NCBI GenBank assembly: GCA_913054335.1
Contig: CAJXHL010000006.1
Span: 1 to 41,720, forward strand
Reading direction: 5' to 3'
DNA: 41,720 nt
Source of the DNA: an uncultured Gammaproteobacteria bacterium
Lineage (GTDB): Bacteria; Pseudomonadota; Gammaproteobacteria; PS1; Pseudothioglobaceae
The notes beneath the pieces are model-generated. The model ran no database searches and was not told the origin of the DNA. It saw only the letters and a program-made list of their open reading frames with translations. Below, piece after piece: positions 1 to 41,720 of the stretch. The translations under genes were made by a program, and so were the position numbers. How positions within the stretch are numbered: the first letter of the stretch is position 1; each line of letters starts with the position of its first letter.

Positions 1-7
1 AAGTTGG

Positions 8-34
8 ATAGCTGTTTCCAATACAGCTATTTTT
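8..34 (+). terminator. Rho-independent terminator of a gene left of the window
   Basis: A perfect 8-bp stem (ATAGCTGT at 8-15 pairing with ACAGCTAT at 23-30) with a 7-nt loop is followed directly by TTTT at 31-34. The T-run lies only on the plus-strand side, so it ends a plus-strand gene that lies outside the window, not the minus-strand aminotransferase. Confidence 0.7.
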
Positions 35-112
35 CATTACCGAAACAGTGTCAATAACCTTCTGACCAGTAAAAGAGTTATTTTGGTATTGAGTTTAGTT
101 TGGCTTTAGAGC

Positions 113-1495
113 CTAAATTCCAAACTTTTTTTGTACTTTTGTGGCGCCAATAACAACCGCAGTAACTATATTGTCAATTTGTTGTTCTGTGATAACAAAG
201 CTTGGTGATATTCCTATTGTATTTGCAGAAGGCAGTCCTCTTAATAACACTTTTTCCTCTCGAATGGCGTTTTGCAGTAATGGCGCTGCTTTGTCTACAC
301 TATCAAAAAATGTTTTTGGTGATTTGCTTTTGACAATTTGTAAACCAGCCAGCAGTCCAGCGCCTCTAACCTCGCCAATGATTGGGCAACCACTCAGTTT
401 TTCTTTGAGTTGAGCATGCATGTAGGCGCCCATTTCTTTGGCGCGTTCTACAAGGTTTTCTCGCTCAAGTATTTCAATATTTTTCAGTGCAACAGCACAA
501 CCTGTTGGGTGGCCACTGTAGGTATAGCCATGGAAAAATACACCCATGTCGTCCGCCGTTTCTACCAAAACATCCCAAACTTTATCACCAATAAAAAGTG
601 CTGATAGTGGGAAGTAGCCTGACGTTAAGCCTTTGGCTGTTGTCATAAGGTCGGGCTTAAACCCGTAGTATTGGTGGGCAAACCATTCGCCTGTACGGCC
701 GAAGCCAGTAATAACTTCATCGGCCAATAGCAAAACATCGTACTTATCACAAAGCTTTCGCAAGCCTTGAAAGTAACCCTGTGGTGGCGTGATGACACCA
801 CCGGCACCGTAAATTGGTTCCGCAAAAAATGCAGCAACTGTGTCTGCACCATCATTTAGAATGATTGTCTCGATTTCATCAAGCATACGCTTAGTAAACT
901 GTGCTTCTGTTTCACCCTCTTTGCCATCAACATAGAAATGTGGTTTTGGCGCTCTTAAAACACCTGTAATGGGCAAATCAAAAGCTGTGTGAAATGAAGG
1001 GATGCCGGTTAGGCTGGCGGCAGCGAGTGTAGTGCCGTGGTAAGCATTAACCCTTGCAATGATTTTCTTTTTCTCAGGTTTGCCTCTAAGATTGTTATAG
1101 TAGCGCACCAGTTTGATGGCTGTGTCGATACAATCAGAGCCTGAAGTACCGTAATGCACTCTAGAAAAAATGCCACGTGTAAGATCTAACAGTTTTTCAC
1201 TGAGCTCAATCTGTGGCGTATTTGAAGTGCCGGCAAAGCTGTGTGCATAGCCCATAGAGCTAGCACTATCAAGCATTGCTTGACCAAGTTCTTCCCTACC
1301 GTAGCCAACATTAACGCACCACAAGCCGGACATGCCATCAATCATTTGACCGTCATTGTGCGTCGTGATGCTTGCACCTTTGCCTTCCAAACAAATACTT
1401 GTGCCGTTATTTAGTACATCGTTGATTGATGAGGCAGGATGAAAAATAGACTTTTGATTAATTTCGACTAAATCGTCGTATTGTTTTGTTGTCAT
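113..1495 (-). CDS. Class III PLP-dependent aminotransferase (omega-amino acid/diamine type)
   Basis: 460 aa, the usual length for the omega-transaminase branch of class III aminotransferases, which move an amino group from a terminal amine (putrescine, beta-alanine and similar) to a keto acid such as pyruvate, using PLP in the cytoplasm. Visible motifs are the phosphate-contact region YGTSGSDCIDTAIK (about 115-128), the ring-nitrogen Asp in LLLADEVITGFGRTG (D259) and the Schiff-base lysine in TTAKGLTSGY (K288). It diverges from the M20-astADB operon across a 174-nt gap. AstC, the succinylornithine transaminase absent from that operon, is also class III but is shorter (about 400 aa) and ArgD-like, so this protein is not an obvious AstC. 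It could still serve as the amine transaminase of the same arginine/putrescine metabolism. The family is sure; the substrate is unknown. Confidence 0.85.
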   Translation of the reverse strand: MTTKQYDDLVEINQKSIFHPASSINDVLNNGTSICLEGKGASITTHNDGQMIDGMSGLWCVNVGYGREELGQAMLDSASSMGYAHSFAGTSNTPQIELSEKLLDLTRGIFSRVHYGTSGSDCIDTAIKLVRYYNNLRGKPEKKKIIARVNAYHGTTLAAASLTGIPSFHTAFDLPITGVLRAPKPHFYVDGKEGETEAQFTKRMLDEIETIILNDGADTVAAFFAEPIYGAGGVITPPQGYFQGLRKLCDKYDVLLLADEVITGFGRTGEWFAHQYYGFKPDLMTTAKGLTSGYFPLSALFIGDKVWDVLVETADDMGVFFHGYTYSGHPTGCAVALKNIEILERENLVERAKEMGAYMHAQLKEKLSGCPIIGEVRGAGLLAGLQIVKSKSPKTFFDSVDKAAPLLQNAIREEKVLLRGLPSANTIGISPSFVITEQQIDNIVTAVVIGATKVQKKFGI

Positions 1496-1584
1496 AACGA
1501 GAGATGCTGTGTCTTGGAAACTACTAATTCATAGATTATAGACGAAATAACATCATCTAATTATGTCATTAAGAGGTGTAAATA

Positions 1585-1612
1585 TTAATAAAATTCTTTA
1601 ATTACGTATAAT
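1585..1612 (+). promoter_or_regulatory. Candidate sigma-70 promoter of the M20-astADB operon
   Basis: A perfect TATAAT at 1607-1612 lies 16 nt downstream of a weak -35-like TTAATA (1585-1590), about 57 nt upstream of the M20 start codon. The whole 174-nt divergent gap (1496-1669) is very AT-rich, and I could not recognise a convincing ArgR box in it. Confidence 0.4.
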
Positions 1613-1669
1613 AATCAGAAATATATAACTTATATGCAATAATATTAAGAAATAAGTAAAAAAATCATT

Positions 1670-2920
1670 ATGATTGAAGTATCACAGAAAGTAAACCAAA
1701 TATTTGATGGTGTTGATGAGCAGCAGGGTGACATGTTGGCTGAGCTTATTACATGGTGTGATATGAATACTGGTAGCACTAATTATGCTGGTTTGATGCA
1801 ATTATCTGAAGTATTGCTTGCCAAATTATCCGTGTTTGGCGAGGCTGAATTTGTCTCTTTGCCAGATCGAGTTGTTGTAAACGATCAAGGCGAAGAAGTG
1901 TCTTTTCAATCACCACCCATTGTTAGATTGGTCTTGGAGCGTGAGCACAAGCCATCGGTATTGTTGGTTGGTCATTACGATACAGTCTACGATAAAGAGC
2001 ACGCTTTTCAGATTTGTACAGATCTTAGCAATGGACTGATAAACGGCCCCGGCATTGCTGATTTAAAGGGCGGCTTGTCGGTTATGTTTAAAGCGCTCGA
2101 ATGTCTTCAATCTGCTGGCTTGCTGGACGAAATTGGCATTGAAGTTCTGTTAAACCCTGACGAAGAAATTGGTTCGCCTTGTTCGGGCGCATATTTAGTT
2201 GAGCGTGCCAAGTACCACGATGTTGGCCTTATTTTTGAGCCCTCCTTACCAGATGGTACTTTAGTGGGGGAGCGCAAAGGTTCGGGTAATTTCACGGTAC
2301 GAGTCAACGGCAAAGCTGCCCACGCCGGTCGTGATATTGAGTCTGGTCGAAACGCCCTTGTGCACTTAACAAAACTATTTAATGAAATTAACGAGCTGCA
2401 TGGGCAGAAAGATGGCCTGACTGTTAATATTGCCAGTATCCAGGGTGGCGGCGCTCTTAATGTGGTGCCAGATTTGGCTGTTGGTCGTTTTAATTGCCGC
2501 ATTGAGAGCAATAATGATATTGCCTGGCTAGAAGAGCAGCTTGCATTAATGACCTCAGAATACAACTCAGTTGAAGGTTATCAAGTAGCACTTTTTGGTG
2601 GCATTACTAGACGGCCAAAACCACTCACCAAAGCCAATCAAAATTTACAAAACTTTATTACTGAAACGGGCAACTTGTTAGGAATAGACGTTGCCTATCG
2701 AGCAACTGGCGGCGTTTGCGATGGCAATAACCTATCACAAAGTGGTCTGCCGAATGTTGATACGCTAGGTGTTCGTGGTGGTGATATTCACAGCATTAAC
2801 GAATACATGGTGATTGATAGTTTGGCAGAGCGAACCAAGTTTGTCGCATTGATATTGATGCGTATGGCACAAGGTGAATTCGATTTTATTCGCGACAGCG
2901 AAAAATTAAATAAGGCTTAA
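1670..2920 (+). CDS. M20-family zinc deacylase/peptidase leading the AST operon
   Basis: 416 aa M20 metallohydrolase (relatives: ArgE, DapE, carboxypeptidase G2). The metal and catalytic set is complete: H102 and D104 in GHYDTVY, bridging D131 in GIADLKGG, catalytic E165 and metal E166 in NPDEEIGS, E190 in FEPS, and H374 in GGDIHSIN. The dimerisation-domain histidine is H218 (KAAHAG). No signal peptide is seen, so it is cytoplasmic. It ends 3 nt before astA, so the two are surely cotranscribed. The AST pathway ends with removal of succinate from N-succinylglutamate, normally by AstE, an M14-type enzyme not found here. M20 enzymes include a true desuccinylase (DapE), so I infer that this protein may replace AstE. 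Alternatives are an N-acyl-amino acid hydrolase or a dipeptidase feeding arginine. The ribosome-binding site is weak. Confidence 0.85.
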   Translation: MIEVSQKVNQIFDGVDEQQGDMLAELITWCDMNTGSTNYAGLMQLSEVLLAKLSVFGEAEFVSLPDRVVVNDQGEEVSFQSPPIVRLVLEREHKPSVLLVGHYDTVYDKEHAFQICTDLSNGLINGPGIADLKGGLSVMFKALECLQSAGLLDEIGIEVLLNPDEEIGSPCSGAYLVERAKYHDVGLIFEPSLPDGTLVGERKGSGNFTVRVNGKAAHAGRDIESGRNALVHLTKLFNEINELHGQKDGLTVNIASIQGGGALNVVPDLAVGRFNCRIESNNDIAWLEEQLALMTSEYNSVEGYQVALFGGITRRPKPLTKANQNLQNFITETGNLLGIDVAYRATGGVCDGNNLSQSGLPNVDTLGVRGGDIHSINEYMVIDSLAERTKFVALILMRMAQGEFDFIRDSEKLNKA

Positions 2921-2923
2921 GAA

Positions 2924-3949
2924 ATGCAAATTGTACGTCCAATTCAGACCCAAGATTTAGACAAGCTGTTTGAATTGGCCTCCAAAACGGGCGGCGGCAT
3001 GACCTCTATGCCGGCCGATTTAGATTTACTTGAAAGACGCATCAAAACAAGTGTTGAGTCCTGCAATGGCAATTTAAATGGTGACAGCGCCAAAACTTTT
3101 TTTATGGTTTTAGAAGATGTTAATAGCGGTGATTTGGTTGGTACAACAGCCATTTATACGAATATTGGGCGAGAGAATCCCTTCTACTCGTACAAAGTAA
3201 TGCGTGTCACCCAACGTTGCGCTGAACTGGACAAAATCCAAGAAACAAAATTGTTAACACTGACCAATGACTACACTGGTACAACAGAGATTGGATCTTT
3301 GTTTTTATTGCCTGAATACCGTTTTGGCGGTAATGGTTCTTTGTTATCTCGTTCTCGCTATATGATCATGCACAATCACCCCGATTACTTTGATGACAAA
3401 ATTATTGCCGAAATGCGTGGCTATCGAGATGAAAATGATCGCTCGCCCGTTTGGGATCATTTGGGTGTGCACTTTTTTGGTATGGCCTTTGATGAGGCGG
3501 ATATTATGTCGGGCATAGGCAACAACAGTTTTATTGCAGATTTGATGCCAAAATATCCGATTTATATTGACTTATTACAGCCACAGGCGAGAGAGGCAAT
3601 AGGCAAGATATTTAGCGCAACTGCACCAGCACTCCGGATGCTGAAAAAAGAAGGCTTTCACTACAATGATTACGTTGATATTTTTGATGGTGGGCCAACG
3701 GTTGAGGTCTATAGAGAAAATATTGCCACCATAAAGAATACAAAAACATTGACAATTTCTGGATTTAAAGATTTACCCGAGACCAAAAATAAAATGCTTG
3801 TTTCAACGAGGTCGTTGATTGATTTCAAAGCGTGTTTAGCAGACGTACTAATTGAGAACGACAATGTTATCATTAGTGAATCGTTGGCAATTATTTTGGG
3901 TGCTGGACTTGGCGAACAACTGTCAATAGCACCTGGTAGAGTGGAATAA
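2924..3949 (+). CDS. astA: Arginine N-succinyltransferase
   Basis: 341 aa, the standard AstA length. It transfers succinyl from succinyl-CoA to the alpha-amino group of arginine, the first step of the ammonia-producing AST pathway. Recognisable family blocks are the N-terminal IRPIQTQDL-like start, GGGMTSMPAD (about 24-33), the central FYSYKVMR region, and EIGSLFLLPEYR followed by GNGSLLSRSRYM (about 123-147), the GNAT-like acyl-CoA region. It starts 3 nt after the M20 gene and ends 5 nt before astD, inside a compact operon. Confidence 0.95.
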   Translation: MQIVRPIQTQDLDKLFELASKTGGGMTSMPADLDLLERRIKTSVESCNGNLNGDSAKTFFMVLEDVNSGDLVGTTAIYTNIGRENPFYSYKVMRVTQRCAELDKIQETKLLTLTNDYTGTTEIGSLFLLPEYRFGGNGSLLSRSRYMIMHNHPDYFDDKIIAEMRGYRDENDRSPVWDHLGVHFFGMAFDEADIMSGIGNNSFIADLMPKYPIYIDLLQPQAREAIGKIFSATAPALRMLKKEGFHYNDYVDIFDGGPTVEVYRENIATIKNTKTLTISGFKDLPETKNKMLVSTRSLIDFKACLADVLIENDNVIISESLAIILGAGLGEQLSIAPGRVE

Positions 3950-3954
3950 AATCT

Positions 3955-5430
3955 ATGATTAATAATGCATGCTATATAAATGGGCAGTGGATTCTGGGTA
4001 GGGGTAGTGAATTTTCCTCCATCAATCCTGCAGACGGCTCATTAGAGTGGCAAGGTCGCTCAGCCGATCCAGATCAAGTCACTGAGGCCGCTCAAGCGGC
4101 AAGAGGCGCATTGGATTCTTGGATGGATTTGGGCTATGAAAAAAGGGCCGAAATCGTAGGTCAATACGCTGAATTGCTAAAAGAAAGCACTCAAGAATTG
4201 GCAGAGATGATCAGTCGAGAAATGGGTAAACCTTTATGGGACAGCCTCACTGAGGTTGGCGCCATGATTGGTAAGATTGCATTGAGTGAAAAAGCGTATC
4301 AACAACGCACCGGCTATCAATTGAACGAAGCTGAGGCTTTTAATAATGTGCTGCGTCATAAAGCTCATGGAGTTATCGCTGTCTACGGCCCTTATAATTT
4401 CCCTGGCCATTTGCCAAATGGTCACATTGTGCCAGCGTTATTAGCAGGTAATACAGTGCTGTTCAAGCCGAGTGAAATTACACCAAAAATAGGTGAAATG
4501 ATGATGGTTCTTTGGGAAAAATCCGGCCTGCCAAAGGGTGTTCTTAATTTAATACAGGGTGAAAAAGAAGTTGGTATTGCGCTTGCAAGTGCTGACATTG
4601 ATGGCCTTTTCTTTACTGGTTCGTCTCAAGTTGGTAAGCTTCTTCACAGAAATTTTGGTGGTAGACCAGAAATTAATTTGGCCTTGGAGATGGGCGGTAA
4701 TAATCCGCTTATTGTCTCAAATGTTAATGATTTAGAGGCGGCCTGTTACCATATTATTCAGTCTGCTTTCATCACCTCTGGCCAGCGCTGCACTTGTGCC
4801 CGTCGCCTGATTTTGCCAGATGGTGATGACAAGGCTGACGCACTATTGATAAAACTTGTACAAATGACGAAAGACTTAAGGGTCGGTCTGTGGAATGATG
4901 CCAAAGAGCCATATATGGGGCCAGTGGTCAGTGGCAGTGTTGCAAGTCATTACCTCTCAGCAGTGGACGACTTAGTTGAGCGAGGCGCAGAGCCCTGTTT
5001 AATGCCAATGCAACTTAGAGGTGTTGACGCCTTAGTCACGCCGGCTATTATCGATGTGACCAATGTCGAGGATATTGAAGACGAAGAAGTCTTTGCGCCG
5101 CTTTTGCAAGTTTATCGAGTAAAAGATTTTGACGCTGCTATTGCCACAGCTAATAACACAAAATACGGCCTATCTGCGGGCGTGATTTCGGATGATAGAG
5201 AGCTCTATGAGCGTTACTTGCGCCGCTCACGCGCAGGTATCATTAATTTTAATCGACAAACAACGGGAGCCAGTGGCGCAGCGCCATTTGGCGGTATTGG
5301 TGCGAGTGGTAATCATCGTCCGAGTGCATTTTATGCGCCTGATTATTGTGCTTATCCAATCGCTTCTGTTGAGGTCGATGACGTGGTTATGCCAGCGCAA
5401 TTACCACAGGGTTTTTCTAAGGACAGTTGA
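3955..5430 (+). CDS. astD: N-succinylglutamate 5-semialdehyde dehydrogenase
   Basis: 491 aa aldehyde dehydrogenase of the AstD group, oxidising N-succinylglutamate semialdehyde to N-succinylglutamate with NAD+. The catalytic cysteine is C279 in the AstD-typical SGQRCTCARR, the general base is E245 in LALEMGGNN, and the coenzyme-binding FTGSSQVG sits at about 220-227. The N-terminal NPADGSLEW and the GPYNFPGHLPNGHI block (145-158) are also AstD-like. It lies between astA (5-nt gap) and astB (3-nt gap). In this operon it acts after a transaminase step for which no astC is present locally. Confidence 0.95.
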   Translation: MINNACYINGQWILGRGSEFSSINPADGSLEWQGRSADPDQVTEAAQAARGALDSWMDLGYEKRAEIVGQYAELLKESTQELAEMISREMGKPLWDSLTEVGAMIGKIALSEKAYQQRTGYQLNEAEAFNNVLRHKAHGVIAVYGPYNFPGHLPNGHIVPALLAGNTVLFKPSEITPKIGEMMMVLWEKSGLPKGVLNLIQGEKEVGIALASADIDGLFFTGSSQVGKLLHRNFGGRPEINLALEMGGNNPLIVSNVNDLEAACYHIIQSAFITSGQRCTCARRLILPDGDDKADALLIKLVQMTKDLRVGLWNDAKEPYMGPVVSGSVASHYLSAVDDLVERGAEPCLMPMQLRGVDALVTPAIIDVTNVEDIEDEEVFAPLLQVYRVKDFDAAIATANNTKYGLSAGVISDDRELYERYLRRSRAGIINFNRQTTGASGAAPFGGIGASGNHRPSAFYAPDYCAYPIASVEVDDVVMPAQLPQGFSKDS

Positions 5431-5433
5431 CCG

Positions 5434-6792
5434 ATGAGCTATATTGAATACAATTTTGATGGTCTAGTTGGGCTCTCTCACCACTATGGCGGACACAGTT
5501 TTGGTAATGTTGCTTCCGGCGCGAATAAAGCCGCCGCATCCAACCCTAAACAAGCTGCCCTGCAAGGGCTGAAAAAAGCCAAAACGTTGGCACAAATGGG
5601 CTTGGAATCTGGCGTTTGGGGTCAGGCAATTTTACCGCCGCAGGAGCGTCCGTTTTTGCCAGCTTTAAGGAAGCTAGGTTTCTCAGGCTCTAATGCTGAT
5701 GTCATCAGTCAATCGGCAAAATCCTACCCTCAAATTTTTGCCAAAACTTGCTCCGCAGCAAGCATGTGGACAGCCAATGCAGCGACAATCTCACCATCCT
5801 TGGATACCGCCGATTCTAAGGTGCACTTTACGCCGGCTAACTTAGTGGCAATGTATCACCGTAGTCTTGAACATGAAACAACAGGCAATGTACTGCAAGC
5901 TATTTTTGCAGATTCGCGTTATTTCTCGCACCACAAGGCGTTGCCTCAAAACATGATTTATGGCGATGAAGGCGCGGCCAACCATACGCGTTTTTACAGC
6001 GATCACTCGAATTCAGGTGTTGAATTTTTTGTTTATGGCGCAGAGTCTTATGCAAGTTCCCCAAATTCAGTTAAGCCAAGCAATTACCCAGCCAGACAAA
6101 CTCTTGAAGCGTCTTCGATTATTGCTCGAAATCACACGCTTAGCTTAGATAAAGTGGTATTTGCGCAACAACATCCGGATGCAATCGATGCGGGTGTGTT
6201 CCATAACGATGTCATTGCTGTCGGCCATGGTAATTTCATGATGTGTCATGAAATGGCTTTCTTAAACAAAGAAGCAATTTATGCCAAGCTTAAATCTACT
6301 TTTACAGGCGATTTTTATATTCATGAAGTGAGCAATGAAGACCTGCCAATTGAGGATGTGGTTTCCAGTTATATGTTTAATTCTCAAATAATTGGCGACG
6401 CTGAAAGCGGCATGTTTATTATTGCCCCTCAAGAGTGCGCTGATAATTCTAGAGTCAAAGCTGCAATTGACAAAATTGTTGAGGGTGAGAACCCAATTAA
6501 AGGTGTGCATTTTTTCGATGTCAAACAAAGCATGAGAAACGGCGGCGGCCCAGCGTGCCTTCGTTTGCGTGTGTTGTTATCGCAACAAGAAATCGATGCA
6601 GTCTCAGCGCGTGTCGTGCTTGACGATTCACTGTACTCAGATTTAACAACCTGGATCGGGGCGCATTATCGCGATCAGTTGACAATTAGCGACATGGTAG
6701 ATCCACAGTTTTATGAAGAAGGTTGCACGGCACTTGACGAACTTACACAAATCATGCGGCTCGGCTCAGTTTACGATTTCCAGAAGATCTGA
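5434..6792 (+). CDS. astB: N-succinylarginine dihydrolase
   Basis: 452 aa member of the amidinotransferase-like fold. It hydrolyses N2-succinylarginine to N2-succinylornithine, CO2 and two ammonia. The catalytic triad known from E. coli AstB is present: Glu179 in GDEGAANHTRF, His257 in GVFHNDV and Cys375 in NGGGPACLRLR. The N-terminus LVGLSHHYGGHSFGN is characteristic. It is the last gene of the operon and converges on the DAHP synthase gene with only 11 nt between the stop codons. I see no terminator hairpin in that gap. Confidence 0.95.
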   Translation: MSYIEYNFDGLVGLSHHYGGHSFGNVASGANKAAASNPKQAALQGLKKAKTLAQMGLESGVWGQAILPPQERPFLPALRKLGFSGSNADVISQSAKSYPQIFAKTCSAASMWTANAATISPSLDTADSKVHFTPANLVAMYHRSLEHETTGNVLQAIFADSRYFSHHKALPQNMIYGDEGAANHTRFYSDHSNSGVEFFVYGAESYASSPNSVKPSNYPARQTLEASSIIARNHTLSLDKVVFAQQHPDAIDAGVFHNDVIAVGHGNFMMCHEMAFLNKEAIYAKLKSTFTGDFYIHEVSNEDLPIEDVVSSYMFNSQIIGDAESGMFIIAPQECADNSRVKAAIDKIVEGENPIKGVHFFDVKQSMRNGGGPACLRLRVLLSQQEIDAVSARVVLDDSLYSDLTTWIGAHYRDQLTISDMVDPQFYEEGCTALDELTQIMRLGSVYDFQKI

Positions 6793-6803
6793 CCAATAGC
6801 TAT

Positions 6804-7853
6804 CTAGCTACTTGAAATTTGCTCTCTTAATTTTCTGAGGACGTTTTCGGTCTCCGCCCAGTCAATACAGCCGTCAGTCACTGATACGCCGTATTGCATT
6901 TGGCTTAAATCGTCTGGAATGGATTGGTTGCCAGCAAAAAGATTGCTTTCAATCATAATGCCGAAAAGCGATGTACTACCATCAGCAATTTGTTGTCCAA
7001 CATCGCTAACCACTTGCCCTTGAAGACGGTAGTCTTTACTAGAATTGCCGTGTGAACAATCTACCATGATGCGTTCAGGTAAGCTGTTGTTTTTTAGCAT
7101 ATCGGCGCAATTTGCAACGTCTTCCTTGCTGTAGTTTGGCGTTTTGCCGCCTCTTAGAACAATGTGTGAAGCTTTATTGCCCTTTGCTCTAAATGTTGAG
7201 ATTTGACCTTCATCATTAATGCCTAAAAAACTCTGTGGTGATGAGCATGCTTTAATCGCGTTAATTGCCATGTCAAGATTACCATCCGTGCCGTTTTTAA
7301 AGCCAACGGCCATAGATAAGCCACTAGACATTTCTCTGTGAGTTTGAGATTCGGTTGTTCTTGCACCAATCGCGCACCACGAGACTAAATCTGCCAAGTA
7401 TTGAGGTGTAATAGGGTTGAGCGCTTCAGTTGCTGCTGGTATACCAAGATCGGCCAGCCAAGTGAGGAACTCCCGACTTTGATATAAGCCCTTGTCAACA
7501 TCAAGCGAATTATCCATATCAGGATCACTGATCAAACCTTTCCAGCCAATTGTTGTTCTTGGTTTTTCAAAATAAACACGCATTACCAAATAAAGAGAAT
7601 CCTTCACTTCTTCCTGAAGTACTTGTAATTTATTGGCATATTCTTTCGCGGCATCAAGATCATGAATTGAGCAGGGCCCGATAATCACCATTAAGCGCTT
7701 GTCCTCGCCTGAAAGAATGCTGTTGACAGTTGCGCGACTTGCAAGAATATTGGCCCTGCCTTGAGTGCTGATTGGCAGTTGTTCACTCAATGCATTGGGT
7801 GAAGCAATCACCGCTTCGCTTTGGATATTGGTGTTGTGAATTCGATTATTCAT
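6804..7853 (-). CDS. Class I 3-deoxy-7-phosphoheptulonate (DAHP) synthase, AroF/G/H type
   Basis: 349 aa. It condenses phosphoenolpyruvate and erythrose 4-phosphate, the first step of the shikimate pathway to aromatic amino acids. Conserved blocks are IIGPCSIHD with metal ligand C61, FEKPRTT (about 95-101), GWKGLISDPDMDNS, GARTTESQTHRE, GFKNGTDG, RGGKTPNYS and DCSHGNSSK. Length and blocks match the feedback-regulated E. coli AroF/AroG/AroH isozymes. The N-terminus, where the feedback effector binds, is too divergent for me to say which aromatic amino acid inhibits it. It is a single gene; 233 nt separate it from nagB upstream on the same strand. Confidence 0.93.
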   Translation of the reverse strand: MNNRIHNTNIQSEAVIASPNALSEQLPISTQGRANILASRATVNSILSGEDKRLMVIIGPCSIHDLDAAKEYANKLQVLQEEVKDSLYLVMRVYFEKPRTTIGWKGLISDPDMDNSLDVDKGLYQSREFLTWLADLGIPAATEALNPITPQYLADLVSWCAIGARTTESQTHREMSSGLSMAVGFKNGTDGNLDMAINAIKACSSPQSFLGINDEGQISTFRAKGNKASHIVLRGGKTPNYSKEDVANCADMLKNNSLPERIMVDCSHGNSSKDYRLQGQVVSDVGQQIADGSTSLFGIMIESNLFAGNQSIPDDLSQMQYGVSVTDGCIDWAETENVLRKLREQISSS

Positions 7854-8086
7854 ACTATTTTTGCAATTCTATTGACTAGTCCTCATGAAGACCACATTTT
7901 AAACGTAAAGCTGAGTTATGAGGAGTGCTAACGACGATTTTACAAAACTTACACCTAAAGGCAGGCTTCGCACTGCTAAACAGTACTAGATTCAGCTATC
8001 ATGAGGCTCTGATATTTCCCCACATCACCAAAAGTTGTCTTCATATTTCTTGGATTTGTTAAAGCGATGCAAAGAGAATATAGTTG

Positions 8087-8896
8087 TTAATTTGCGTTGA
8101 TTTTAGGATCTATTCGATCTGAAGTTGAATTTAGATGCATTGATTCTGAATGCACATAGTATTCAGAGAGTTGGAGATTGGCAGCCGCCGCTTCGTCAAC
8201 AACGACCACAGTATTATTATGCAATTGCAGTGCACTGGCTGGACAAAAAGCTGAAATCGGCCCTTCAACCATATCCACCACGGCTTTTTTCTTGTTATCA
8301 CCGGTAACAATGAGTAGAATTTTCTTAGACTGCAGAATGGTTCCGATCCCCATTGTAATGGCGAGTGAAGGTTGAAATTCTGACGGATCAAAGAAGCGCG
8401 AATTGCTTTCGATAGTTTTTTTGGTTAGTGTTTTAATGCGTGTTTTTGAGCTTAAACTGGAGGTTGGTTCGTTAAATCCAATATGGCCGTTATTACCAAG
8501 TCCTAACAATTGAAGATCAATGCCACCCTGTTTTGTTATTAGAGATTCATAGTTAGCAGAGCACTCTTTAAAATCATTGTTTATGCATTCGGGAAAATTG
8601 ATATTTTGAATATCAATATCAATATGTTGAAATAAATGCTCATTCATAAAATATCGATAACTCTGTGAGTGATTATGCTTTAAGCCAACATATTCATCAA
8701 GATTAAAAGTACTGACGTGTTTAAAGCTTAGTTCACCCTTTCTGTATTTTTCGATAAGAATTTCATAAGTGGCAAGCGGTGAACTACCAGTTGCAAGCCC
8801 TAAGACGGATCTTGATTTTTTTTTAATGACATCAGAAATAATGTCAGCAGCAAAACGACTAACTTCTAATTCTGTTGGCAGGATGACAATCCTCAT
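8087..8896 (-). CDS. nagB: Glucosamine-6-phosphate deaminase
   Basis: 269 aa, the normal NagB length. It converts glucosamine 6-phosphate to fructose 6-phosphate and ammonia. Visible: LGLATGSSPLATYE phosphate-binding loop (about 32-44), FNLDEYVGL with the proton-transfer Asp D67 (Asp72 of E. coli), and GLGNNGHIGFNEP (about 132-144) with H138 and E143. The residue matching E. coli Asp141 is Asn136; as far as I recall, Asn there also occurs in functional Bacillus NagB, so this need not mean loss of activity. The RIKTLT allosteric-region segment is present. Its start overlaps the nagA stop by 4 nt (ATGA), so it is translationally coupled. Confidence 0.95.
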   Translation of the reverse strand: MRIVILPTELEVSRFAADIISDVIKKKSRSVLGLATGSSPLATYEILIEKYRKGELSFKHVSTFNLDEYVGLKHNHSQSYRYFMNEHLFQHIDIDIQNINFPECINNDFKECSANYESLITKQGGIDLQLLGLGNNGHIGFNEPTSSLSSKTRIKTLTKKTIESNSRFFDPSEFQPSLAITMGIGTILQSKKILLIVTGDNKKKAVVDMVEGPISAFCPASALQLHNNTVVVVDEAAAANLQLSEYYVHSESMHLNSTSDRIDPKINAN

Positions 8897-10038
8897 TTTT
8901 CCTCATTTTTGACTTGTTTTCCTGAGCCCCAAACATTGAGCACATTAAAGTTCGAGTCAAAATGTACAATGTCTACTCGGTGGCCTGCTTTGAGTGTGCC
9001 AAGGTGATCATCAATACCAAGATATTCAGCAGGGTATCGTGAAGCCATTGATAACGCCTCATCTAGTGGAATGTTGCATACGTTAACCGCATTTTTAACC
9101 GCATCAATTTGAGTAATTGAGGAGCCAGCGAGCTTGCCAGCAGCGTTGACAATTTTGCCATTTGTGTCATTAAGAACTTCGCCATAGAGTTCAAAAGAAT
9201 CATCGCTATGGATAGTTGCCATGGCGTCCGAAACAAATAATAATTTTCCTTTTGGTTTTTGCTTAAAGGCAAGCTGAACGAGAGCGGGGTGAACGTGATG
9301 ACAATCCACAATAATACTTGCAATTGCCTCATCAAAGTGAAGAGAGGCGCCGACCACTCCGGGCTCTCTAGGTGAGATTTGACTCATTGCATTGTAGATG
9401 TGAGTGAAACCGCTCAATCCGCAGTTGATTGCCTCGCTGATTCTTTCAAAATCTGCATCTGTATGGCCCGCTTGAATTTTGACCCCCATAGTGGATAAAA
9501 GCTTTATCTGCTCCAGGGGCACACACTCTGGTGCTATCGTTAGAATAACTTGTAAATCTTTTAAGTTTTGGATTAATTCAATATAGTTAGGGTTCCATTC
9601 ACTTATAAAATTTTCATTATGAGTGCCGCGGTATTTATGGCTAAAAAATGGCCCTTCAATATGCAAACCAACAATAGCAGGATTGTCTTTTATTGCCTTG
9701 TTAACGGCATTAGTGCAGGCCTTAAGATTCTCTATGGAGTCGCTAATAACAGTGGGCATAATACTTGTTGTGCCAAAAAATTGATGTGCATTCGTCATCA
9801 ATTGCAAACTTTCCTTTGTGGGCGAATTATTAAATAACACCCCACCACCACCATTCACTTGGAGGTCAATAAAACCAGGCGCCAATACCCCATCGCCTAC
9901 ATCCTTTACGATGAATTCATTTGGGATATTGTTTTTTGCAACAATGCCAACAATTGTTTCAGCTTCAAATAACAGGGCGTGCTTGTCAAAAAAAGCTTCA
10001 CCAGAATATATTCTCGGCCCAACTATCGCTTGTTTCAT
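8893..10038 (-). CDS. nagA: N-acetylglucosamine-6-phosphate deacetylase
   Basis: 381 aa amidohydrolase-superfamily enzyme that removes acetate from GlcNAc 6-phosphate to give glucosamine 6-phosphate for NagB. The metal and catalytic set is visible: APGFIDLQVNGGGG (about 53-66), E128 in HIEGPF, H192 in AGHTDAD, H213 in THIYNAM, H247/H248 in DCHHVH and catalytic D271 in FVSDAMA. It overlaps nagB downstream by 4 nt and the regulator gene upstream by 4 nt (10035-10038), so regulator, nagA and nagB form one minus-strand operon. The enzyme needs a phosphorylated substrate, yet the kinase gene of this cluster is broken. Confidence 0.95.
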   Translation of the reverse strand: MKQAIVGPRIYSGEAFFDKHALLFEAETIVGIVAKNNIPNEFIVKDVGDGVLAPGFIDLQVNGGGGVLFNNSPTKESLQLMTNAHQFFGTTSIMPTVISDSIENLKACTNAVNKAIKDNPAIVGLHIEGPFFSHKYRGTHNENFISEWNPNYIELIQNLKDLQVILTIAPECVPLEQIKLLSTMGVKIQAGHTDADFERISEAINCGLSGFTHIYNAMSQISPREPGVVGASLHFDEAIASIIVDCHHVHPALVQLAFKQKPKGKLLFVSDAMATIHSDDSFELYGEVLNDTNGKIVNAAGKLAGSSITQIDAVKNAVNVCNIPLDEALSMASRYPAEYLGIDDHLGTLKAGHRVDIVHFDSNFNVLNVWGSGKQVKNEEK

Positions 10039-10787
10039 CCGAGTTCCACAACATAATCATAGCGGTCACCACGGTAATAGGATTGGGTGTATTCAACCAT
10101 CCTGCCACAAGCGGCTTGGCCTCGTCTTTCAACGTACAACACTGCACTACCAGGTGCAATTTCCAATTTTTCTGCAATTTCTTCACTGGCGTTAATGGCA
10201 TGAATATTTTGCTTTGCAGTCACGGGGTTCATATTTTTCGCTCGCAAAGACTCGTAAAGTGAATTGTCCAGTGCTGTCTCAATAGAGATAATGGAGGCTG
10301 GGACAGCAGCTATTTCATATGCAAGTGGTTCGTTAACTAAAATTCTGATACGATTAAGGCGATGAATAAACTCATTCTCATCTAAATTTAATATGAGAGC
10401 CTCTTTTGGGGTTGCTTTACTCTCTTCACGTAATACAATTCTTGAATGAGATTCTAGTCCACGTTTTTTCATATCAGCAGTAAAGCTGTTAAGAGATGAT
10501 AGGTTTTTATGTAGAACAAGGTCGACTCTATCGGTAACAACCGTGCCCGCACCATGTTGTTTATGCAACATGCCAATATCAACTAGCTGAGCAATGGCTT
10601 TACGAACAGTAATTCTTGACATGTTAAGTTGGGAGGCAAGTTCACGCTCTGGTAGCAAGGAGTCTCCCGGCAAGAGCATACCTTGTTGGATAGCATCATT
10701 AAGGGAACGAGACAATTGTTTGTAGAGAGCTCCAGGTTTATCACCCGAAGGTCGCAAAAAATTAATTAGTGTGTCTGAGTCTACCAT
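10035..10787 (-). CDS. GntR-family (HutC/NagR type, UTRA) regulator of amino-sugar genes
   Basis: About 250 aa from the ATG at 10787, with an N-terminal GntR winged helix (GALYKQLSRSLNDAIQQG, then LPPERELA-like LLPERELASQLNMSRITVRKAI) and a C-terminal UTRA effector domain ending in the typical RGDRYDYVVEL. Regulators of this group sense amino-sugar phosphates (NagR/YvoA, DasR), which fits the location. A longer reading frame extends to 10844. I prefer 10787 because it starts 4 nt after the kinase-pseudogene stop and lies just before conserved GntR sequence, whereas the longer form would overlap the kinase by 53 nt with unrelated residues. It probably represses the nag genes and the divergent hexosaminidase/transport operon. 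Confidence 0.85.
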   Translation of the reverse strand: MVDSDTLINFLRPSGDKPGALYKQLSRSLNDAIQQGMLLPGDSLLPERELASQLNMSRITVRKAIAQLVDIGMLHKQHGAGTVVTDRVDLVLHKNLSSLNSFTADMKKRGLESHSRIVLREESKATPKEALILNLDENEFIHRLNRIRILVNEPLAYEIAAVPASIISIETALDNSLYESLRAKNMNPVTAKQNIHAINASEEIAEKLEIAPGSAVLYVERRGQAACGRMVEYTQSYYRGDRYDYVVELG

Positions 10788-10791
10788 TGAA

Positions 10792-11657
10792 TTATTGTAG
10801 TTGAATATTTGCAAGCAGAAGTGCACCAGAGGCAGCACTGCCAAACGGCTTACTTAACTTAACTTGTGTTTTTTTGCATAGAAGAGGCTCAACAAATTGA
10901 GCTAAACCACAGACCAAAGAGACACGCTCAGGTTTTTTTTGAAAAATCATTTGCAGAGAACTCTCTATATGAAAGGTCATTGCATTTATTAAGACAGAAG
11001 CGAGTCGATCAGATTGTTTGTAATGTTCAATCACGTTTTTTGCATATTTTGCGTATTGGGTAGAAGTAAAACCTTTTGCCATAATTGGTATTTCATTGGC
11101 ATCATTATATTCTAATAATATCGACTGCGTCAATGGGCTATGAAAAATAATCCCATCTATGACATTTAAAGTCTCTTGAAAGCAGCTCAATCCAAGCCAT
11201 GGCCCACTACCAAGATCCGCTAGTGGAAAGCCCCAACCGCCTTTTACTGTAAACGAATAGTTGTTGATTTCACAAGATGCTATCCCAATTCCAATTTCTA
11301 ATATTGCACCATTTTTCCTTGATGTGCGCCCAGACAAGCTATGTGTATATCACTAGTAAAGGTCATTTCGCTAAAAGGGTGTTGCCATTCGCTAATGATA
11401 ATTTTAGCTTTTGGTATTTCTAGGCCTGCTATCCCTAATACTGCAGCACTGTTGTATATTTCGCTGGTTACAATACCTGCCTCTTTAAACGCCAACTTAT
11501 AAGCAACAAGGATGTGTTAATTGCAGATAACGTCGATATTAGCAGGCCTTGCAAGACCCTTACCAATAATTTCACCATTGATATTTGCAACACATGCCTT
11601 GCATTTAATGACCCCAGAATCAATACCAACTAAGTATTTAATTTAATTATTTTTCAT
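10792..11657 (-). pseudogene. Broken BadF/BadG/BcrA/BcrD-type N-acetylglucosamine/glucosamine kinase
   Basis: Read in one direction, the region spells out a kinase of the ASKHA/BadF family that phosphorylates GlcNAc or glucosamine with ATP. The N-terminal part has KYLVGIDSG, LAFKEAGI and AAVLGIAG; the C-terminal part has VKGGWGFPLADLGSGPWLGL and VCGLAQFVEPLL. At least three lesions break it: an in-frame TAA four codons after the only ATG (11643-11645), another in-frame TAA at 11517-11519, and a frameshift in a 5-A run (T-run at 11312-11316 on the plus strand) where a sixth A would restore CLGAHQGKNGAILEIG. The ATP-binding loop expected as GIDGGGTK reads GIDSGVIK, and the second phosphate loop reads GIGIASC. 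Decay is therefore more likely than sequencing error. The C-terminal end still sits 4 nt before the regulator start, a relic of the operon. Confidence 0.85.
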
Positions 11658-11740
11658 AAATTTAGCATCTATATATTTAATTAAATAGTAAAAAAAATTA
11701 TTTTTTTGAAACTTACTTACTTTTCTGTAAACTGCTATTA

Positions 11741-11765
11741 TATAATACCATTCTAGAACCAATTA
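11741..11765 (+). promoter_or_regulatory. Candidate -10 box and operator-like site of the hexosaminidase operon
   Basis: A perfect TATAAT (11741-11746) is followed at the likely transcription start by ACCATTCTAGAACCA (11747-11761), a direct repeat of ACCA at 11-bp spacing around the palindrome TTCTAGAA. DasR/NagR-type GntR regulators bind TGGT-CTAG-ACCA-like sites, so this may be a degenerate operator for the adjacent regulator. I do not see a good -35 at normal spacing. Confidence 0.35.
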
Positions 11766-11878
11766 TCGAAAAAGGTTGAAGTACTCGATAAGACCGTAAA
11801 GTCAAGGAAAAGCAATTAATTTATATTTATGCAAGGATTATATTCTACAACGCAAAAAATAATTCGAGAGCTCAAAGT

Positions 11879-13894
11879 ATGATCTCAAGCGAATTAATAA
11901 TGACAAATACTGTTGATTCGGATGGCGTGTTTAATTGTAGCTTCACTAATAATGGCGACATGCCCATTCGTAATTTTATGCTTTGCTTTAATATGCTCGC
12001 TCCTATTATGTCAGTTTCAAATTGTTGTATTGAATCGACCATGGGTGGTTATGCTGAATTAAAACCATTAAAAGATCAGTTGTTAGATATGAATGACACT
12101 TGGTCATTTCAGTTGAGTTATGTTGACGCTCTTCATAAGCCACTCAATCTCTCTTGGGGGCCTCAAGGCGTGTTCATTAAATTAGCTAATGCCAGTATTG
12201 TCGATGTTCATACAGAAGATTTAAGATTTCAGCAGTTCTCCACCCCGCCGGCACCAGTTGAAGAGCTTAATCAAAATAAAACTCTCCTGCAGTCTCTTAG
12301 ATTGGTGCCACACCCCAAGTATTGGAAACCAAGCAATAGCGTTTGTACCATTAAACACCCTTTATGCACTCAATGGAAAGACAATGAAGTTGTTAATAAA
12401 GCCTATCAAAATGCTTATAAACTCAGTCAAAGACTCAATTTTGATTTGCTTAGAAAGCATCCAATAAGAGATTCTATGGCTTTTAGTACAAAGCTTTTTA
12501 TTAAAAAACGCAAGAAAACAACCCCTTCTTCTTATCAACTGATCATCACCAGCGATGCAATCGAATTAGAAGCAGGCGATGAAAGTGGGGTTTTTTATGG
12601 GCTAGTTACTTTGTTACAGTTGGATCAAATGTATCATAAATTAATTCCTTGCGGAGTAATCAATGATGAGCCAAGGTTTGAATGGCGAGGCCAGCACTTA
12701 GATTGTGCTAGACACTTTTATTCTGTTGGTAGTTTGCATCGATTGTTAGATTTAATGGCTTTATTTAAGCTCAATAAATTCCATTGGCATGGCTCGGATG
12801 ATGAAGCTTTTCGTTTTAAGTTTGATTGCAACCCAGAATTAGCTGAGACAACCTCACTGAGAGGTGATGGTCAGTTGATCCCACCACTTTTTGGTTCGGG
12901 TGCAAAACCCACTGGCGGTTGCTATGATGCAAATGATATAAGATCTGTTGTTAGCTTTGCGCAGAATAACTATATAGACGTTATGCCTGAGATTGAACTA
13001 CCAGGACACTGCTTGTCACTACTTCGCTTTAACTCAAAACTAAGAGATCCGAATGATAAAAGTAACGAAATTTCGGTACAAGGTTACAGTAACAACACCC
13101 TTAACCCCGCATCACCAGAGACTTGGGCACTGATTCAGCCCTTAATAAAAGAGGCTTGCAAGTTATTTCCTGGTGAGTATATCCATTTGGGTGGCGACGA
13201 GGTGCCGGAGGACAGCTGGTTGGCTTCTCCCTTGATTGATAAGTTAAAGTTGCAGCACAAACTAGAAAACAACAATGACATTCTTGCTTGGTTTATTAAC
13301 GAATTGTCGCAGAATGTTTTATTTAACAATAAAAAAACAGCCGCCTGGCAGGAGGCCGAGCTAGGCACACATTCCGAAAGTAAAACAGATAAGTTGCTAT
13401 TTGCTTGGCAGGATTTAGCCTCTGGACACGAGTTGGCCAGAAAAGGAGCCAAAGTTGTTTTGTGCCCGGCTGAGCATTTGTATTTTGATATGGCTCAGAG
13501 TAGTTCATCTTTAGACAGGGGCGCCAACTGGGCGGGGATAGTCACTTTAAACGACACGGTGGATTGGCAAATCGTGCCAGAAAATGAGTCAGAGCTTGAA
13601 GACAACATCCTCGGCATACAAGGCCAACTCTGGAGTGAAATGATAACCGCAGATAAGCATATGGAAGCCATGCTATGCCCTAGAATTATTGGCTTATCTG
13701 AGAGCGCTTGGACTTCTGCAAGTAACAAAAGAAAAGGCAGTGAATTAAACATTTTAGCTTATAACAGTTTTAGAGATTTATTTGAGCAAATAGGCTGGGA
13801 GTATTATAGATCTGAAAATTTTCAAAATATTTCTGATGAAGATAGTATTAATAAGGAGGGTTTAGCTAGTGAAGCAGTTTATTCAAAAGTTTAA
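11879..13894 (+). CDS. Cytoplasmic GH20 beta-N-acetylhexosaminidase
   Basis: 671 aa. It cleaves terminal GlcNAc/GalNAc from beta-linked oligosaccharides by substrate-assisted catalysis. An N-terminal beta-rich region (1 to about 125, FNCSFTNNGDMPIRNF) resembles the accessory domain of bacterial chitobiases. A GH20b domain follows (about 140-260, ELEAGDESGVFYGLVTLLQL), then the TIM barrel from EPRFEWRGQHLDCARHF (about 264) with HWHGSDDEAFR and the catalytic Asp-Glu pair D440-E441 in IHLGGDEVPED. There is no signal peptide, so it should act on imported oligosaccharides such as chitobiose. It heads an operon with an ABC sugar importer, and its 3' end overlaps the first permease gene by 26 nt. 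It diverges from the nag operon. Confidence 0.92.
   Translation: MISSELIMTNTVDSDGVFNCSFTNNGDMPIRNFMLCFNMLAPIMSVSNCCIESTMGGYAELKPLKDQLLDMNDTWSFQLSYVDALHKPLNLSWGPQGVFIKLANASIVDVHTEDLRFQQFSTPPAPVEELNQNKTLLQSLRLVPHPKYWKPSNSVCTIKHPLCTQWKDNEVVNKAYQNAYKLSQRLNFDLLRKHPIRDSMAFSTKLFIKKRKKTTPSSYQLIITSDAIELEAGDESGVFYGLVTLLQLDQMYHKLIPCGVINDEPRFEWRGQHLDCARHFYSVGSLHRLLDLMALFKLNKFHWHGSDDEAFRFKFDCNPELAETTSLRGDGQLIPPLFGSGAKPTGGCYDANDIRSVVSFAQNNYIDVMPEIELPGHCLSLLRFNSKLRDPNDKSNEISVQGYSNNTLNPASPETWALIQPLIKEACKLFPGEYIHLGGDEVPEDSWLASPLIDKLKLQHKLENNNDILAWFINELSQNVLFNNKKTAAWQEAELGTHSESKTDKLLFAWQDLASGHELARKGAKVVLCPAEHLYFDMAQSSSSLDRGANWAGIVTLNDTVDWQIVPENESELEDNILGIQGQLWSEMITADKHMEAMLCPRIIGLSESAWTSASNKRKGSELNILAYNSFRDLFEQIGWEYYRSENFQNISDEDSINKEGLASEAVYSKV
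13853..13859 (+). promoter_or_regulatory. Strong ribosome-binding site that fixes a GTG start
   Basis: AAGGAGG lies inside the hexosaminidase coding region, 9 nt before the GTG at 13869, and decides the start of the first permease, which has no suitable ATG near its N-terminus. Confidence 0.75.
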
Positions 13895-14810
13895 ACCCAA
13901 AACAAAATCTCAAACTACCACGCTTTTTGCCTGGGCTTTGATTACACCTGCTGCTCTAGTTATGTTTTGGATAGTTGTTTGGCCTTTGTATGAAACATTT
14001 AGACTTTCATTTACAAATTCGAATTTAGGTACATTGATGAGTGGTGCAGATTATATTGGTTGGGAAAACTATGAAAAACTACTTGGTGGGCGTAAATTTC
14101 CTGAAATTGTTACTCGAACTTTTTATTGGATGTTTCTTTCTGTTGGTTTGAAAATGATATTGGGTTTGATTGGAGCAGCTTTATTAGCAAGCAACATTAG
14201 GGCTCGTGGCGTCATTAGAGCATTAGTGATGCCGCCATGGATTGTACCGATAGCAATTGGTTGTTTTGGTTGGTTATGGATGTATAACGGACATTTTGGC
14301 ATACTCTCAAACTTTGCAGAAATGGCTGGTATAACGGATGGGCCGTTTAGTTTTTTAGCCTATAGACAGAGTGCATTTTATTCAGCAGTAGTGACCGATG
14401 TTTGGATCGGAACGCCAATGGTTACTTTATTCTTTTTAGCAGCAATGCAAGGGGTTCCAAAAGATCTATATGAAGCTGCTTATGTTGATGGTGCTTCACG
14501 TTGGTATCGTTTTAGAAGGATTACTTTGCCACAAATTATGCCTACTATTGTTTCTATGGCATTATTGTCGGCAATTTGGACATTTAATTCTTTTGAAATT
14601 ATTTGGATTTTGACTGAGGGTGGACCGCGTGGCGCTACCACTACATTAATTATTGATACCTTTAAAACAGCCATTTTTAGCTATAAATTTGGTGCGGGCG
14701 CAACCAGAGCAGTGCTTGTTGTTTTAATATTAGGTGTATTTTCAGTAATTTATTTAAGCGTATTAGGAAGAATTAGCAAAAAATATAGCTATTCTAGAGT
14801 ACAAAAATGA
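13869..14810 (+). CDS. Sugar ABC transporter permease, MalF/UgpA type
   Basis: 313 aa inner-membrane permease of a CUT1 (oligosaccharide) importer. About six membrane segments are visible, the first at about 18-42 (LFAWALITPAALVMFWIVVW). The cytoplasmic EAA loop that contacts the ATPase reads YEAAYVDGASRWYRFRRITLP. It starts with GTG, supported by a strong upstream ribosome site, overlaps the hexosaminidase gene by 26 nt, and overlaps the next permease by 4 nt. Context points to amino-sugar oligosaccharides such as chitobiose as substrate, but the sequence alone does not prove it. Confidence 0.9.
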   Translation: MKQFIQKFKPKTKSQTTTLFAWALITPAALVMFWIVVWPLYETFRLSFTNSNLGTLMSGADYIGWENYEKLLGGRKFPEIVTRTFYWMFLSVGLKMILGLIGAALLASNIRARGVIRALVMPPWIVPIAIGCFGWLWMYNGHFGILSNFAEMAGITDGPFSFLAYRQSAFYSAVVTDVWIGTPMVTLFFLAAMQGVPKDLYEAAYVDGASRWYRFRRITLPQIMPTIVSMALLSAIWTFNSFEIIWILTEGGPRGATTTLIIDTFKTAIFSYKFGAGATRAVLVVLILGVFSVIYLSVLGRISKKYSYSRVQK

Positions 14811-15691
14811 TGGATAAATATTCACGCTTACATAAGATAGGAATTTATGTTTCTATAGCACTATTCTTATTATTTATGCTACTTCCTTTTGTTGAGATGT
14901 TTGTTGCGTCCCTTAGGCCAATAACACACCTGTTTAGTCGTCCTCCACTGGAAGTAGGCGAGACACTGAGTTTTATGGACTTTATGAGTCGATTCTGGTC
15001 AGACAAAATGAGTTTTCAGGCTTATAGAGATATGTGGGTAACGGTCCCACAATTGCCGCGCTATATATTTAATAGCGTATTCTTAGCGACTGCTGTTACT
15101 GGTATTTCGTTGTGTTTTGTGATACCTGCTGCTTATGCTTATGCACGTTTTAACTTTCGTGGTAAATCACTCAGTCTTACTCTTTTTCTTGCAGTAAATA
15201 TGTTTTCTGGCGCAGTATTGCTGATACCTTTGTATAAATTATTACGGTCTTATGGCTTATTAAATACTTATTGGGCAATGATCATTCCAGGAGTGGCGTT
15301 TCTTATACCTACTGGAATATGGCTACTCAAATCTTTTTTAGAAAAAATCCCTTATGAGTTAGAGGAGGCAGCTTTTGTTGATGGCGCATCTCGACTTTAT
15401 ACATTACGAAAAGTAATTCTGCCACTTGCAGTTCCAGGCATAGTGGTAGTTGGTGTTGCAATATTTATTGGTGCTTATGCACAGCAATTTTTATTTGCAC
15501 TTACATTTAATCAAAATAGAGATTACATGCCACTTCCAGCTGGAATATTTGAGTTTATTGGGTACCAGTCAGTATTATGGAATGAGATGATGGCAGCGAG
15601 TCTTGTAGGAATTCTGCCCGTGTTGTTAATTTTCCTGTTTATGCAGAAACATCTCATAGCAGGTTTAACTTCAGGGGCAGTTAAGGAGTGA
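14807..15691 (+). CDS. Sugar ABC transporter permease, MalG/UgpE type
   Basis: 294 aa partner permease of the same CUT1 importer. It has an N-terminal membrane helix (IGIYVSIALFLLFMLLPFVE), a long periplasmic loop, and the EAA motif LEEAAFVDGASRLYTLRKVILP. Start and stop codons overlap with the preceding permease (ATGA), implying coupled synthesis of the two halves of the channel. Confidence 0.9.
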   Translation: MMDKYSRLHKIGIYVSIALFLLFMLLPFVEMFVASLRPITHLFSRPPLEVGETLSFMDFMSRFWSDKMSFQAYRDMWVTVPQLPRYIFNSVFLATAVTGISLCFVIPAAYAYARFNFRGKSLSLTLFLAVNMFSGAVLLIPLYKLLRSYGLLNTYWAMIIPGVAFLIPTGIWLLKSFLEKIPYELEEAAFVDGASRLYTLRKVILPLAVPGIVVVGVAIFIGAYAQQFLFALTFNQNRDYMPLPAGIFEFIGYQSVLWNEMMAASLVGILPVLLIFLFMQKHLIAGLTSGAVKE

Positions 15692-15715
15692 GGATTTAAA
15701 TACTCACATAAAGTG

Positions 15716-15743
15716 TTACTAGAGTTGTTTTAAATTCTAGTAA
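15716..15743 (+). repeat. Stem-loop ahead of the binding-protein gene
   Basis: TTACTAGA (15716-15723) and TCTAGTAA (15736-15743) form a perfect 8-bp inverted repeat with a 12-nt loop. It sits in the 79-nt gap between the permease and binding-protein genes. No T-run follows, so it is more likely an mRNA-processing or stability element, or an operator, than a terminator. Confidence 0.4.
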
Positions 15744-15770
15744 TTTAATATAAACAGAAAGGAGAAGTAA

Positions 15771-16976
15771 ATGAAAAATATAAAAAAAGGACTCTTCCTA
15801 GCATTTATTGGTGCAAGTTTTATGGCGCCAGTTCAGGCTGAAGAAGTTCATATGATAATGTGTGGTGGTGAAATCCGTGCGGCCGATCAAGTAGTAATTT
15901 CTGCTTTTGAGGCGAAGAACCCTGGCGTTACTGTTAATGCTGAAGCGCTTCCTTGGGGAACATGCCAAGACAAATCAATGACACTAGCTGCTGCTGGTGA
16001 CCCACCAGGTTTGTCTTATATGGGTTCACGTACGCTGAAGCAATTAGCTCGTAATGGCCTGATTGTTCCAATAACCATTTCAGAAGATCAACAGGCAATG
16101 TATCAGCCAGGTATTCTTAATACTGTAACTGATAGTGGAGAATTTTGGGGCTTCCCCCACGCTTTTTCTACTAAAGCACTATTCATCAACTGTGGTTTAG
16201 TTGAAGAGGCTGGTTTAGCTTGTGTTGGCCCTAAAACATGGACAGGAATGTACAATATGGCTAAGGCTATTAATGATAATACCTCAGCTGCAGGTATTGG
16301 CATAACTGGAAAGGACTTTGATAACACTATGCACCAATTCCTAAATTACTTATACAGTAATGGTGGCTCTGTAAATGATGCGGCTACTGGGGAGATAACT
16401 TTTAACAGTCCTGAGACTATTGAAACACTAGAGTTTTATGGTAAGTTAGCTACGGTTGCACAGGAAGGGCCTATGGCATATGAGCGTTCTCAATTGACTC
16501 AGTTGTACAATGATGGTCAGATTGGAATGTACATCAATGGCCCATGGGGCGCAGGTCAACACAATGCAAATATTGCTGAGATAGTTGTGCCTATTCCTGC
16601 TGGTCCAAGTGGTGAGAGTGGTACACTATTGATCACAGACTCAATAGCAGTATTTAAAGGTTCTGCTAATGAAGCTCTAGCAATGGAATTAGCCGCTGCT
16701 CTTTCATCTGGTGATGCACAATATGACCTAGATATGAGCTGGGGTTTAACGCCAATCATGCAGTATGAAAAAGTGATGGACGATGTTTACTATTCTACTG
16801 ACTACTGGCAGACATTCGTTGCGTCAATCGGTAGTGGTGGTCCAGAGCCAATGTTTGAGGACTTTAAAGCATTGCAAGCTGGTATTAACGGTGCCATTCA
16901 AGGCATGCTTATGGGTGAAGGTTCTGCTGCTGATCTAGTTGCAGAAGCTGCTGAAATTCTAGCAGAAGGTAACTAA
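15771..16976 (+). CDS. Periplasmic sugar-binding protein of the CUT1 importer (family 1)
   Basis: 401 aa with a clear signal peptide (basic MKNIKKG, hydrophobic core, VQA-EE cleavage near residue 24). The mature protein is a family 1 extracellular solute-binding protein with the usual start of a metal-free sugar binder (ISAFEAKNPGVTVNAEALPW), GDPPGLSYMG, and the IGMYINGPWGAGQ segment near residue 250. Four cysteines (MCGGE, GTCQDK, INCGL, LACVG) could form two disulfides. A strong ribosome site (AAAGGAG) precedes the ATG. It captures the oligosaccharide for the two permeases. A terminator-like hairpin follows, which would make this the most abundant product of the operon. Confidence 0.9.
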   Translation: MKNIKKGLFLAFIGASFMAPVQAEEVHMIMCGGEIRAADQVVISAFEAKNPGVTVNAEALPWGTCQDKSMTLAAAGDPPGLSYMGSRTLKQLARNGLIVPITISEDQQAMYQPGILNTVTDSGEFWGFPHAFSTKALFINCGLVEEAGLACVGPKTWTGMYNMAKAINDNTSAAGIGITGKDFDNTMHQFLNYLYSNGGSVNDAATGEITFNSPETIETLEFYGKLATVAQEGPMAYERSQLTQLYNDGQIGMYINGPWGAGQHNANIAEIVVPIPAGPSGESGTLLITDSIAVFKGSANEALAMELAAALSSGDAQYDLDMSWGLTPIMQYEKVMDDVYYSTDYWQTFVASIGSGGPEPMFEDFKALQAGINGAIQGMLMGEGSAADLVAEAAEILAEGN

Positions 16977-16990
16977 GTCAATTAATTGAC
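16977..16990. repeat. Perfect 14-bp palindrome just after the binding-protein stop codon
   Basis: GTCAATTAATTGAC is exactly self-complementary and begins at the nucleotide after the TAA. It may be an operator or part of the 3' structure with the hairpin that follows. Its role is unknown. Confidence 0.5.
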
Positions 16991-16996
16991 TATTTC

Positions 16997-17028
16997 AGGG
17001 GCGGCTTAATGTTGCCCTTGAATTTTTT
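16997..17028 (+). terminator. Partial terminator between binding-protein and ATPase genes
   Basis: AGGGGCGGC (16997-17005) can pair with GTTGCCCTT (17011-17019) around a 5-nt loop (nine pairs, three of them G-U), followed by six T residues at 17023-17028. Placed inside a coherent transport operon, it probably attenuates transcription so that the ATPase and dehydrogenase genes are made at lower level, or they use a second promoter in 17030-17138. Confidence 0.6.
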
Positions 17029-17138
17029 AAGGCTAACTCTGAAAGAAGGTTTTATGAGCTTTTTTTAAAGTTTGCTTTAATCAAAGATTAATACTATTTA
17101 ATGCATACAGATTATATGCTTTCATTAAGGAAGAAATT

Positions 17139-18233
17139 ATGGCTACAGTAAAACTTGAAAATATCTATAAAAGTTTTGGTGAAACAGAGGTTTTATTTGA
17201 TATTAATCTTGAAATAAATGACAAAGAGTTTGTTGTCTTTGTGGGACCTTCAGGGTGTGGAAAAACAACCTTATTAAGGATTATTTCTGGGCTTGAAGAG
17301 GCTACAAGAGGTCAGGTAATTATTGATGATAAAAATGTCTCTAATGCGCCACCTGTAGAAAGAGGAATTTCAATGGTTTTTCAGTCCTATGCACTGTATC
17401 CACATTTGTCTGTTTTTGAAAATATTGCTTTTCCATTAAGGGTGGCGAAGATTAAAGGAAAAGAATTAGAGGAGAAAGTTTTTAAAGCCGCTGATATTTT
17501 ACGGTTAAGAGATCGTTTGGATTTTAAGCCAGGGCAACTTTCTGGCGGACAACGCCAAAGGGTTGCAATTGGTAGATCGATCGTAAGAGAACCTAAAGTT
17601 TTTTTATTTGATGAACCTTTATCAAACTTAGATGCAGCGCTTCGAGCTGACATGAGGGTTGAGCTGGCTAAGTTACATCAAAACTTAAAGACAACAATGA
17701 TCTATGTCACCCATGACCAGATTGAAGCGATGACTATGGCTGACAAGATAGTGGTTTTGCATGATGGAGTTATTGAACAAGTTGGCTCACCAATGGAACT
17801 CTACCACCACCCTATGACAAAATTTGTGGCTGGATTTATTGGGCAACCAAGAATGAATTTTTTAACAACAAACAACGTCGTAGTTAAGAATAAAAAAATA
17901 ACTGCTAGTGTAACTGAATTTAATAGCGTGACTTTATCAGTTGAAGTAGACGAAACAAAATCAGGTGACGTAATTGAGATTGGTATAAGGCCTGAAGACC
18001 TAGAAGTTACTTCAGACAAAAAAGGTTTGCCAATGAATGTTGAAGTCGTTGAACACCTTGGTGCAACAGTAATACTGTATGGCTCTGTACAAGGGAATAG
18101 TGATTTTTGCGCCGTATTGCCTAGTGATGTAGATGTGAAACCAGGACAGATAATAAACTTAGAGCTAAACCCATCAAAATGTCACGCTTTTAAATCAAAT
18201 GGCCAAGCGCTTTATCGAAAATTAGAAGGATAG
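17139..18233 (+). CDS. Sugar ABC transporter ATPase, UgpC/MsmX/MalK type
   Basis: 364 aa ATPase. It has Walker A GPSGCGKTT (about 37-45), a Q-loop in MVFQSYALYPH, signature LSGGQRQRVAIGR (about 134-146), Walker B VFLFDEPLSNLDA, an H-loop in YVTHDQ, and the C-terminal TOBE/regulatory domain of CUT1 ATPases (about 240-364, GIRPEDLEV). It energises import by the two permeases upstream. An AAGGAAG ribosome site precedes the ATG. Confidence 0.93.
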   Translation: MATVKLENIYKSFGETEVLFDINLEINDKEFVVFVGPSGCGKTTLLRIISGLEEATRGQVIIDDKNVSNAPPVERGISMVFQSYALYPHLSVFENIAFPLRVAKIKGKELEEKVFKAADILRLRDRLDFKPGQLSGGQRQRVAIGRSIVREPKVFLFDEPLSNLDAALRADMRVELAKLHQNLKTTMIYVTHDQIEAMTMADKIVVLHDGVIEQVGSPMELYHHPMTKFVAGFIGQPRMNFLTTNNVVVKNKKITASVTEFNSVTLSVEVDETKSGDVIEIGIRPEDLEVTSDKKGLPMNVEVVEHLGATVILYGSVQGNSDFCAVLPSDVDVKPGQIINLELNPSKCHAFKSNGQALYRKLEG

Positions 18234-18238
18234 TTTAG

Positions 18239-18244
18239 AAGGGG
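18239..18244 (+). promoter_or_regulatory. Ribosome-binding site favouring ATG 18252
   Basis: AAGGGG lies 7 nt before the ATG at 18252 but only 4 nt before the in-frame TTG at 18249. The ATG is therefore the better start. Confidence 0.6.
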
Positions 18245-18251
18245 AATATTG

Positions 18252-19421
18252 ATGAGAATAGCTATTGTTGGATTAGGTTTGAGAGCTGGAAACGTCCTAA
18301 AGATGATGAAGGAAGAGATGCCAGAAATGGAGCTTGTTGGCTATGTTGATCCTGATCCATGCGGACTTTTACTACTAAAGGATTGTTCAAGTGAGTTAAC
18401 TAAATACAAAAATCTTGAAAAGATGATTGACGAATGCAAACTTGATTTACTTTGGGTGGCGTCTCCTAATCATCTTCATTTAGAACATATAAAAACAGGA
18501 CTTGAGGCGGGTCTAAAGGTTTTTTCAGAAAAGCCAATTGTAACAACAAAAAACGATAGTTTTGCTCTCGCTAAACTGATAAAAAAATATGGTGAAAGTC
18601 AATTAATGGTAGGTTTGGTGTTGCGCTACTCGCAACATATGCAATATTTACGTCGAGCTATTGACGGTGGATTGTTGGGAAGGATTACATCTATCGAAGC
18701 AAACGAGCACATTGCCCCCTACCATGGCTCTTTTTTTATGCGTGATTGGCGTCGACTAAAGCAATATTCTGGCGGCTTTATGCTGGAAAAATGTTGCCAC
18801 GACTTGGACTTATACAACAGCATTGTTGGTGAGCGGCCCAGCAAGTTGGCCAGTTTTGGTGGGCGTCATAATTTCATCCCTCAAGAGGCCCCTGAGTCTG
18901 GTAAGCATGATGATGTTTATCAATCTAAAGAATCTTTTTGGAATTTTGTCAATGATCCATTTGACTCTGATGGTGACATAGTTGATCATCAAAACGCACT
19001 GCTTGAATATCCCAGTGGGGTTAGTTTTAGTTTTCATACCAGTATTAATGTGCCTGATGAGCATCGACGATTTTGCATCATTGGCTCCCGCGGCATGGCA
19101 GAAGGGGATTTTCTTCGCGGCGATCTTTGTATAACTGATGCACGTACGGGCGCCTGCTTAGAAAAACATAATTTTAATGACACCGAAGCGCACAAAAAAG
19201 AATTTGGCTTTCATTATGGTGCGGATAAAGCCATGTGTTTGGATATTATTGGGCACCTGAGGGGTGAAATAAATTCTCTACCGGTTGGCGCTAAAGATGC
19301 TATTGAGGCTGGGCTTACGGCAATGAAAATTGATGAAAGCAGAGAATCTGGACAGATGATCAGTATGGCGACAACTTGGTCAGAGCTCGATAAGTGCTAT
19401 TTAGGAAAAAAACATGATTAA
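18252..19421 (+). CDS. Gfo/Idh/MocA-family sugar dehydrogenase (first copy)
   Basis: 389 aa NAD(P)-dependent oxidoreductase with an N-terminal Rossmann fold (IAIVGLGLRAGNVLKMM, residues 3-19), WVASPNHLHLEHI, and the family signature lysine in SEKPI (about residue 93). The C-terminal alpha/beta domain holds the ligand histidines (KCCHDLDLYN). Such enzymes oxidise or reduce a sugar hydroxyl, often making 3-keto sugars. It lies after the sugar importer ATPase (18-nt gap) and overlaps the isomerase gene by 8 nt. It differs clearly from the second dehydrogenase of this operon, so the two are not a recent duplication. The substrate is unknown; an amino sugar or amino-sugar glycoside is inferred from context. 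Confidence 0.85.
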   Translation: MRIAIVGLGLRAGNVLKMMKEEMPEMELVGYVDPDPCGLLLLKDCSSELTKYKNLEKMIDECKLDLLWVASPNHLHLEHIKTGLEAGLKVFSEKPIVTTKNDSFALAKLIKKYGESQLMVGLVLRYSQHMQYLRRAIDGGLLGRITSIEANEHIAPYHGSFFMRDWRRLKQYSGGFMLEKCCHDLDLYNSIVGERPSKLASFGGRHNFIPQEAPESGKHDDVYQSKESFWNFVNDPFDSDGDIVDHQNALLEYPSGVSFSFHTSINVPDEHRRFCIIGSRGMAEGDFLRGDLCITDARTGACLEKHNFNDTEAHKKEFGFHYGADKAMCLDIIGHLRGEINSLPVGAKDAIEAGLTAMKIDESRESGQMISMATTWSELDKCYLGKKHD

Positions 19422-20268
19422 AGGTATTAGTTACTGGGCGTTAGAAGGTGGTCTGGACGGAACTCATTCGATCGACTCGGCAATATACCAAGCAAAATCA
19501 GCCGGTTTTGACGCGCTTGAATTGGCAATCTCTACTGAGGGCGTACTAACAACTTCGACTTCAGCTGAGACTTGTAAACAAATTCGCACGAAAATTAACG
19601 ACTCGGATTTGATTGTAGACACGCTTGCCAGTGGCATGAGTTGGGGTACTAATCCGACAAGCAATGATGCTAAAGTGCGTCAACGTTCAATCGATTTGCA
19701 TAAAGATGCACTTCGAGTTGCAAGTCATTTGGGTTGTAAAGCGTTACTTTTTGTGCCGGGTGTTGTGAAAAGCCCAATCTCAAGTGATATTGTGCGTTAT
19801 GACGAGGCTATAAAAAGAGCTAGAGATGCAATAGAACAATTATTACCTGTTGCTGAGGATTGCGGTGTTGATCTATGTCTTGAGAATGTCTGGAATGGGC
19901 TTTTTTATTCGCCTTTAGAGTTTCGTGATTTTATTGATTCTTTTGATTCACAGAGCTTAGGTATCTATCTTGATGTGGGGAATTTACTGGGATATCAGCA
20001 ATACCCGCCACACTGGATTGAGTTGTTGGATTATCGAATTAAGAGAATTCACATTAAAGACTATCGAGAAAATTTTGGTTGGACAGGTGGGTACACCTTT
20101 TGTGACCTTGGGTCGGGAGAAGTGCCTTGGGCGGCCACGATTAAAGCGCTTAAAAAGATAAATTACAAAGAAACCATTATTGCGGAAATGTTGCCGTGGG
20201 ACGAGAGTTTATTGCAACGCACATCAAAAGCAATGGACCAATTGTTTGGTTTCAACACCGATAATTAA
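19414..20268 (+). CDS. Sugar phosphate isomerase/epimerase-like TIM barrel (AP endonuclease 2 fold)
   Basis: 284 aa protein of the xylose-isomerase-like TIM-barrel family. Metal-site features typical of the group are visible: CLENVWNGLF with a Glu at about 156, IYLDVGNLLGY with an Asp at about 189, RIHIKDYR with a His at about 212, and TIIAEMLPWD with a Glu near the end. Members epimerise or isomerise sugars, keto sugars or inosose, and frequently pair with Gfo/Idh/MocA dehydrogenases, as here between two of them. It overlaps the upstream gene by 8 nt. No specific reaction can be assigned. Confidence 0.85.
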   Translation: MIKGISYWALEGGLDGTHSIDSAIYQAKSAGFDALELAISTEGVLTTSTSAETCKQIRTKINDSDLIVDTLASGMSWGTNPTSNDAKVRQRSIDLHKDALRVASHLGCKALLFVPGVVKSPISSDIVRYDEAIKRARDAIEQLLPVAEDCGVDLCLENVWNGLFYSPLEFRDFIDSFDSQSLGIYLDVGNLLGYQQYPPHWIELLDYRIKRIHIKDYRENFGWTGGYTFCDLGSGEVPWAATIKALKKINYKETIIAEMLPWDESLLQRTSKAMDQLFGFNTDN

Positions 20269-20276
20269 AACATAAG

Positions 20277-21317
20277 ATGGCTAGGAAATTAAAAGTAGGT
20301 GTGATTGGTCTGGGTATGATGGGCACAACTCATCTTGATATTTATGCACAAATGAGTGAGGTCGAAGTGGTGGCTATTGCTGACACCAACCCAGACTTAC
20401 TTGATGGCAGCTTGCAGGCAAAAGGAAATATTGAAGGTCAGGCAGCTGGCAGTGTTAAAGCACTCAATGTAAAAAAATACTCAGATGGCATGGGTTTAGT
20501 CAGCGACCCAAAGGTGGAGCTCGTGGATATCTGTGTAGGAACTCATTTACATTTTTCTTTTGTTGAGGCGGCCTTGATCCAAGAAAAGCATGTGCTTATT
20601 GAGAAACCTTTAGCCAGATCCGCTGAACAGGCAAGACGCATTGTTGAGTTGGCGAAATGCTCAACAAAAGTCGTTATGTCGGCCATGTGCTTACGCTACT
20701 GGCCAGCTTGGCTATGGTTAAAAAAAGCGATTGACGATAATCGATTTGGTGCTTGTTTGTCACTCAATTGTAGGCGTCACACATCACACCCACCAGGTGA
20801 TTTTTACTCGAATAGCGAGCAGTGTGGTGGCGCGTTGCTTGATTTGCATATTCACGACACCGATTTTATAAATTTTTGTTTCGGCATGCCACAAGCTGTT
20901 TTTAGCCAAGGCCATTTAGGCCCAAGCGGTGGAATTGATTATGTATCAACACAATATATTTACAACCAAGCGCAAAGAGCAATCGTGCACGCAGAAGGCA
21001 CTTGGGATCTCCAAGAAGGGTATGGTTTTTCAATGTCGTATACGGCTAACTTTGAAAATGCCACGTTAAATTATGTACTGGCAGATGAAGAAACATTAAT
21101 GTTATTTGTTGCAGGCGATGAGCCAAAAAACGTAGAATTGCCAGACGGCATGGGCTATGAATTTGAGATTCGTGAGTGTGTTGACACTATCCTAGAGAAT
21201 CGTTCAACGGATATGAATTTATTAAATCAAGCGGCTGATTCTCTTGTTATTATTGAAGCTGAACAAGCCAGCATAAAGTACTGCTCTGTTGTGCCAATAA
21301 AAGAAAGGCTTGACTAA
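20277..21317 (+). CDS. Gfo/Idh/MocA-family sugar dehydrogenase (second copy)
   Basis: 346 aa. It has Rossmann motif VGVIGLGMMGTTHLDIY (residues 7-23), a dinucleotide-ribose Asp in VVAIADTNPD, a VGTHLHFSF block and the signature lysine in LIEKPLARS (about residue 102). The C-terminal domain contains GGALLDLHIHDTDFINF, the probable catalytic histidine region. It is the last gene of the hexosaminidase-transport operon, 8 nt after the isomerase. Together the three enzymes look like an oxidation, epimerisation and reduction module acting on the imported sugar; this is inference. Confidence 0.85.
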   Translation: MARKLKVGVIGLGMMGTTHLDIYAQMSEVEVVAIADTNPDLLDGSLQAKGNIEGQAAGSVKALNVKKYSDGMGLVSDPKVELVDICVGTHLHFSFVEAALIQEKHVLIEKPLARSAEQARRIVELAKCSTKVVMSAMCLRYWPAWLWLKKAIDDNRFGACLSLNCRRHTSHPPGDFYSNSEQCGGALLDLHIHDTDFINFCFGMPQAVFSQGHLGPSGGIDYVSTQYIYNQAQRAIVHAEGTWDLQEGYGFSMSYTANFENATLNYVLADEETLMLFVAGDEPKNVELPDGMGYEFEIRECVDTILENRSTDMNLLNQAADSLVIIEAEQASIKYCSVVPIKERLD

Positions 21318-21348
21318 ACAGGCTAATCAAATGCAGTTCATCAAATAG

Positions 21349-21364
21349 TTGAACATGTGTTCAA
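21349..21364. repeat. Near-perfect inverted repeat in the intergenic region
   Basis: TTGAACA and TGTTCAA flank a 2-nt centre. The 10-nt direct repeat AATCAAATGC occurs on either side (21325-21334 and 21370-21379). No T-run follows, so this is more likely a protein-binding site than a terminator. It lies between the sugar operon and the XRE-cupin regulator. Confidence 0.4.
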
Positions 21365-21397
21365 AGGCGAATCAAATGCTTTGAAGATATCATCAGT

Positions 21398-21416
21398 AAG
21401 TTTAGGATATGTAAAA
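21398..21416 (+). promoter_or_regulatory. Operator copy A (direct orientation)
   Basis: AAGTTTAGGATATGTAAAA matches the 19-bp site found twice more around the regulator promoter, differing at two positions from the reverse complement of copy C. It lies 22 bp, about two helical turns, upstream of copy B. Confidence 0.6.
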
Positions 21417-21419
21417 AAT

Positions 21420-21438
21420 AATTTTAGTATAAGTAAAA
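21420..21438 (+). promoter_or_regulatory. Operator copy B (direct orientation, next to the -35 box)
   Basis: AATTTTAGTATAAGTAAAA ends 2 nt before the TTGACA box. It matches the reverse complement of copy C at 18 of 19 positions. Confidence 0.7.
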
Positions 21439-21440
21439 AA

Positions 21441-21470
21441 TTGACAAAATACGCCAGACTGTGCTATTCT
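21441..21470 (+). promoter_or_regulatory. Sigma-70 promoter of the XRE-cupin regulator/dpp operon
   Basis: A perfect -35 TTGACA (21441-21446), an 18-nt spacer and -10 TATTCT (21465-21470) with an extended TG motif at 21462-21463. It lies between operator copies B and C, about 35 nt upstream of the regulator GTG start. Confidence 0.7.
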
Positions 21471-21471
21471 G

Positions 21472-21490
21472 TTTTACATATACTAAAATT
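21472..21490 (-). promoter_or_regulatory. Operator copy C (inverted, over the transcription start)
   Basis: TTTTACATATACTAAAATT is the inverted counterpart of copies A and B. It begins 1 nt after the -10 box, so a protein bound here would block transcription initiation. Each copy itself has TTTTA/TAAAA-like outer half-sites. Confidence 0.7.
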
Positions 21491-21506
21491 TATCTAGAAA
21501 ACTTTC

Positions 21507-22142
21507 GTGCAGCATTCAAGTCAAAATAATAGTAAAGAAGACGCCGACTCCCTTATTGGTAACAAGTTGCGTGAACATCGTAAGGAATTAAAACTATCAA
21601 TGAAAGAAGTTGCTGAGGTAGCAGGCTTATCTATCGGTTTTATTTCCCAAGTGGAGCGAGGGTTAACTGCACCTTCACTGTCTTCACTTTCCTCAATTGC
21701 AAAGGTTCTAAACACGGATATTTCAACTTTTCTCAGCCAGCCAGAGGGTAAATCGAGCTTTACTCGCAACAAGGATCGTGCCGTTTACACTTTGAGTCAC
21801 AAAGGTCTTCAGTATGAGCGCTTATCTGCGTCTTTTCCAAGGAGCGTTCTTAATAGTGTCATTATGCATGAAATGCCTGGACATAGGCTAGAGTCAATTA
21901 AACATGAAGGCGAAGAGTTTTTTTTTATTTTAGAGGGTGCAATCACGGTCTACATAGAGGAGGAAGAGAACATCCTTGAAGCTGGAGACTCAATTCATTT
22001 TGACTCAATGCGTGAGCATTCCGTATGGAACCATACTGACAATCCAACAACAATATTGCATGTTTGCACAATGGATATATTTGGTGACAAACAAGGTACA
22101 AAAGAAATTCCCAACACTCGTGCTGGGCGTAAAGGTGTTTAG
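21507..22142 (+). CDS. XRE-family regulator with C-terminal cupin domain
   Basis: 211 aa. An N-terminal Cro/CI-type helix-turn-helix (about 18-74, LREHRKELKLSMKEVAEVAG then LSIGFISQVERGLTAPSLSS) is joined to a cupin sensor domain (about 118-188, HEGEEFFFILEGAITVYIEE, then EAGDSIHFDSMREHSVWN). PuuR is a known member of this architecture. These proteins usually repress adjacent catabolic or transport genes and sense a small metabolite. It starts with GTG; no better start is visible. It sits 59 nt upstream of dppA, and its promoter is bracketed by three copies of a 19-bp site, suggesting autoregulation and control of the dpp genes. Confidence 0.9.
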   Translation: MQHSSQNNSKEDADSLIGNKLREHRKELKLSMKEVAEVAGLSIGFISQVERGLTAPSLSSLSSIAKVLNTDISTFLSQPEGKSSFTRNKDRAVYTLSHKGLQYERLSASFPRSVLNSVIMHEMPGHRLESIKHEGEEFFFILEGAITVYIEEEENILEAGDSIHFDSMREHSVWNHTDNPTTILHVCTMDIFGDKQGTKEIPNTRAGRKGV

Positions 22143-22172
22143 ATAGCTTTGTAACTCATTGCTTATCTAAAC
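22137..22172 (+). repeat. Inverted repeat spanning the regulator stop codon
   Basis: GTTTAGATAGC (22137-22147) and GCTTATCTAAAC (22161-22172) can pair with one bulged base. It lies between the regulator and dppA, overlapping the regulator TAG codon. No T-run follows. It could be a second binding site of the regulator or an mRNA hairpin. Confidence 0.4.
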
Positions 22173-22201
22173 TTATTAGTGTTTAACAAGAAGGAGATGT
22201 A

Positions 22202-23788
22202 ATGAAAAAAACGTTACTTATAGCCAGCCTAGGATTAGGCTTGGCATTATCAGGAGTGGCTCAAGCCAAGACCCTGGTGTTCTGTTCTGAAGGAAGCCCA
22301 GAGGGATTTAACCCTGCGCTGTATTCGGCAGGCACCACGTTTGACGCCTCTTCACAAACAATATACAACCGTCTGGTGCAGTTTGAAACAGGCACCACCA
22401 AGGTGATTCCAGGTTTGGCTGAATCTTGGTCTGCTTCTGCAGACGGATTGGAGTATACATTTAACTTGCGTAAAGGCGTTAAGTTCCATACCACTGAGGA
22501 CTTTACCCCCACACGTGACTTTAATGCCGATGATATTTTGTTTACCTATAACAGAATGTGGAAGGAAGACCATCCTTACCATGATGTAGGCGGTGAGTAC
22601 TTATATTTCGGCTGGATGGATATGGGTTCACTGCTTAAGTCAATCGATAAGATTGATGACTACACAGTGAAGTTTACACTTACTAAGCCTGAATCACCTT
22701 TTGTGTCTAATTTGGCCATGGACTTTGCCTCGGTGTTGTCCGCTGAATACGGAGACAATTTGGCTGCAGCTGGCCGTAAAGCTGACATCGATCATAAGCC
22801 AGTTGGTACTGGACCATTCGTCTTAAAGTCTTACAAGAAAGACTCTATGATTCGTTACATAGCACACGATGATTACTGGGACGGTCGCTCCAACATCGAC
22901 AAACTCGTGTTTGCAATCACTACTGATAACAGCGTTCGTTATCAGAAACTGAAAGCGGGCGAATGTCATGTCATGCCTTACCCTAATCCGGCTGATCTTG
23001 CCGCTATGGAAAGTGATCCAGACATCAATTTGATGCGTCAGGAAGGTTTAAACGTGGGCTATTTGGCTTTCAATACTGAAAAACCACCATTTGATCAAAA
23101 AATAGTTCGTCAAGCATTGAGTATGGCCATCGATAAGCAGGCTATATTGGATGTGGTATTTGAAGGTGCGGGTTCGATAGCGAAAAACCCAATTCCACCA
23201 ACCATGTGGTCTTACAACGATGATGTTGTTGACTATCCATACGATCCAGCTAAGGCTAAAGCTATGCTTGATTTAGCAGGCGTGAGTGGACTGAAGACTA
23301 ACATCTGGGCTATGCCGGTGCAGCGCCCTTACAATCCAAATGCTCGTCGGATGGCTGAACTGATTCAGGCAGACTGGGCTAAAGTAGGTGTTGAGGCAGA
23401 AATCGTTACTTTTGAGTGGGGTGAATATCTTAAACGCTCTAGAGACGGTGAACACGACACTATGTTGCTAGGTTGGACTGGTGATAACGGTGACCCTGAT
23501 AACTTCATGTTTGTGTTGTTAGGTTGTGAAGCTGCCGCGTCTGGTGGTAACCGCGCTCGCTGGTGTAATAAGCCGTTTGATTACCTCTTGCGTCAGGCAA
23601 AACAAAAAACTGACCAAGCTGAACGTACCGAGTTGTACGAGATGGCTCAGGTGATCTTCAAAGAAGAGGCGCCATGGGTAACCATTGCTCACTCTATTGT
23701 GTTCAAACCTGTTCGTAAGGAAGTAATAGGCTTCAAAGTGCACCCACTTGGAAGTCATATTTTCTACGACGGAGTTGACCTGAAATAG
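22202..23788 (+). CDS. dppA: Periplasmic dipeptide-binding protein
   Basis: 528 aa family 5 solute-binding protein very close to enterobacterial DppA. It has a signal peptide (MKKTLLIASLGLGLALSG, cleavage after AQA at about 22), a mature start KTLVFCSEGSPEGFNPALYS, and shared blocks HVMPYPNPADLAAM, IPPTMWSYNDDV, WAMPVQRPYNPNARRMAELI and MLLGWTGDNGDPDNF. Cysteines at the mature N-terminus, in GECHVMP and in the LGCEAAASGGNRARWC region match the disulfide-bonded ones of DppA. It binds dipeptides (and in some species haem or aminolevulinate) for the DppBCDF importer. A good AAGGAG ribosome site precedes it, and two stem-loops follow it before dppB. Confidence 0.96.
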   Translation: MKKTLLIASLGLGLALSGVAQAKTLVFCSEGSPEGFNPALYSAGTTFDASSQTIYNRLVQFETGTTKVIPGLAESWSASADGLEYTFNLRKGVKFHTTEDFTPTRDFNADDILFTYNRMWKEDHPYHDVGGEYLYFGWMDMGSLLKSIDKIDDYTVKFTLTKPESPFVSNLAMDFASVLSAEYGDNLAAAGRKADIDHKPVGTGPFVLKSYKKDSMIRYIAHDDYWDGRSNIDKLVFAITTDNSVRYQKLKAGECHVMPYPNPADLAAMESDPDINLMRQEGLNVGYLAFNTEKPPFDQKIVRQALSMAIDKQAILDVVFEGAGSIAKNPIPPTMWSYNDDVVDYPYDPAKAKAMLDLAGVSGLKTNIWAMPVQRPYNPNARRMAELIQADWAKVGVEAEIVTFEWGEYLKRSRDGEHDTMLLGWTGDNGDPDNFMFVLLGCEAAASGGNRARWCNKPFDYLLRQAKQKTDQAERTELYEMAQVIFKEEAPWVTIAHSIVFKPVRKEVIGFKVHPLGSHIFYDGVDLK

Positions 23789-23795
23789 ATAATAT

Positions 23796-23825
23796 TTGGC
23801 GCAGACTGACAAGAGTCTGCGCCAA
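23796..23825 (+). terminator. Strong stem-loop after dppA
   Basis: A perfect 12-bp stem (TTGGCGCAGACT at 23796-23807 with AGTCTGCGCCAA at 23814-23825) and a 6-nt loop. No proper T-run follows, so it is best read as an mRNA-stabilising or partially terminating structure that raises dppA over dppBCDF. Confidence 0.65.
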
Positions 23826-23842
23826 CATTTCTAATGAGTTGC

Positions 23843-23890
23843 TAGACCCAATAGCTGTCACCATTTTTTGACTGAGTGCTATTGGATCTA
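23843..23890 (+). repeat. Second stem-loop between dppA and dppB
   Basis: TAGACCCAATAGC (23843-23855) pairs with GCTATTGGATCTA (23878-23890) except for one C-A mismatch, enclosing a 22-nt loop that contains a T6 run. With the preceding hairpin, most of the 131-nt dppA-dppB gap is folded. Confidence 0.5.
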
Positions 23891-23919
23891 ATAATCCATT
23901 TTCTTGATATAAGATCCTA

Positions 23920-24939
23920 ATGCTTCACTTTCTAATTAACCGATTAATGTTACTGGTGCCAGTGTTTTTTGGCGTCACCCTAGTGGCCTTTGGGTTTATA
24001 AGGGTGTTGCCGGGCGACCCAGTAGAAGTATTGGCTGGAGAACGTGGTGTTAGCCCAGAAAAACACGCTGAAATATTGGCTCAATTGGGTTTCGATAAAC
24101 CACTATGGCAACAATATTTTTCCTATTTAGGCGACATACTTCAAGGTGATTTAGGCGTCTCTATAATTACCAACAGACCGGTGATTGAGGAATTCTTCGA
24201 GTTGTTTCCGGCTACCGTTGAGCTTGCAACTTGCGCCATTATTTTTGCGCTAATCATAGGCATACCAGCGGGCATTATTGCAGCTACAAAACGTGGAACT
24301 TGGGTTGACCAAGGCATTATGGGCTTGTCTTTAACTGGCTATTCGATGCCTATATTCTGGTGGGGCTTATTGCTAATCATCTTGTTTTCCAACACCTTGG
24401 GCTGGACACCTGTATCGGGACGTTTGTCATTTATCTTTGAGGTTGATCATGTGACGGGCTTTATGTTAATTGACACTCTGCTAAGCGACGAGCAAGGGTC
24501 GTTTTGGTCAGCGTTACATCATTTGATTCTGCCTTCTGTCGTGCTAGGCACCATACCATTGGCCGTTATTGCGCGTCAAACTCGCTCTGCCATGCTTGAA
24601 GTGTTAAGTGAAGATTACGTACGTACCGCTCGTGCAAAAGGCTTATCGCCGTTTCGGGTAATAGCTATTCATGCCCTGCGTAATGCCTTGATTACGGTTG
24701 TTACAGTTATTGGTCTGCAGGTTGCCTTATTATTAGCCGGCGCCATATTAACAGAGACTATTTTTGGCTGGCCAGGTATCGGCAAATGGATTATTTTTTC
24801 GGTGTTTAGTCGTGACTATTATGCGGTGCAAGGAGGGCTGTTACTTATTGCCGTATGCGTCATGATTGTCAATTTAATAGTGGATCTTCTCTATGGCTTT
24901 ATTAACCCAAGAATCTTACAACAAAGGAATAAGACATGA
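23920..24939 (+). CDS. dppB: Dipeptide ABC transporter permease DppB
   Basis: 339 aa inner-membrane permease with six predicted helices, matching E. coli DppB in length and blocks: LPGDPVEVLAGERGVSPEKH (about 30-49), LTGYSMPIFWWGLL, MLEVLSEDYVRTARAKGLSP (the EAA loop) and AILTETIFGWPGIGKW. It pairs with DppC to form the dipeptide channel. It overlaps dppC by 4 nt. Its ribosome site is weak. Confidence 0.95.
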   Translation: MLHFLINRLMLLVPVFFGVTLVAFGFIRVLPGDPVEVLAGERGVSPEKHAEILAQLGFDKPLWQQYFSYLGDILQGDLGVSIITNRPVIEEFFELFPATVELATCAIIFALIIGIPAGIIAATKRGTWVDQGIMGLSLTGYSMPIFWWGLLLIILFSNTLGWTPVSGRLSFIFEVDHVTGFMLIDTLLSDEQGSFWSALHHLILPSVVLGTIPLAVIARQTRSAMLEVLSEDYVRTARAKGLSPFRVIAIHALRNALITVVTVIGLQVALLLAGAILTETIFGWPGIGKWIIFSVFSRDYYAVQGGLLLIAVCVMIVNLIVDLLYGFINPRILQQRNKT

Positions 24940-25832
24940 AAAATCCTACCGTTGTTTCGAAGTCTTTACGGGTTCAACAATGGCGTGAATTTTGGTTTTA
25001 TTTCAGCGCCAGCAAAACAGCAGTAGCAGGGCTTATATTTTTGATTGGCGTGGTTCTTATGGCGCTGTTTGCTGACGTTATCAGCCCACATGAACCAGCA
25101 GAACAGTATCGTCAGTTTGCCAAAGTTCCTCCGGCATGGAAGGATGGCGGCCAGATTCAATTTTTATTAGGCACAGACTATGCAGGTCGCGACATGTGGT
25201 CACGCATCATTCATGGCTCTCGCTTGTCGTTGTTGGCTGGCTGCGTTGTCGTAGTACTGTCATTGTCTATCGGCGTATTGTTGGGTTTAGTGGCAGGCTA
25301 TCGAGGCGGCTGGCTTGACTCGCTTATCATGCGAGTGATGGATACTATTATGGCAGTACCGGGTTTGCTAATGGCGCTGGTGTTTGTAGCAATATTGGGT
25401 CCAGGCCTGTTAAATGCAATGGTGGCGATTGCCATTACTTATACCCCATCATTTGTGCGCTTAACACGAGCTTCAACGCTTACTGAGCTGAACCGTGATT
25501 ACGTTACTGCTAGCAAAATGGCAGGCGCCAGACCAATGCGTTTGATGTTTATTAGCATTCTGCCTAACTGTATGGCGCCATTAATTGTACAGGGCACCTT
25601 AAGTTTTTCTACCGCCATTCTTGACACGGCTGCATTAGGGTTTTTGGGTATGGGTGCACAAGCGCCGATGCCAGAATGGGGTACTCTGATTGCCGAAAAC
25701 CGCGACTTAATGTTAAGCGCTCCATGGACAGTTACCTTTCCTGGTATTGCGATCTTACTAGCAGTGTTGGCCATTAATCTTGTGGGTGATGGTTTGCGTG
25801 ATGCGCTTGACCCAAAACTCAAAAGGTCCTAG
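24936..25832 (+). CDS. dppC: Dipeptide ABC transporter permease DppC
   Basis: 298 aa permease. It has an N-terminal extension and first helix (TAVAGLIFLIGVVLMALFAD), the GTDYAGRDMWSRIIHGSR segment found in DppC/OppC proteins, the EAA loop LNRDYVTASKMAGARPMRL, and the terminal INLVGDGLRDALDPKLK. It partners with DppB and is coupled to it by an ATGA overlap. dppD begins 2 nt after its stop. Confidence 0.95.
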   Translation: MKNPTVVSKSLRVQQWREFWFYFSASKTAVAGLIFLIGVVLMALFADVISPHEPAEQYRQFAKVPPAWKDGGQIQFLLGTDYAGRDMWSRIIHGSRLSLLAGCVVVVLSLSIGVLLGLVAGYRGGWLDSLIMRVMDTIMAVPGLLMALVFVAILGPGLLNAMVAIAITYTPSFVRLTRASTLTELNRDYVTASKMAGARPMRLMFISILPNCMAPLIVQGTLSFSTAILDTAALGFLGMGAQAPMPEWGTLIAENRDLMLSAPWTVTFPGIAILLAVLAINLVGDGLRDALDPKLKRS

Positions 25833-25834
25833 CC

Positions 25835-26827
25835 ATGCCCTTATTAGAAATTGTTAATTTGACCGTTGATTTTGCCACTGCCAATGGGTCTTTTAGGGCG
25901 GTAGATAGTATTGATCTAAGTATTGATGAAAGAGAAATTGTAGCCATCGTGGGTGAGTCGGGTTCTGGCAAGTCAGTAGCTATGCTGGCCCTTATGGGGT
26001 TGTTGCCATGGACAGCAACAGTTAGTGCAGACTGTATACGCTTTGATGGCCAAGATTTGCTTGGTATGAATGACAAGCAAAGACGAAAAATCATTGGCAA
26101 AGATATTAGTATGATATTCCAAGAGCCCATGACCAGTCTTAATCCATGTTTTACCATTGGATATCAATTAACCGAAGTCCTTTGTCAACACTTTGGTGGT
26201 CGACGTCGTAGCTATAATAATCGCGCTGTTGAGCTATTACAGCAAGTGGGTATTCCTGCTGCTGAAACTCGGTTAAATGCATACCCACATCAATTGTCAG
26301 GCGGCATGTGCCAAAGAGTAATGATTGCCATGATGATTGCCTGTCAACCTAAATTATTGATTGCAGATGAGCCCACCACTGCTCTGGATGTAACCATTCA
26401 AGCGCAAATATTGGAGTTGTTGGTTGAATTACAACAAAACAACAACATGGCCTTGGTTTTAATAACTCATGATATGGCTGTTGTGGCAGAAACTGCGGAA
26501 AGAGTAGTTGTTCTATACGCTGGTTGGCAAGTTGAACAACGATCGGCGCTAGATTTGTTCAGCAATCCACGACACCCTTATACAGAGGCCTTGTTAAATG
26601 CCTTGCCAGAACGGGCACAAGGAAAACTACTCAATGCCATTCCGGGCGTAGTGCCAGGGCAGTTAGATCGACCTAAAGGTTGTATATTCAATCCTCGTTG
26701 TTGTTATGTTCAAGATCTTTGTCGCCAACAAATCCCAGAGCGACAGGAAGGCGTTTTGTGCCATTATCCTTTAGAGTTGGACCTTAAACCATCACGCTCA
26801 AGTCAAGATATGGTCACCGACTCATGA
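25835..26827 (+). CDS. dppD: Dipeptide ABC transporter ATPase DppD
   Basis: 330 aa ATPase: Walker A GESGSGKSVA (about 39-48), Q-loop in MIFQEPMTSLNP, signature LSGGMCQRVMIA, Walker B LLIADEPTTALDVT and an H-loop in ITHDM. The C-terminal oligopeptide-transporter domain has the cysteine cluster GCIFNPRCCYVQDLC plus a later Cys, which in related OppD/DppD proteins has been linked to an iron-sulfur cluster. It works as a heterodimer with DppF; the two genes overlap by 4 nt. Confidence 0.95.
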   Translation: MPLLEIVNLTVDFATANGSFRAVDSIDLSIDEREIVAIVGESGSGKSVAMLALMGLLPWTATVSADCIRFDGQDLLGMNDKQRRKIIGKDISMIFQEPMTSLNPCFTIGYQLTEVLCQHFGGRRRSYNNRAVELLQQVGIPAAETRLNAYPHQLSGGMCQRVMIAMMIACQPKLLIADEPTTALDVTIQAQILELLVELQQNNNMALVLITHDMAVVAETAERVVVLYAGWQVEQRSALDLFSNPRHPYTEALLNALPERAQGKLLNAIPGVVPGQLDRPKGCIFNPRCCYVQDLCRQQIPERQEGVLCHYPLELDLKPSRSSQDMVTDS

Positions 26828-27822
26828 TTCAACCGATTGTCAAAGCTCGAGACCTTCAAAAACACTATCCTGTTAAAAGTGGATTTTTGAAACCATCGCA
26901 AAATTTACGCGCCCTCGCTGGAGTGAGTTTTGATTTATATGCGGGTCAAACTTTGGCTGTAGTTGGTGAATCCGGTTGCGGCAAATCAACGTTAGCACGT
27001 TTGCTTGCCATGATTGAAGAACCCACATCTGGGCGATTAAGTATTGATGGAGTAGATTTAACGGAAGTCAATAATAAATCTTTGAGCAAAGGATTAAGAC
27101 AAAAAGTGCAAATGGTTTTCCAAGATCCTTTTGGGTCGCTTAATCCACGCCATAAAATTGGCGATATCTTGCAAGAACCTCTCGTGATCAATACCGGTTT
27201 AAATGCCAGTGAAAGGCGACAGAAAGCATTAGAAATGATGAGCCTTGTAGGGTTACGAGAAGAGCATTTTCAACGCTATCCACATATGTTTTCTGGTGGT
27301 CAACGACAAAGAATTGCCATTGCTAGAGCGCTGATTCTTAAGCCTAAGGTAGTGGTGTTAGATGAGCCTGTTTCGGCACTCGATGTGTCGATTCAAGCGC
27401 AAGTTATAAACCTATTAATTGAATTGCAACAAGAACTAAGTTTGGCCTATGTTTTTATTTCTCACGACCTTAGTGTGGTCCGCCACATTGCTGATGAGGT
27501 TTTGGTAATGTACTTGGGTAGACCTGTAGAACACAGCTCAAAGGAGGTGCTGTTTAGTAATCCACAACACCCCTATACGCAAGCCCTATTGTCAGCCACG
27601 CCTCAAGTAGCCACTCAACGGGATAGACAACGTATTAAGCTAAAAGGTGAGATGCCCTCACCCATCGATCCGCCAAGTGGTTGCGTCTTTAATCCTCGCT
27701 GCCAGTACGCTAATCAAGACTGCCTGACTACCCCGCCTGTTATGGAGTTATATAATGAATCTAGAGTGGCATGCTGGGCACTTAAGCAACGACGCATTGG
27801 AGATGAAAAACTCGCAAACTAA
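26824..27822 (+). CDS. dppF: Dipeptide ABC transporter ATPase DppF
   Basis: 332 aa ATPase: Walker A GESGCGKSTL (about 48-57), QMVFQDPFGSLNPR, signature FSGGQRQRIAIARAL, Walker B VVLDEPVSALDVSIQ, H-loop ISHDLSVV, and the C-terminal GCVFNPRCQYANQDC cysteine motif. It is the second nucleotide-binding subunit of the Dpp importer. The peptidase gene starts 9 nt downstream. Confidence 0.95.
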   Translation: MIQPIVKARDLQKHYPVKSGFLKPSQNLRALAGVSFDLYAGQTLAVVGESGCGKSTLARLLAMIEEPTSGRLSIDGVDLTEVNNKSLSKGLRQKVQMVFQDPFGSLNPRHKIGDILQEPLVINTGLNASERRQKALEMMSLVGLREEHFQRYPHMFSGGQRQRIAIARALILKPKVVVLDEPVSALDVSIQAQVINLLIELQQELSLAYVFISHDLSVVRHIADEVLVMYLGRPVEHSSKEVLFSNPQHPYTQALLSATPQVATQRDRQRIKLKGEMPSPIDPPSGCVFNPRCQYANQDCLTTPPVMELYNESRVACWALKQRRIGDEKLAN

Positions 27823-27831
27823 ATCTATGTT

Positions 27832-28929
27832 ATGACCGATAAATATTCAAAAAAATTAAATAATCTCAGGCACCTAATGGAGTTGAACAAAATTGATTTG
27901 TTAGCCCTTGGACCTGGCACACATATGAATTGGCTGTTGGGATTTAATCCATTCCCAGATGAAAGACCGTGCATGCTATTAGTAGGACAAGAAAAACTGG
28001 CATTTTTGATGCCATCAGTTAACGCTGAAGGTGTAAAGGAAAAAACCAACATTCCCATGCACTGTTGGAATGATGAAGTTGGAGCAGAGCAAGCTCTTAA
28101 AGATGCCTTGTTAAGCACGGGTACGGCTACTTCCAAACATATTGCTATTGATGAAGCCATGCGTGCACACTTTGCCTTGTTACTTATTGAGTCTTTGTTC
28201 AGCCCTTCCTATGAATATACCACCTCAACAATTGGTGCATTAAGAATGCGCAAGGATCACGATGAGTTCGTCAATCTCAAAGAAAATGCATTGATTGATG
28301 ATAGAGCTATGCAAGTTGGATTTGCAGCGATACGAGAAGGTGTGAGTGAGTTAGAAATCGCAGAAGCCATCAATAAACATTTTATTTCTGAGGGAGCAAA
28401 ACCTCAATTTTGTATTGTAGGCTCTGGTCCAAACAGTGCATTCCCTCATCATCACACAGGTGAAAGAAAAGTTCAACGAGGTGATGTCGTTCTAATTGAT
28501 ATAGGCGGAAGAAAGGGAACTTTCCCAAGTGACATGACTCGCATGTCAGTATTGGGCGAGCTTCCGGAAGACTACCTCGAGATTCATGCGATAGTGGAGT
28601 CTGCTGTAAAGGCCGCACTATCAGCCGCAAAACCGGGCGTAATGGCAAAAGATGTTGATGCCGCGGCTAGAAATGTAATTAAAGAAGCCGGCTATGGAGA
28701 GTATTTCGTGCATCGACTAGGACACGGCCTAGGAATAGATATACATGAGCAGCCTTACATAACAGCTACGTCTGAGGTGATTCTTGATGAGGGAATGGTG
28801 TTTTCAATTGAGCCAGGAATATACATACCGGGAAAGTTTGGCGTTAGATTGGAAGAGATTGTTATTTTGAGGGCCAATGGTCCAGAAATATTATCGGAAC
28901 TAACCCGTGAGCTGAAAATGCTAAATTAA
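27832..28929 (+). CDS. M24-family metallopeptidase (Xaa-Pro dipeptidase/aminopeptidase type)
   Basis: 365 aa with an N-terminal creatinase-like domain (1 to about 135) and a C-terminal pita-bread domain. The five metal ligands are present: D223 (LIDIGG), D234 (PSDMTR), H298 (HRLGHGLG), E327 (FSIEPGIY) and E341 (VRLEEIV). The HHHTGERKVQRGD block is typical of proline-specific M24 peptidases. There is no signal peptide, so it acts in the cytoplasm. It follows dppF by 9 nt, so imported dipeptides, probably those with proline in second position, are likely cleaved here. The exact specificity (PepQ-like versus PepP-like) cannot be read from the sequence. Confidence 0.9.
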   Translation: MTDKYSKKLNNLRHLMELNKIDLLALGPGTHMNWLLGFNPFPDERPCMLLVGQEKLAFLMPSVNAEGVKEKTNIPMHCWNDEVGAEQALKDALLSTGTATSKHIAIDEAMRAHFALLLIESLFSPSYEYTTSTIGALRMRKDHDEFVNLKENALIDDRAMQVGFAAIREGVSELEIAEAINKHFISEGAKPQFCIVGSGPNSAFPHHHTGERKVQRGDVVLIDIGGRKGTFPSDMTRMSVLGELPEDYLEIHAIVESAVKAALSAAKPGVMAKDVDAAARNVIKEAGYGEYFVHRLGHGLGIDIHEQPYITATSEVILDEGMVFSIEPGIYIPGKFGVRLEEIVILRANGPEILSELTRELKMLN

Positions 28930-28935
28930 GTTTTT

Positions 28936-28963
28936 TTGATTACTAATAACAAGTTTTTATGAA
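28936..28963 (+). promoter_or_regulatory. Weak candidate promoter for oppA
   Basis: TTGATT (28936-28941), a 16-nt spacer and TATGAA (28958-28963) lie between the peptidase stop and the terminator-like hairpin. Each box matches the consensus at four of six positions, so this is tentative. If real, the hairpin at 29014 would be inside the oppA leader. Confidence 0.3.
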
Positions 28964-29013
28964 CTATGAATTTAATCTAACTACATAATAAATTGGGTTA
29001 AACTTCTTGGGTC

Positions 29014-29042
29014 CTAGTCCTACTTTAGGATTAGTTTTTTTT
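29014..29042 (+). terminator. Rho-independent terminator just upstream of oppA
   Basis: CTAGTCCTA (29014-29022) pairs with TAGGATTAG (29026-29034) around a 3-nt loop (nine pairs, one G-U), followed by eight T residues (29035-29042). It can end the dpp operon, but it stands only 19 nt before the oppA start codon. Confidence 0.8.
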
Positions 29043-29061
29043 AACAATTGGAGAGATTCAA

Positions 29062-30711
29062 ATGAAAAAAGAGTTACAAATGAGATATTTTGCCAAATCC
29101 TTGGCAGGCGGGGTGTTGTTAGCAGCAACTCTCGCATCAACAACGGTCCTTGCTGCGGGCACACATCCGACAACGGGTGAGGCGTTAGCAGATGATCAAA
29201 CATTTACCTACAGTATGCTTGATGAGCACAGCTCTATAGATCCGCAAATTGTTGAGGACGTGTCTGGCTCTGAGCTAGTACGCGACCTTTTTGAAGGTTT
29301 AATGAATCAAGATGCTGACGGTAATCTTGTGCCAGGTGTTGCCACAGGTTTTACGACCAATGAAGCTAAAGATGTTTACACCTTTACATTGCGTAAGGAT
29401 GCAAGATGGTCTGATGGCAAGCGCGTCACCGCTGGTGACTTTGTTTATGCCTGGAGACGTCTAGCAGATCCTGCAACCGCTTCACCATACTCTTGGTTTG
29501 CTGATATTATGTCACTTGAAGGTGTTGGTGATGTTATGTCGGGCGATGCAGATCCATCAACATTGGGTGTTAGCGCCATTGACAACCACACGCTTGAAGT
29601 TCGCTTAACGGCTTCATTGCCATACTTTGCCTTAATGACAACACATGCTTCAACTTTCCCGTCTCCACAGTGGGCAATTGAAGAGCATGGTGATGATTGG
29701 ACGAAAGTAGGTAATATAGTTTCTAACGGCGCTTATGTGCTAACCGAGCACATTCCGAACGAGCGCTCAGTTCGTGAACGTAATACCGCGTATTGGGATA
29801 ACGATGCGACAATATTGGATAAGGTGGTAGCGCTGATTATTAACGATGAGAACACTGATTTGACTCGTTATTTAGCCGGTGAGCTTGATAAAGGCACTGT
29901 GCCTTCAGGTCAGTACCTGCGTTTGAAGGCAGAGTATCCAAACCAAGCAACTTCATTCCCGCGTCTCTGTACTTACTACTATTCGTTTAACGTATCAGAG
30001 AGTGGCCAGGAAGCATTGAAAGATATCCGCGTTCGCCAAGCTTTATCTTATGCGGTTGATCGTTCTGTGATTACTGATAAGATTCTGCAAGCAGGTCAGA
30101 CGCAAGCGTTTACATTTACACCAGGCGCAACAGCAGGCTTTGATGTGCCTGAAGTTGATTTTGGCGTAATGACTCAGGCCGAGCGCAATGCAAAAGCGAA
30201 AGAGTTGTTGGCTGATGCTGGCTATGGTGCGGACAATCCATTGTCAATCGACCTTCTATACAATACGTCTGAAAGTCATAAGAAAATTGCTATTGCAATT
30301 TCTCAAATGTGGAAGGAAACTTTGGGTGTAACCGCAACACTAGCCAATATAGAATGGAAAACATTCCTGCAAGTACGTGGCAAGCAAGACTTTGATGTTG
30401 CGCGTGGCGGCTGGTGTGGTGACTACAACGAAGCATCTACTTTCCTAGATTTGTTAACCACAAAATCGGGTTACAATGATGGCAAGTACAGCAACGCTGA
30501 AGTTGACGCTTTAATGGCAGAAGCCAAAACGCTAAGCGATACGAAAGCTAACTACACACGTGTAGAGGAAATCTTGGCGACTGAAATGCCAGTCATTCCA
30601 ATTTATCACTATGCTGGTGTATTCATGCTTAAGGAGAACCTTAAGGGCTGGCCTTATGGCAACGTAGAGCAGAACTGGTATTCTCGTAATCTTTATAAGA
30701 TTGCTGATTAA
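29062..30711 (+). CDS. oppA: Periplasmic oligopeptide-binding protein
   Basis: 549 aa family 5 binding protein of the OppA type. The signal peptide has a basic start, core GGVLLAATLASTTV and cleavage near VLA-AG at about 33. OppA-like blocks are SSIDPQIVEDVSGSELVRDL, FEGLMNQDADGNLVPGVA, TFTLRKDARWSDGKRVTAGD and FVYAWRRLADPATASPYSW. It captures oligopeptides for OppBCDF. The start at 29062 is supported by GGAGAG 6 nt upstream; an in-frame ATG at 29080 is less well placed. A terminator hairpin precedes it and another stem-loop follows it. Confidence 0.93.
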   Translation: MKKELQMRYFAKSLAGGVLLAATLASTTVLAAGTHPTTGEALADDQTFTYSMLDEHSSIDPQIVEDVSGSELVRDLFEGLMNQDADGNLVPGVATGFTTNEAKDVYTFTLRKDARWSDGKRVTAGDFVYAWRRLADPATASPYSWFADIMSLEGVGDVMSGDADPSTLGVSAIDNHTLEVRLTASLPYFALMTTHASTFPSPQWAIEEHGDDWTKVGNIVSNGAYVLTEHIPNERSVRERNTAYWDNDATILDKVVALIINDENTDLTRYLAGELDKGTVPSGQYLRLKAEYPNQATSFPRLCTYYYSFNVSESGQEALKDIRVRQALSYAVDRSVITDKILQAGQTQAFTFTPGATAGFDVPEVDFGVMTQAERNAKAKELLADAGYGADNPLSIDLLYNTSESHKKIAIAISQMWKETLGVTATLANIEWKTFLQVRGKQDFDVARGGWCGDYNEASTFLDLLTTKSGYNDGKYSNAEVDALMAEAKTLSDTKANYTRVEEILATEMPVIPIYHYAGVFMLKENLKGWPYGNVEQNWYSRNLYKIAD

Positions 30712-30728
30712 TACTTTGTTCTAAGTTG

Positions 30729-30758
30729 AAACACCGCGCGAATATCGGGCGGTGTTTT
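30729..30758 (+). terminator. Stem-loop/attenuator after oppA
   Basis: AAACACCGC (30729-30737) pairs with GCGGTGTTT (30749-30757), extended past a G-G mismatch by CGA/TCG, giving a 3-nt loop. The T residues at 30755-30758 are followed by ACTTT. It probably terminates part of the transcripts so that oppA exceeds oppBCDF. Confidence 0.7.
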
Positions 30759-30814
30759 ACTTTGTCAGTTCGGTACAATGATATCGGATGCACATTTATT
30801 CTTAGGCTTACACT

Positions 30815-31738
30815 ATGCTTAATTACGTTATTAAACGTGTAGGGATTGCTATCCCGACAATGTTAATTCTAATCATATTATCCTTCCTGTTGATGCATGC
30901 TGCACCAGGTGGGCCATTCACTTCAGATAGACCTCTGCCAGCACAAGTGCTGGCAAATATTGAGGCGAAATACGGTTTGGATCAGCCGCTTTGGCGTCAA
31001 ATGATCAATTATGTCTGGGGTGTTGTAACACAGTTCGATTTTGGGCCTTCTTTTAAATACAAAGACCGAACGGTGAATGAAATCATTGCCCAGGGTTTTC
31101 CTATCACTCTGAAATACGGCTTTTTATCATTTATTTTTGCAATCGGCGTCGGCATTCCGTTGGGTGCCATTGCTGCAATTCGACAAAATACTTGGATAGA
31201 CTACCTAGCTGTCGGTGTTTCGATTGGTGCACAGGTTCTACCAAACTTTGTCATGGCGCCTTTATTGGTCATTGTTTTTACCCTGTGGTTAGGCTGGCTA
31301 CCCGGTGGAGGCTGGGGCGGCGGCTCCTGGGAGTATTTGATTATGCCAGTCATTGCGCTGTCGACAAGCTACATGGCATCGATTGCGCGAATAACGCGAT
31401 CGTCAATGTTGGAAGTTTTAAACACAAATTATATTCGCACGGCTAAGGCAAAGGGCCTTCCCACGAAAACGATTCTTTTGCGCCACGCATTAAAACCCTC
31501 ATTACTGCCAGTGATATCTTATCTTGGGCCGGCCTTTGTTGGCTTGATTACTGGCTCAGTTGTCATTGATATTTACTTTTCGACAGGTGGCATGGGCTAT
31601 TTCTTTGTCAATTCAGCGATGAATCGAGACTACTCAGTGATGATGGGCATTACTATTTTGGTTGGCTTTCTCACCATTATGTTTAGTCTTGTTATTGATC
31701 TGCTCTACGCATGGGTCGATCCAAAAATTCGTTATTGA
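30815..31738 (+). CDS. oppB: Oligopeptide ABC transporter permease OppB
   Basis: 307 aa, the E. coli OppB length. It has an N-terminal helix (VGIAIPTMLILIILSFLLMH), the OppB-typical HAAPGGPFTSDRPLP loop, EAA loop MLEVLNTNYIRTAKAKGLPT, and a final helix ending LLYAWVDPKIRY. It forms the oligopeptide channel with OppC. It lies 103 nt after oppA, with a stem-loop in that gap. Confidence 0.93.
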   Translation: MLNYVIKRVGIAIPTMLILIILSFLLMHAAPGGPFTSDRPLPAQVLANIEAKYGLDQPLWRQMINYVWGVVTQFDFGPSFKYKDRTVNEIIAQGFPITLKYGFLSFIFAIGVGIPLGAIAAIRQNTWIDYLAVGVSIGAQVLPNFVMAPLLVIVFTLWLGWLPGGGWGGGSWEYLIMPVIALSTSYMASIARITRSSMLEVLNTNYIRTAKAKGLPTKTILLRHALKPSLLPVISYLGPAFVGLITGSVVIDIYFSTGGMGYFFVNSAMNRDYSVMMGITILVGFLTIMFSLVIDLLYAWVDPKIRY

Positions 31739-31755
31739 TGATTGAGGTATAGAGA

Positions 31756-32688
31756 ATGATTGTAGCGAACAAGAAAAAAATACACCAAATGAGTGATAAT
31801 TTGTCGGAATCGGAATTTGTTCAGGGTAGATCTCTTTGGGCGGATGCCAGAAGGCGGTTTATGGGTAATAAAGCTGCAACGGTAAGCCTGTATATTTTGG
31901 TGCTGATCGTTTTATTCTCTTTTATTGGTCCTTGGTTTGCTGTTTGGACAAACGAAGAAATTGATTGGGGCGCTATGGGCTCAGCTGCCACACAAGGTAT
32001 GCCATCATTTGCAACAGGACACTTTTTTGGTACCGATGATTTGGGTAGGGATATATATTCTCGTGTTATTCAGGGTACGCAAATTTCACTGATGATTGGT
32101 GTTATAGGCGCTGCTATTGCCGTGGTGGTTGGCACGCTTTACGGGTCTATTTCTGGCTATGTGGGCGGGCGTACAGATCAGATCATGATGAGAATCGTTG
32201 ATATTTTGATGGCCATTCCGTTTATGTTTGTGCTTATTTTAATGTTGGTGGTTTTCGGTCGCTCAATTGGCATGTTGTTTGTCGGCATTGGCTTGTTGTC
32301 GTGGTTGGACATGAGTCGAATTGTTCGAGGTCAGACTTTAAGCCTCAAAAATAAAGAGTTTATTGAGGCGGCTCAGGCGACAGGCGTTTCCGATTTTAAA
32401 ATTATCACTCGACATATTGTGCCAAATCTGCTAGGTGTTGTTGCCGTTTATGCCACCCTACTTGTGCCAGGCATGATTCTTGCGGAGAGCTTTATTTCGT
32501 TTTTGGGTTTAGGCGTTCAAGAGCCAAACACAAGTTGGGGTGCGTTGATTTCTGAGGGTGCTGGCACAATTCGCTACGATACCGAGTGGCAGTTGTTGTT
32601 CCCACTTGCATTTTTTGTGGTGAGCCTTTTCTGTTTTTATTTTATTGGTGACGGTCTGCGTGATGCACTTGATCCCAAGGATAGGTAA
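31756..32688 (+). CDS. oppC: Oligopeptide ABC transporter permease OppC
   Basis: 310 aa. It has a hydrophilic N-terminus (SLWADARRRFMGNKAATVSL) before the first helix, the FFGTDDLGRDIYSRVIQGTQ segment, an EAA loop in LKNKEFIEAAQATGVSDFKI, and the terminal FYFIGDGLRDALDPKDR. The ATG at 31756 is preceded by GAGG at 8 nt. oppD starts 6 nt after the stop. Confidence 0.93.
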   Translation: MIVANKKKIHQMSDNLSESEFVQGRSLWADARRRFMGNKAATVSLYILVLIVLFSFIGPWFAVWTNEEIDWGAMGSAATQGMPSFATGHFFGTDDLGRDIYSRVIQGTQISLMIGVIGAAIAVVVGTLYGSISGYVGGRTDQIMMRIVDILMAIPFMFVLILMLVVFGRSIGMLFVGIGLLSWLDMSRIVRGQTLSLKNKEFIEAAQATGVSDFKIITRHIVPNLLGVVAVYATLLVPGMILAESFISFLGLGVQEPNTSWGALISEGAGTIRYDTEWQLLFPLAFFVVSLFCFYFIGDGLRDALDPKDR

Positions 32689-32694
32689 GCGCAT

Positions 32695-33669
32695 ATGAGT
32701 TTTCTGGAAGTAAACAATCTAAATGTAGAATTTGACACAGCGGATGGCAAGGTGCGCGCTGTCAACAACGTCAACTTCTCTCTTGAAGAAGGAAAAACCT
32801 TAGCCATTGTCGGTGAGTCTGGCAGTGGCAAAAGTCAAACGGTATTTGCCATGATGGGATTATTAGCTCATAACGGCACATCGGTTGGTAGTGTGAAATT
32901 TGATGGCAATGAAATACTCAATTTAACAGGGCCAGAACTCAATCTAATTCGTGCTGAAAAAATGGCCATGATTTTTCAAGACCCAATGACCAGCCTTAAC
33001 CCCTATATGCGTGTATCAGAGCAAATGGCAGAGGTGTTGACCCATCATAGAGGATTGTCTAAATCGGATGCAGTTAAGGAATCAGTGGCGATGCTCGATG
33101 CCGTGCAAATCCCCGAAGCCAAGAGTCGTATTCGAATGTATCCGCATGAGTTCTCCGGCGGTATGCGCCAGCGTGTAATGATTGCGATGTCGCTATTGTG
33201 TCAACCCAAACTACTGATAGCCGATGAGCCAACGACTGCGCTTGATGTGACTGTCCAAGCGCAAATCATGAAACTGTTGTCCGATATTCAAAAAGAATTC
33301 GGAACTGCAATCATTCTAATCACTCATGACCTCGGCGTTGTTGCGGGCAATAGTGACGATACTCTAGTAATGTACGGCGGTCAGGTAATGGAAATTGGCA
33401 CGACCGAACAAGTTTATGCCAACCCAACCCATCCTTATACACAGGGTCTAATGAGTGCTGTGCCTCGGCTCGATCACGACGGCACTGAGTTGACCACCAT
33501 TCCCGGCAATCCACCTAATATGATGCTACTGCCTGAAGGCTGCCCTTTCTGCCCACGATGTAAATTTGCCAAAAGTGAGTGTAAAACAAAAGTGCCTGAA
33601 TTAATATTTACCGGTACAAGTGGTAGTCACTACAGGGCTTGCAATGTCGCCGTGGAGGAATTAGTGTGA
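32695..33669 (+). CDS. oppD: Oligopeptide ABC transporter ATPase OppD
   Basis: 324 aa ATPase: Walker A GESGSGKSQT (about 39-48), MIFQDPMTSLNP, signature FSGGMRQRVMIAMSL, Walker B LLIADEPTTALDVTVQ and H-loop ITHDLGVV. The C-terminal domain has GCPFCPRCKFAKSEC and a final ACN, the four-cysteine arrangement of Opp/Dpp ATPases. It overlaps oppF by 4 nt. Confidence 0.94.
   Translation: MSFLEVNNLNVEFDTADGKVRAVNNVNFSLEEGKTLAIVGESGSGKSQTVFAMMGLLAHNGTSVGSVKFDGNEILNLTGPELNLIRAEKMAMIFQDPMTSLNPYMRVSEQMAEVLTHHRGLSKSDAVKESVAMLDAVQIPEAKSRIRMYPHEFSGGMRQRVMIAMSLLCQPKLLIADEPTTALDVTVQAQIMKLLSDIQKEFGTAIILITHDLGVVAGNSDDTLVMYGGQVMEIGTTEQVYANPTHPYTQGLMSAVPRLDHDGTELTTIPGNPPNMMLLPEGCPFCPRCKFAKSECKTKVPELIFTGTSGSHYRACNVAVEELV
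33654..33658 (+). promoter_or_regulatory. Ribosome-binding site that fixes the oppF GTG start
   Basis: GGAGG stands 7 nt before the GTG at 33666, inside the end of oppD. It favours this start over the longer in-frame reading from 33639. Confidence 0.65.
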
Positions 33670-34652
33670 ATAACGACACCATTTTGCAGGTTGATAATCT
33701 AAAAGTCACGTTTGACATCTCGCCAGAGGGTGCCATGCCTTGGACAAAATCTCAAAGTCTGCTTGCAGTAGACGGTGTATCGTTTGAATTAAAGGCAGGA
33801 GAAACCTTAGGGATCGTTGGTGAATCAGGCTGTGGTAAGTCAACATTGGCTCGTGCTATTATTCGTATGGTGCCCGCCAAAGACGGTAAAGTTGTCTGGC
33901 TTGGCAGTGATCTTTTGACGCTCGACAAAAAAACAATGCGTGGCCATCGCAAAGAAATTCAGATGATTTTTCAAGACCCGTTAGCAAGTCTTAATCCTCG
34001 TATGAATGTCGGCGAAATAATAGCCGAGCCTTTAAAAACACACTATCCTAAAACTTCAAAATCTGAAATCAAAACTAAGGTTAAAGGAGTGATGGAAAGA
34101 GTTGGGCTTCTGCCTAACCTTGTCAATCGTTACCCTCATGAGTTCTCCGGTGGCCAGTGCCAGCGTATTGGTATTGCTAGAGCATTGATATTAAAGCCCA
34201 AGTTGATTATTTGTGACGAGCCTGTTTCAGCTTTAGACGTATCCATTCAAGCTCAAGTGGTGAATTTATTGATGGAGTTGCAAGAGGAGATGGGTCTATC
34301 CATCATTTTTATTGCCCATGATTTGAGTATTGTTAAACACATTAGCACTAGGATTTTGGTTTTGTATTTGGGCAATATGATGGAAATGGCGAACAGTGCT
34401 GATATTTACGCCAATCCACGTCACCCATACACACAAGCGCTGATTTCAGCTGTGCCAATTCCCGATCCAATAATAGAAAAAAACAAAGAGTTGATTCTTA
34501 TTGAGGGCGACTTACCTTCACCAATCAACCCGCCATCGGGTTGTGTTTTTCGAACACGCTGTCGAATGGCTCAAGATATTTGCAGTAATGAAAAACCAGA
34601 ATTTAAAAACGCCACGAATGATCATAAAGTGGCCTGCCATTTCAGTAGCTAA
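33666..34652 (+). CDS. oppF: Oligopeptide ABC transporter ATPase OppF
   Basis: About 328 aa from the GTG at 33666, which overlaps the oppD stop as GTGA. Walker A GESGCGKSTL, MIFQDPLASLNPR, signature FSGGQCQRIGIARAL, Walker B IICDEPVSALDVSIQ, H-loop IAHDLSIV, and the C-terminal GCVFRTRCRMAQDIC with a late ACHF. It is the partner of OppD. The upstream extension to 33639 adds nine residues unlike OppF and would overlap oppD by 31 nt. Confidence 0.93.
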   Translation: MNNDTILQVDNLKVTFDISPEGAMPWTKSQSLLAVDGVSFELKAGETLGIVGESGCGKSTLARAIIRMVPAKDGKVVWLGSDLLTLDKKTMRGHRKEIQMIFQDPLASLNPRMNVGEIIAEPLKTHYPKTSKSEIKTKVKGVMERVGLLPNLVNRYPHEFSGGQCQRIGIARALILKPKLIICDEPVSALDVSIQAQVVNLLMELQEEMGLSIIFIAHDLSIVKHISTRILVLYLGNMMEMANSADIYANPRHPYTQALISAVPIPDPIIEKNKELILIEGDLPSPINPPSGCVFRTRCRMAQDICSNEKPEFKNATNDHKVACHFSS

Positions 34653-34687
34653 AGAGGTTTGGTTGCAATTAAATACACAGGGTTACA

Positions 34688-35227
34688 ATGATTATTAAGA
34701 TAAGCAACAGCTTGAAAATGGTGCCACTGGCACTGAGTCATGCCGAGGAGCTTTTCTCTCTGGTTGATTTGAATCGAGACTACTTGCATCAGTGGATGGG
34801 ATGGCTGGACAAGACTACAGCTGTTGCTGACGTCGAGACTTTTATTAAAGAGTGTGACGAACAAAATGAGAAAGGCTGTGGCTTGCAATTTGTCATAACT
34901 GAAGAAGATGATATTTGCGGTATTCTTAACTTTCACAGAATCGACAAAATGCACAATACAGGCGAAATTGGTTACTGGTTATCTCAGTCACATGCCGGCA
35001 GGGGCATAATGAACCTAGCCGTCAAAGAGCTTGTTCGAATTGGTTTTCGAGAGCTTAATCTAAATATAATTGAAATACATTGTGCCGAAGCTAATGTCAA
35101 AAGCCGCGCCGTCCCTGAGCGTCTTGGTTTTACTTATGAGGCCACATTGAGGCAGCGTGAATGGCTTTATTCAAAATATGTCAACCATGCGATATACTCA
35201 ATGCTTGCAAGTGAGTACAGTGAATAG
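34688..35227 (+). CDS. GNAT acetyltransferase, RimL-like
   Basis: 179 aa N-acetyltransferase resembling ribosomal-protein-serine acetyltransferases (RimL) and related small-molecule or peptide acetylases. The acetyl-CoA-binding segment is GEIGYWLSQSHAGRGIMNLA (about 98-117), and the C-terminal block AEANVKSRAVPERLGFTYE is typical. It follows oppF by 35 nt and may be the last gene of the opp operon, in which case it could acetylate an imported peptide or amino acid, but this is only context. Confidence 0.85.
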   Translation: MIIKISNSLKMVPLALSHAEELFSLVDLNRDYLHQWMGWLDKTTAVADVETFIKECDEQNEKGCGLQFVITEEDDICGILNFHRIDKMHNTGEIGYWLSQSHAGRGIMNLAVKELVRIGFRELNLNIIEIHCAEANVKSRAVPERLGFTYEATLRQREWLYSKYVNHAIYSMLASEYSE

Positions 35228-35531
35228 CATAAAAATTTAGCAAATTATTAAAATGGGGCTGAAATTAGCTAAAAAGAGCCATTTAATGGGCAAAAAATGC
35301 TGTTTTGGAGGGTTTTTAGGTGGTTTATTGGCTTGCTAGAAGTGGCTTTAGGAAAATTTTGGATTTTTTACCCCAGGGCAGTTTCTCTTGCCTAACGGCA
35401 ATTCACCTCCTCAATATGAGATAAAAAGTTAGAACTTTATGGTATTTATAGTTAAATTGGCGCTCTTTAGCGCCATTTTTATTTAACATCAAGCCTATGT
35501 TTTTGTATATCCCTAAAAAGACAACCCTGCG
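35228..35531. other. 304-nt intergenic region with orphan terminator and possible small RNA
   Basis: No convincing protein gene is visible. The 28-codon frame at 35253-35339 has no ribosome site. The region holds a small hairpin TTGCC-TAAC-GGCAA (35388-35401), then CACCTCC (35404-35410), complementary to a Shine-Dalgarno sequence, and a strong terminator at 35458-35480. That terminator lies 230 nt beyond the acetyltransferase stop, so it could end a long 3' UTR or an independent small RNA. I did not find a clear promoter. Confidence 0.3.
35458..35480 (+). terminator. Rho-independent terminator
   Basis: A perfect 7-bp GC-rich stem (TGGCGCT at 35458-35464, AGCGCCA at 35469-35475) with loop CTTT and a T5 run (35476-35480). 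Confidence 0.85.
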
Positions 35532-36422
35532 ATGACTGATAGCGCATCAAAAGCCTCTGCAAACCGTCTCGGTATTGTATTAATTATTGTCAGTATGGCG
35601 TTTTTCACCATGGCTGATTTGTTTCTTAAATTTTCTTCAGAGTTTGTCACTACAGGCCAAATTACCCTAGCTTTAGGGGTGGGTGGAACCTTTATGTTTT
35701 GGGTGCTGCTTGCACGCAAAGGGGAGACTGTATTCAGCTCGGTTTTCTATGAAGCTCCTGTGATATTACGTACAGCGGGTGAATTGGTGGCTACCTTGTT
35801 TATCATATTGGCATTGACCTATGCTAGCTTTACGAGTGTGGCAGTTATCCTGCAAACATTGCCATTGTTATTAACCTTATGCTCGTTTTTGTTTCTAAAA
35901 GAGCGTGTGGGCATTCATCGTTTGTCCGCTATATTGTTGGGCTTTGGTGGCGTGTTGTTAATTATTCGCCCTGGCACTGATGGCTTTGATGCTTATTCTT
36001 TGCTAGCCATATTGGCAGTCATTGGTATGACCATGCGTGATTTTGGTTCGCGTTTGGTGGGCAGTCATATTTCTAATGAGAGGCTCGCTATTTTTGGAAC
36101 TTTAGGGCAAATAATTCTCGGCATTGGCCTGATGACTTTTGAGGAAGGGCATTCGATACCATCAATGGAGGTCACACTGTATTTGGTGGGTATGGTCGTA
36201 TTTGCCAGTGTCGCGATCTTGTTGGTCACCAAGGCGATGCGAATAGGGGAAATATCGGCTGTTAGTCCTTTCCGTTACTCTAGGTTATTTTTTGGCATGT
36301 TAGTTGGTATTGTTGTTCTGGGTGAAACGGTTGATCAAATCATGATTATTGGCTCAGCAATCATCATCTTTTCGGGTTTATATTTATGGCTGCGTGAGCG
36401 CAAAATAACTCAAAATAGTTAA
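35532..36422 (+). CDS. EamA/DMT-family membrane transporter
   Basis: 296 aa with about ten hydrophobic segments in two EamA repeats (first from GIVLIIVSMAFFTMADLFLK at about 14; second from LLAILAVIGMTMRDFG at about 157). The inter-repeat block LKERVGIHRLSAILLGFGGVLLIIRPG (about 122-148) is typical of drug/metabolite exporters of the RhaT/YdcZ/RarD kind. The predicted role is export of a metabolite or amino acid; the substrate is unknown. It stands alone behind a terminator. Confidence 0.88.
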   Translation: MTDSASKASANRLGIVLIIVSMAFFTMADLFLKFSSEFVTTGQITLALGVGGTFMFWVLLARKGETVFSSVFYEAPVILRTAGELVATLFIILALTYASFTSVAVILQTLPLLLTLCSFLFLKERVGIHRLSAILLGFGGVLLIIRPGTDGFDAYSLLAILAVIGMTMRDFGSRLVGSHISNERLAIFGTLGQIILGIGLMTFEEGHSIPSMEVTLYLVGMVVFASVAILLVTKAMRIGEISAVSPFRYSRLFFGMLVGIVVLGETVDQIMIIGSAIIIFSGLYLWLRERKITQNS

Positions 36423-36518
36423 TGCATTTGGCGGCATGAGAATGGCCAGATAGAGAAAGAGCTCAATGTTAAAGACGGCACACTAGATGGCAAGAGTACT
36501 ACGTTATTTGTCAGCTAG
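36423..36518 (+). pseudogene. Remnant of a YwqK/MORN-type repeat protein
   Basis: Directly after the EamA stop codon, and in the same frame, the DNA reads WRHENGQIEKELNVKDG followed by TLDGKSTT and a stop at 36516-36518. W-x-E-N-G-Q-I-x-x-E-x-x-x-K-D-G-x-L-D-G-K is the repeat unit of YwqK-type (MORN-variant) proteins. There is no start codon or second repeat, and its end runs into the 3' end of the VOC gene on the other strand. I read it as the tail of a lost gene. Confidence 0.5.
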
Positions 36519-36935
36519 AGTGTAATCATTCCTTTCTTCTAAGTTTTCTGATAGGTATTCTACAAACTCCCAGTCCCTGCCTTCATGGTCATAGAAGTAG
36601 ACTCGTTTACGAAAAGGGTGATTATTTTCGATTGTTGATTCAATATAGTCGGCAGCAAGAAGACGACTACGAACTTGTTCAGCGTTGTCAACCATGTATC
36701 CAAGGTGATTAACTCCTGACTTGCCAGAATAGGGCGTCCAATCAGATGATTCTTTTTGAGTGGAATTGTTCAGAGCGATGTAGGTTGTGTCATTGCCAAT
36801 ATGTACCCACCTATCGCCATCGATACCGGTTTCGTCATGACGAATAATGAAATCAGGAAGCGCTGTTTGCAAAAACTTTATCATCCCGTCAATATCATCA
36901 ACACAAAGGTTGGCATGCTCTAGTTTTGTGCTCAT
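36504..36935 (-). CDS. VOC-family (glyoxalase/dioxygenase fold) protein
   Basis: 143 aa from the ATG at 36935, with GGAG upstream; a TTG at 36938 is a worse start. One VOC domain: EHANLCVDDIDGMIKFL with possible metal ligand H7, VNHLGYMVDN with H77 and DWEFVEYL with E123, so the metal site looks intact. Such single-domain proteins act as lyases, isomerases, dioxygenases or resistance proteins; nothing here decides between them. Its 3' end overlaps the YwqK-type remnant on the other strand. Confidence 0.85.
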   Translation of the reverse strand: MSTKLEHANLCVDDIDGMIKFLQTALPDFIIRHDETGIDGDRWVHIGNDTTYIALNNSTQKESSDWTPYSGKSGVNHLGYMVDNAEQVRSRLLAADYIESTIENNHPFRKRVYFYDHEGRDWEFVEYLSENLEERNDYTLADK

Positions 36936-36978
36936 CAAAATACTCCAAAAATAGTGAGTTTATTTTATGCGTATCTAT

Positions 36979-37008
36979 ATTCTAATACCTATTTATTTAC
37001 ACTTTCAA
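36979..37008 (-). promoter_or_regulatory. Sigma-70 promoter of the VOC gene
   Basis: On the minus strand, TTGAAA (37003-37008) is followed after an 18-nt spacer by TAGAAT (36979-36984), about 44 nt upstream of the VOC start codon. Both boxes match the consensus at five of six positions. Confidence 0.5.
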
Positions 37009-37048
37009 GGGGCTGTGGAACATGTTTTATGTGGCAATAAATTAATAA

Positions 37049-37234
37049 ACCTCTTTGTTGCTACTGTTGTACTCACCTCGCCTTAATAAAAATATCGCCC
37101 TCGCTATGATGAATATCGATTACTCAAGCCTCAATACTACTGCAAACGTTGTGACGTCTCATGGAACATATCCCTTGAAAGTCGTTGAAAAACCTTTTTA
37201 TGATCCCAAGAAACGCCTAGCCTTAATTACGTAA
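37049..37234 (+). pseudogene. C-terminal remnant of a GcvT-family (aminomethyltransferase-like) gene
   Basis: This lies in the 333-nt gap before the OsmC gene. One open frame from 37049 (after a stop at 37046) to the TAA at 37232-37234 reads YSPRLNKNIALAMMNIDYSS and then GTYPLKVVEKPFYDPKKR. This is the end of the C-terminal barrel of GcvT/folate-dependent aminomethyltransferase-like proteins (S-P-x-L-x-K-x-I-A-L-A then a V-V-x-x-P-F-x-D-P-K-K tail). About 55 codons of a protein that should exceed 350 are left, with unrelated LLLLL residues upstream. The rest has been deleted. DmdA belongs to the same superfamily, but I cannot assign this fragment to it. Confidence 0.7.
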
Positions 37235-37271
37235 AATATACCAATTCCGCCCCTCGAATACAGGAGAAAAA

Positions 37272-37724
37272 ATGTCAGAATTATCAATTAATCTTTGCTG
37301 GAGAAGAAAAGAAACCGAACTCATACCAGGCGAGTTTTCTAGTGAGCACGAGGTTGCCTACAATGATAAATTCAAAGTCACTGCCGACACTGCTCCTGAC
37401 TGGGGAGGGTCTGCTCTAAACACAAACCCTGAGCAGGCATTAGCAGCCTCGTTAAGTAGCTGTCATATGATGACTTTTTTGGCTTTAGCAGCAAAAACAA
37501 AATGGCCTTTACTTTCCTATGATGACCAGGCAATTGCCCACTTGGGAAAAAATAGCAAAGGTCAAATGACCGTTAGTCGAATTGATTTAAATCCAAAAGT
37601 ATCATTCGACAGTGGCTTTGAAGTCAGTGAAGCAGAAATGGTAAAGATGCATGATAGAGCTCACAGATATTGTTTTATTGCAAACACCCTAGATGGCGGC
37701 GTTAAGGTTAACATTAACATTTAA
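37272..37724 (+). CDS. OsmC-family protein (thiol peroxidase-like)
   Basis: 150 aa OsmC/Ohr-fold protein. The two conserved cysteines are present: C64 in AASLSSCHMMTFLALAA and C134 in HRYCFIANTL, as needed for reduction of organic hydroperoxides. The AHRYCFIAN block places it in the general OsmC branch rather than classical Ohr. It has a good ribosome site (AGGAG) and starts 37 nt after the GcvT remnant. The crotonase gene follows after 19 nt, so the three downstream genes probably form one operon. Confidence 0.88.
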   Translation: MSELSINLCWRRKETELIPGEFSSEHEVAYNDKFKVTADTAPDWGGSALNTNPEQALAASLSSCHMMTFLALAAKTKWPLLSYDDQAIAHLGKNSKGQMTVSRIDLNPKVSFDSGFEVSEAEMVKMHDRAHRYCFIANTLDGGVKVNINI

Positions 37725-37743
37725 TTAGTTTATAGGTAATATT

Positions 37744-38574
37744 ATGAGTGGCAATCACAACAATACTAGCAGCTCTATTCAGTCAGATATATTGCTTGAA
37801 GAGTTGACTGAAAATGGAGTAATGCGCTTAACACTGAACGATAGTAAGCGAAGAAACGCGTTATCTGAAGAGATGATGGCCAAACTTACTGATTCCTTAG
37901 ATCAAGCTTCAAAAAATGATGCGGTTAGAGTTATAGTTATTGCGGGAAAGGGCCCCGCCTTTTGTGCCGGCCATGACTTAAAACAAATGTCAGCCGGGCG
38001 AAATAATGCTGATAACGGCCATGAGTATTTTAAAGAGGTGTTCACAGTTTGCTCCAAACTTATGCAGTTGATTACCAATAACTCTAAGCCAGTAATTGCA
38101 GAAGTTGCAGGTGTTGCAGCAGCAGCAGGCTGCCAGTTGGTTGCAAGTTGCGACCTAGCTATTGCCGGTGAATCTGCTCGTTTTGTAACACCAGGGGTAA
38201 ATATTGGCCTTTTCTGTTCAACTCCCATGGTTGCTCTATCAAGAAATGTGTCTAACAAGGCTGCGATGGAGATGCTTCTGACTGGAGAGATGGTGGATTC
38301 AAAAAAAGCGGAACATATTGGCCTTATAAATCGAGTTGTTGACGATAAAAAAATAACGGAAGCAACTATGGCTATGGCTGAAATTATTGCCTCTAAATCA
38401 AGAATGACAGTAAAAACTGGTAAGCAGGCCTTTTATAGACAAAAAGAAATGTCGCTTACTGATGCTTACGACTACGCATCATCTGTAATGGTAGAGAACA
38501 TGTTGAAAAGTGATGCTAAAGAAGGCATTGATGCTTTCTCAGAAAAACGTCAGCCTAAATGGCAAGATGAATAG
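37744..38574 (+). CDS. Enoyl-CoA hydratase/isomerase family protein, ECHDC3-like
   Basis: 276 aa crotonase-fold protein. The oxyanion-hole segments are visible as FCAGHDLKQMSAG (about 76-88) and EVAGVAAAAGCQLVASCDLA (about 120-139). The region carrying the catalytic glutamates in true hydratases reads FVTPGVNIGLFCSTPMVALSR, the form seen in ECHDC3-type proteins, which lack one or both glutamates. The reaction is therefore unclear and may not be hydration. The acyl-CoA ligase gene starts 11 nt downstream, so both probably act on the same acyl-CoA. Confidence 0.87.
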   Translation: MSGNHNNTSSSIQSDILLEELTENGVMRLTLNDSKRRNALSEEMMAKLTDSLDQASKNDAVRVIVIAGKGPAFCAGHDLKQMSAGRNNADNGHEYFKEVFTVCSKLMQLITNNSKPVIAEVAGVAAAAGCQLVASCDLAIAGESARFVTPGVNIGLFCSTPMVALSRNVSNKAAMEMLLTGEMVDSKKAEHIGLINRVVDDKKITEATMAMAEIIASKSRMTVKTGKQAFYRQKEMSLTDAYDYASSVMVENMLKSDAKEGIDAFSEKRQPKWQDE

Positions 38575-38585
38575 TAATATCAGTA

Positions 38586-40205
38586 ATGCACAATCCTTAT
38601 AACACCGACCTAGATCGCAACCCGGCTAATTATCAGCCGCTAACTCCTCTCACTTTTCTAGAGCGAGCTGCATCAGTCTTTCCAGAACATACTGCAATAA
38701 TACATGGGACCATTAGGCGCAACTACGCTGAATTTTATCGCCGGTCTCGGCAGCTTGCTTCTGCGCTTTCCGATAAGGGTATTGGACGTGGTGATACAGT
38801 TTCAGTAATGCTTGCAAACACACCCGCAATGTTGGAGTCACATTATGGTGTGCCAATGTGTGGCGCAGTTTTACATAGCGTAAATACTCGACTTGATCCT
38901 GCAACAATTGCTTACCAACTAGACCACGCTGACGCTAAAGTACTGATTGTTGATCGTGAGTTTCTTGATATTATTGGATCTGCACTAGAGCTATCTCACG
39001 TTAATCCCATACTGGTTGACTACAATGACAGCGAGTTTCCAATAAGTGAAGAGCTCTCAGGTGCAACAGAATATGAGTCTTTTTTATCTCAAGGGAATGA
39101 TAACTTTGATTGGCTAATGCCTGAAGATGAGTGGGACGCCATCTCACTAAATTATACCTCTGGCACCACTGGCAACCCAAAAGGAGTTGTTGCACACCAT
39201 CGTGGCGCTTACCTTTTGGCCCAAGGCAACGCACTCATTGCATCAATTAATAAACACGCAGTCTATCTTTGGACTCTGCCTATGTTCCATTGCAACGGTT
39301 GGTGCTTTCCGTGGACAATGTCTGCAATAATCGGAACTCACGTTTGCTTAAGGCATGTTCGACCTGGGCCGATTTGGGATGCAATCTCTACACATAAGGT
39401 TACCCATTTATGTGGAGCACCTATTGTCATGTCAACACTATTAGCCGCAGACCACAAGGACAAGCGTTTGCTGCATGACGAAGTGCAGTTCTTTACAGCA
39501 GCAGCGCCACCACCAGAGCGTGTTTTGGCCGATATGAAAACTGCAGGATTCAATGTCACCCATCTTTATGGATTAACCGAAACGTACGGCCCCGCGGTAG
39601 TAAACGATTGGCATGCAGAGTGGGACGTGATGGATGGCATGGCGCAGGCTGCACTCAAAGCACGTCAGGGTGTGCGCTATCTTCCGCTTGAAGCGTTAGC
39701 TGTTCTTGATCCTGAAACCATGAATCCAGTACCGCGCGACGGGGTCACTATTGGCGAGGTAATGTTCCGTGGTAATGTAGTTATGAAAGGCTATCTAAAG
39801 AACAAACAGGCCTGTGATGATGCCTTCGCAGGCGGCTGGTTTCATTCCGGTGATCTTGGGGTGATGCACGAAGATGGTTATATTCAACTTAAAGACCGCT
39901 CAAAAGATATTATTATTTCCGGCGGTGAAAATATCTCCTCAATAGAGATTGAGGAGGTTTTGTATAAACATCCGGCTGTTGCTGTCGCCGCAGTGGTTGC
40001 TATGCCAGACGAAAAATGGGGCGAAACTCCTTGTGCCTTTATTGAGCTGGGTGACGGCCAGGATGTTACTCAAGCCGAGTTGATACAATGGTGTAGAGAC
40101 AATATGGCCGCTTTTAAAACACCTCGTAAGTTTGTTTTTGAAGCAATCCCCAAAACCTCGACTGGGAAAATACAAAAATTTATTTTGCGTAAACGGGTGC
40201 GGTAG
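38586..40205 (+). CDS. AMP-forming acyl-CoA synthetase (medium/short-chain type)
   Basis: 539 aa ANL-superfamily ligase. It activates a carboxylic acid with ATP and CoA. Motifs: YTSGTTGNPKG (190-200), LYGLTETYGPAV in the centre, GWFHSGDLGVMHEDGYIQLK with the hinge region KDRSKDIIISGGENISS, and catalytic K528 in PKTSTGKIQKF. It resembles unassigned medium-chain or methylthiopropionate-type acyl-CoA ligases. The substrate cannot be named. It is the last gene of the OsmC-crotonase-ligase cluster. Confidence 0.9.
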   Translation: MHNPYNTDLDRNPANYQPLTPLTFLERAASVFPEHTAIIHGTIRRNYAEFYRRSRQLASALSDKGIGRGDTVSVMLANTPAMLESHYGVPMCGAVLHSVNTRLDPATIAYQLDHADAKVLIVDREFLDIIGSALELSHVNPILVDYNDSEFPISEELSGATEYESFLSQGNDNFDWLMPEDEWDAISLNYTSGTTGNPKGVVAHHRGAYLLAQGNALIASINKHAVYLWTLPMFHCNGWCFPWTMSAIIGTHVCLRHVRPGPIWDAISTHKVTHLCGAPIVMSTLLAADHKDKRLLHDEVQFFTAAAPPPERVLADMKTAGFNVTHLYGLTETYGPAVVNDWHAEWDVMDGMAQAALKARQGVRYLPLEALAVLDPETMNPVPRDGVTIGEVMFRGNVVMKGYLKNKQACDDAFAGGWFHSGDLGVMHEDGYIQLKDRSKDIIISGGENISSIEIEEVLYKHPAVAVAAVVAMPDEKWGETPCAFIELGDGQDVTQAELIQWCRDNMAAFKTPRKFVFEAIPKTSTGKIQKFILRKRVR

Positions 40206-40221
40206 CGAATTAAGGCAACGG

Positions 40222-40383
40222 TTAGCTTGCTGAATTGATTTGATAGCGTGATTTGGCTAACCATTGTGGCTGGATTTCACCCCCCCAGCCAGGCTCGTCC
40301 GTCACAACATCCCTACCACCCTCAATGGTAAAGGGGGAATATGTGAACAGATCCTGCTGCCACGGATAATAATCAAAAGGCTT
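40222..40383 (-). pseudogene. C-terminal remnant of an enolase-superfamily (mandelate racemase-like) gene
   Basis: In the 279-nt gap after the acyl-CoA ligase, the minus strand reads PFDYYPWQQDLFTYSPFTI, then DEPGWGGEIQPQWLAKS and YQINSAS before a TAA (40222-40224). This is the typical C-terminal tail of mandelate racemase/muconate lactonizing enzyme proteins (P-W-Q-x-D-L-F then D-x-P-G-W-G-x-E-I-x-x-x-W-L). An in-frame TAG at 40384-40386 precedes it, and no barrel domain exists upstream. About 54 codons of an expected 370-400 remain. The rest of the gap (40384-40484) shows only a weak inverted repeat, TAGTCTT (40415-40421) with AAGACTA (40450-40456). Confidence 0.7.
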
Positions 40384-40484
40384 CTATTCCTAGTGAGATT
40401 ATAAAGATGATTATTAGTCTTGAAAAAGTCGTTGACGAGATAGTCGACAAAGACTAGTGCATGCAACAAAGTGGGTAAGTCCTA

Positions 40485-41582
40485 TTACCTAAATTTCCTT
40501 TTCATGCGACCCTTAAATATTGCAGAGCTCCAAGTGAGGACAATACCAATTAAGGCAGCACTTAATAGATAAGTGAAAGGTAGGCTTCCATCTGATCCAT
40601 AGATAATTGCTCTATAGGCAGCACCTATAGAGTCAAAAGGCACTGAAGTACCAATTAATTCTAACCATTCTGGCGCAGCACTAACCGGCATCATTGAGCC
40701 ACTAAGTACAGATTGATAAAAAACGGTTGGAAGGATAATAATCAAAGCTGAAAGCCCGATAATTTCAAAGACTCCTAGAAAAAACCAAACCAAGCAAATA
40801 GTAACAAGCCATACATTGAGCCAAACCATTAAAAACGTTTCCCATTGAAGGCTAGTCAATGTCACAACTAATGCTAAAGCTAAGCTGGCGACTCCCATTA
40901 CCATGATTGGTACGAAAGTTCTCACATATGCACGGTTTAATAGTGACATTTGTTTTGTTCCAAGAAATAGCAGAATTGATCCTACCATTGAGGCAAGCCA
41001 ACTTGTAAAACTCATAACAAAAGGAGCGGAGACTGAGGCTAAGCTTTTTGCTGTATAGAGAGTCTCAACATTTGCAGTGACTAGCATCCCTGGATTAGGA
41101 GCCTGGTTATTAGATTTAGCTAGGCGAAGGCTTGCCACGAAAGTAGATAAGGCCATCTGAATCGTTGCTGGAAGTTGGGTAGCCATTTGGGTTTCAGTAA
41201 TCGTTAAGTGTTGTGAATTCAAGATTTTAATATTTAAATTTTTATCACTGAAAGCAAGCTGGGTAAAGTTTTCTGGGAAAATTAATACTGTTGCTACTTC
41301 TCCTTTTGAGAGTGCCTCTCGTGCAATCTCCGGGTTCTCAAGTAAAGTCACCCTGAAGGGGAGCGATTTTGAAATCACTTTTATTGCTTGAGTTGAAATT
41401 AATGGAATTGAAGGTCCACTGTCATGGTTGACAATGCCTAGTTTAAAGGCTGAGGCAATTCGAGCTGGATCGGAGGGTGTAGTCAGATTAAATATTGAAA
41501 AAATCAGCATGATTAATGTAGGAACAAGAATTGCTGGCTTAAACAGTTGGCTTCGACGAAAATCAGAGAGGGGAGATGGCAT
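40485..41582 (-). CDS. ABC-2 type transporter permease (YhgE/Pip-like)
   Basis: 365 aa membrane protein. One helix lies near the N-terminus (about 17-33, AILVPTLIMLIFSIFNL), followed by an extracytoplasmic domain of about 150 residues beginning FKLGIVNHDSGPSI, and five helices in the C-terminal half (about 187-207, 224-243, 250-270, 272-292 and 337-355). This layout is that of ABC-2 exporter permeases and YhgE/Pip-type proteins. No ATPase gene lies downstream in the window; the neighbouring upstream gene is a GMC oxidoreductase 53 nt away. Cargo unknown. Confidence 0.8.
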   Translation of the reverse strand: MPSPLSDFRRSQLFKPAILVPTLIMLIFSIFNLTTPSDPARIASAFKLGIVNHDSGPSIPLISTQAIKVISKSLPFRVTLLENPEIAREALSKGEVATVLIFPENFTQLAFSDKNLNIKILNSQHLTITETQMATQLPATIQMALSTFVASLRLAKSNNQAPNPGMLVTANVETLYTAKSLASVSAPFVMSFTSWLASMVGSILLFLGTKQMSLLNRAYVRTFVPIMVMGVASLALALVVTLTSLQWETFLMVWLNVWLVTICLVWFFLGVFEIIGLSALIIILPTVFYQSVLSGSMMPVSAAPEWLELIGTSVPFDSIGAAYRAIIYGSDGSLPFTYLLSAALIGIVLTWSSAIFKGRMKRKFR

Positions 41583-41635
41583 TTATAGGACCTTTAACTA
41601 ATATTATTTACAGGATAAACAATACACAAGAATGC

Positions 41636-41720
41636 TTACATAGTCAAACTAGGATTGTTATCACTAAGTATCATATCTGCAGCCTTTTCAGCGATCATCA
41701 TCGTTGGTGCATTGGTATTA
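41636..41720 (-). CDS. GMC oxidoreductase (choline dehydrogenase-like), C-terminal end only
   Basis: The minus strand from the window edge reads NTNAPTMMIAEKAADMI, then ten more residues and a TAA (41636-41638). N-x-N-A-P-x-x-M-I-A-E-K-A-x-D-M-I is the conserved C-terminus of FAD-dependent GMC oxidoreductases (choline/alcohol dehydrogenases). Only 27 codons are in the window; the gene continues to the right. It ends 53 nt before the ABC-2 permease start on the same strand, so the two may be cotranscribed. Confidence 0.8.
   Translation of the reverse strand, partial: NTNAPTMMIAEKAADMILSDNNPSLTM

Follow-up and report, generated by a model that had tools for sequence, protein, structure and literature searches.

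Gene content and conservation of the locus

The window, meaning the whole stretch of 41,720 nucleotides that was analysed, belongs to a Thioglobaceae/Pseudothioglobus-like MAG (93.8% complete, 104 contigs). The genes named in the preliminary description were all found, in the order given there, by profile matches to NagB, NagA, GH20, the importer, Gfo and the TIM barrel (Table 1). nagB and nagA lie outside positions 10792-21317 yet are part of the same locus, in which nagB-nagA-gntR is divergent from GH20-perm-perm-SBP-ATP-gfo1-iso-gfo2. This order was kept in all 12 relatives that carry the whole locus on a single stretch, which counts for the reading preferred below. The earlier assignment as an amino-sugar locus was borne out.

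Table 1. Features of the amino-sugar locus, in window coordinates.
Feature	Position	Strand	Evidence
nagB, glucosamine-6-phosphate deaminase, 269 aa	8087..8896	-	TIGR00502 304 bits, cut-off 237
nagA, N-acetylglucosamine-6-phosphate deacetylase, 381 aa	8893..10038	-	TIGR00221 301 bits, cut-off 226
gntR, GntR/UTRA regulator (HutC-like)	10035..10844	-	Pfam GntR + UTRA
BadF/NagK-type GlcNAc kinase remnant	10792..11640	-	pieces 10792-11337 + 11313-11630; NagK_SO3507, PF01869
Putative second GntR operator, now within kinase remnant	11083..11110	+	PWM score 24.6
Putative GntR operator, GH20 promoter region, conserved in genus	11737..11764	-	PWM score 32.1
GH20 beta-N-acetylhexosaminidase, 671 aa	11879..13894	+	PF00728 1.1e-86, PF02838 1.8e-10
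ABC importer permease 1	13869..14810	+	PF00528; 86.6-93.3% identity to genus relatives
ABC importer permease 2	14807..15691	+	PF00528; 87.4-95.6% identity to genus relatives
Solute-binding protein, SBP_bac_1 (MalE-like)	15771..16976	+	PF01547 2.5e-34
ABC importer ATPase, MalK/UgpC type	17139..18233	+	NF008653 452 bits, cut-off 432
gfo1, Gfo/Idh/MocA dehydrogenase	18249..19421	+	PF01408, PF22725, PF02894; best PDB match 8qc3 6.1e-19
iso, xylose-isomerase-like TIM barrel	19414..20268	+	PF01261 8.3e-41; metal site E157, D187, H213, E258
gfo2, Gfo/Idh/MocA dehydrogenase	20277..21317	+	PF01408 1.9e-21

The preliminary description had also proposed a survey of related genomes. In these, GH20, the importer and the Gfo-TIM barrel-Gfo trio occurred together, and none of the 12 relatives with the whole locus had a kinase between gntR and GH20. 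Across 29 species of the genus, the iso TIM barrel was present in 19 and nagA in 21. Among open PMC papers, none was found that mentions both Pseudothioglobus and N-acetylglucosamine, and none of those listed was recognised, from title and abstract opening, as describing this locus.

The GH20 protein has no obvious signal peptide, as judged by eye. For GntR, 10 of the 12 whole-locus relatives align from residue 20 and the other two from residues 13 and 24, which suggests that the true gntR start is near 10787. An operator-like motif appears to be common to the locus: at least one site was found in every promoter region compared (13/13), the PWM having been built from those same 13 regions. The best background scores were 13.9-21.0 across 20 Markov genomes of 1.69 Mb (one best score per genome). 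A third GntR site, at position 757879 of the complete relative G008, was rejected because it scored no higher than the best site of those 20 genomes.

Loss of the linked kinase and a candidate replacement

Alignment to solved NagB structures showed that the TRIKTLT stretch, the NSRFF arginine and the VTGxNK lysine are retained, and we take these residues to bind phosphate. In comparison with E. coli NagA (1ymy), the REPG arginine, the DxxH histidine, the metal ligands and the catalytic Asp are all retained, with presumed roles that include binding of the 6-phosphate. Judged by alignment, both enzymes keep their 6-phosphate-binding residues; therefore, some enzyme must phosphorylate the sugar.

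The linked kinase had been described as dead, and this was confirmed by an in-frame TAA, a frameshift and a decayed P-loop. The C-terminal piece (10792-11337, minus strand) covers positions 118-293 of the NagK_SO3507 profile (3.4e-27), with 96 bits against a whole-protein cut-off of 370. The N-terminal piece (11313-11630, minus strand) lies in a different frame and contains the TAA, so that the PF01869 fragments fall in two frames, one carrying this stop. GIDSGVIK occupies the expected P-loop position, for which we assume GIDGGGT to be the motif of the kinase family.

NagK, ROK and BadF searches found no intact GlcNAc kinase at another place, and no PTS was found in G008; the preliminary description had named either of these as part of what would speak against its proposal. 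The window's own genome gave no further BadF match and no ROK match; taken alone, this is weak evidence in a MAG of such completeness and fragmentation. The absence is better supported by the relatives, two of which are single-contig and 99% complete. The BadF profile exceeded its cut-off in 0/29 genus genomes and ROK in 3/29, one match sitting within the glucokinase gene of G006; ROK was not found in the window's own genome, G007 or G008. When homologues of E. coli NagK, AnmK, NagE, MurP, FryC, HPr and Crr were sought in G008 at 1e-3, none was detected. This genome showed no NagK, ROK, BadF or sugar PTS, and glucokinase and PfkB genes were present. A gene of about 236 aa behind nagB in the relatives was suspected to be a kinase and was set aside, as by eye it looks like an MBL-fold hydrolase. 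Cell-wall recycling as a source of GlcNAc-6-P was also rejected: G008 had no NagZ or AnmK match, and MurQ gave just a weak 188-aa match (8e-6).

These searches, together with the missing NagK-type kinase at the locus in both Pseudothioglobus and the Oceanospirillaceae described below, would fit an explanation in which the trio removes the need for phosphorylation and NagA and NagB act on an unphosphorylated or oxidised sugar. However, we consider this very improbable, because NagA and NagB keep their phosphate-binding residues and dehydrogenase plus epimerase chemistry supplies no phosphate. The earlier proposal that the trio either bypasses the kinase or prepares a non-standard sugar for NagA was therefore dropped in its first part, and its second part was kept as the favoured reading.

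A PF02685 glucokinase is, on gene content, a candidate for phosphorylating GlcNAc and the most likely replacement of the BadF-type NagK. It was matched in 14 of 21 nagA-positive genomes (3 partial: G011, G016, G030) and in 2 of 8 nagA-negative ones (1 broken). Several observations count for this role. Complete G008 retains glucokinase though zwf, pgl and pgi were not found and gnd gave weak matches alone, and its glucokinase has AQGGH in place of the conserved GEGGH. In G024 (nagA not found; 76% complete), glucokinase is broken and zwf is whole. In both Oceanospirillaceae, edd-glk-pgi adjoins the gntR of the cluster, edd and pgi being named by eye.

Other observations count against it. Seven of the 21 nagA-positive genomes had no glucokinase match (these are 57-89% complete), and G029 has glucokinase without nagA. 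The glucokinase of the window genome lies within a zwf-pgl-glk-gnd operon, and no GntR operator was found near glk at the 8 glk loci scanned, where the Oceanospirillaceae motif may differ. G008 also has other kinases, namely four PfkB matches and genes that, judged by eye, resemble glycerol kinase and DgoK. Because this genome further encodes a GalU-like protein and a second mutase resembling GlmM, its glucokinase might serve biosynthesis.

The iso TIM barrel and its dehydrogenases

The structure model of iso (pLDDT 93.2) has the fold of psicose-epimerase/UlaE and also matches YcjR and AtHYD. Its metal site aligns with that of UlaE, which counts for the preferred reading, and corresponds to YcjR residues, with the Asp region loosely aligned. 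Counting against that reading, the 18 other genus members all have Gln at position 213, where the window has His. The loci L179 and L182, duplicates of L087 and L100, were excluded from the counts of this position and of neighbouring genes. Among PDB profiles, the best match with a named function was 3cqh (2.5e-15), the top match 3wqo being uncharacterised. iso was rejected as a ycjR orthologue, since the YcjR query gave no match to it at 1e-3 and its sole G008 match was another protein; the homology of iso and YcjR is distant (hhalign probability 92.7).

gfo1 was found in all 18 fetched genus relatives that carry the TIM barrel. Its best PDB matches were 8qc3 and 8qc2, which we take to be NAD-dependent sulfoquinovosidases; its structure model (pLDDT 56) was left out of the analysis. 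Neither gfo1 nor gfo2 has a Glyco_hydro_109_C domain. The LevoglcsnDh (LgdA) model gave 68.7 and 39.8 bits at the locus against a cut-off of 650, and the GH109 and BT_2158/BT_2159 models gave at most 42.8 bits against cut-offs of 650-750.

In two Oceanospirillaceae MAGs, nagB-nagA-iso-gfo2 are adjacent on one strand and divergent from GH20/ABC, an arrangement that counts for the preferred reading. These two loci had no NagK-type kinase and no gfo1; therefore, the core seems to consist of iso and gfo2. Relatives of the iso-gfo2 pair also occur in Planctomycetota, Verrucomicrobiota, Kiritimatiellota and haloarchaea, and a gfo2-family gene was present in 24 of 35 clustered loci. PIG-L, NagA/NagB, GH20 or GH109 genes lie nearby in some of these loci, in keeping with the earlier claim that ties the trio to amino sugars, and L187 holds a GH109-iso-gfo2 run on one strand, which also counts for the preferred reading. 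Amino-sugar genes were found within 6 kb of iso at 11 of 53 loci, compared to 0/12 arbitrarily chosen 20-kb stretches from 8 planctomycete genomes. This excess counts for the preferred reading, and several of the amino-sugar seeds were drawn from the iso loci themselves. Counting against it, the excess is weak once the seed-giving loci are removed, and 42 of the 53 loci, some of them short contigs, had no seed-family amino-sugar gene within 6 kb.

One locus and one further hit were discarded for this count. L066, on a contig labelled 'Longimicrobiales', had at first seemed the strongest GalNAc link, with GH109 directly upstream of an iso that is 71-72% identical to that of the window. From base 7126 its sequence changes abruptly: GC content falls, and the final 937 bases match Pseudothioglobus G006 at 94.9% identity. 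Thus, a chimaeric assembly is the most probable explanation. The 'GH109' of L102 was dropped because it is a generic Gfo (34 bits, GH109_C domain absent).

Another explanation is an ordinary nag locus with passengers, in which GlcNAc passes through glucokinase or another kinase, NagA and NagB, and the trio handles the remaining moiety of the imported glycoside, or a sugar with no link to it. We consider this rather unlikely. It agrees with the planctomycete iso-gfo2 pairs that lack seed-family amino-sugar genes and with the best named models for iso, which are ketopentose-phosphate and ketohexose epimerases. However, iso-gfo2 is kept with nagAB/GH20 in two gammaproteobacterial lineages, directly behind nagA in Oceanospirillaceae, and has the amino-sugar neighbours noted at some other loci.

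An oxidative glycosidase is unlikely too. Here gfo2 would make a 3-keto-HexNAc glycoside, iso would eliminate and rehydrate, and gfo1 would reduce back, cleaving a linkage closed to GH20 such as an alpha-HexNAc or an anhydro sugar, much as the Lgd enzymes do with levoglucosan or as a GH109/GH4 reaction would if shared among several proteins. The fold match of iso to AtHYD, a 2-hydroxy-3-keto-glucal hydratase (8ro4), the gfo1 matches and the gfo1/iso/gfo2-type triads at L190, L191, L195 and L197 speak for it. The gene classes are also those of lgdA/B1/B2/C with an ABC importer, as described in part of PMC7676230. On the other side, gfo1 is missing in Oceanospirillaceae, the GH109 C-terminal domain is absent, and one TIM barrel stands here against two in Lgd. 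According to the relevant part of PMC10628242, the catalytic His of the AtOGE/PuCGE eliminases lies at position +2 from the first metal ligand (His134 and His132 in AtOGE). In iso, this place is Val159 in 68/68 aligned sequences, the correspondence being set by the common metal site and not by direct alignment.

A possible route for N-acetylhexosamines and its relation to known systems

The best reading, which we hold tentatively, is an N-acetylhexosamine 3-keto epimerase module that feeds NagA/NagB. The ABC importer would take in an oligosaccharide containing beta-HexNAc, and the cytoplasmic GH20 would free HexNAc monomers. gfo2 might oxidise HexNAc at C3, and iso might epimerise the carbon beside the ketone, either C4 (GalNAc to GlcNAc) or C2. 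Reduction back by gfo2, or by gfo1 in Pseudothioglobus, would convert unusual epimers to GlcNAc with no net use of NADH. The replacement kinase, most likely the PF02685 glucokinase, would form GlcNAc-6-P, which NagA and NagB would turn into fructose-6-phosphate. Gene identities, conservation in the genus, kinase loss, the retained active-site residues of NagA, NagB and iso, and the common operator-like motif are read from the sequences, whereas the substrate, the chemistry at C3 and the choice of kinase are inferred. Whether this amounts to an undescribed variant of amino-sugar catabolism in marine Gammaproteobacteria, with a redox-neutral 3-keto-HexNAc epimerase pair iso-gfo2 that turns GalNAc or further epimers into GlcNAc ahead of phosphorylation and a former glucokinase replacing NagK, is quite doubtful. 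In that case, a single NagA/NagB route would serve the entire mixed HexNAc pool.

Amino sugars make up a large share of marine dissolved organic nitrogen, and heterotrophs of this genus are common in the ocean. If the preferred reading is true, a streamlined genome would manage on GlcNAc and epimers of it although both NagK and a sugar PTS are missing. A TIM barrel/Gfo pair that is widespread but unnamed would also acquire a function, and a missing NagK should then not lead annotation pipelines to call GlcNAc use absent.

The locus shares NagA, NagB, a GntR regulator, GH20 and a sugar ABC importer with the classical nag locus (NagK, NagA, NagB, GntR-type control), from which it differs in the added Gfo-TIM barrel-Gfo genes and in that no GlcNAc kinase or PTS was found. 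The levoglucosan cluster lgdA, lgdB1, lgdB2, lgdC, as far as it is set out in PMC7676230, likewise combines Gfo dehydrogenases, sugar phosphate isomerase-type proteins and an ABC importer; it has two isomerase-type proteins (eliminase, hydratase), whereas the present locus has one TIM barrel and stays under the LgdA cut-off. iso has the same metal site as the UlaE/SgbU-type L-ribulose-5-phosphate (L-xylulose-5-phosphate) 3-epimerases but scores far below their cut-off (70.9 bits, cut-off 317), and the pentose-phosphate context is absent. GH109 and the BT_2158/BT_2159 3-dehydrogenases share the Gfo/Idh/MocA fold and, as proposed here, C3 redox chemistry, and GH109 differs from gfo1 and gfo2 by its C-terminal domain.

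The E. coli ycjNOPQRS system reportedly converts guloside to glucoside via 3-oxidation, 4-epimerisation and 3-reduction. Both systems combine an importer with dehydrogenase-AP_endonuc_2 epimerase-dehydrogenase genes, and the TIM-barrel metal-site residues correspond, whereas the E. coli ycj stretch has no GH20 or NagAB and its YcjR is not the orthologue of iso. YcjQ is a zinc-type dehydrogenase, and a Gfo stands in its place at this locus.

Loss of the linked kinase across the genus

The window corresponds to contig 6 in a MAG of 1.695 Mb (93.8% complete). Its genus was compared across 29 species, and genomes of the family span 0.7-2.8 Mb. The locus has two arms on opposite strands (see table), and between them lies the wreck of a BadF/NagK-type kinase gene, spread over two frames with a TAA and an unrecognizable phosphate loop. 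The whole locus was found on one fetched stretch in 12 relatives. Gene order was identical in all 12, and none had a kinase ORF between gntR and GH20, where the gap measured 289-402 bases. The preliminary description was right that the linked kinase is dead. Of the 29 genus genomes, 19 carry iso and 21 carry nagA; iso did not turn up in any of the 54 further genomes searched from the order.

BadF (PF01869) did not exceed its cut-off in any of the 29 genus genomes; ROK did in three, and the match in one of them (G006) falls within its glucokinase gene. Kinase and PTS queries against G008, a relative with a complete genome, returned no homologue (1e-3) of E. coli NagK, NagE, MurP, FryC, HPr, or Crr, nor of NagZ or AnmK. 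In the same genome, MurQ had a single, weak match (8e-6), a protein of 188 aa, and the EI query matched a 794-aa protein. A tree built from six concatenated proteins and rooted with Oceanospirillaceae placed the window as sister to the 18 other genus members (support 0.94). Given this position and the absence of the kinase across the genus, the simplest reading is that a kinase was lost close to the base of the genus and that the remnant is all that is left of it. The locus is a genuine nag pathway variant, conserved in the genus, that lacks the kinase.

A 28-base operator-like motif was present in the gntR-GH20 promoter region of 13/13 species compared, scored with a matrix built from promoter regions of the same species, the window's first site included. 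Because a second site lies inside the remnant, the dead kinase gene may now serve as the promoter region of gntR-nagA-nagB.

Features of the window and of compared loci
Feature	Location	Remark
nagB, nagA, GntR/UTRA regulator gene		Minus strand arm
GH20, two permeases, MalE-like binding protein, MalK/UgpC-type ATPase, gfo1, iso, gfo2		Plus strand arm
iso (AP_endonuc_2 TIM barrel)	Window 19414-20268 (+)	Plus strand arm
Operator-like site 1	Window 11737-11764	gntR-GH20 promoter region
Operator-like site 2	Window 11083-11110	Within dead kinase; outscores the top site in each of 20 Markov genomes
Arginine succinyltransferase-type set	Window 113-6792	Class-III aminotransferase, M20 peptidase, AstA, aldehyde dehydrogenase, AstB
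HTH-cupin regulator, then family 5 solute-binding protein	Window 21507-23788	Directly past gfo2; no match in 18 mapped genus stretches, some ending shortly after gfo2
Glucokinase of G008	L251 17198-18136 (G008:C1:1057198-1058136)	Sugar-site GEGGH changed to AQGGH
PIG-L-iso-gfo2	L098	Among clearest single runs
iso-gfo2-PIG-L	L109	Among clearest single runs
iso-PIG-L	L064 11923-13552, Haladaptatus plasmid NZ_CP111037.1	Among clearest single runs
GH109-iso-gfo2	L187	Among clearest single runs
nagB-nagA-iso-gfo2	L082, L083	Among clearest single runs
GH109-iso "operon", contig labelled Longimicrobiales	L066 7126-8062	Rejected, very likely assembly chimaera; these last 937 bases 94.9% identical to Pseudothioglobus

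Predicted phosphate requirement and candidate kinases

Aligned with E. coli NagA, the NagA of the locus retained the metal ligands, the catalytic Asp, and both residues that contact the phosphate (Arg and His). For NagB, five alignments without E. coli retained the VTGxNK lysine region, and four of them shared the TRIKTLT stretch and NSRFF. Judged by sequence, both proteins still look like enzymes for 6-phosphates. With these residues retained, the locus is predicted to need a phosphorylated hexosamine, and the earlier proposal that the gfo1-iso-gfo2 trio makes phosphorylation unnecessary is unlikely.

Three actin-fold sugar-kinase families were searched by profile (BadF, ROK, and PF02685), and the PF02685 glucokinase was the sole common one (16/29 genus genomes). 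We propose it tentatively as the kinase serving the locus. In its favour, G008 has kept glucokinase even though searches there found no zwf, pgl, or pgi and the gnd query gave weak matches only; the window's genome, by contrast, carries a zwf-pgl-glk-gnd run. The GEGGH motif of the G008 glucokinase has become AQGGH, while six other genus copies read retain GEGGH. In genus member G019, glucokinase is whole and zwf fragmented; in G024 (76% complete; nagA not found), glucokinase is broken and zwf whole. In each of the two Oceanospirillaceae MAGs, the gntR of the cluster adjoins edd-glk-pgi (edd and pgi identified by eye); the other side holds zwf and genes for a pgl-type protein and a KDPG-type aldolase (Pfam checked in L082, one of the two).

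The retention of glucokinase in G029, which has no nagA, counts against this candidate. Glucokinase was unmatched in 7 of 21 nagA-positive genomes (G010, G014, G017, G021, G022, G023, and G026; 57-89% complete), and no GntR operator was found near it in the eight loci scanned. A GalU-like gene and a second GlmM-like mutase are present in G008, which may therefore need G6P for biosynthesis.

PfkB gave one match in the window's genome and a similar-scoring one in each of 10 genus genomes tested, including the nagA-less G015 and G029; G008 had four in total. Glycerol-kinase-like and DgoK-like genes were also spotted by eye in G008.

The iso protein, the trio, and their relatives

The predicted iso model (pLDDT 93.2) matched psicose 3-epimerases, UlaE, AtHYD, and YcjR. 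E157, D187, H213, and E258 align with UlaE, and YcjR has corresponding residues. The window shares the metal-ligand H213 with 48/49 sequences treated as outside the genus, the exception being the chimaera L066, but each of the 18 other genus members has Gln there. AtOGE and PuCGE use a catalytic histidine for 3-keto elimination, according to PMC10628242. The corresponding position is valine in 68/68 iso sequences, which is why proton-transfer epimerisation of a keto sugar is favoured, though unproven, over glycoside elimination. The substrate of this uncharacterised oxidoreductase/epimerase-like module is probably an N-acetylhexosamine. On paper the trio works like ycjQRS, but it does not belong to that family, and membership of Lgd, OGE/CGE, or GH109 fails on the features tested.

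A contig scan limited to two peptide patterns yielded 50 loci. The iso relatives among them from beyond the genus were in two Oceanospirillaceae MAGs and in 28 contigs assigned to Planctomycetota, Verrucomicrobia, Kiritimatiellae, and allied groups by their labels; a further three were distant. At 1e-40, iso relatives occurred in 35/392 Planctomycetota genomes; more distant ones lie on rhizobial and haloarchaeal plasmids. A gfo2-family gene was present in 24/35 clustered loci, and gfo1 (1e-20) was restricted to genus loci (16/50). In four planctomycete loci (L190, L191, L195, and L197), gfo1/iso/gfo2-type triads more distant from that of the window were seen.

In both Oceanospirillaceae loci, nagB, nagA, iso, and gfo2 are adjacent on the same strand, divergent from GH20 and the importer. 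No NagK was found at these loci, and BadF and ROK hits in the two genomes were sub-cut-off or none.

Outside the genus, 53 loci were scored, the chimaera having been removed from a set of 54. Relatives of PIG-L, GH20, NagA, NagB, DUF4838, or GH109 lay within 6 kb in 11 of them, compared with 0/12 background stretches (20 kb each, from eight planctomycete genomes, picked by coordinate). This enrichment near iso is suggestive only, because the neighbour seeds came partly from the very loci scored. L098 also carries NagA- and NagB-like genes below their cut-offs. The haloarchaeal iso relative of L064 is neighboured by genes for a PIG-L deacetylase, Gfo proteins, and an ABC-type sugar importer.
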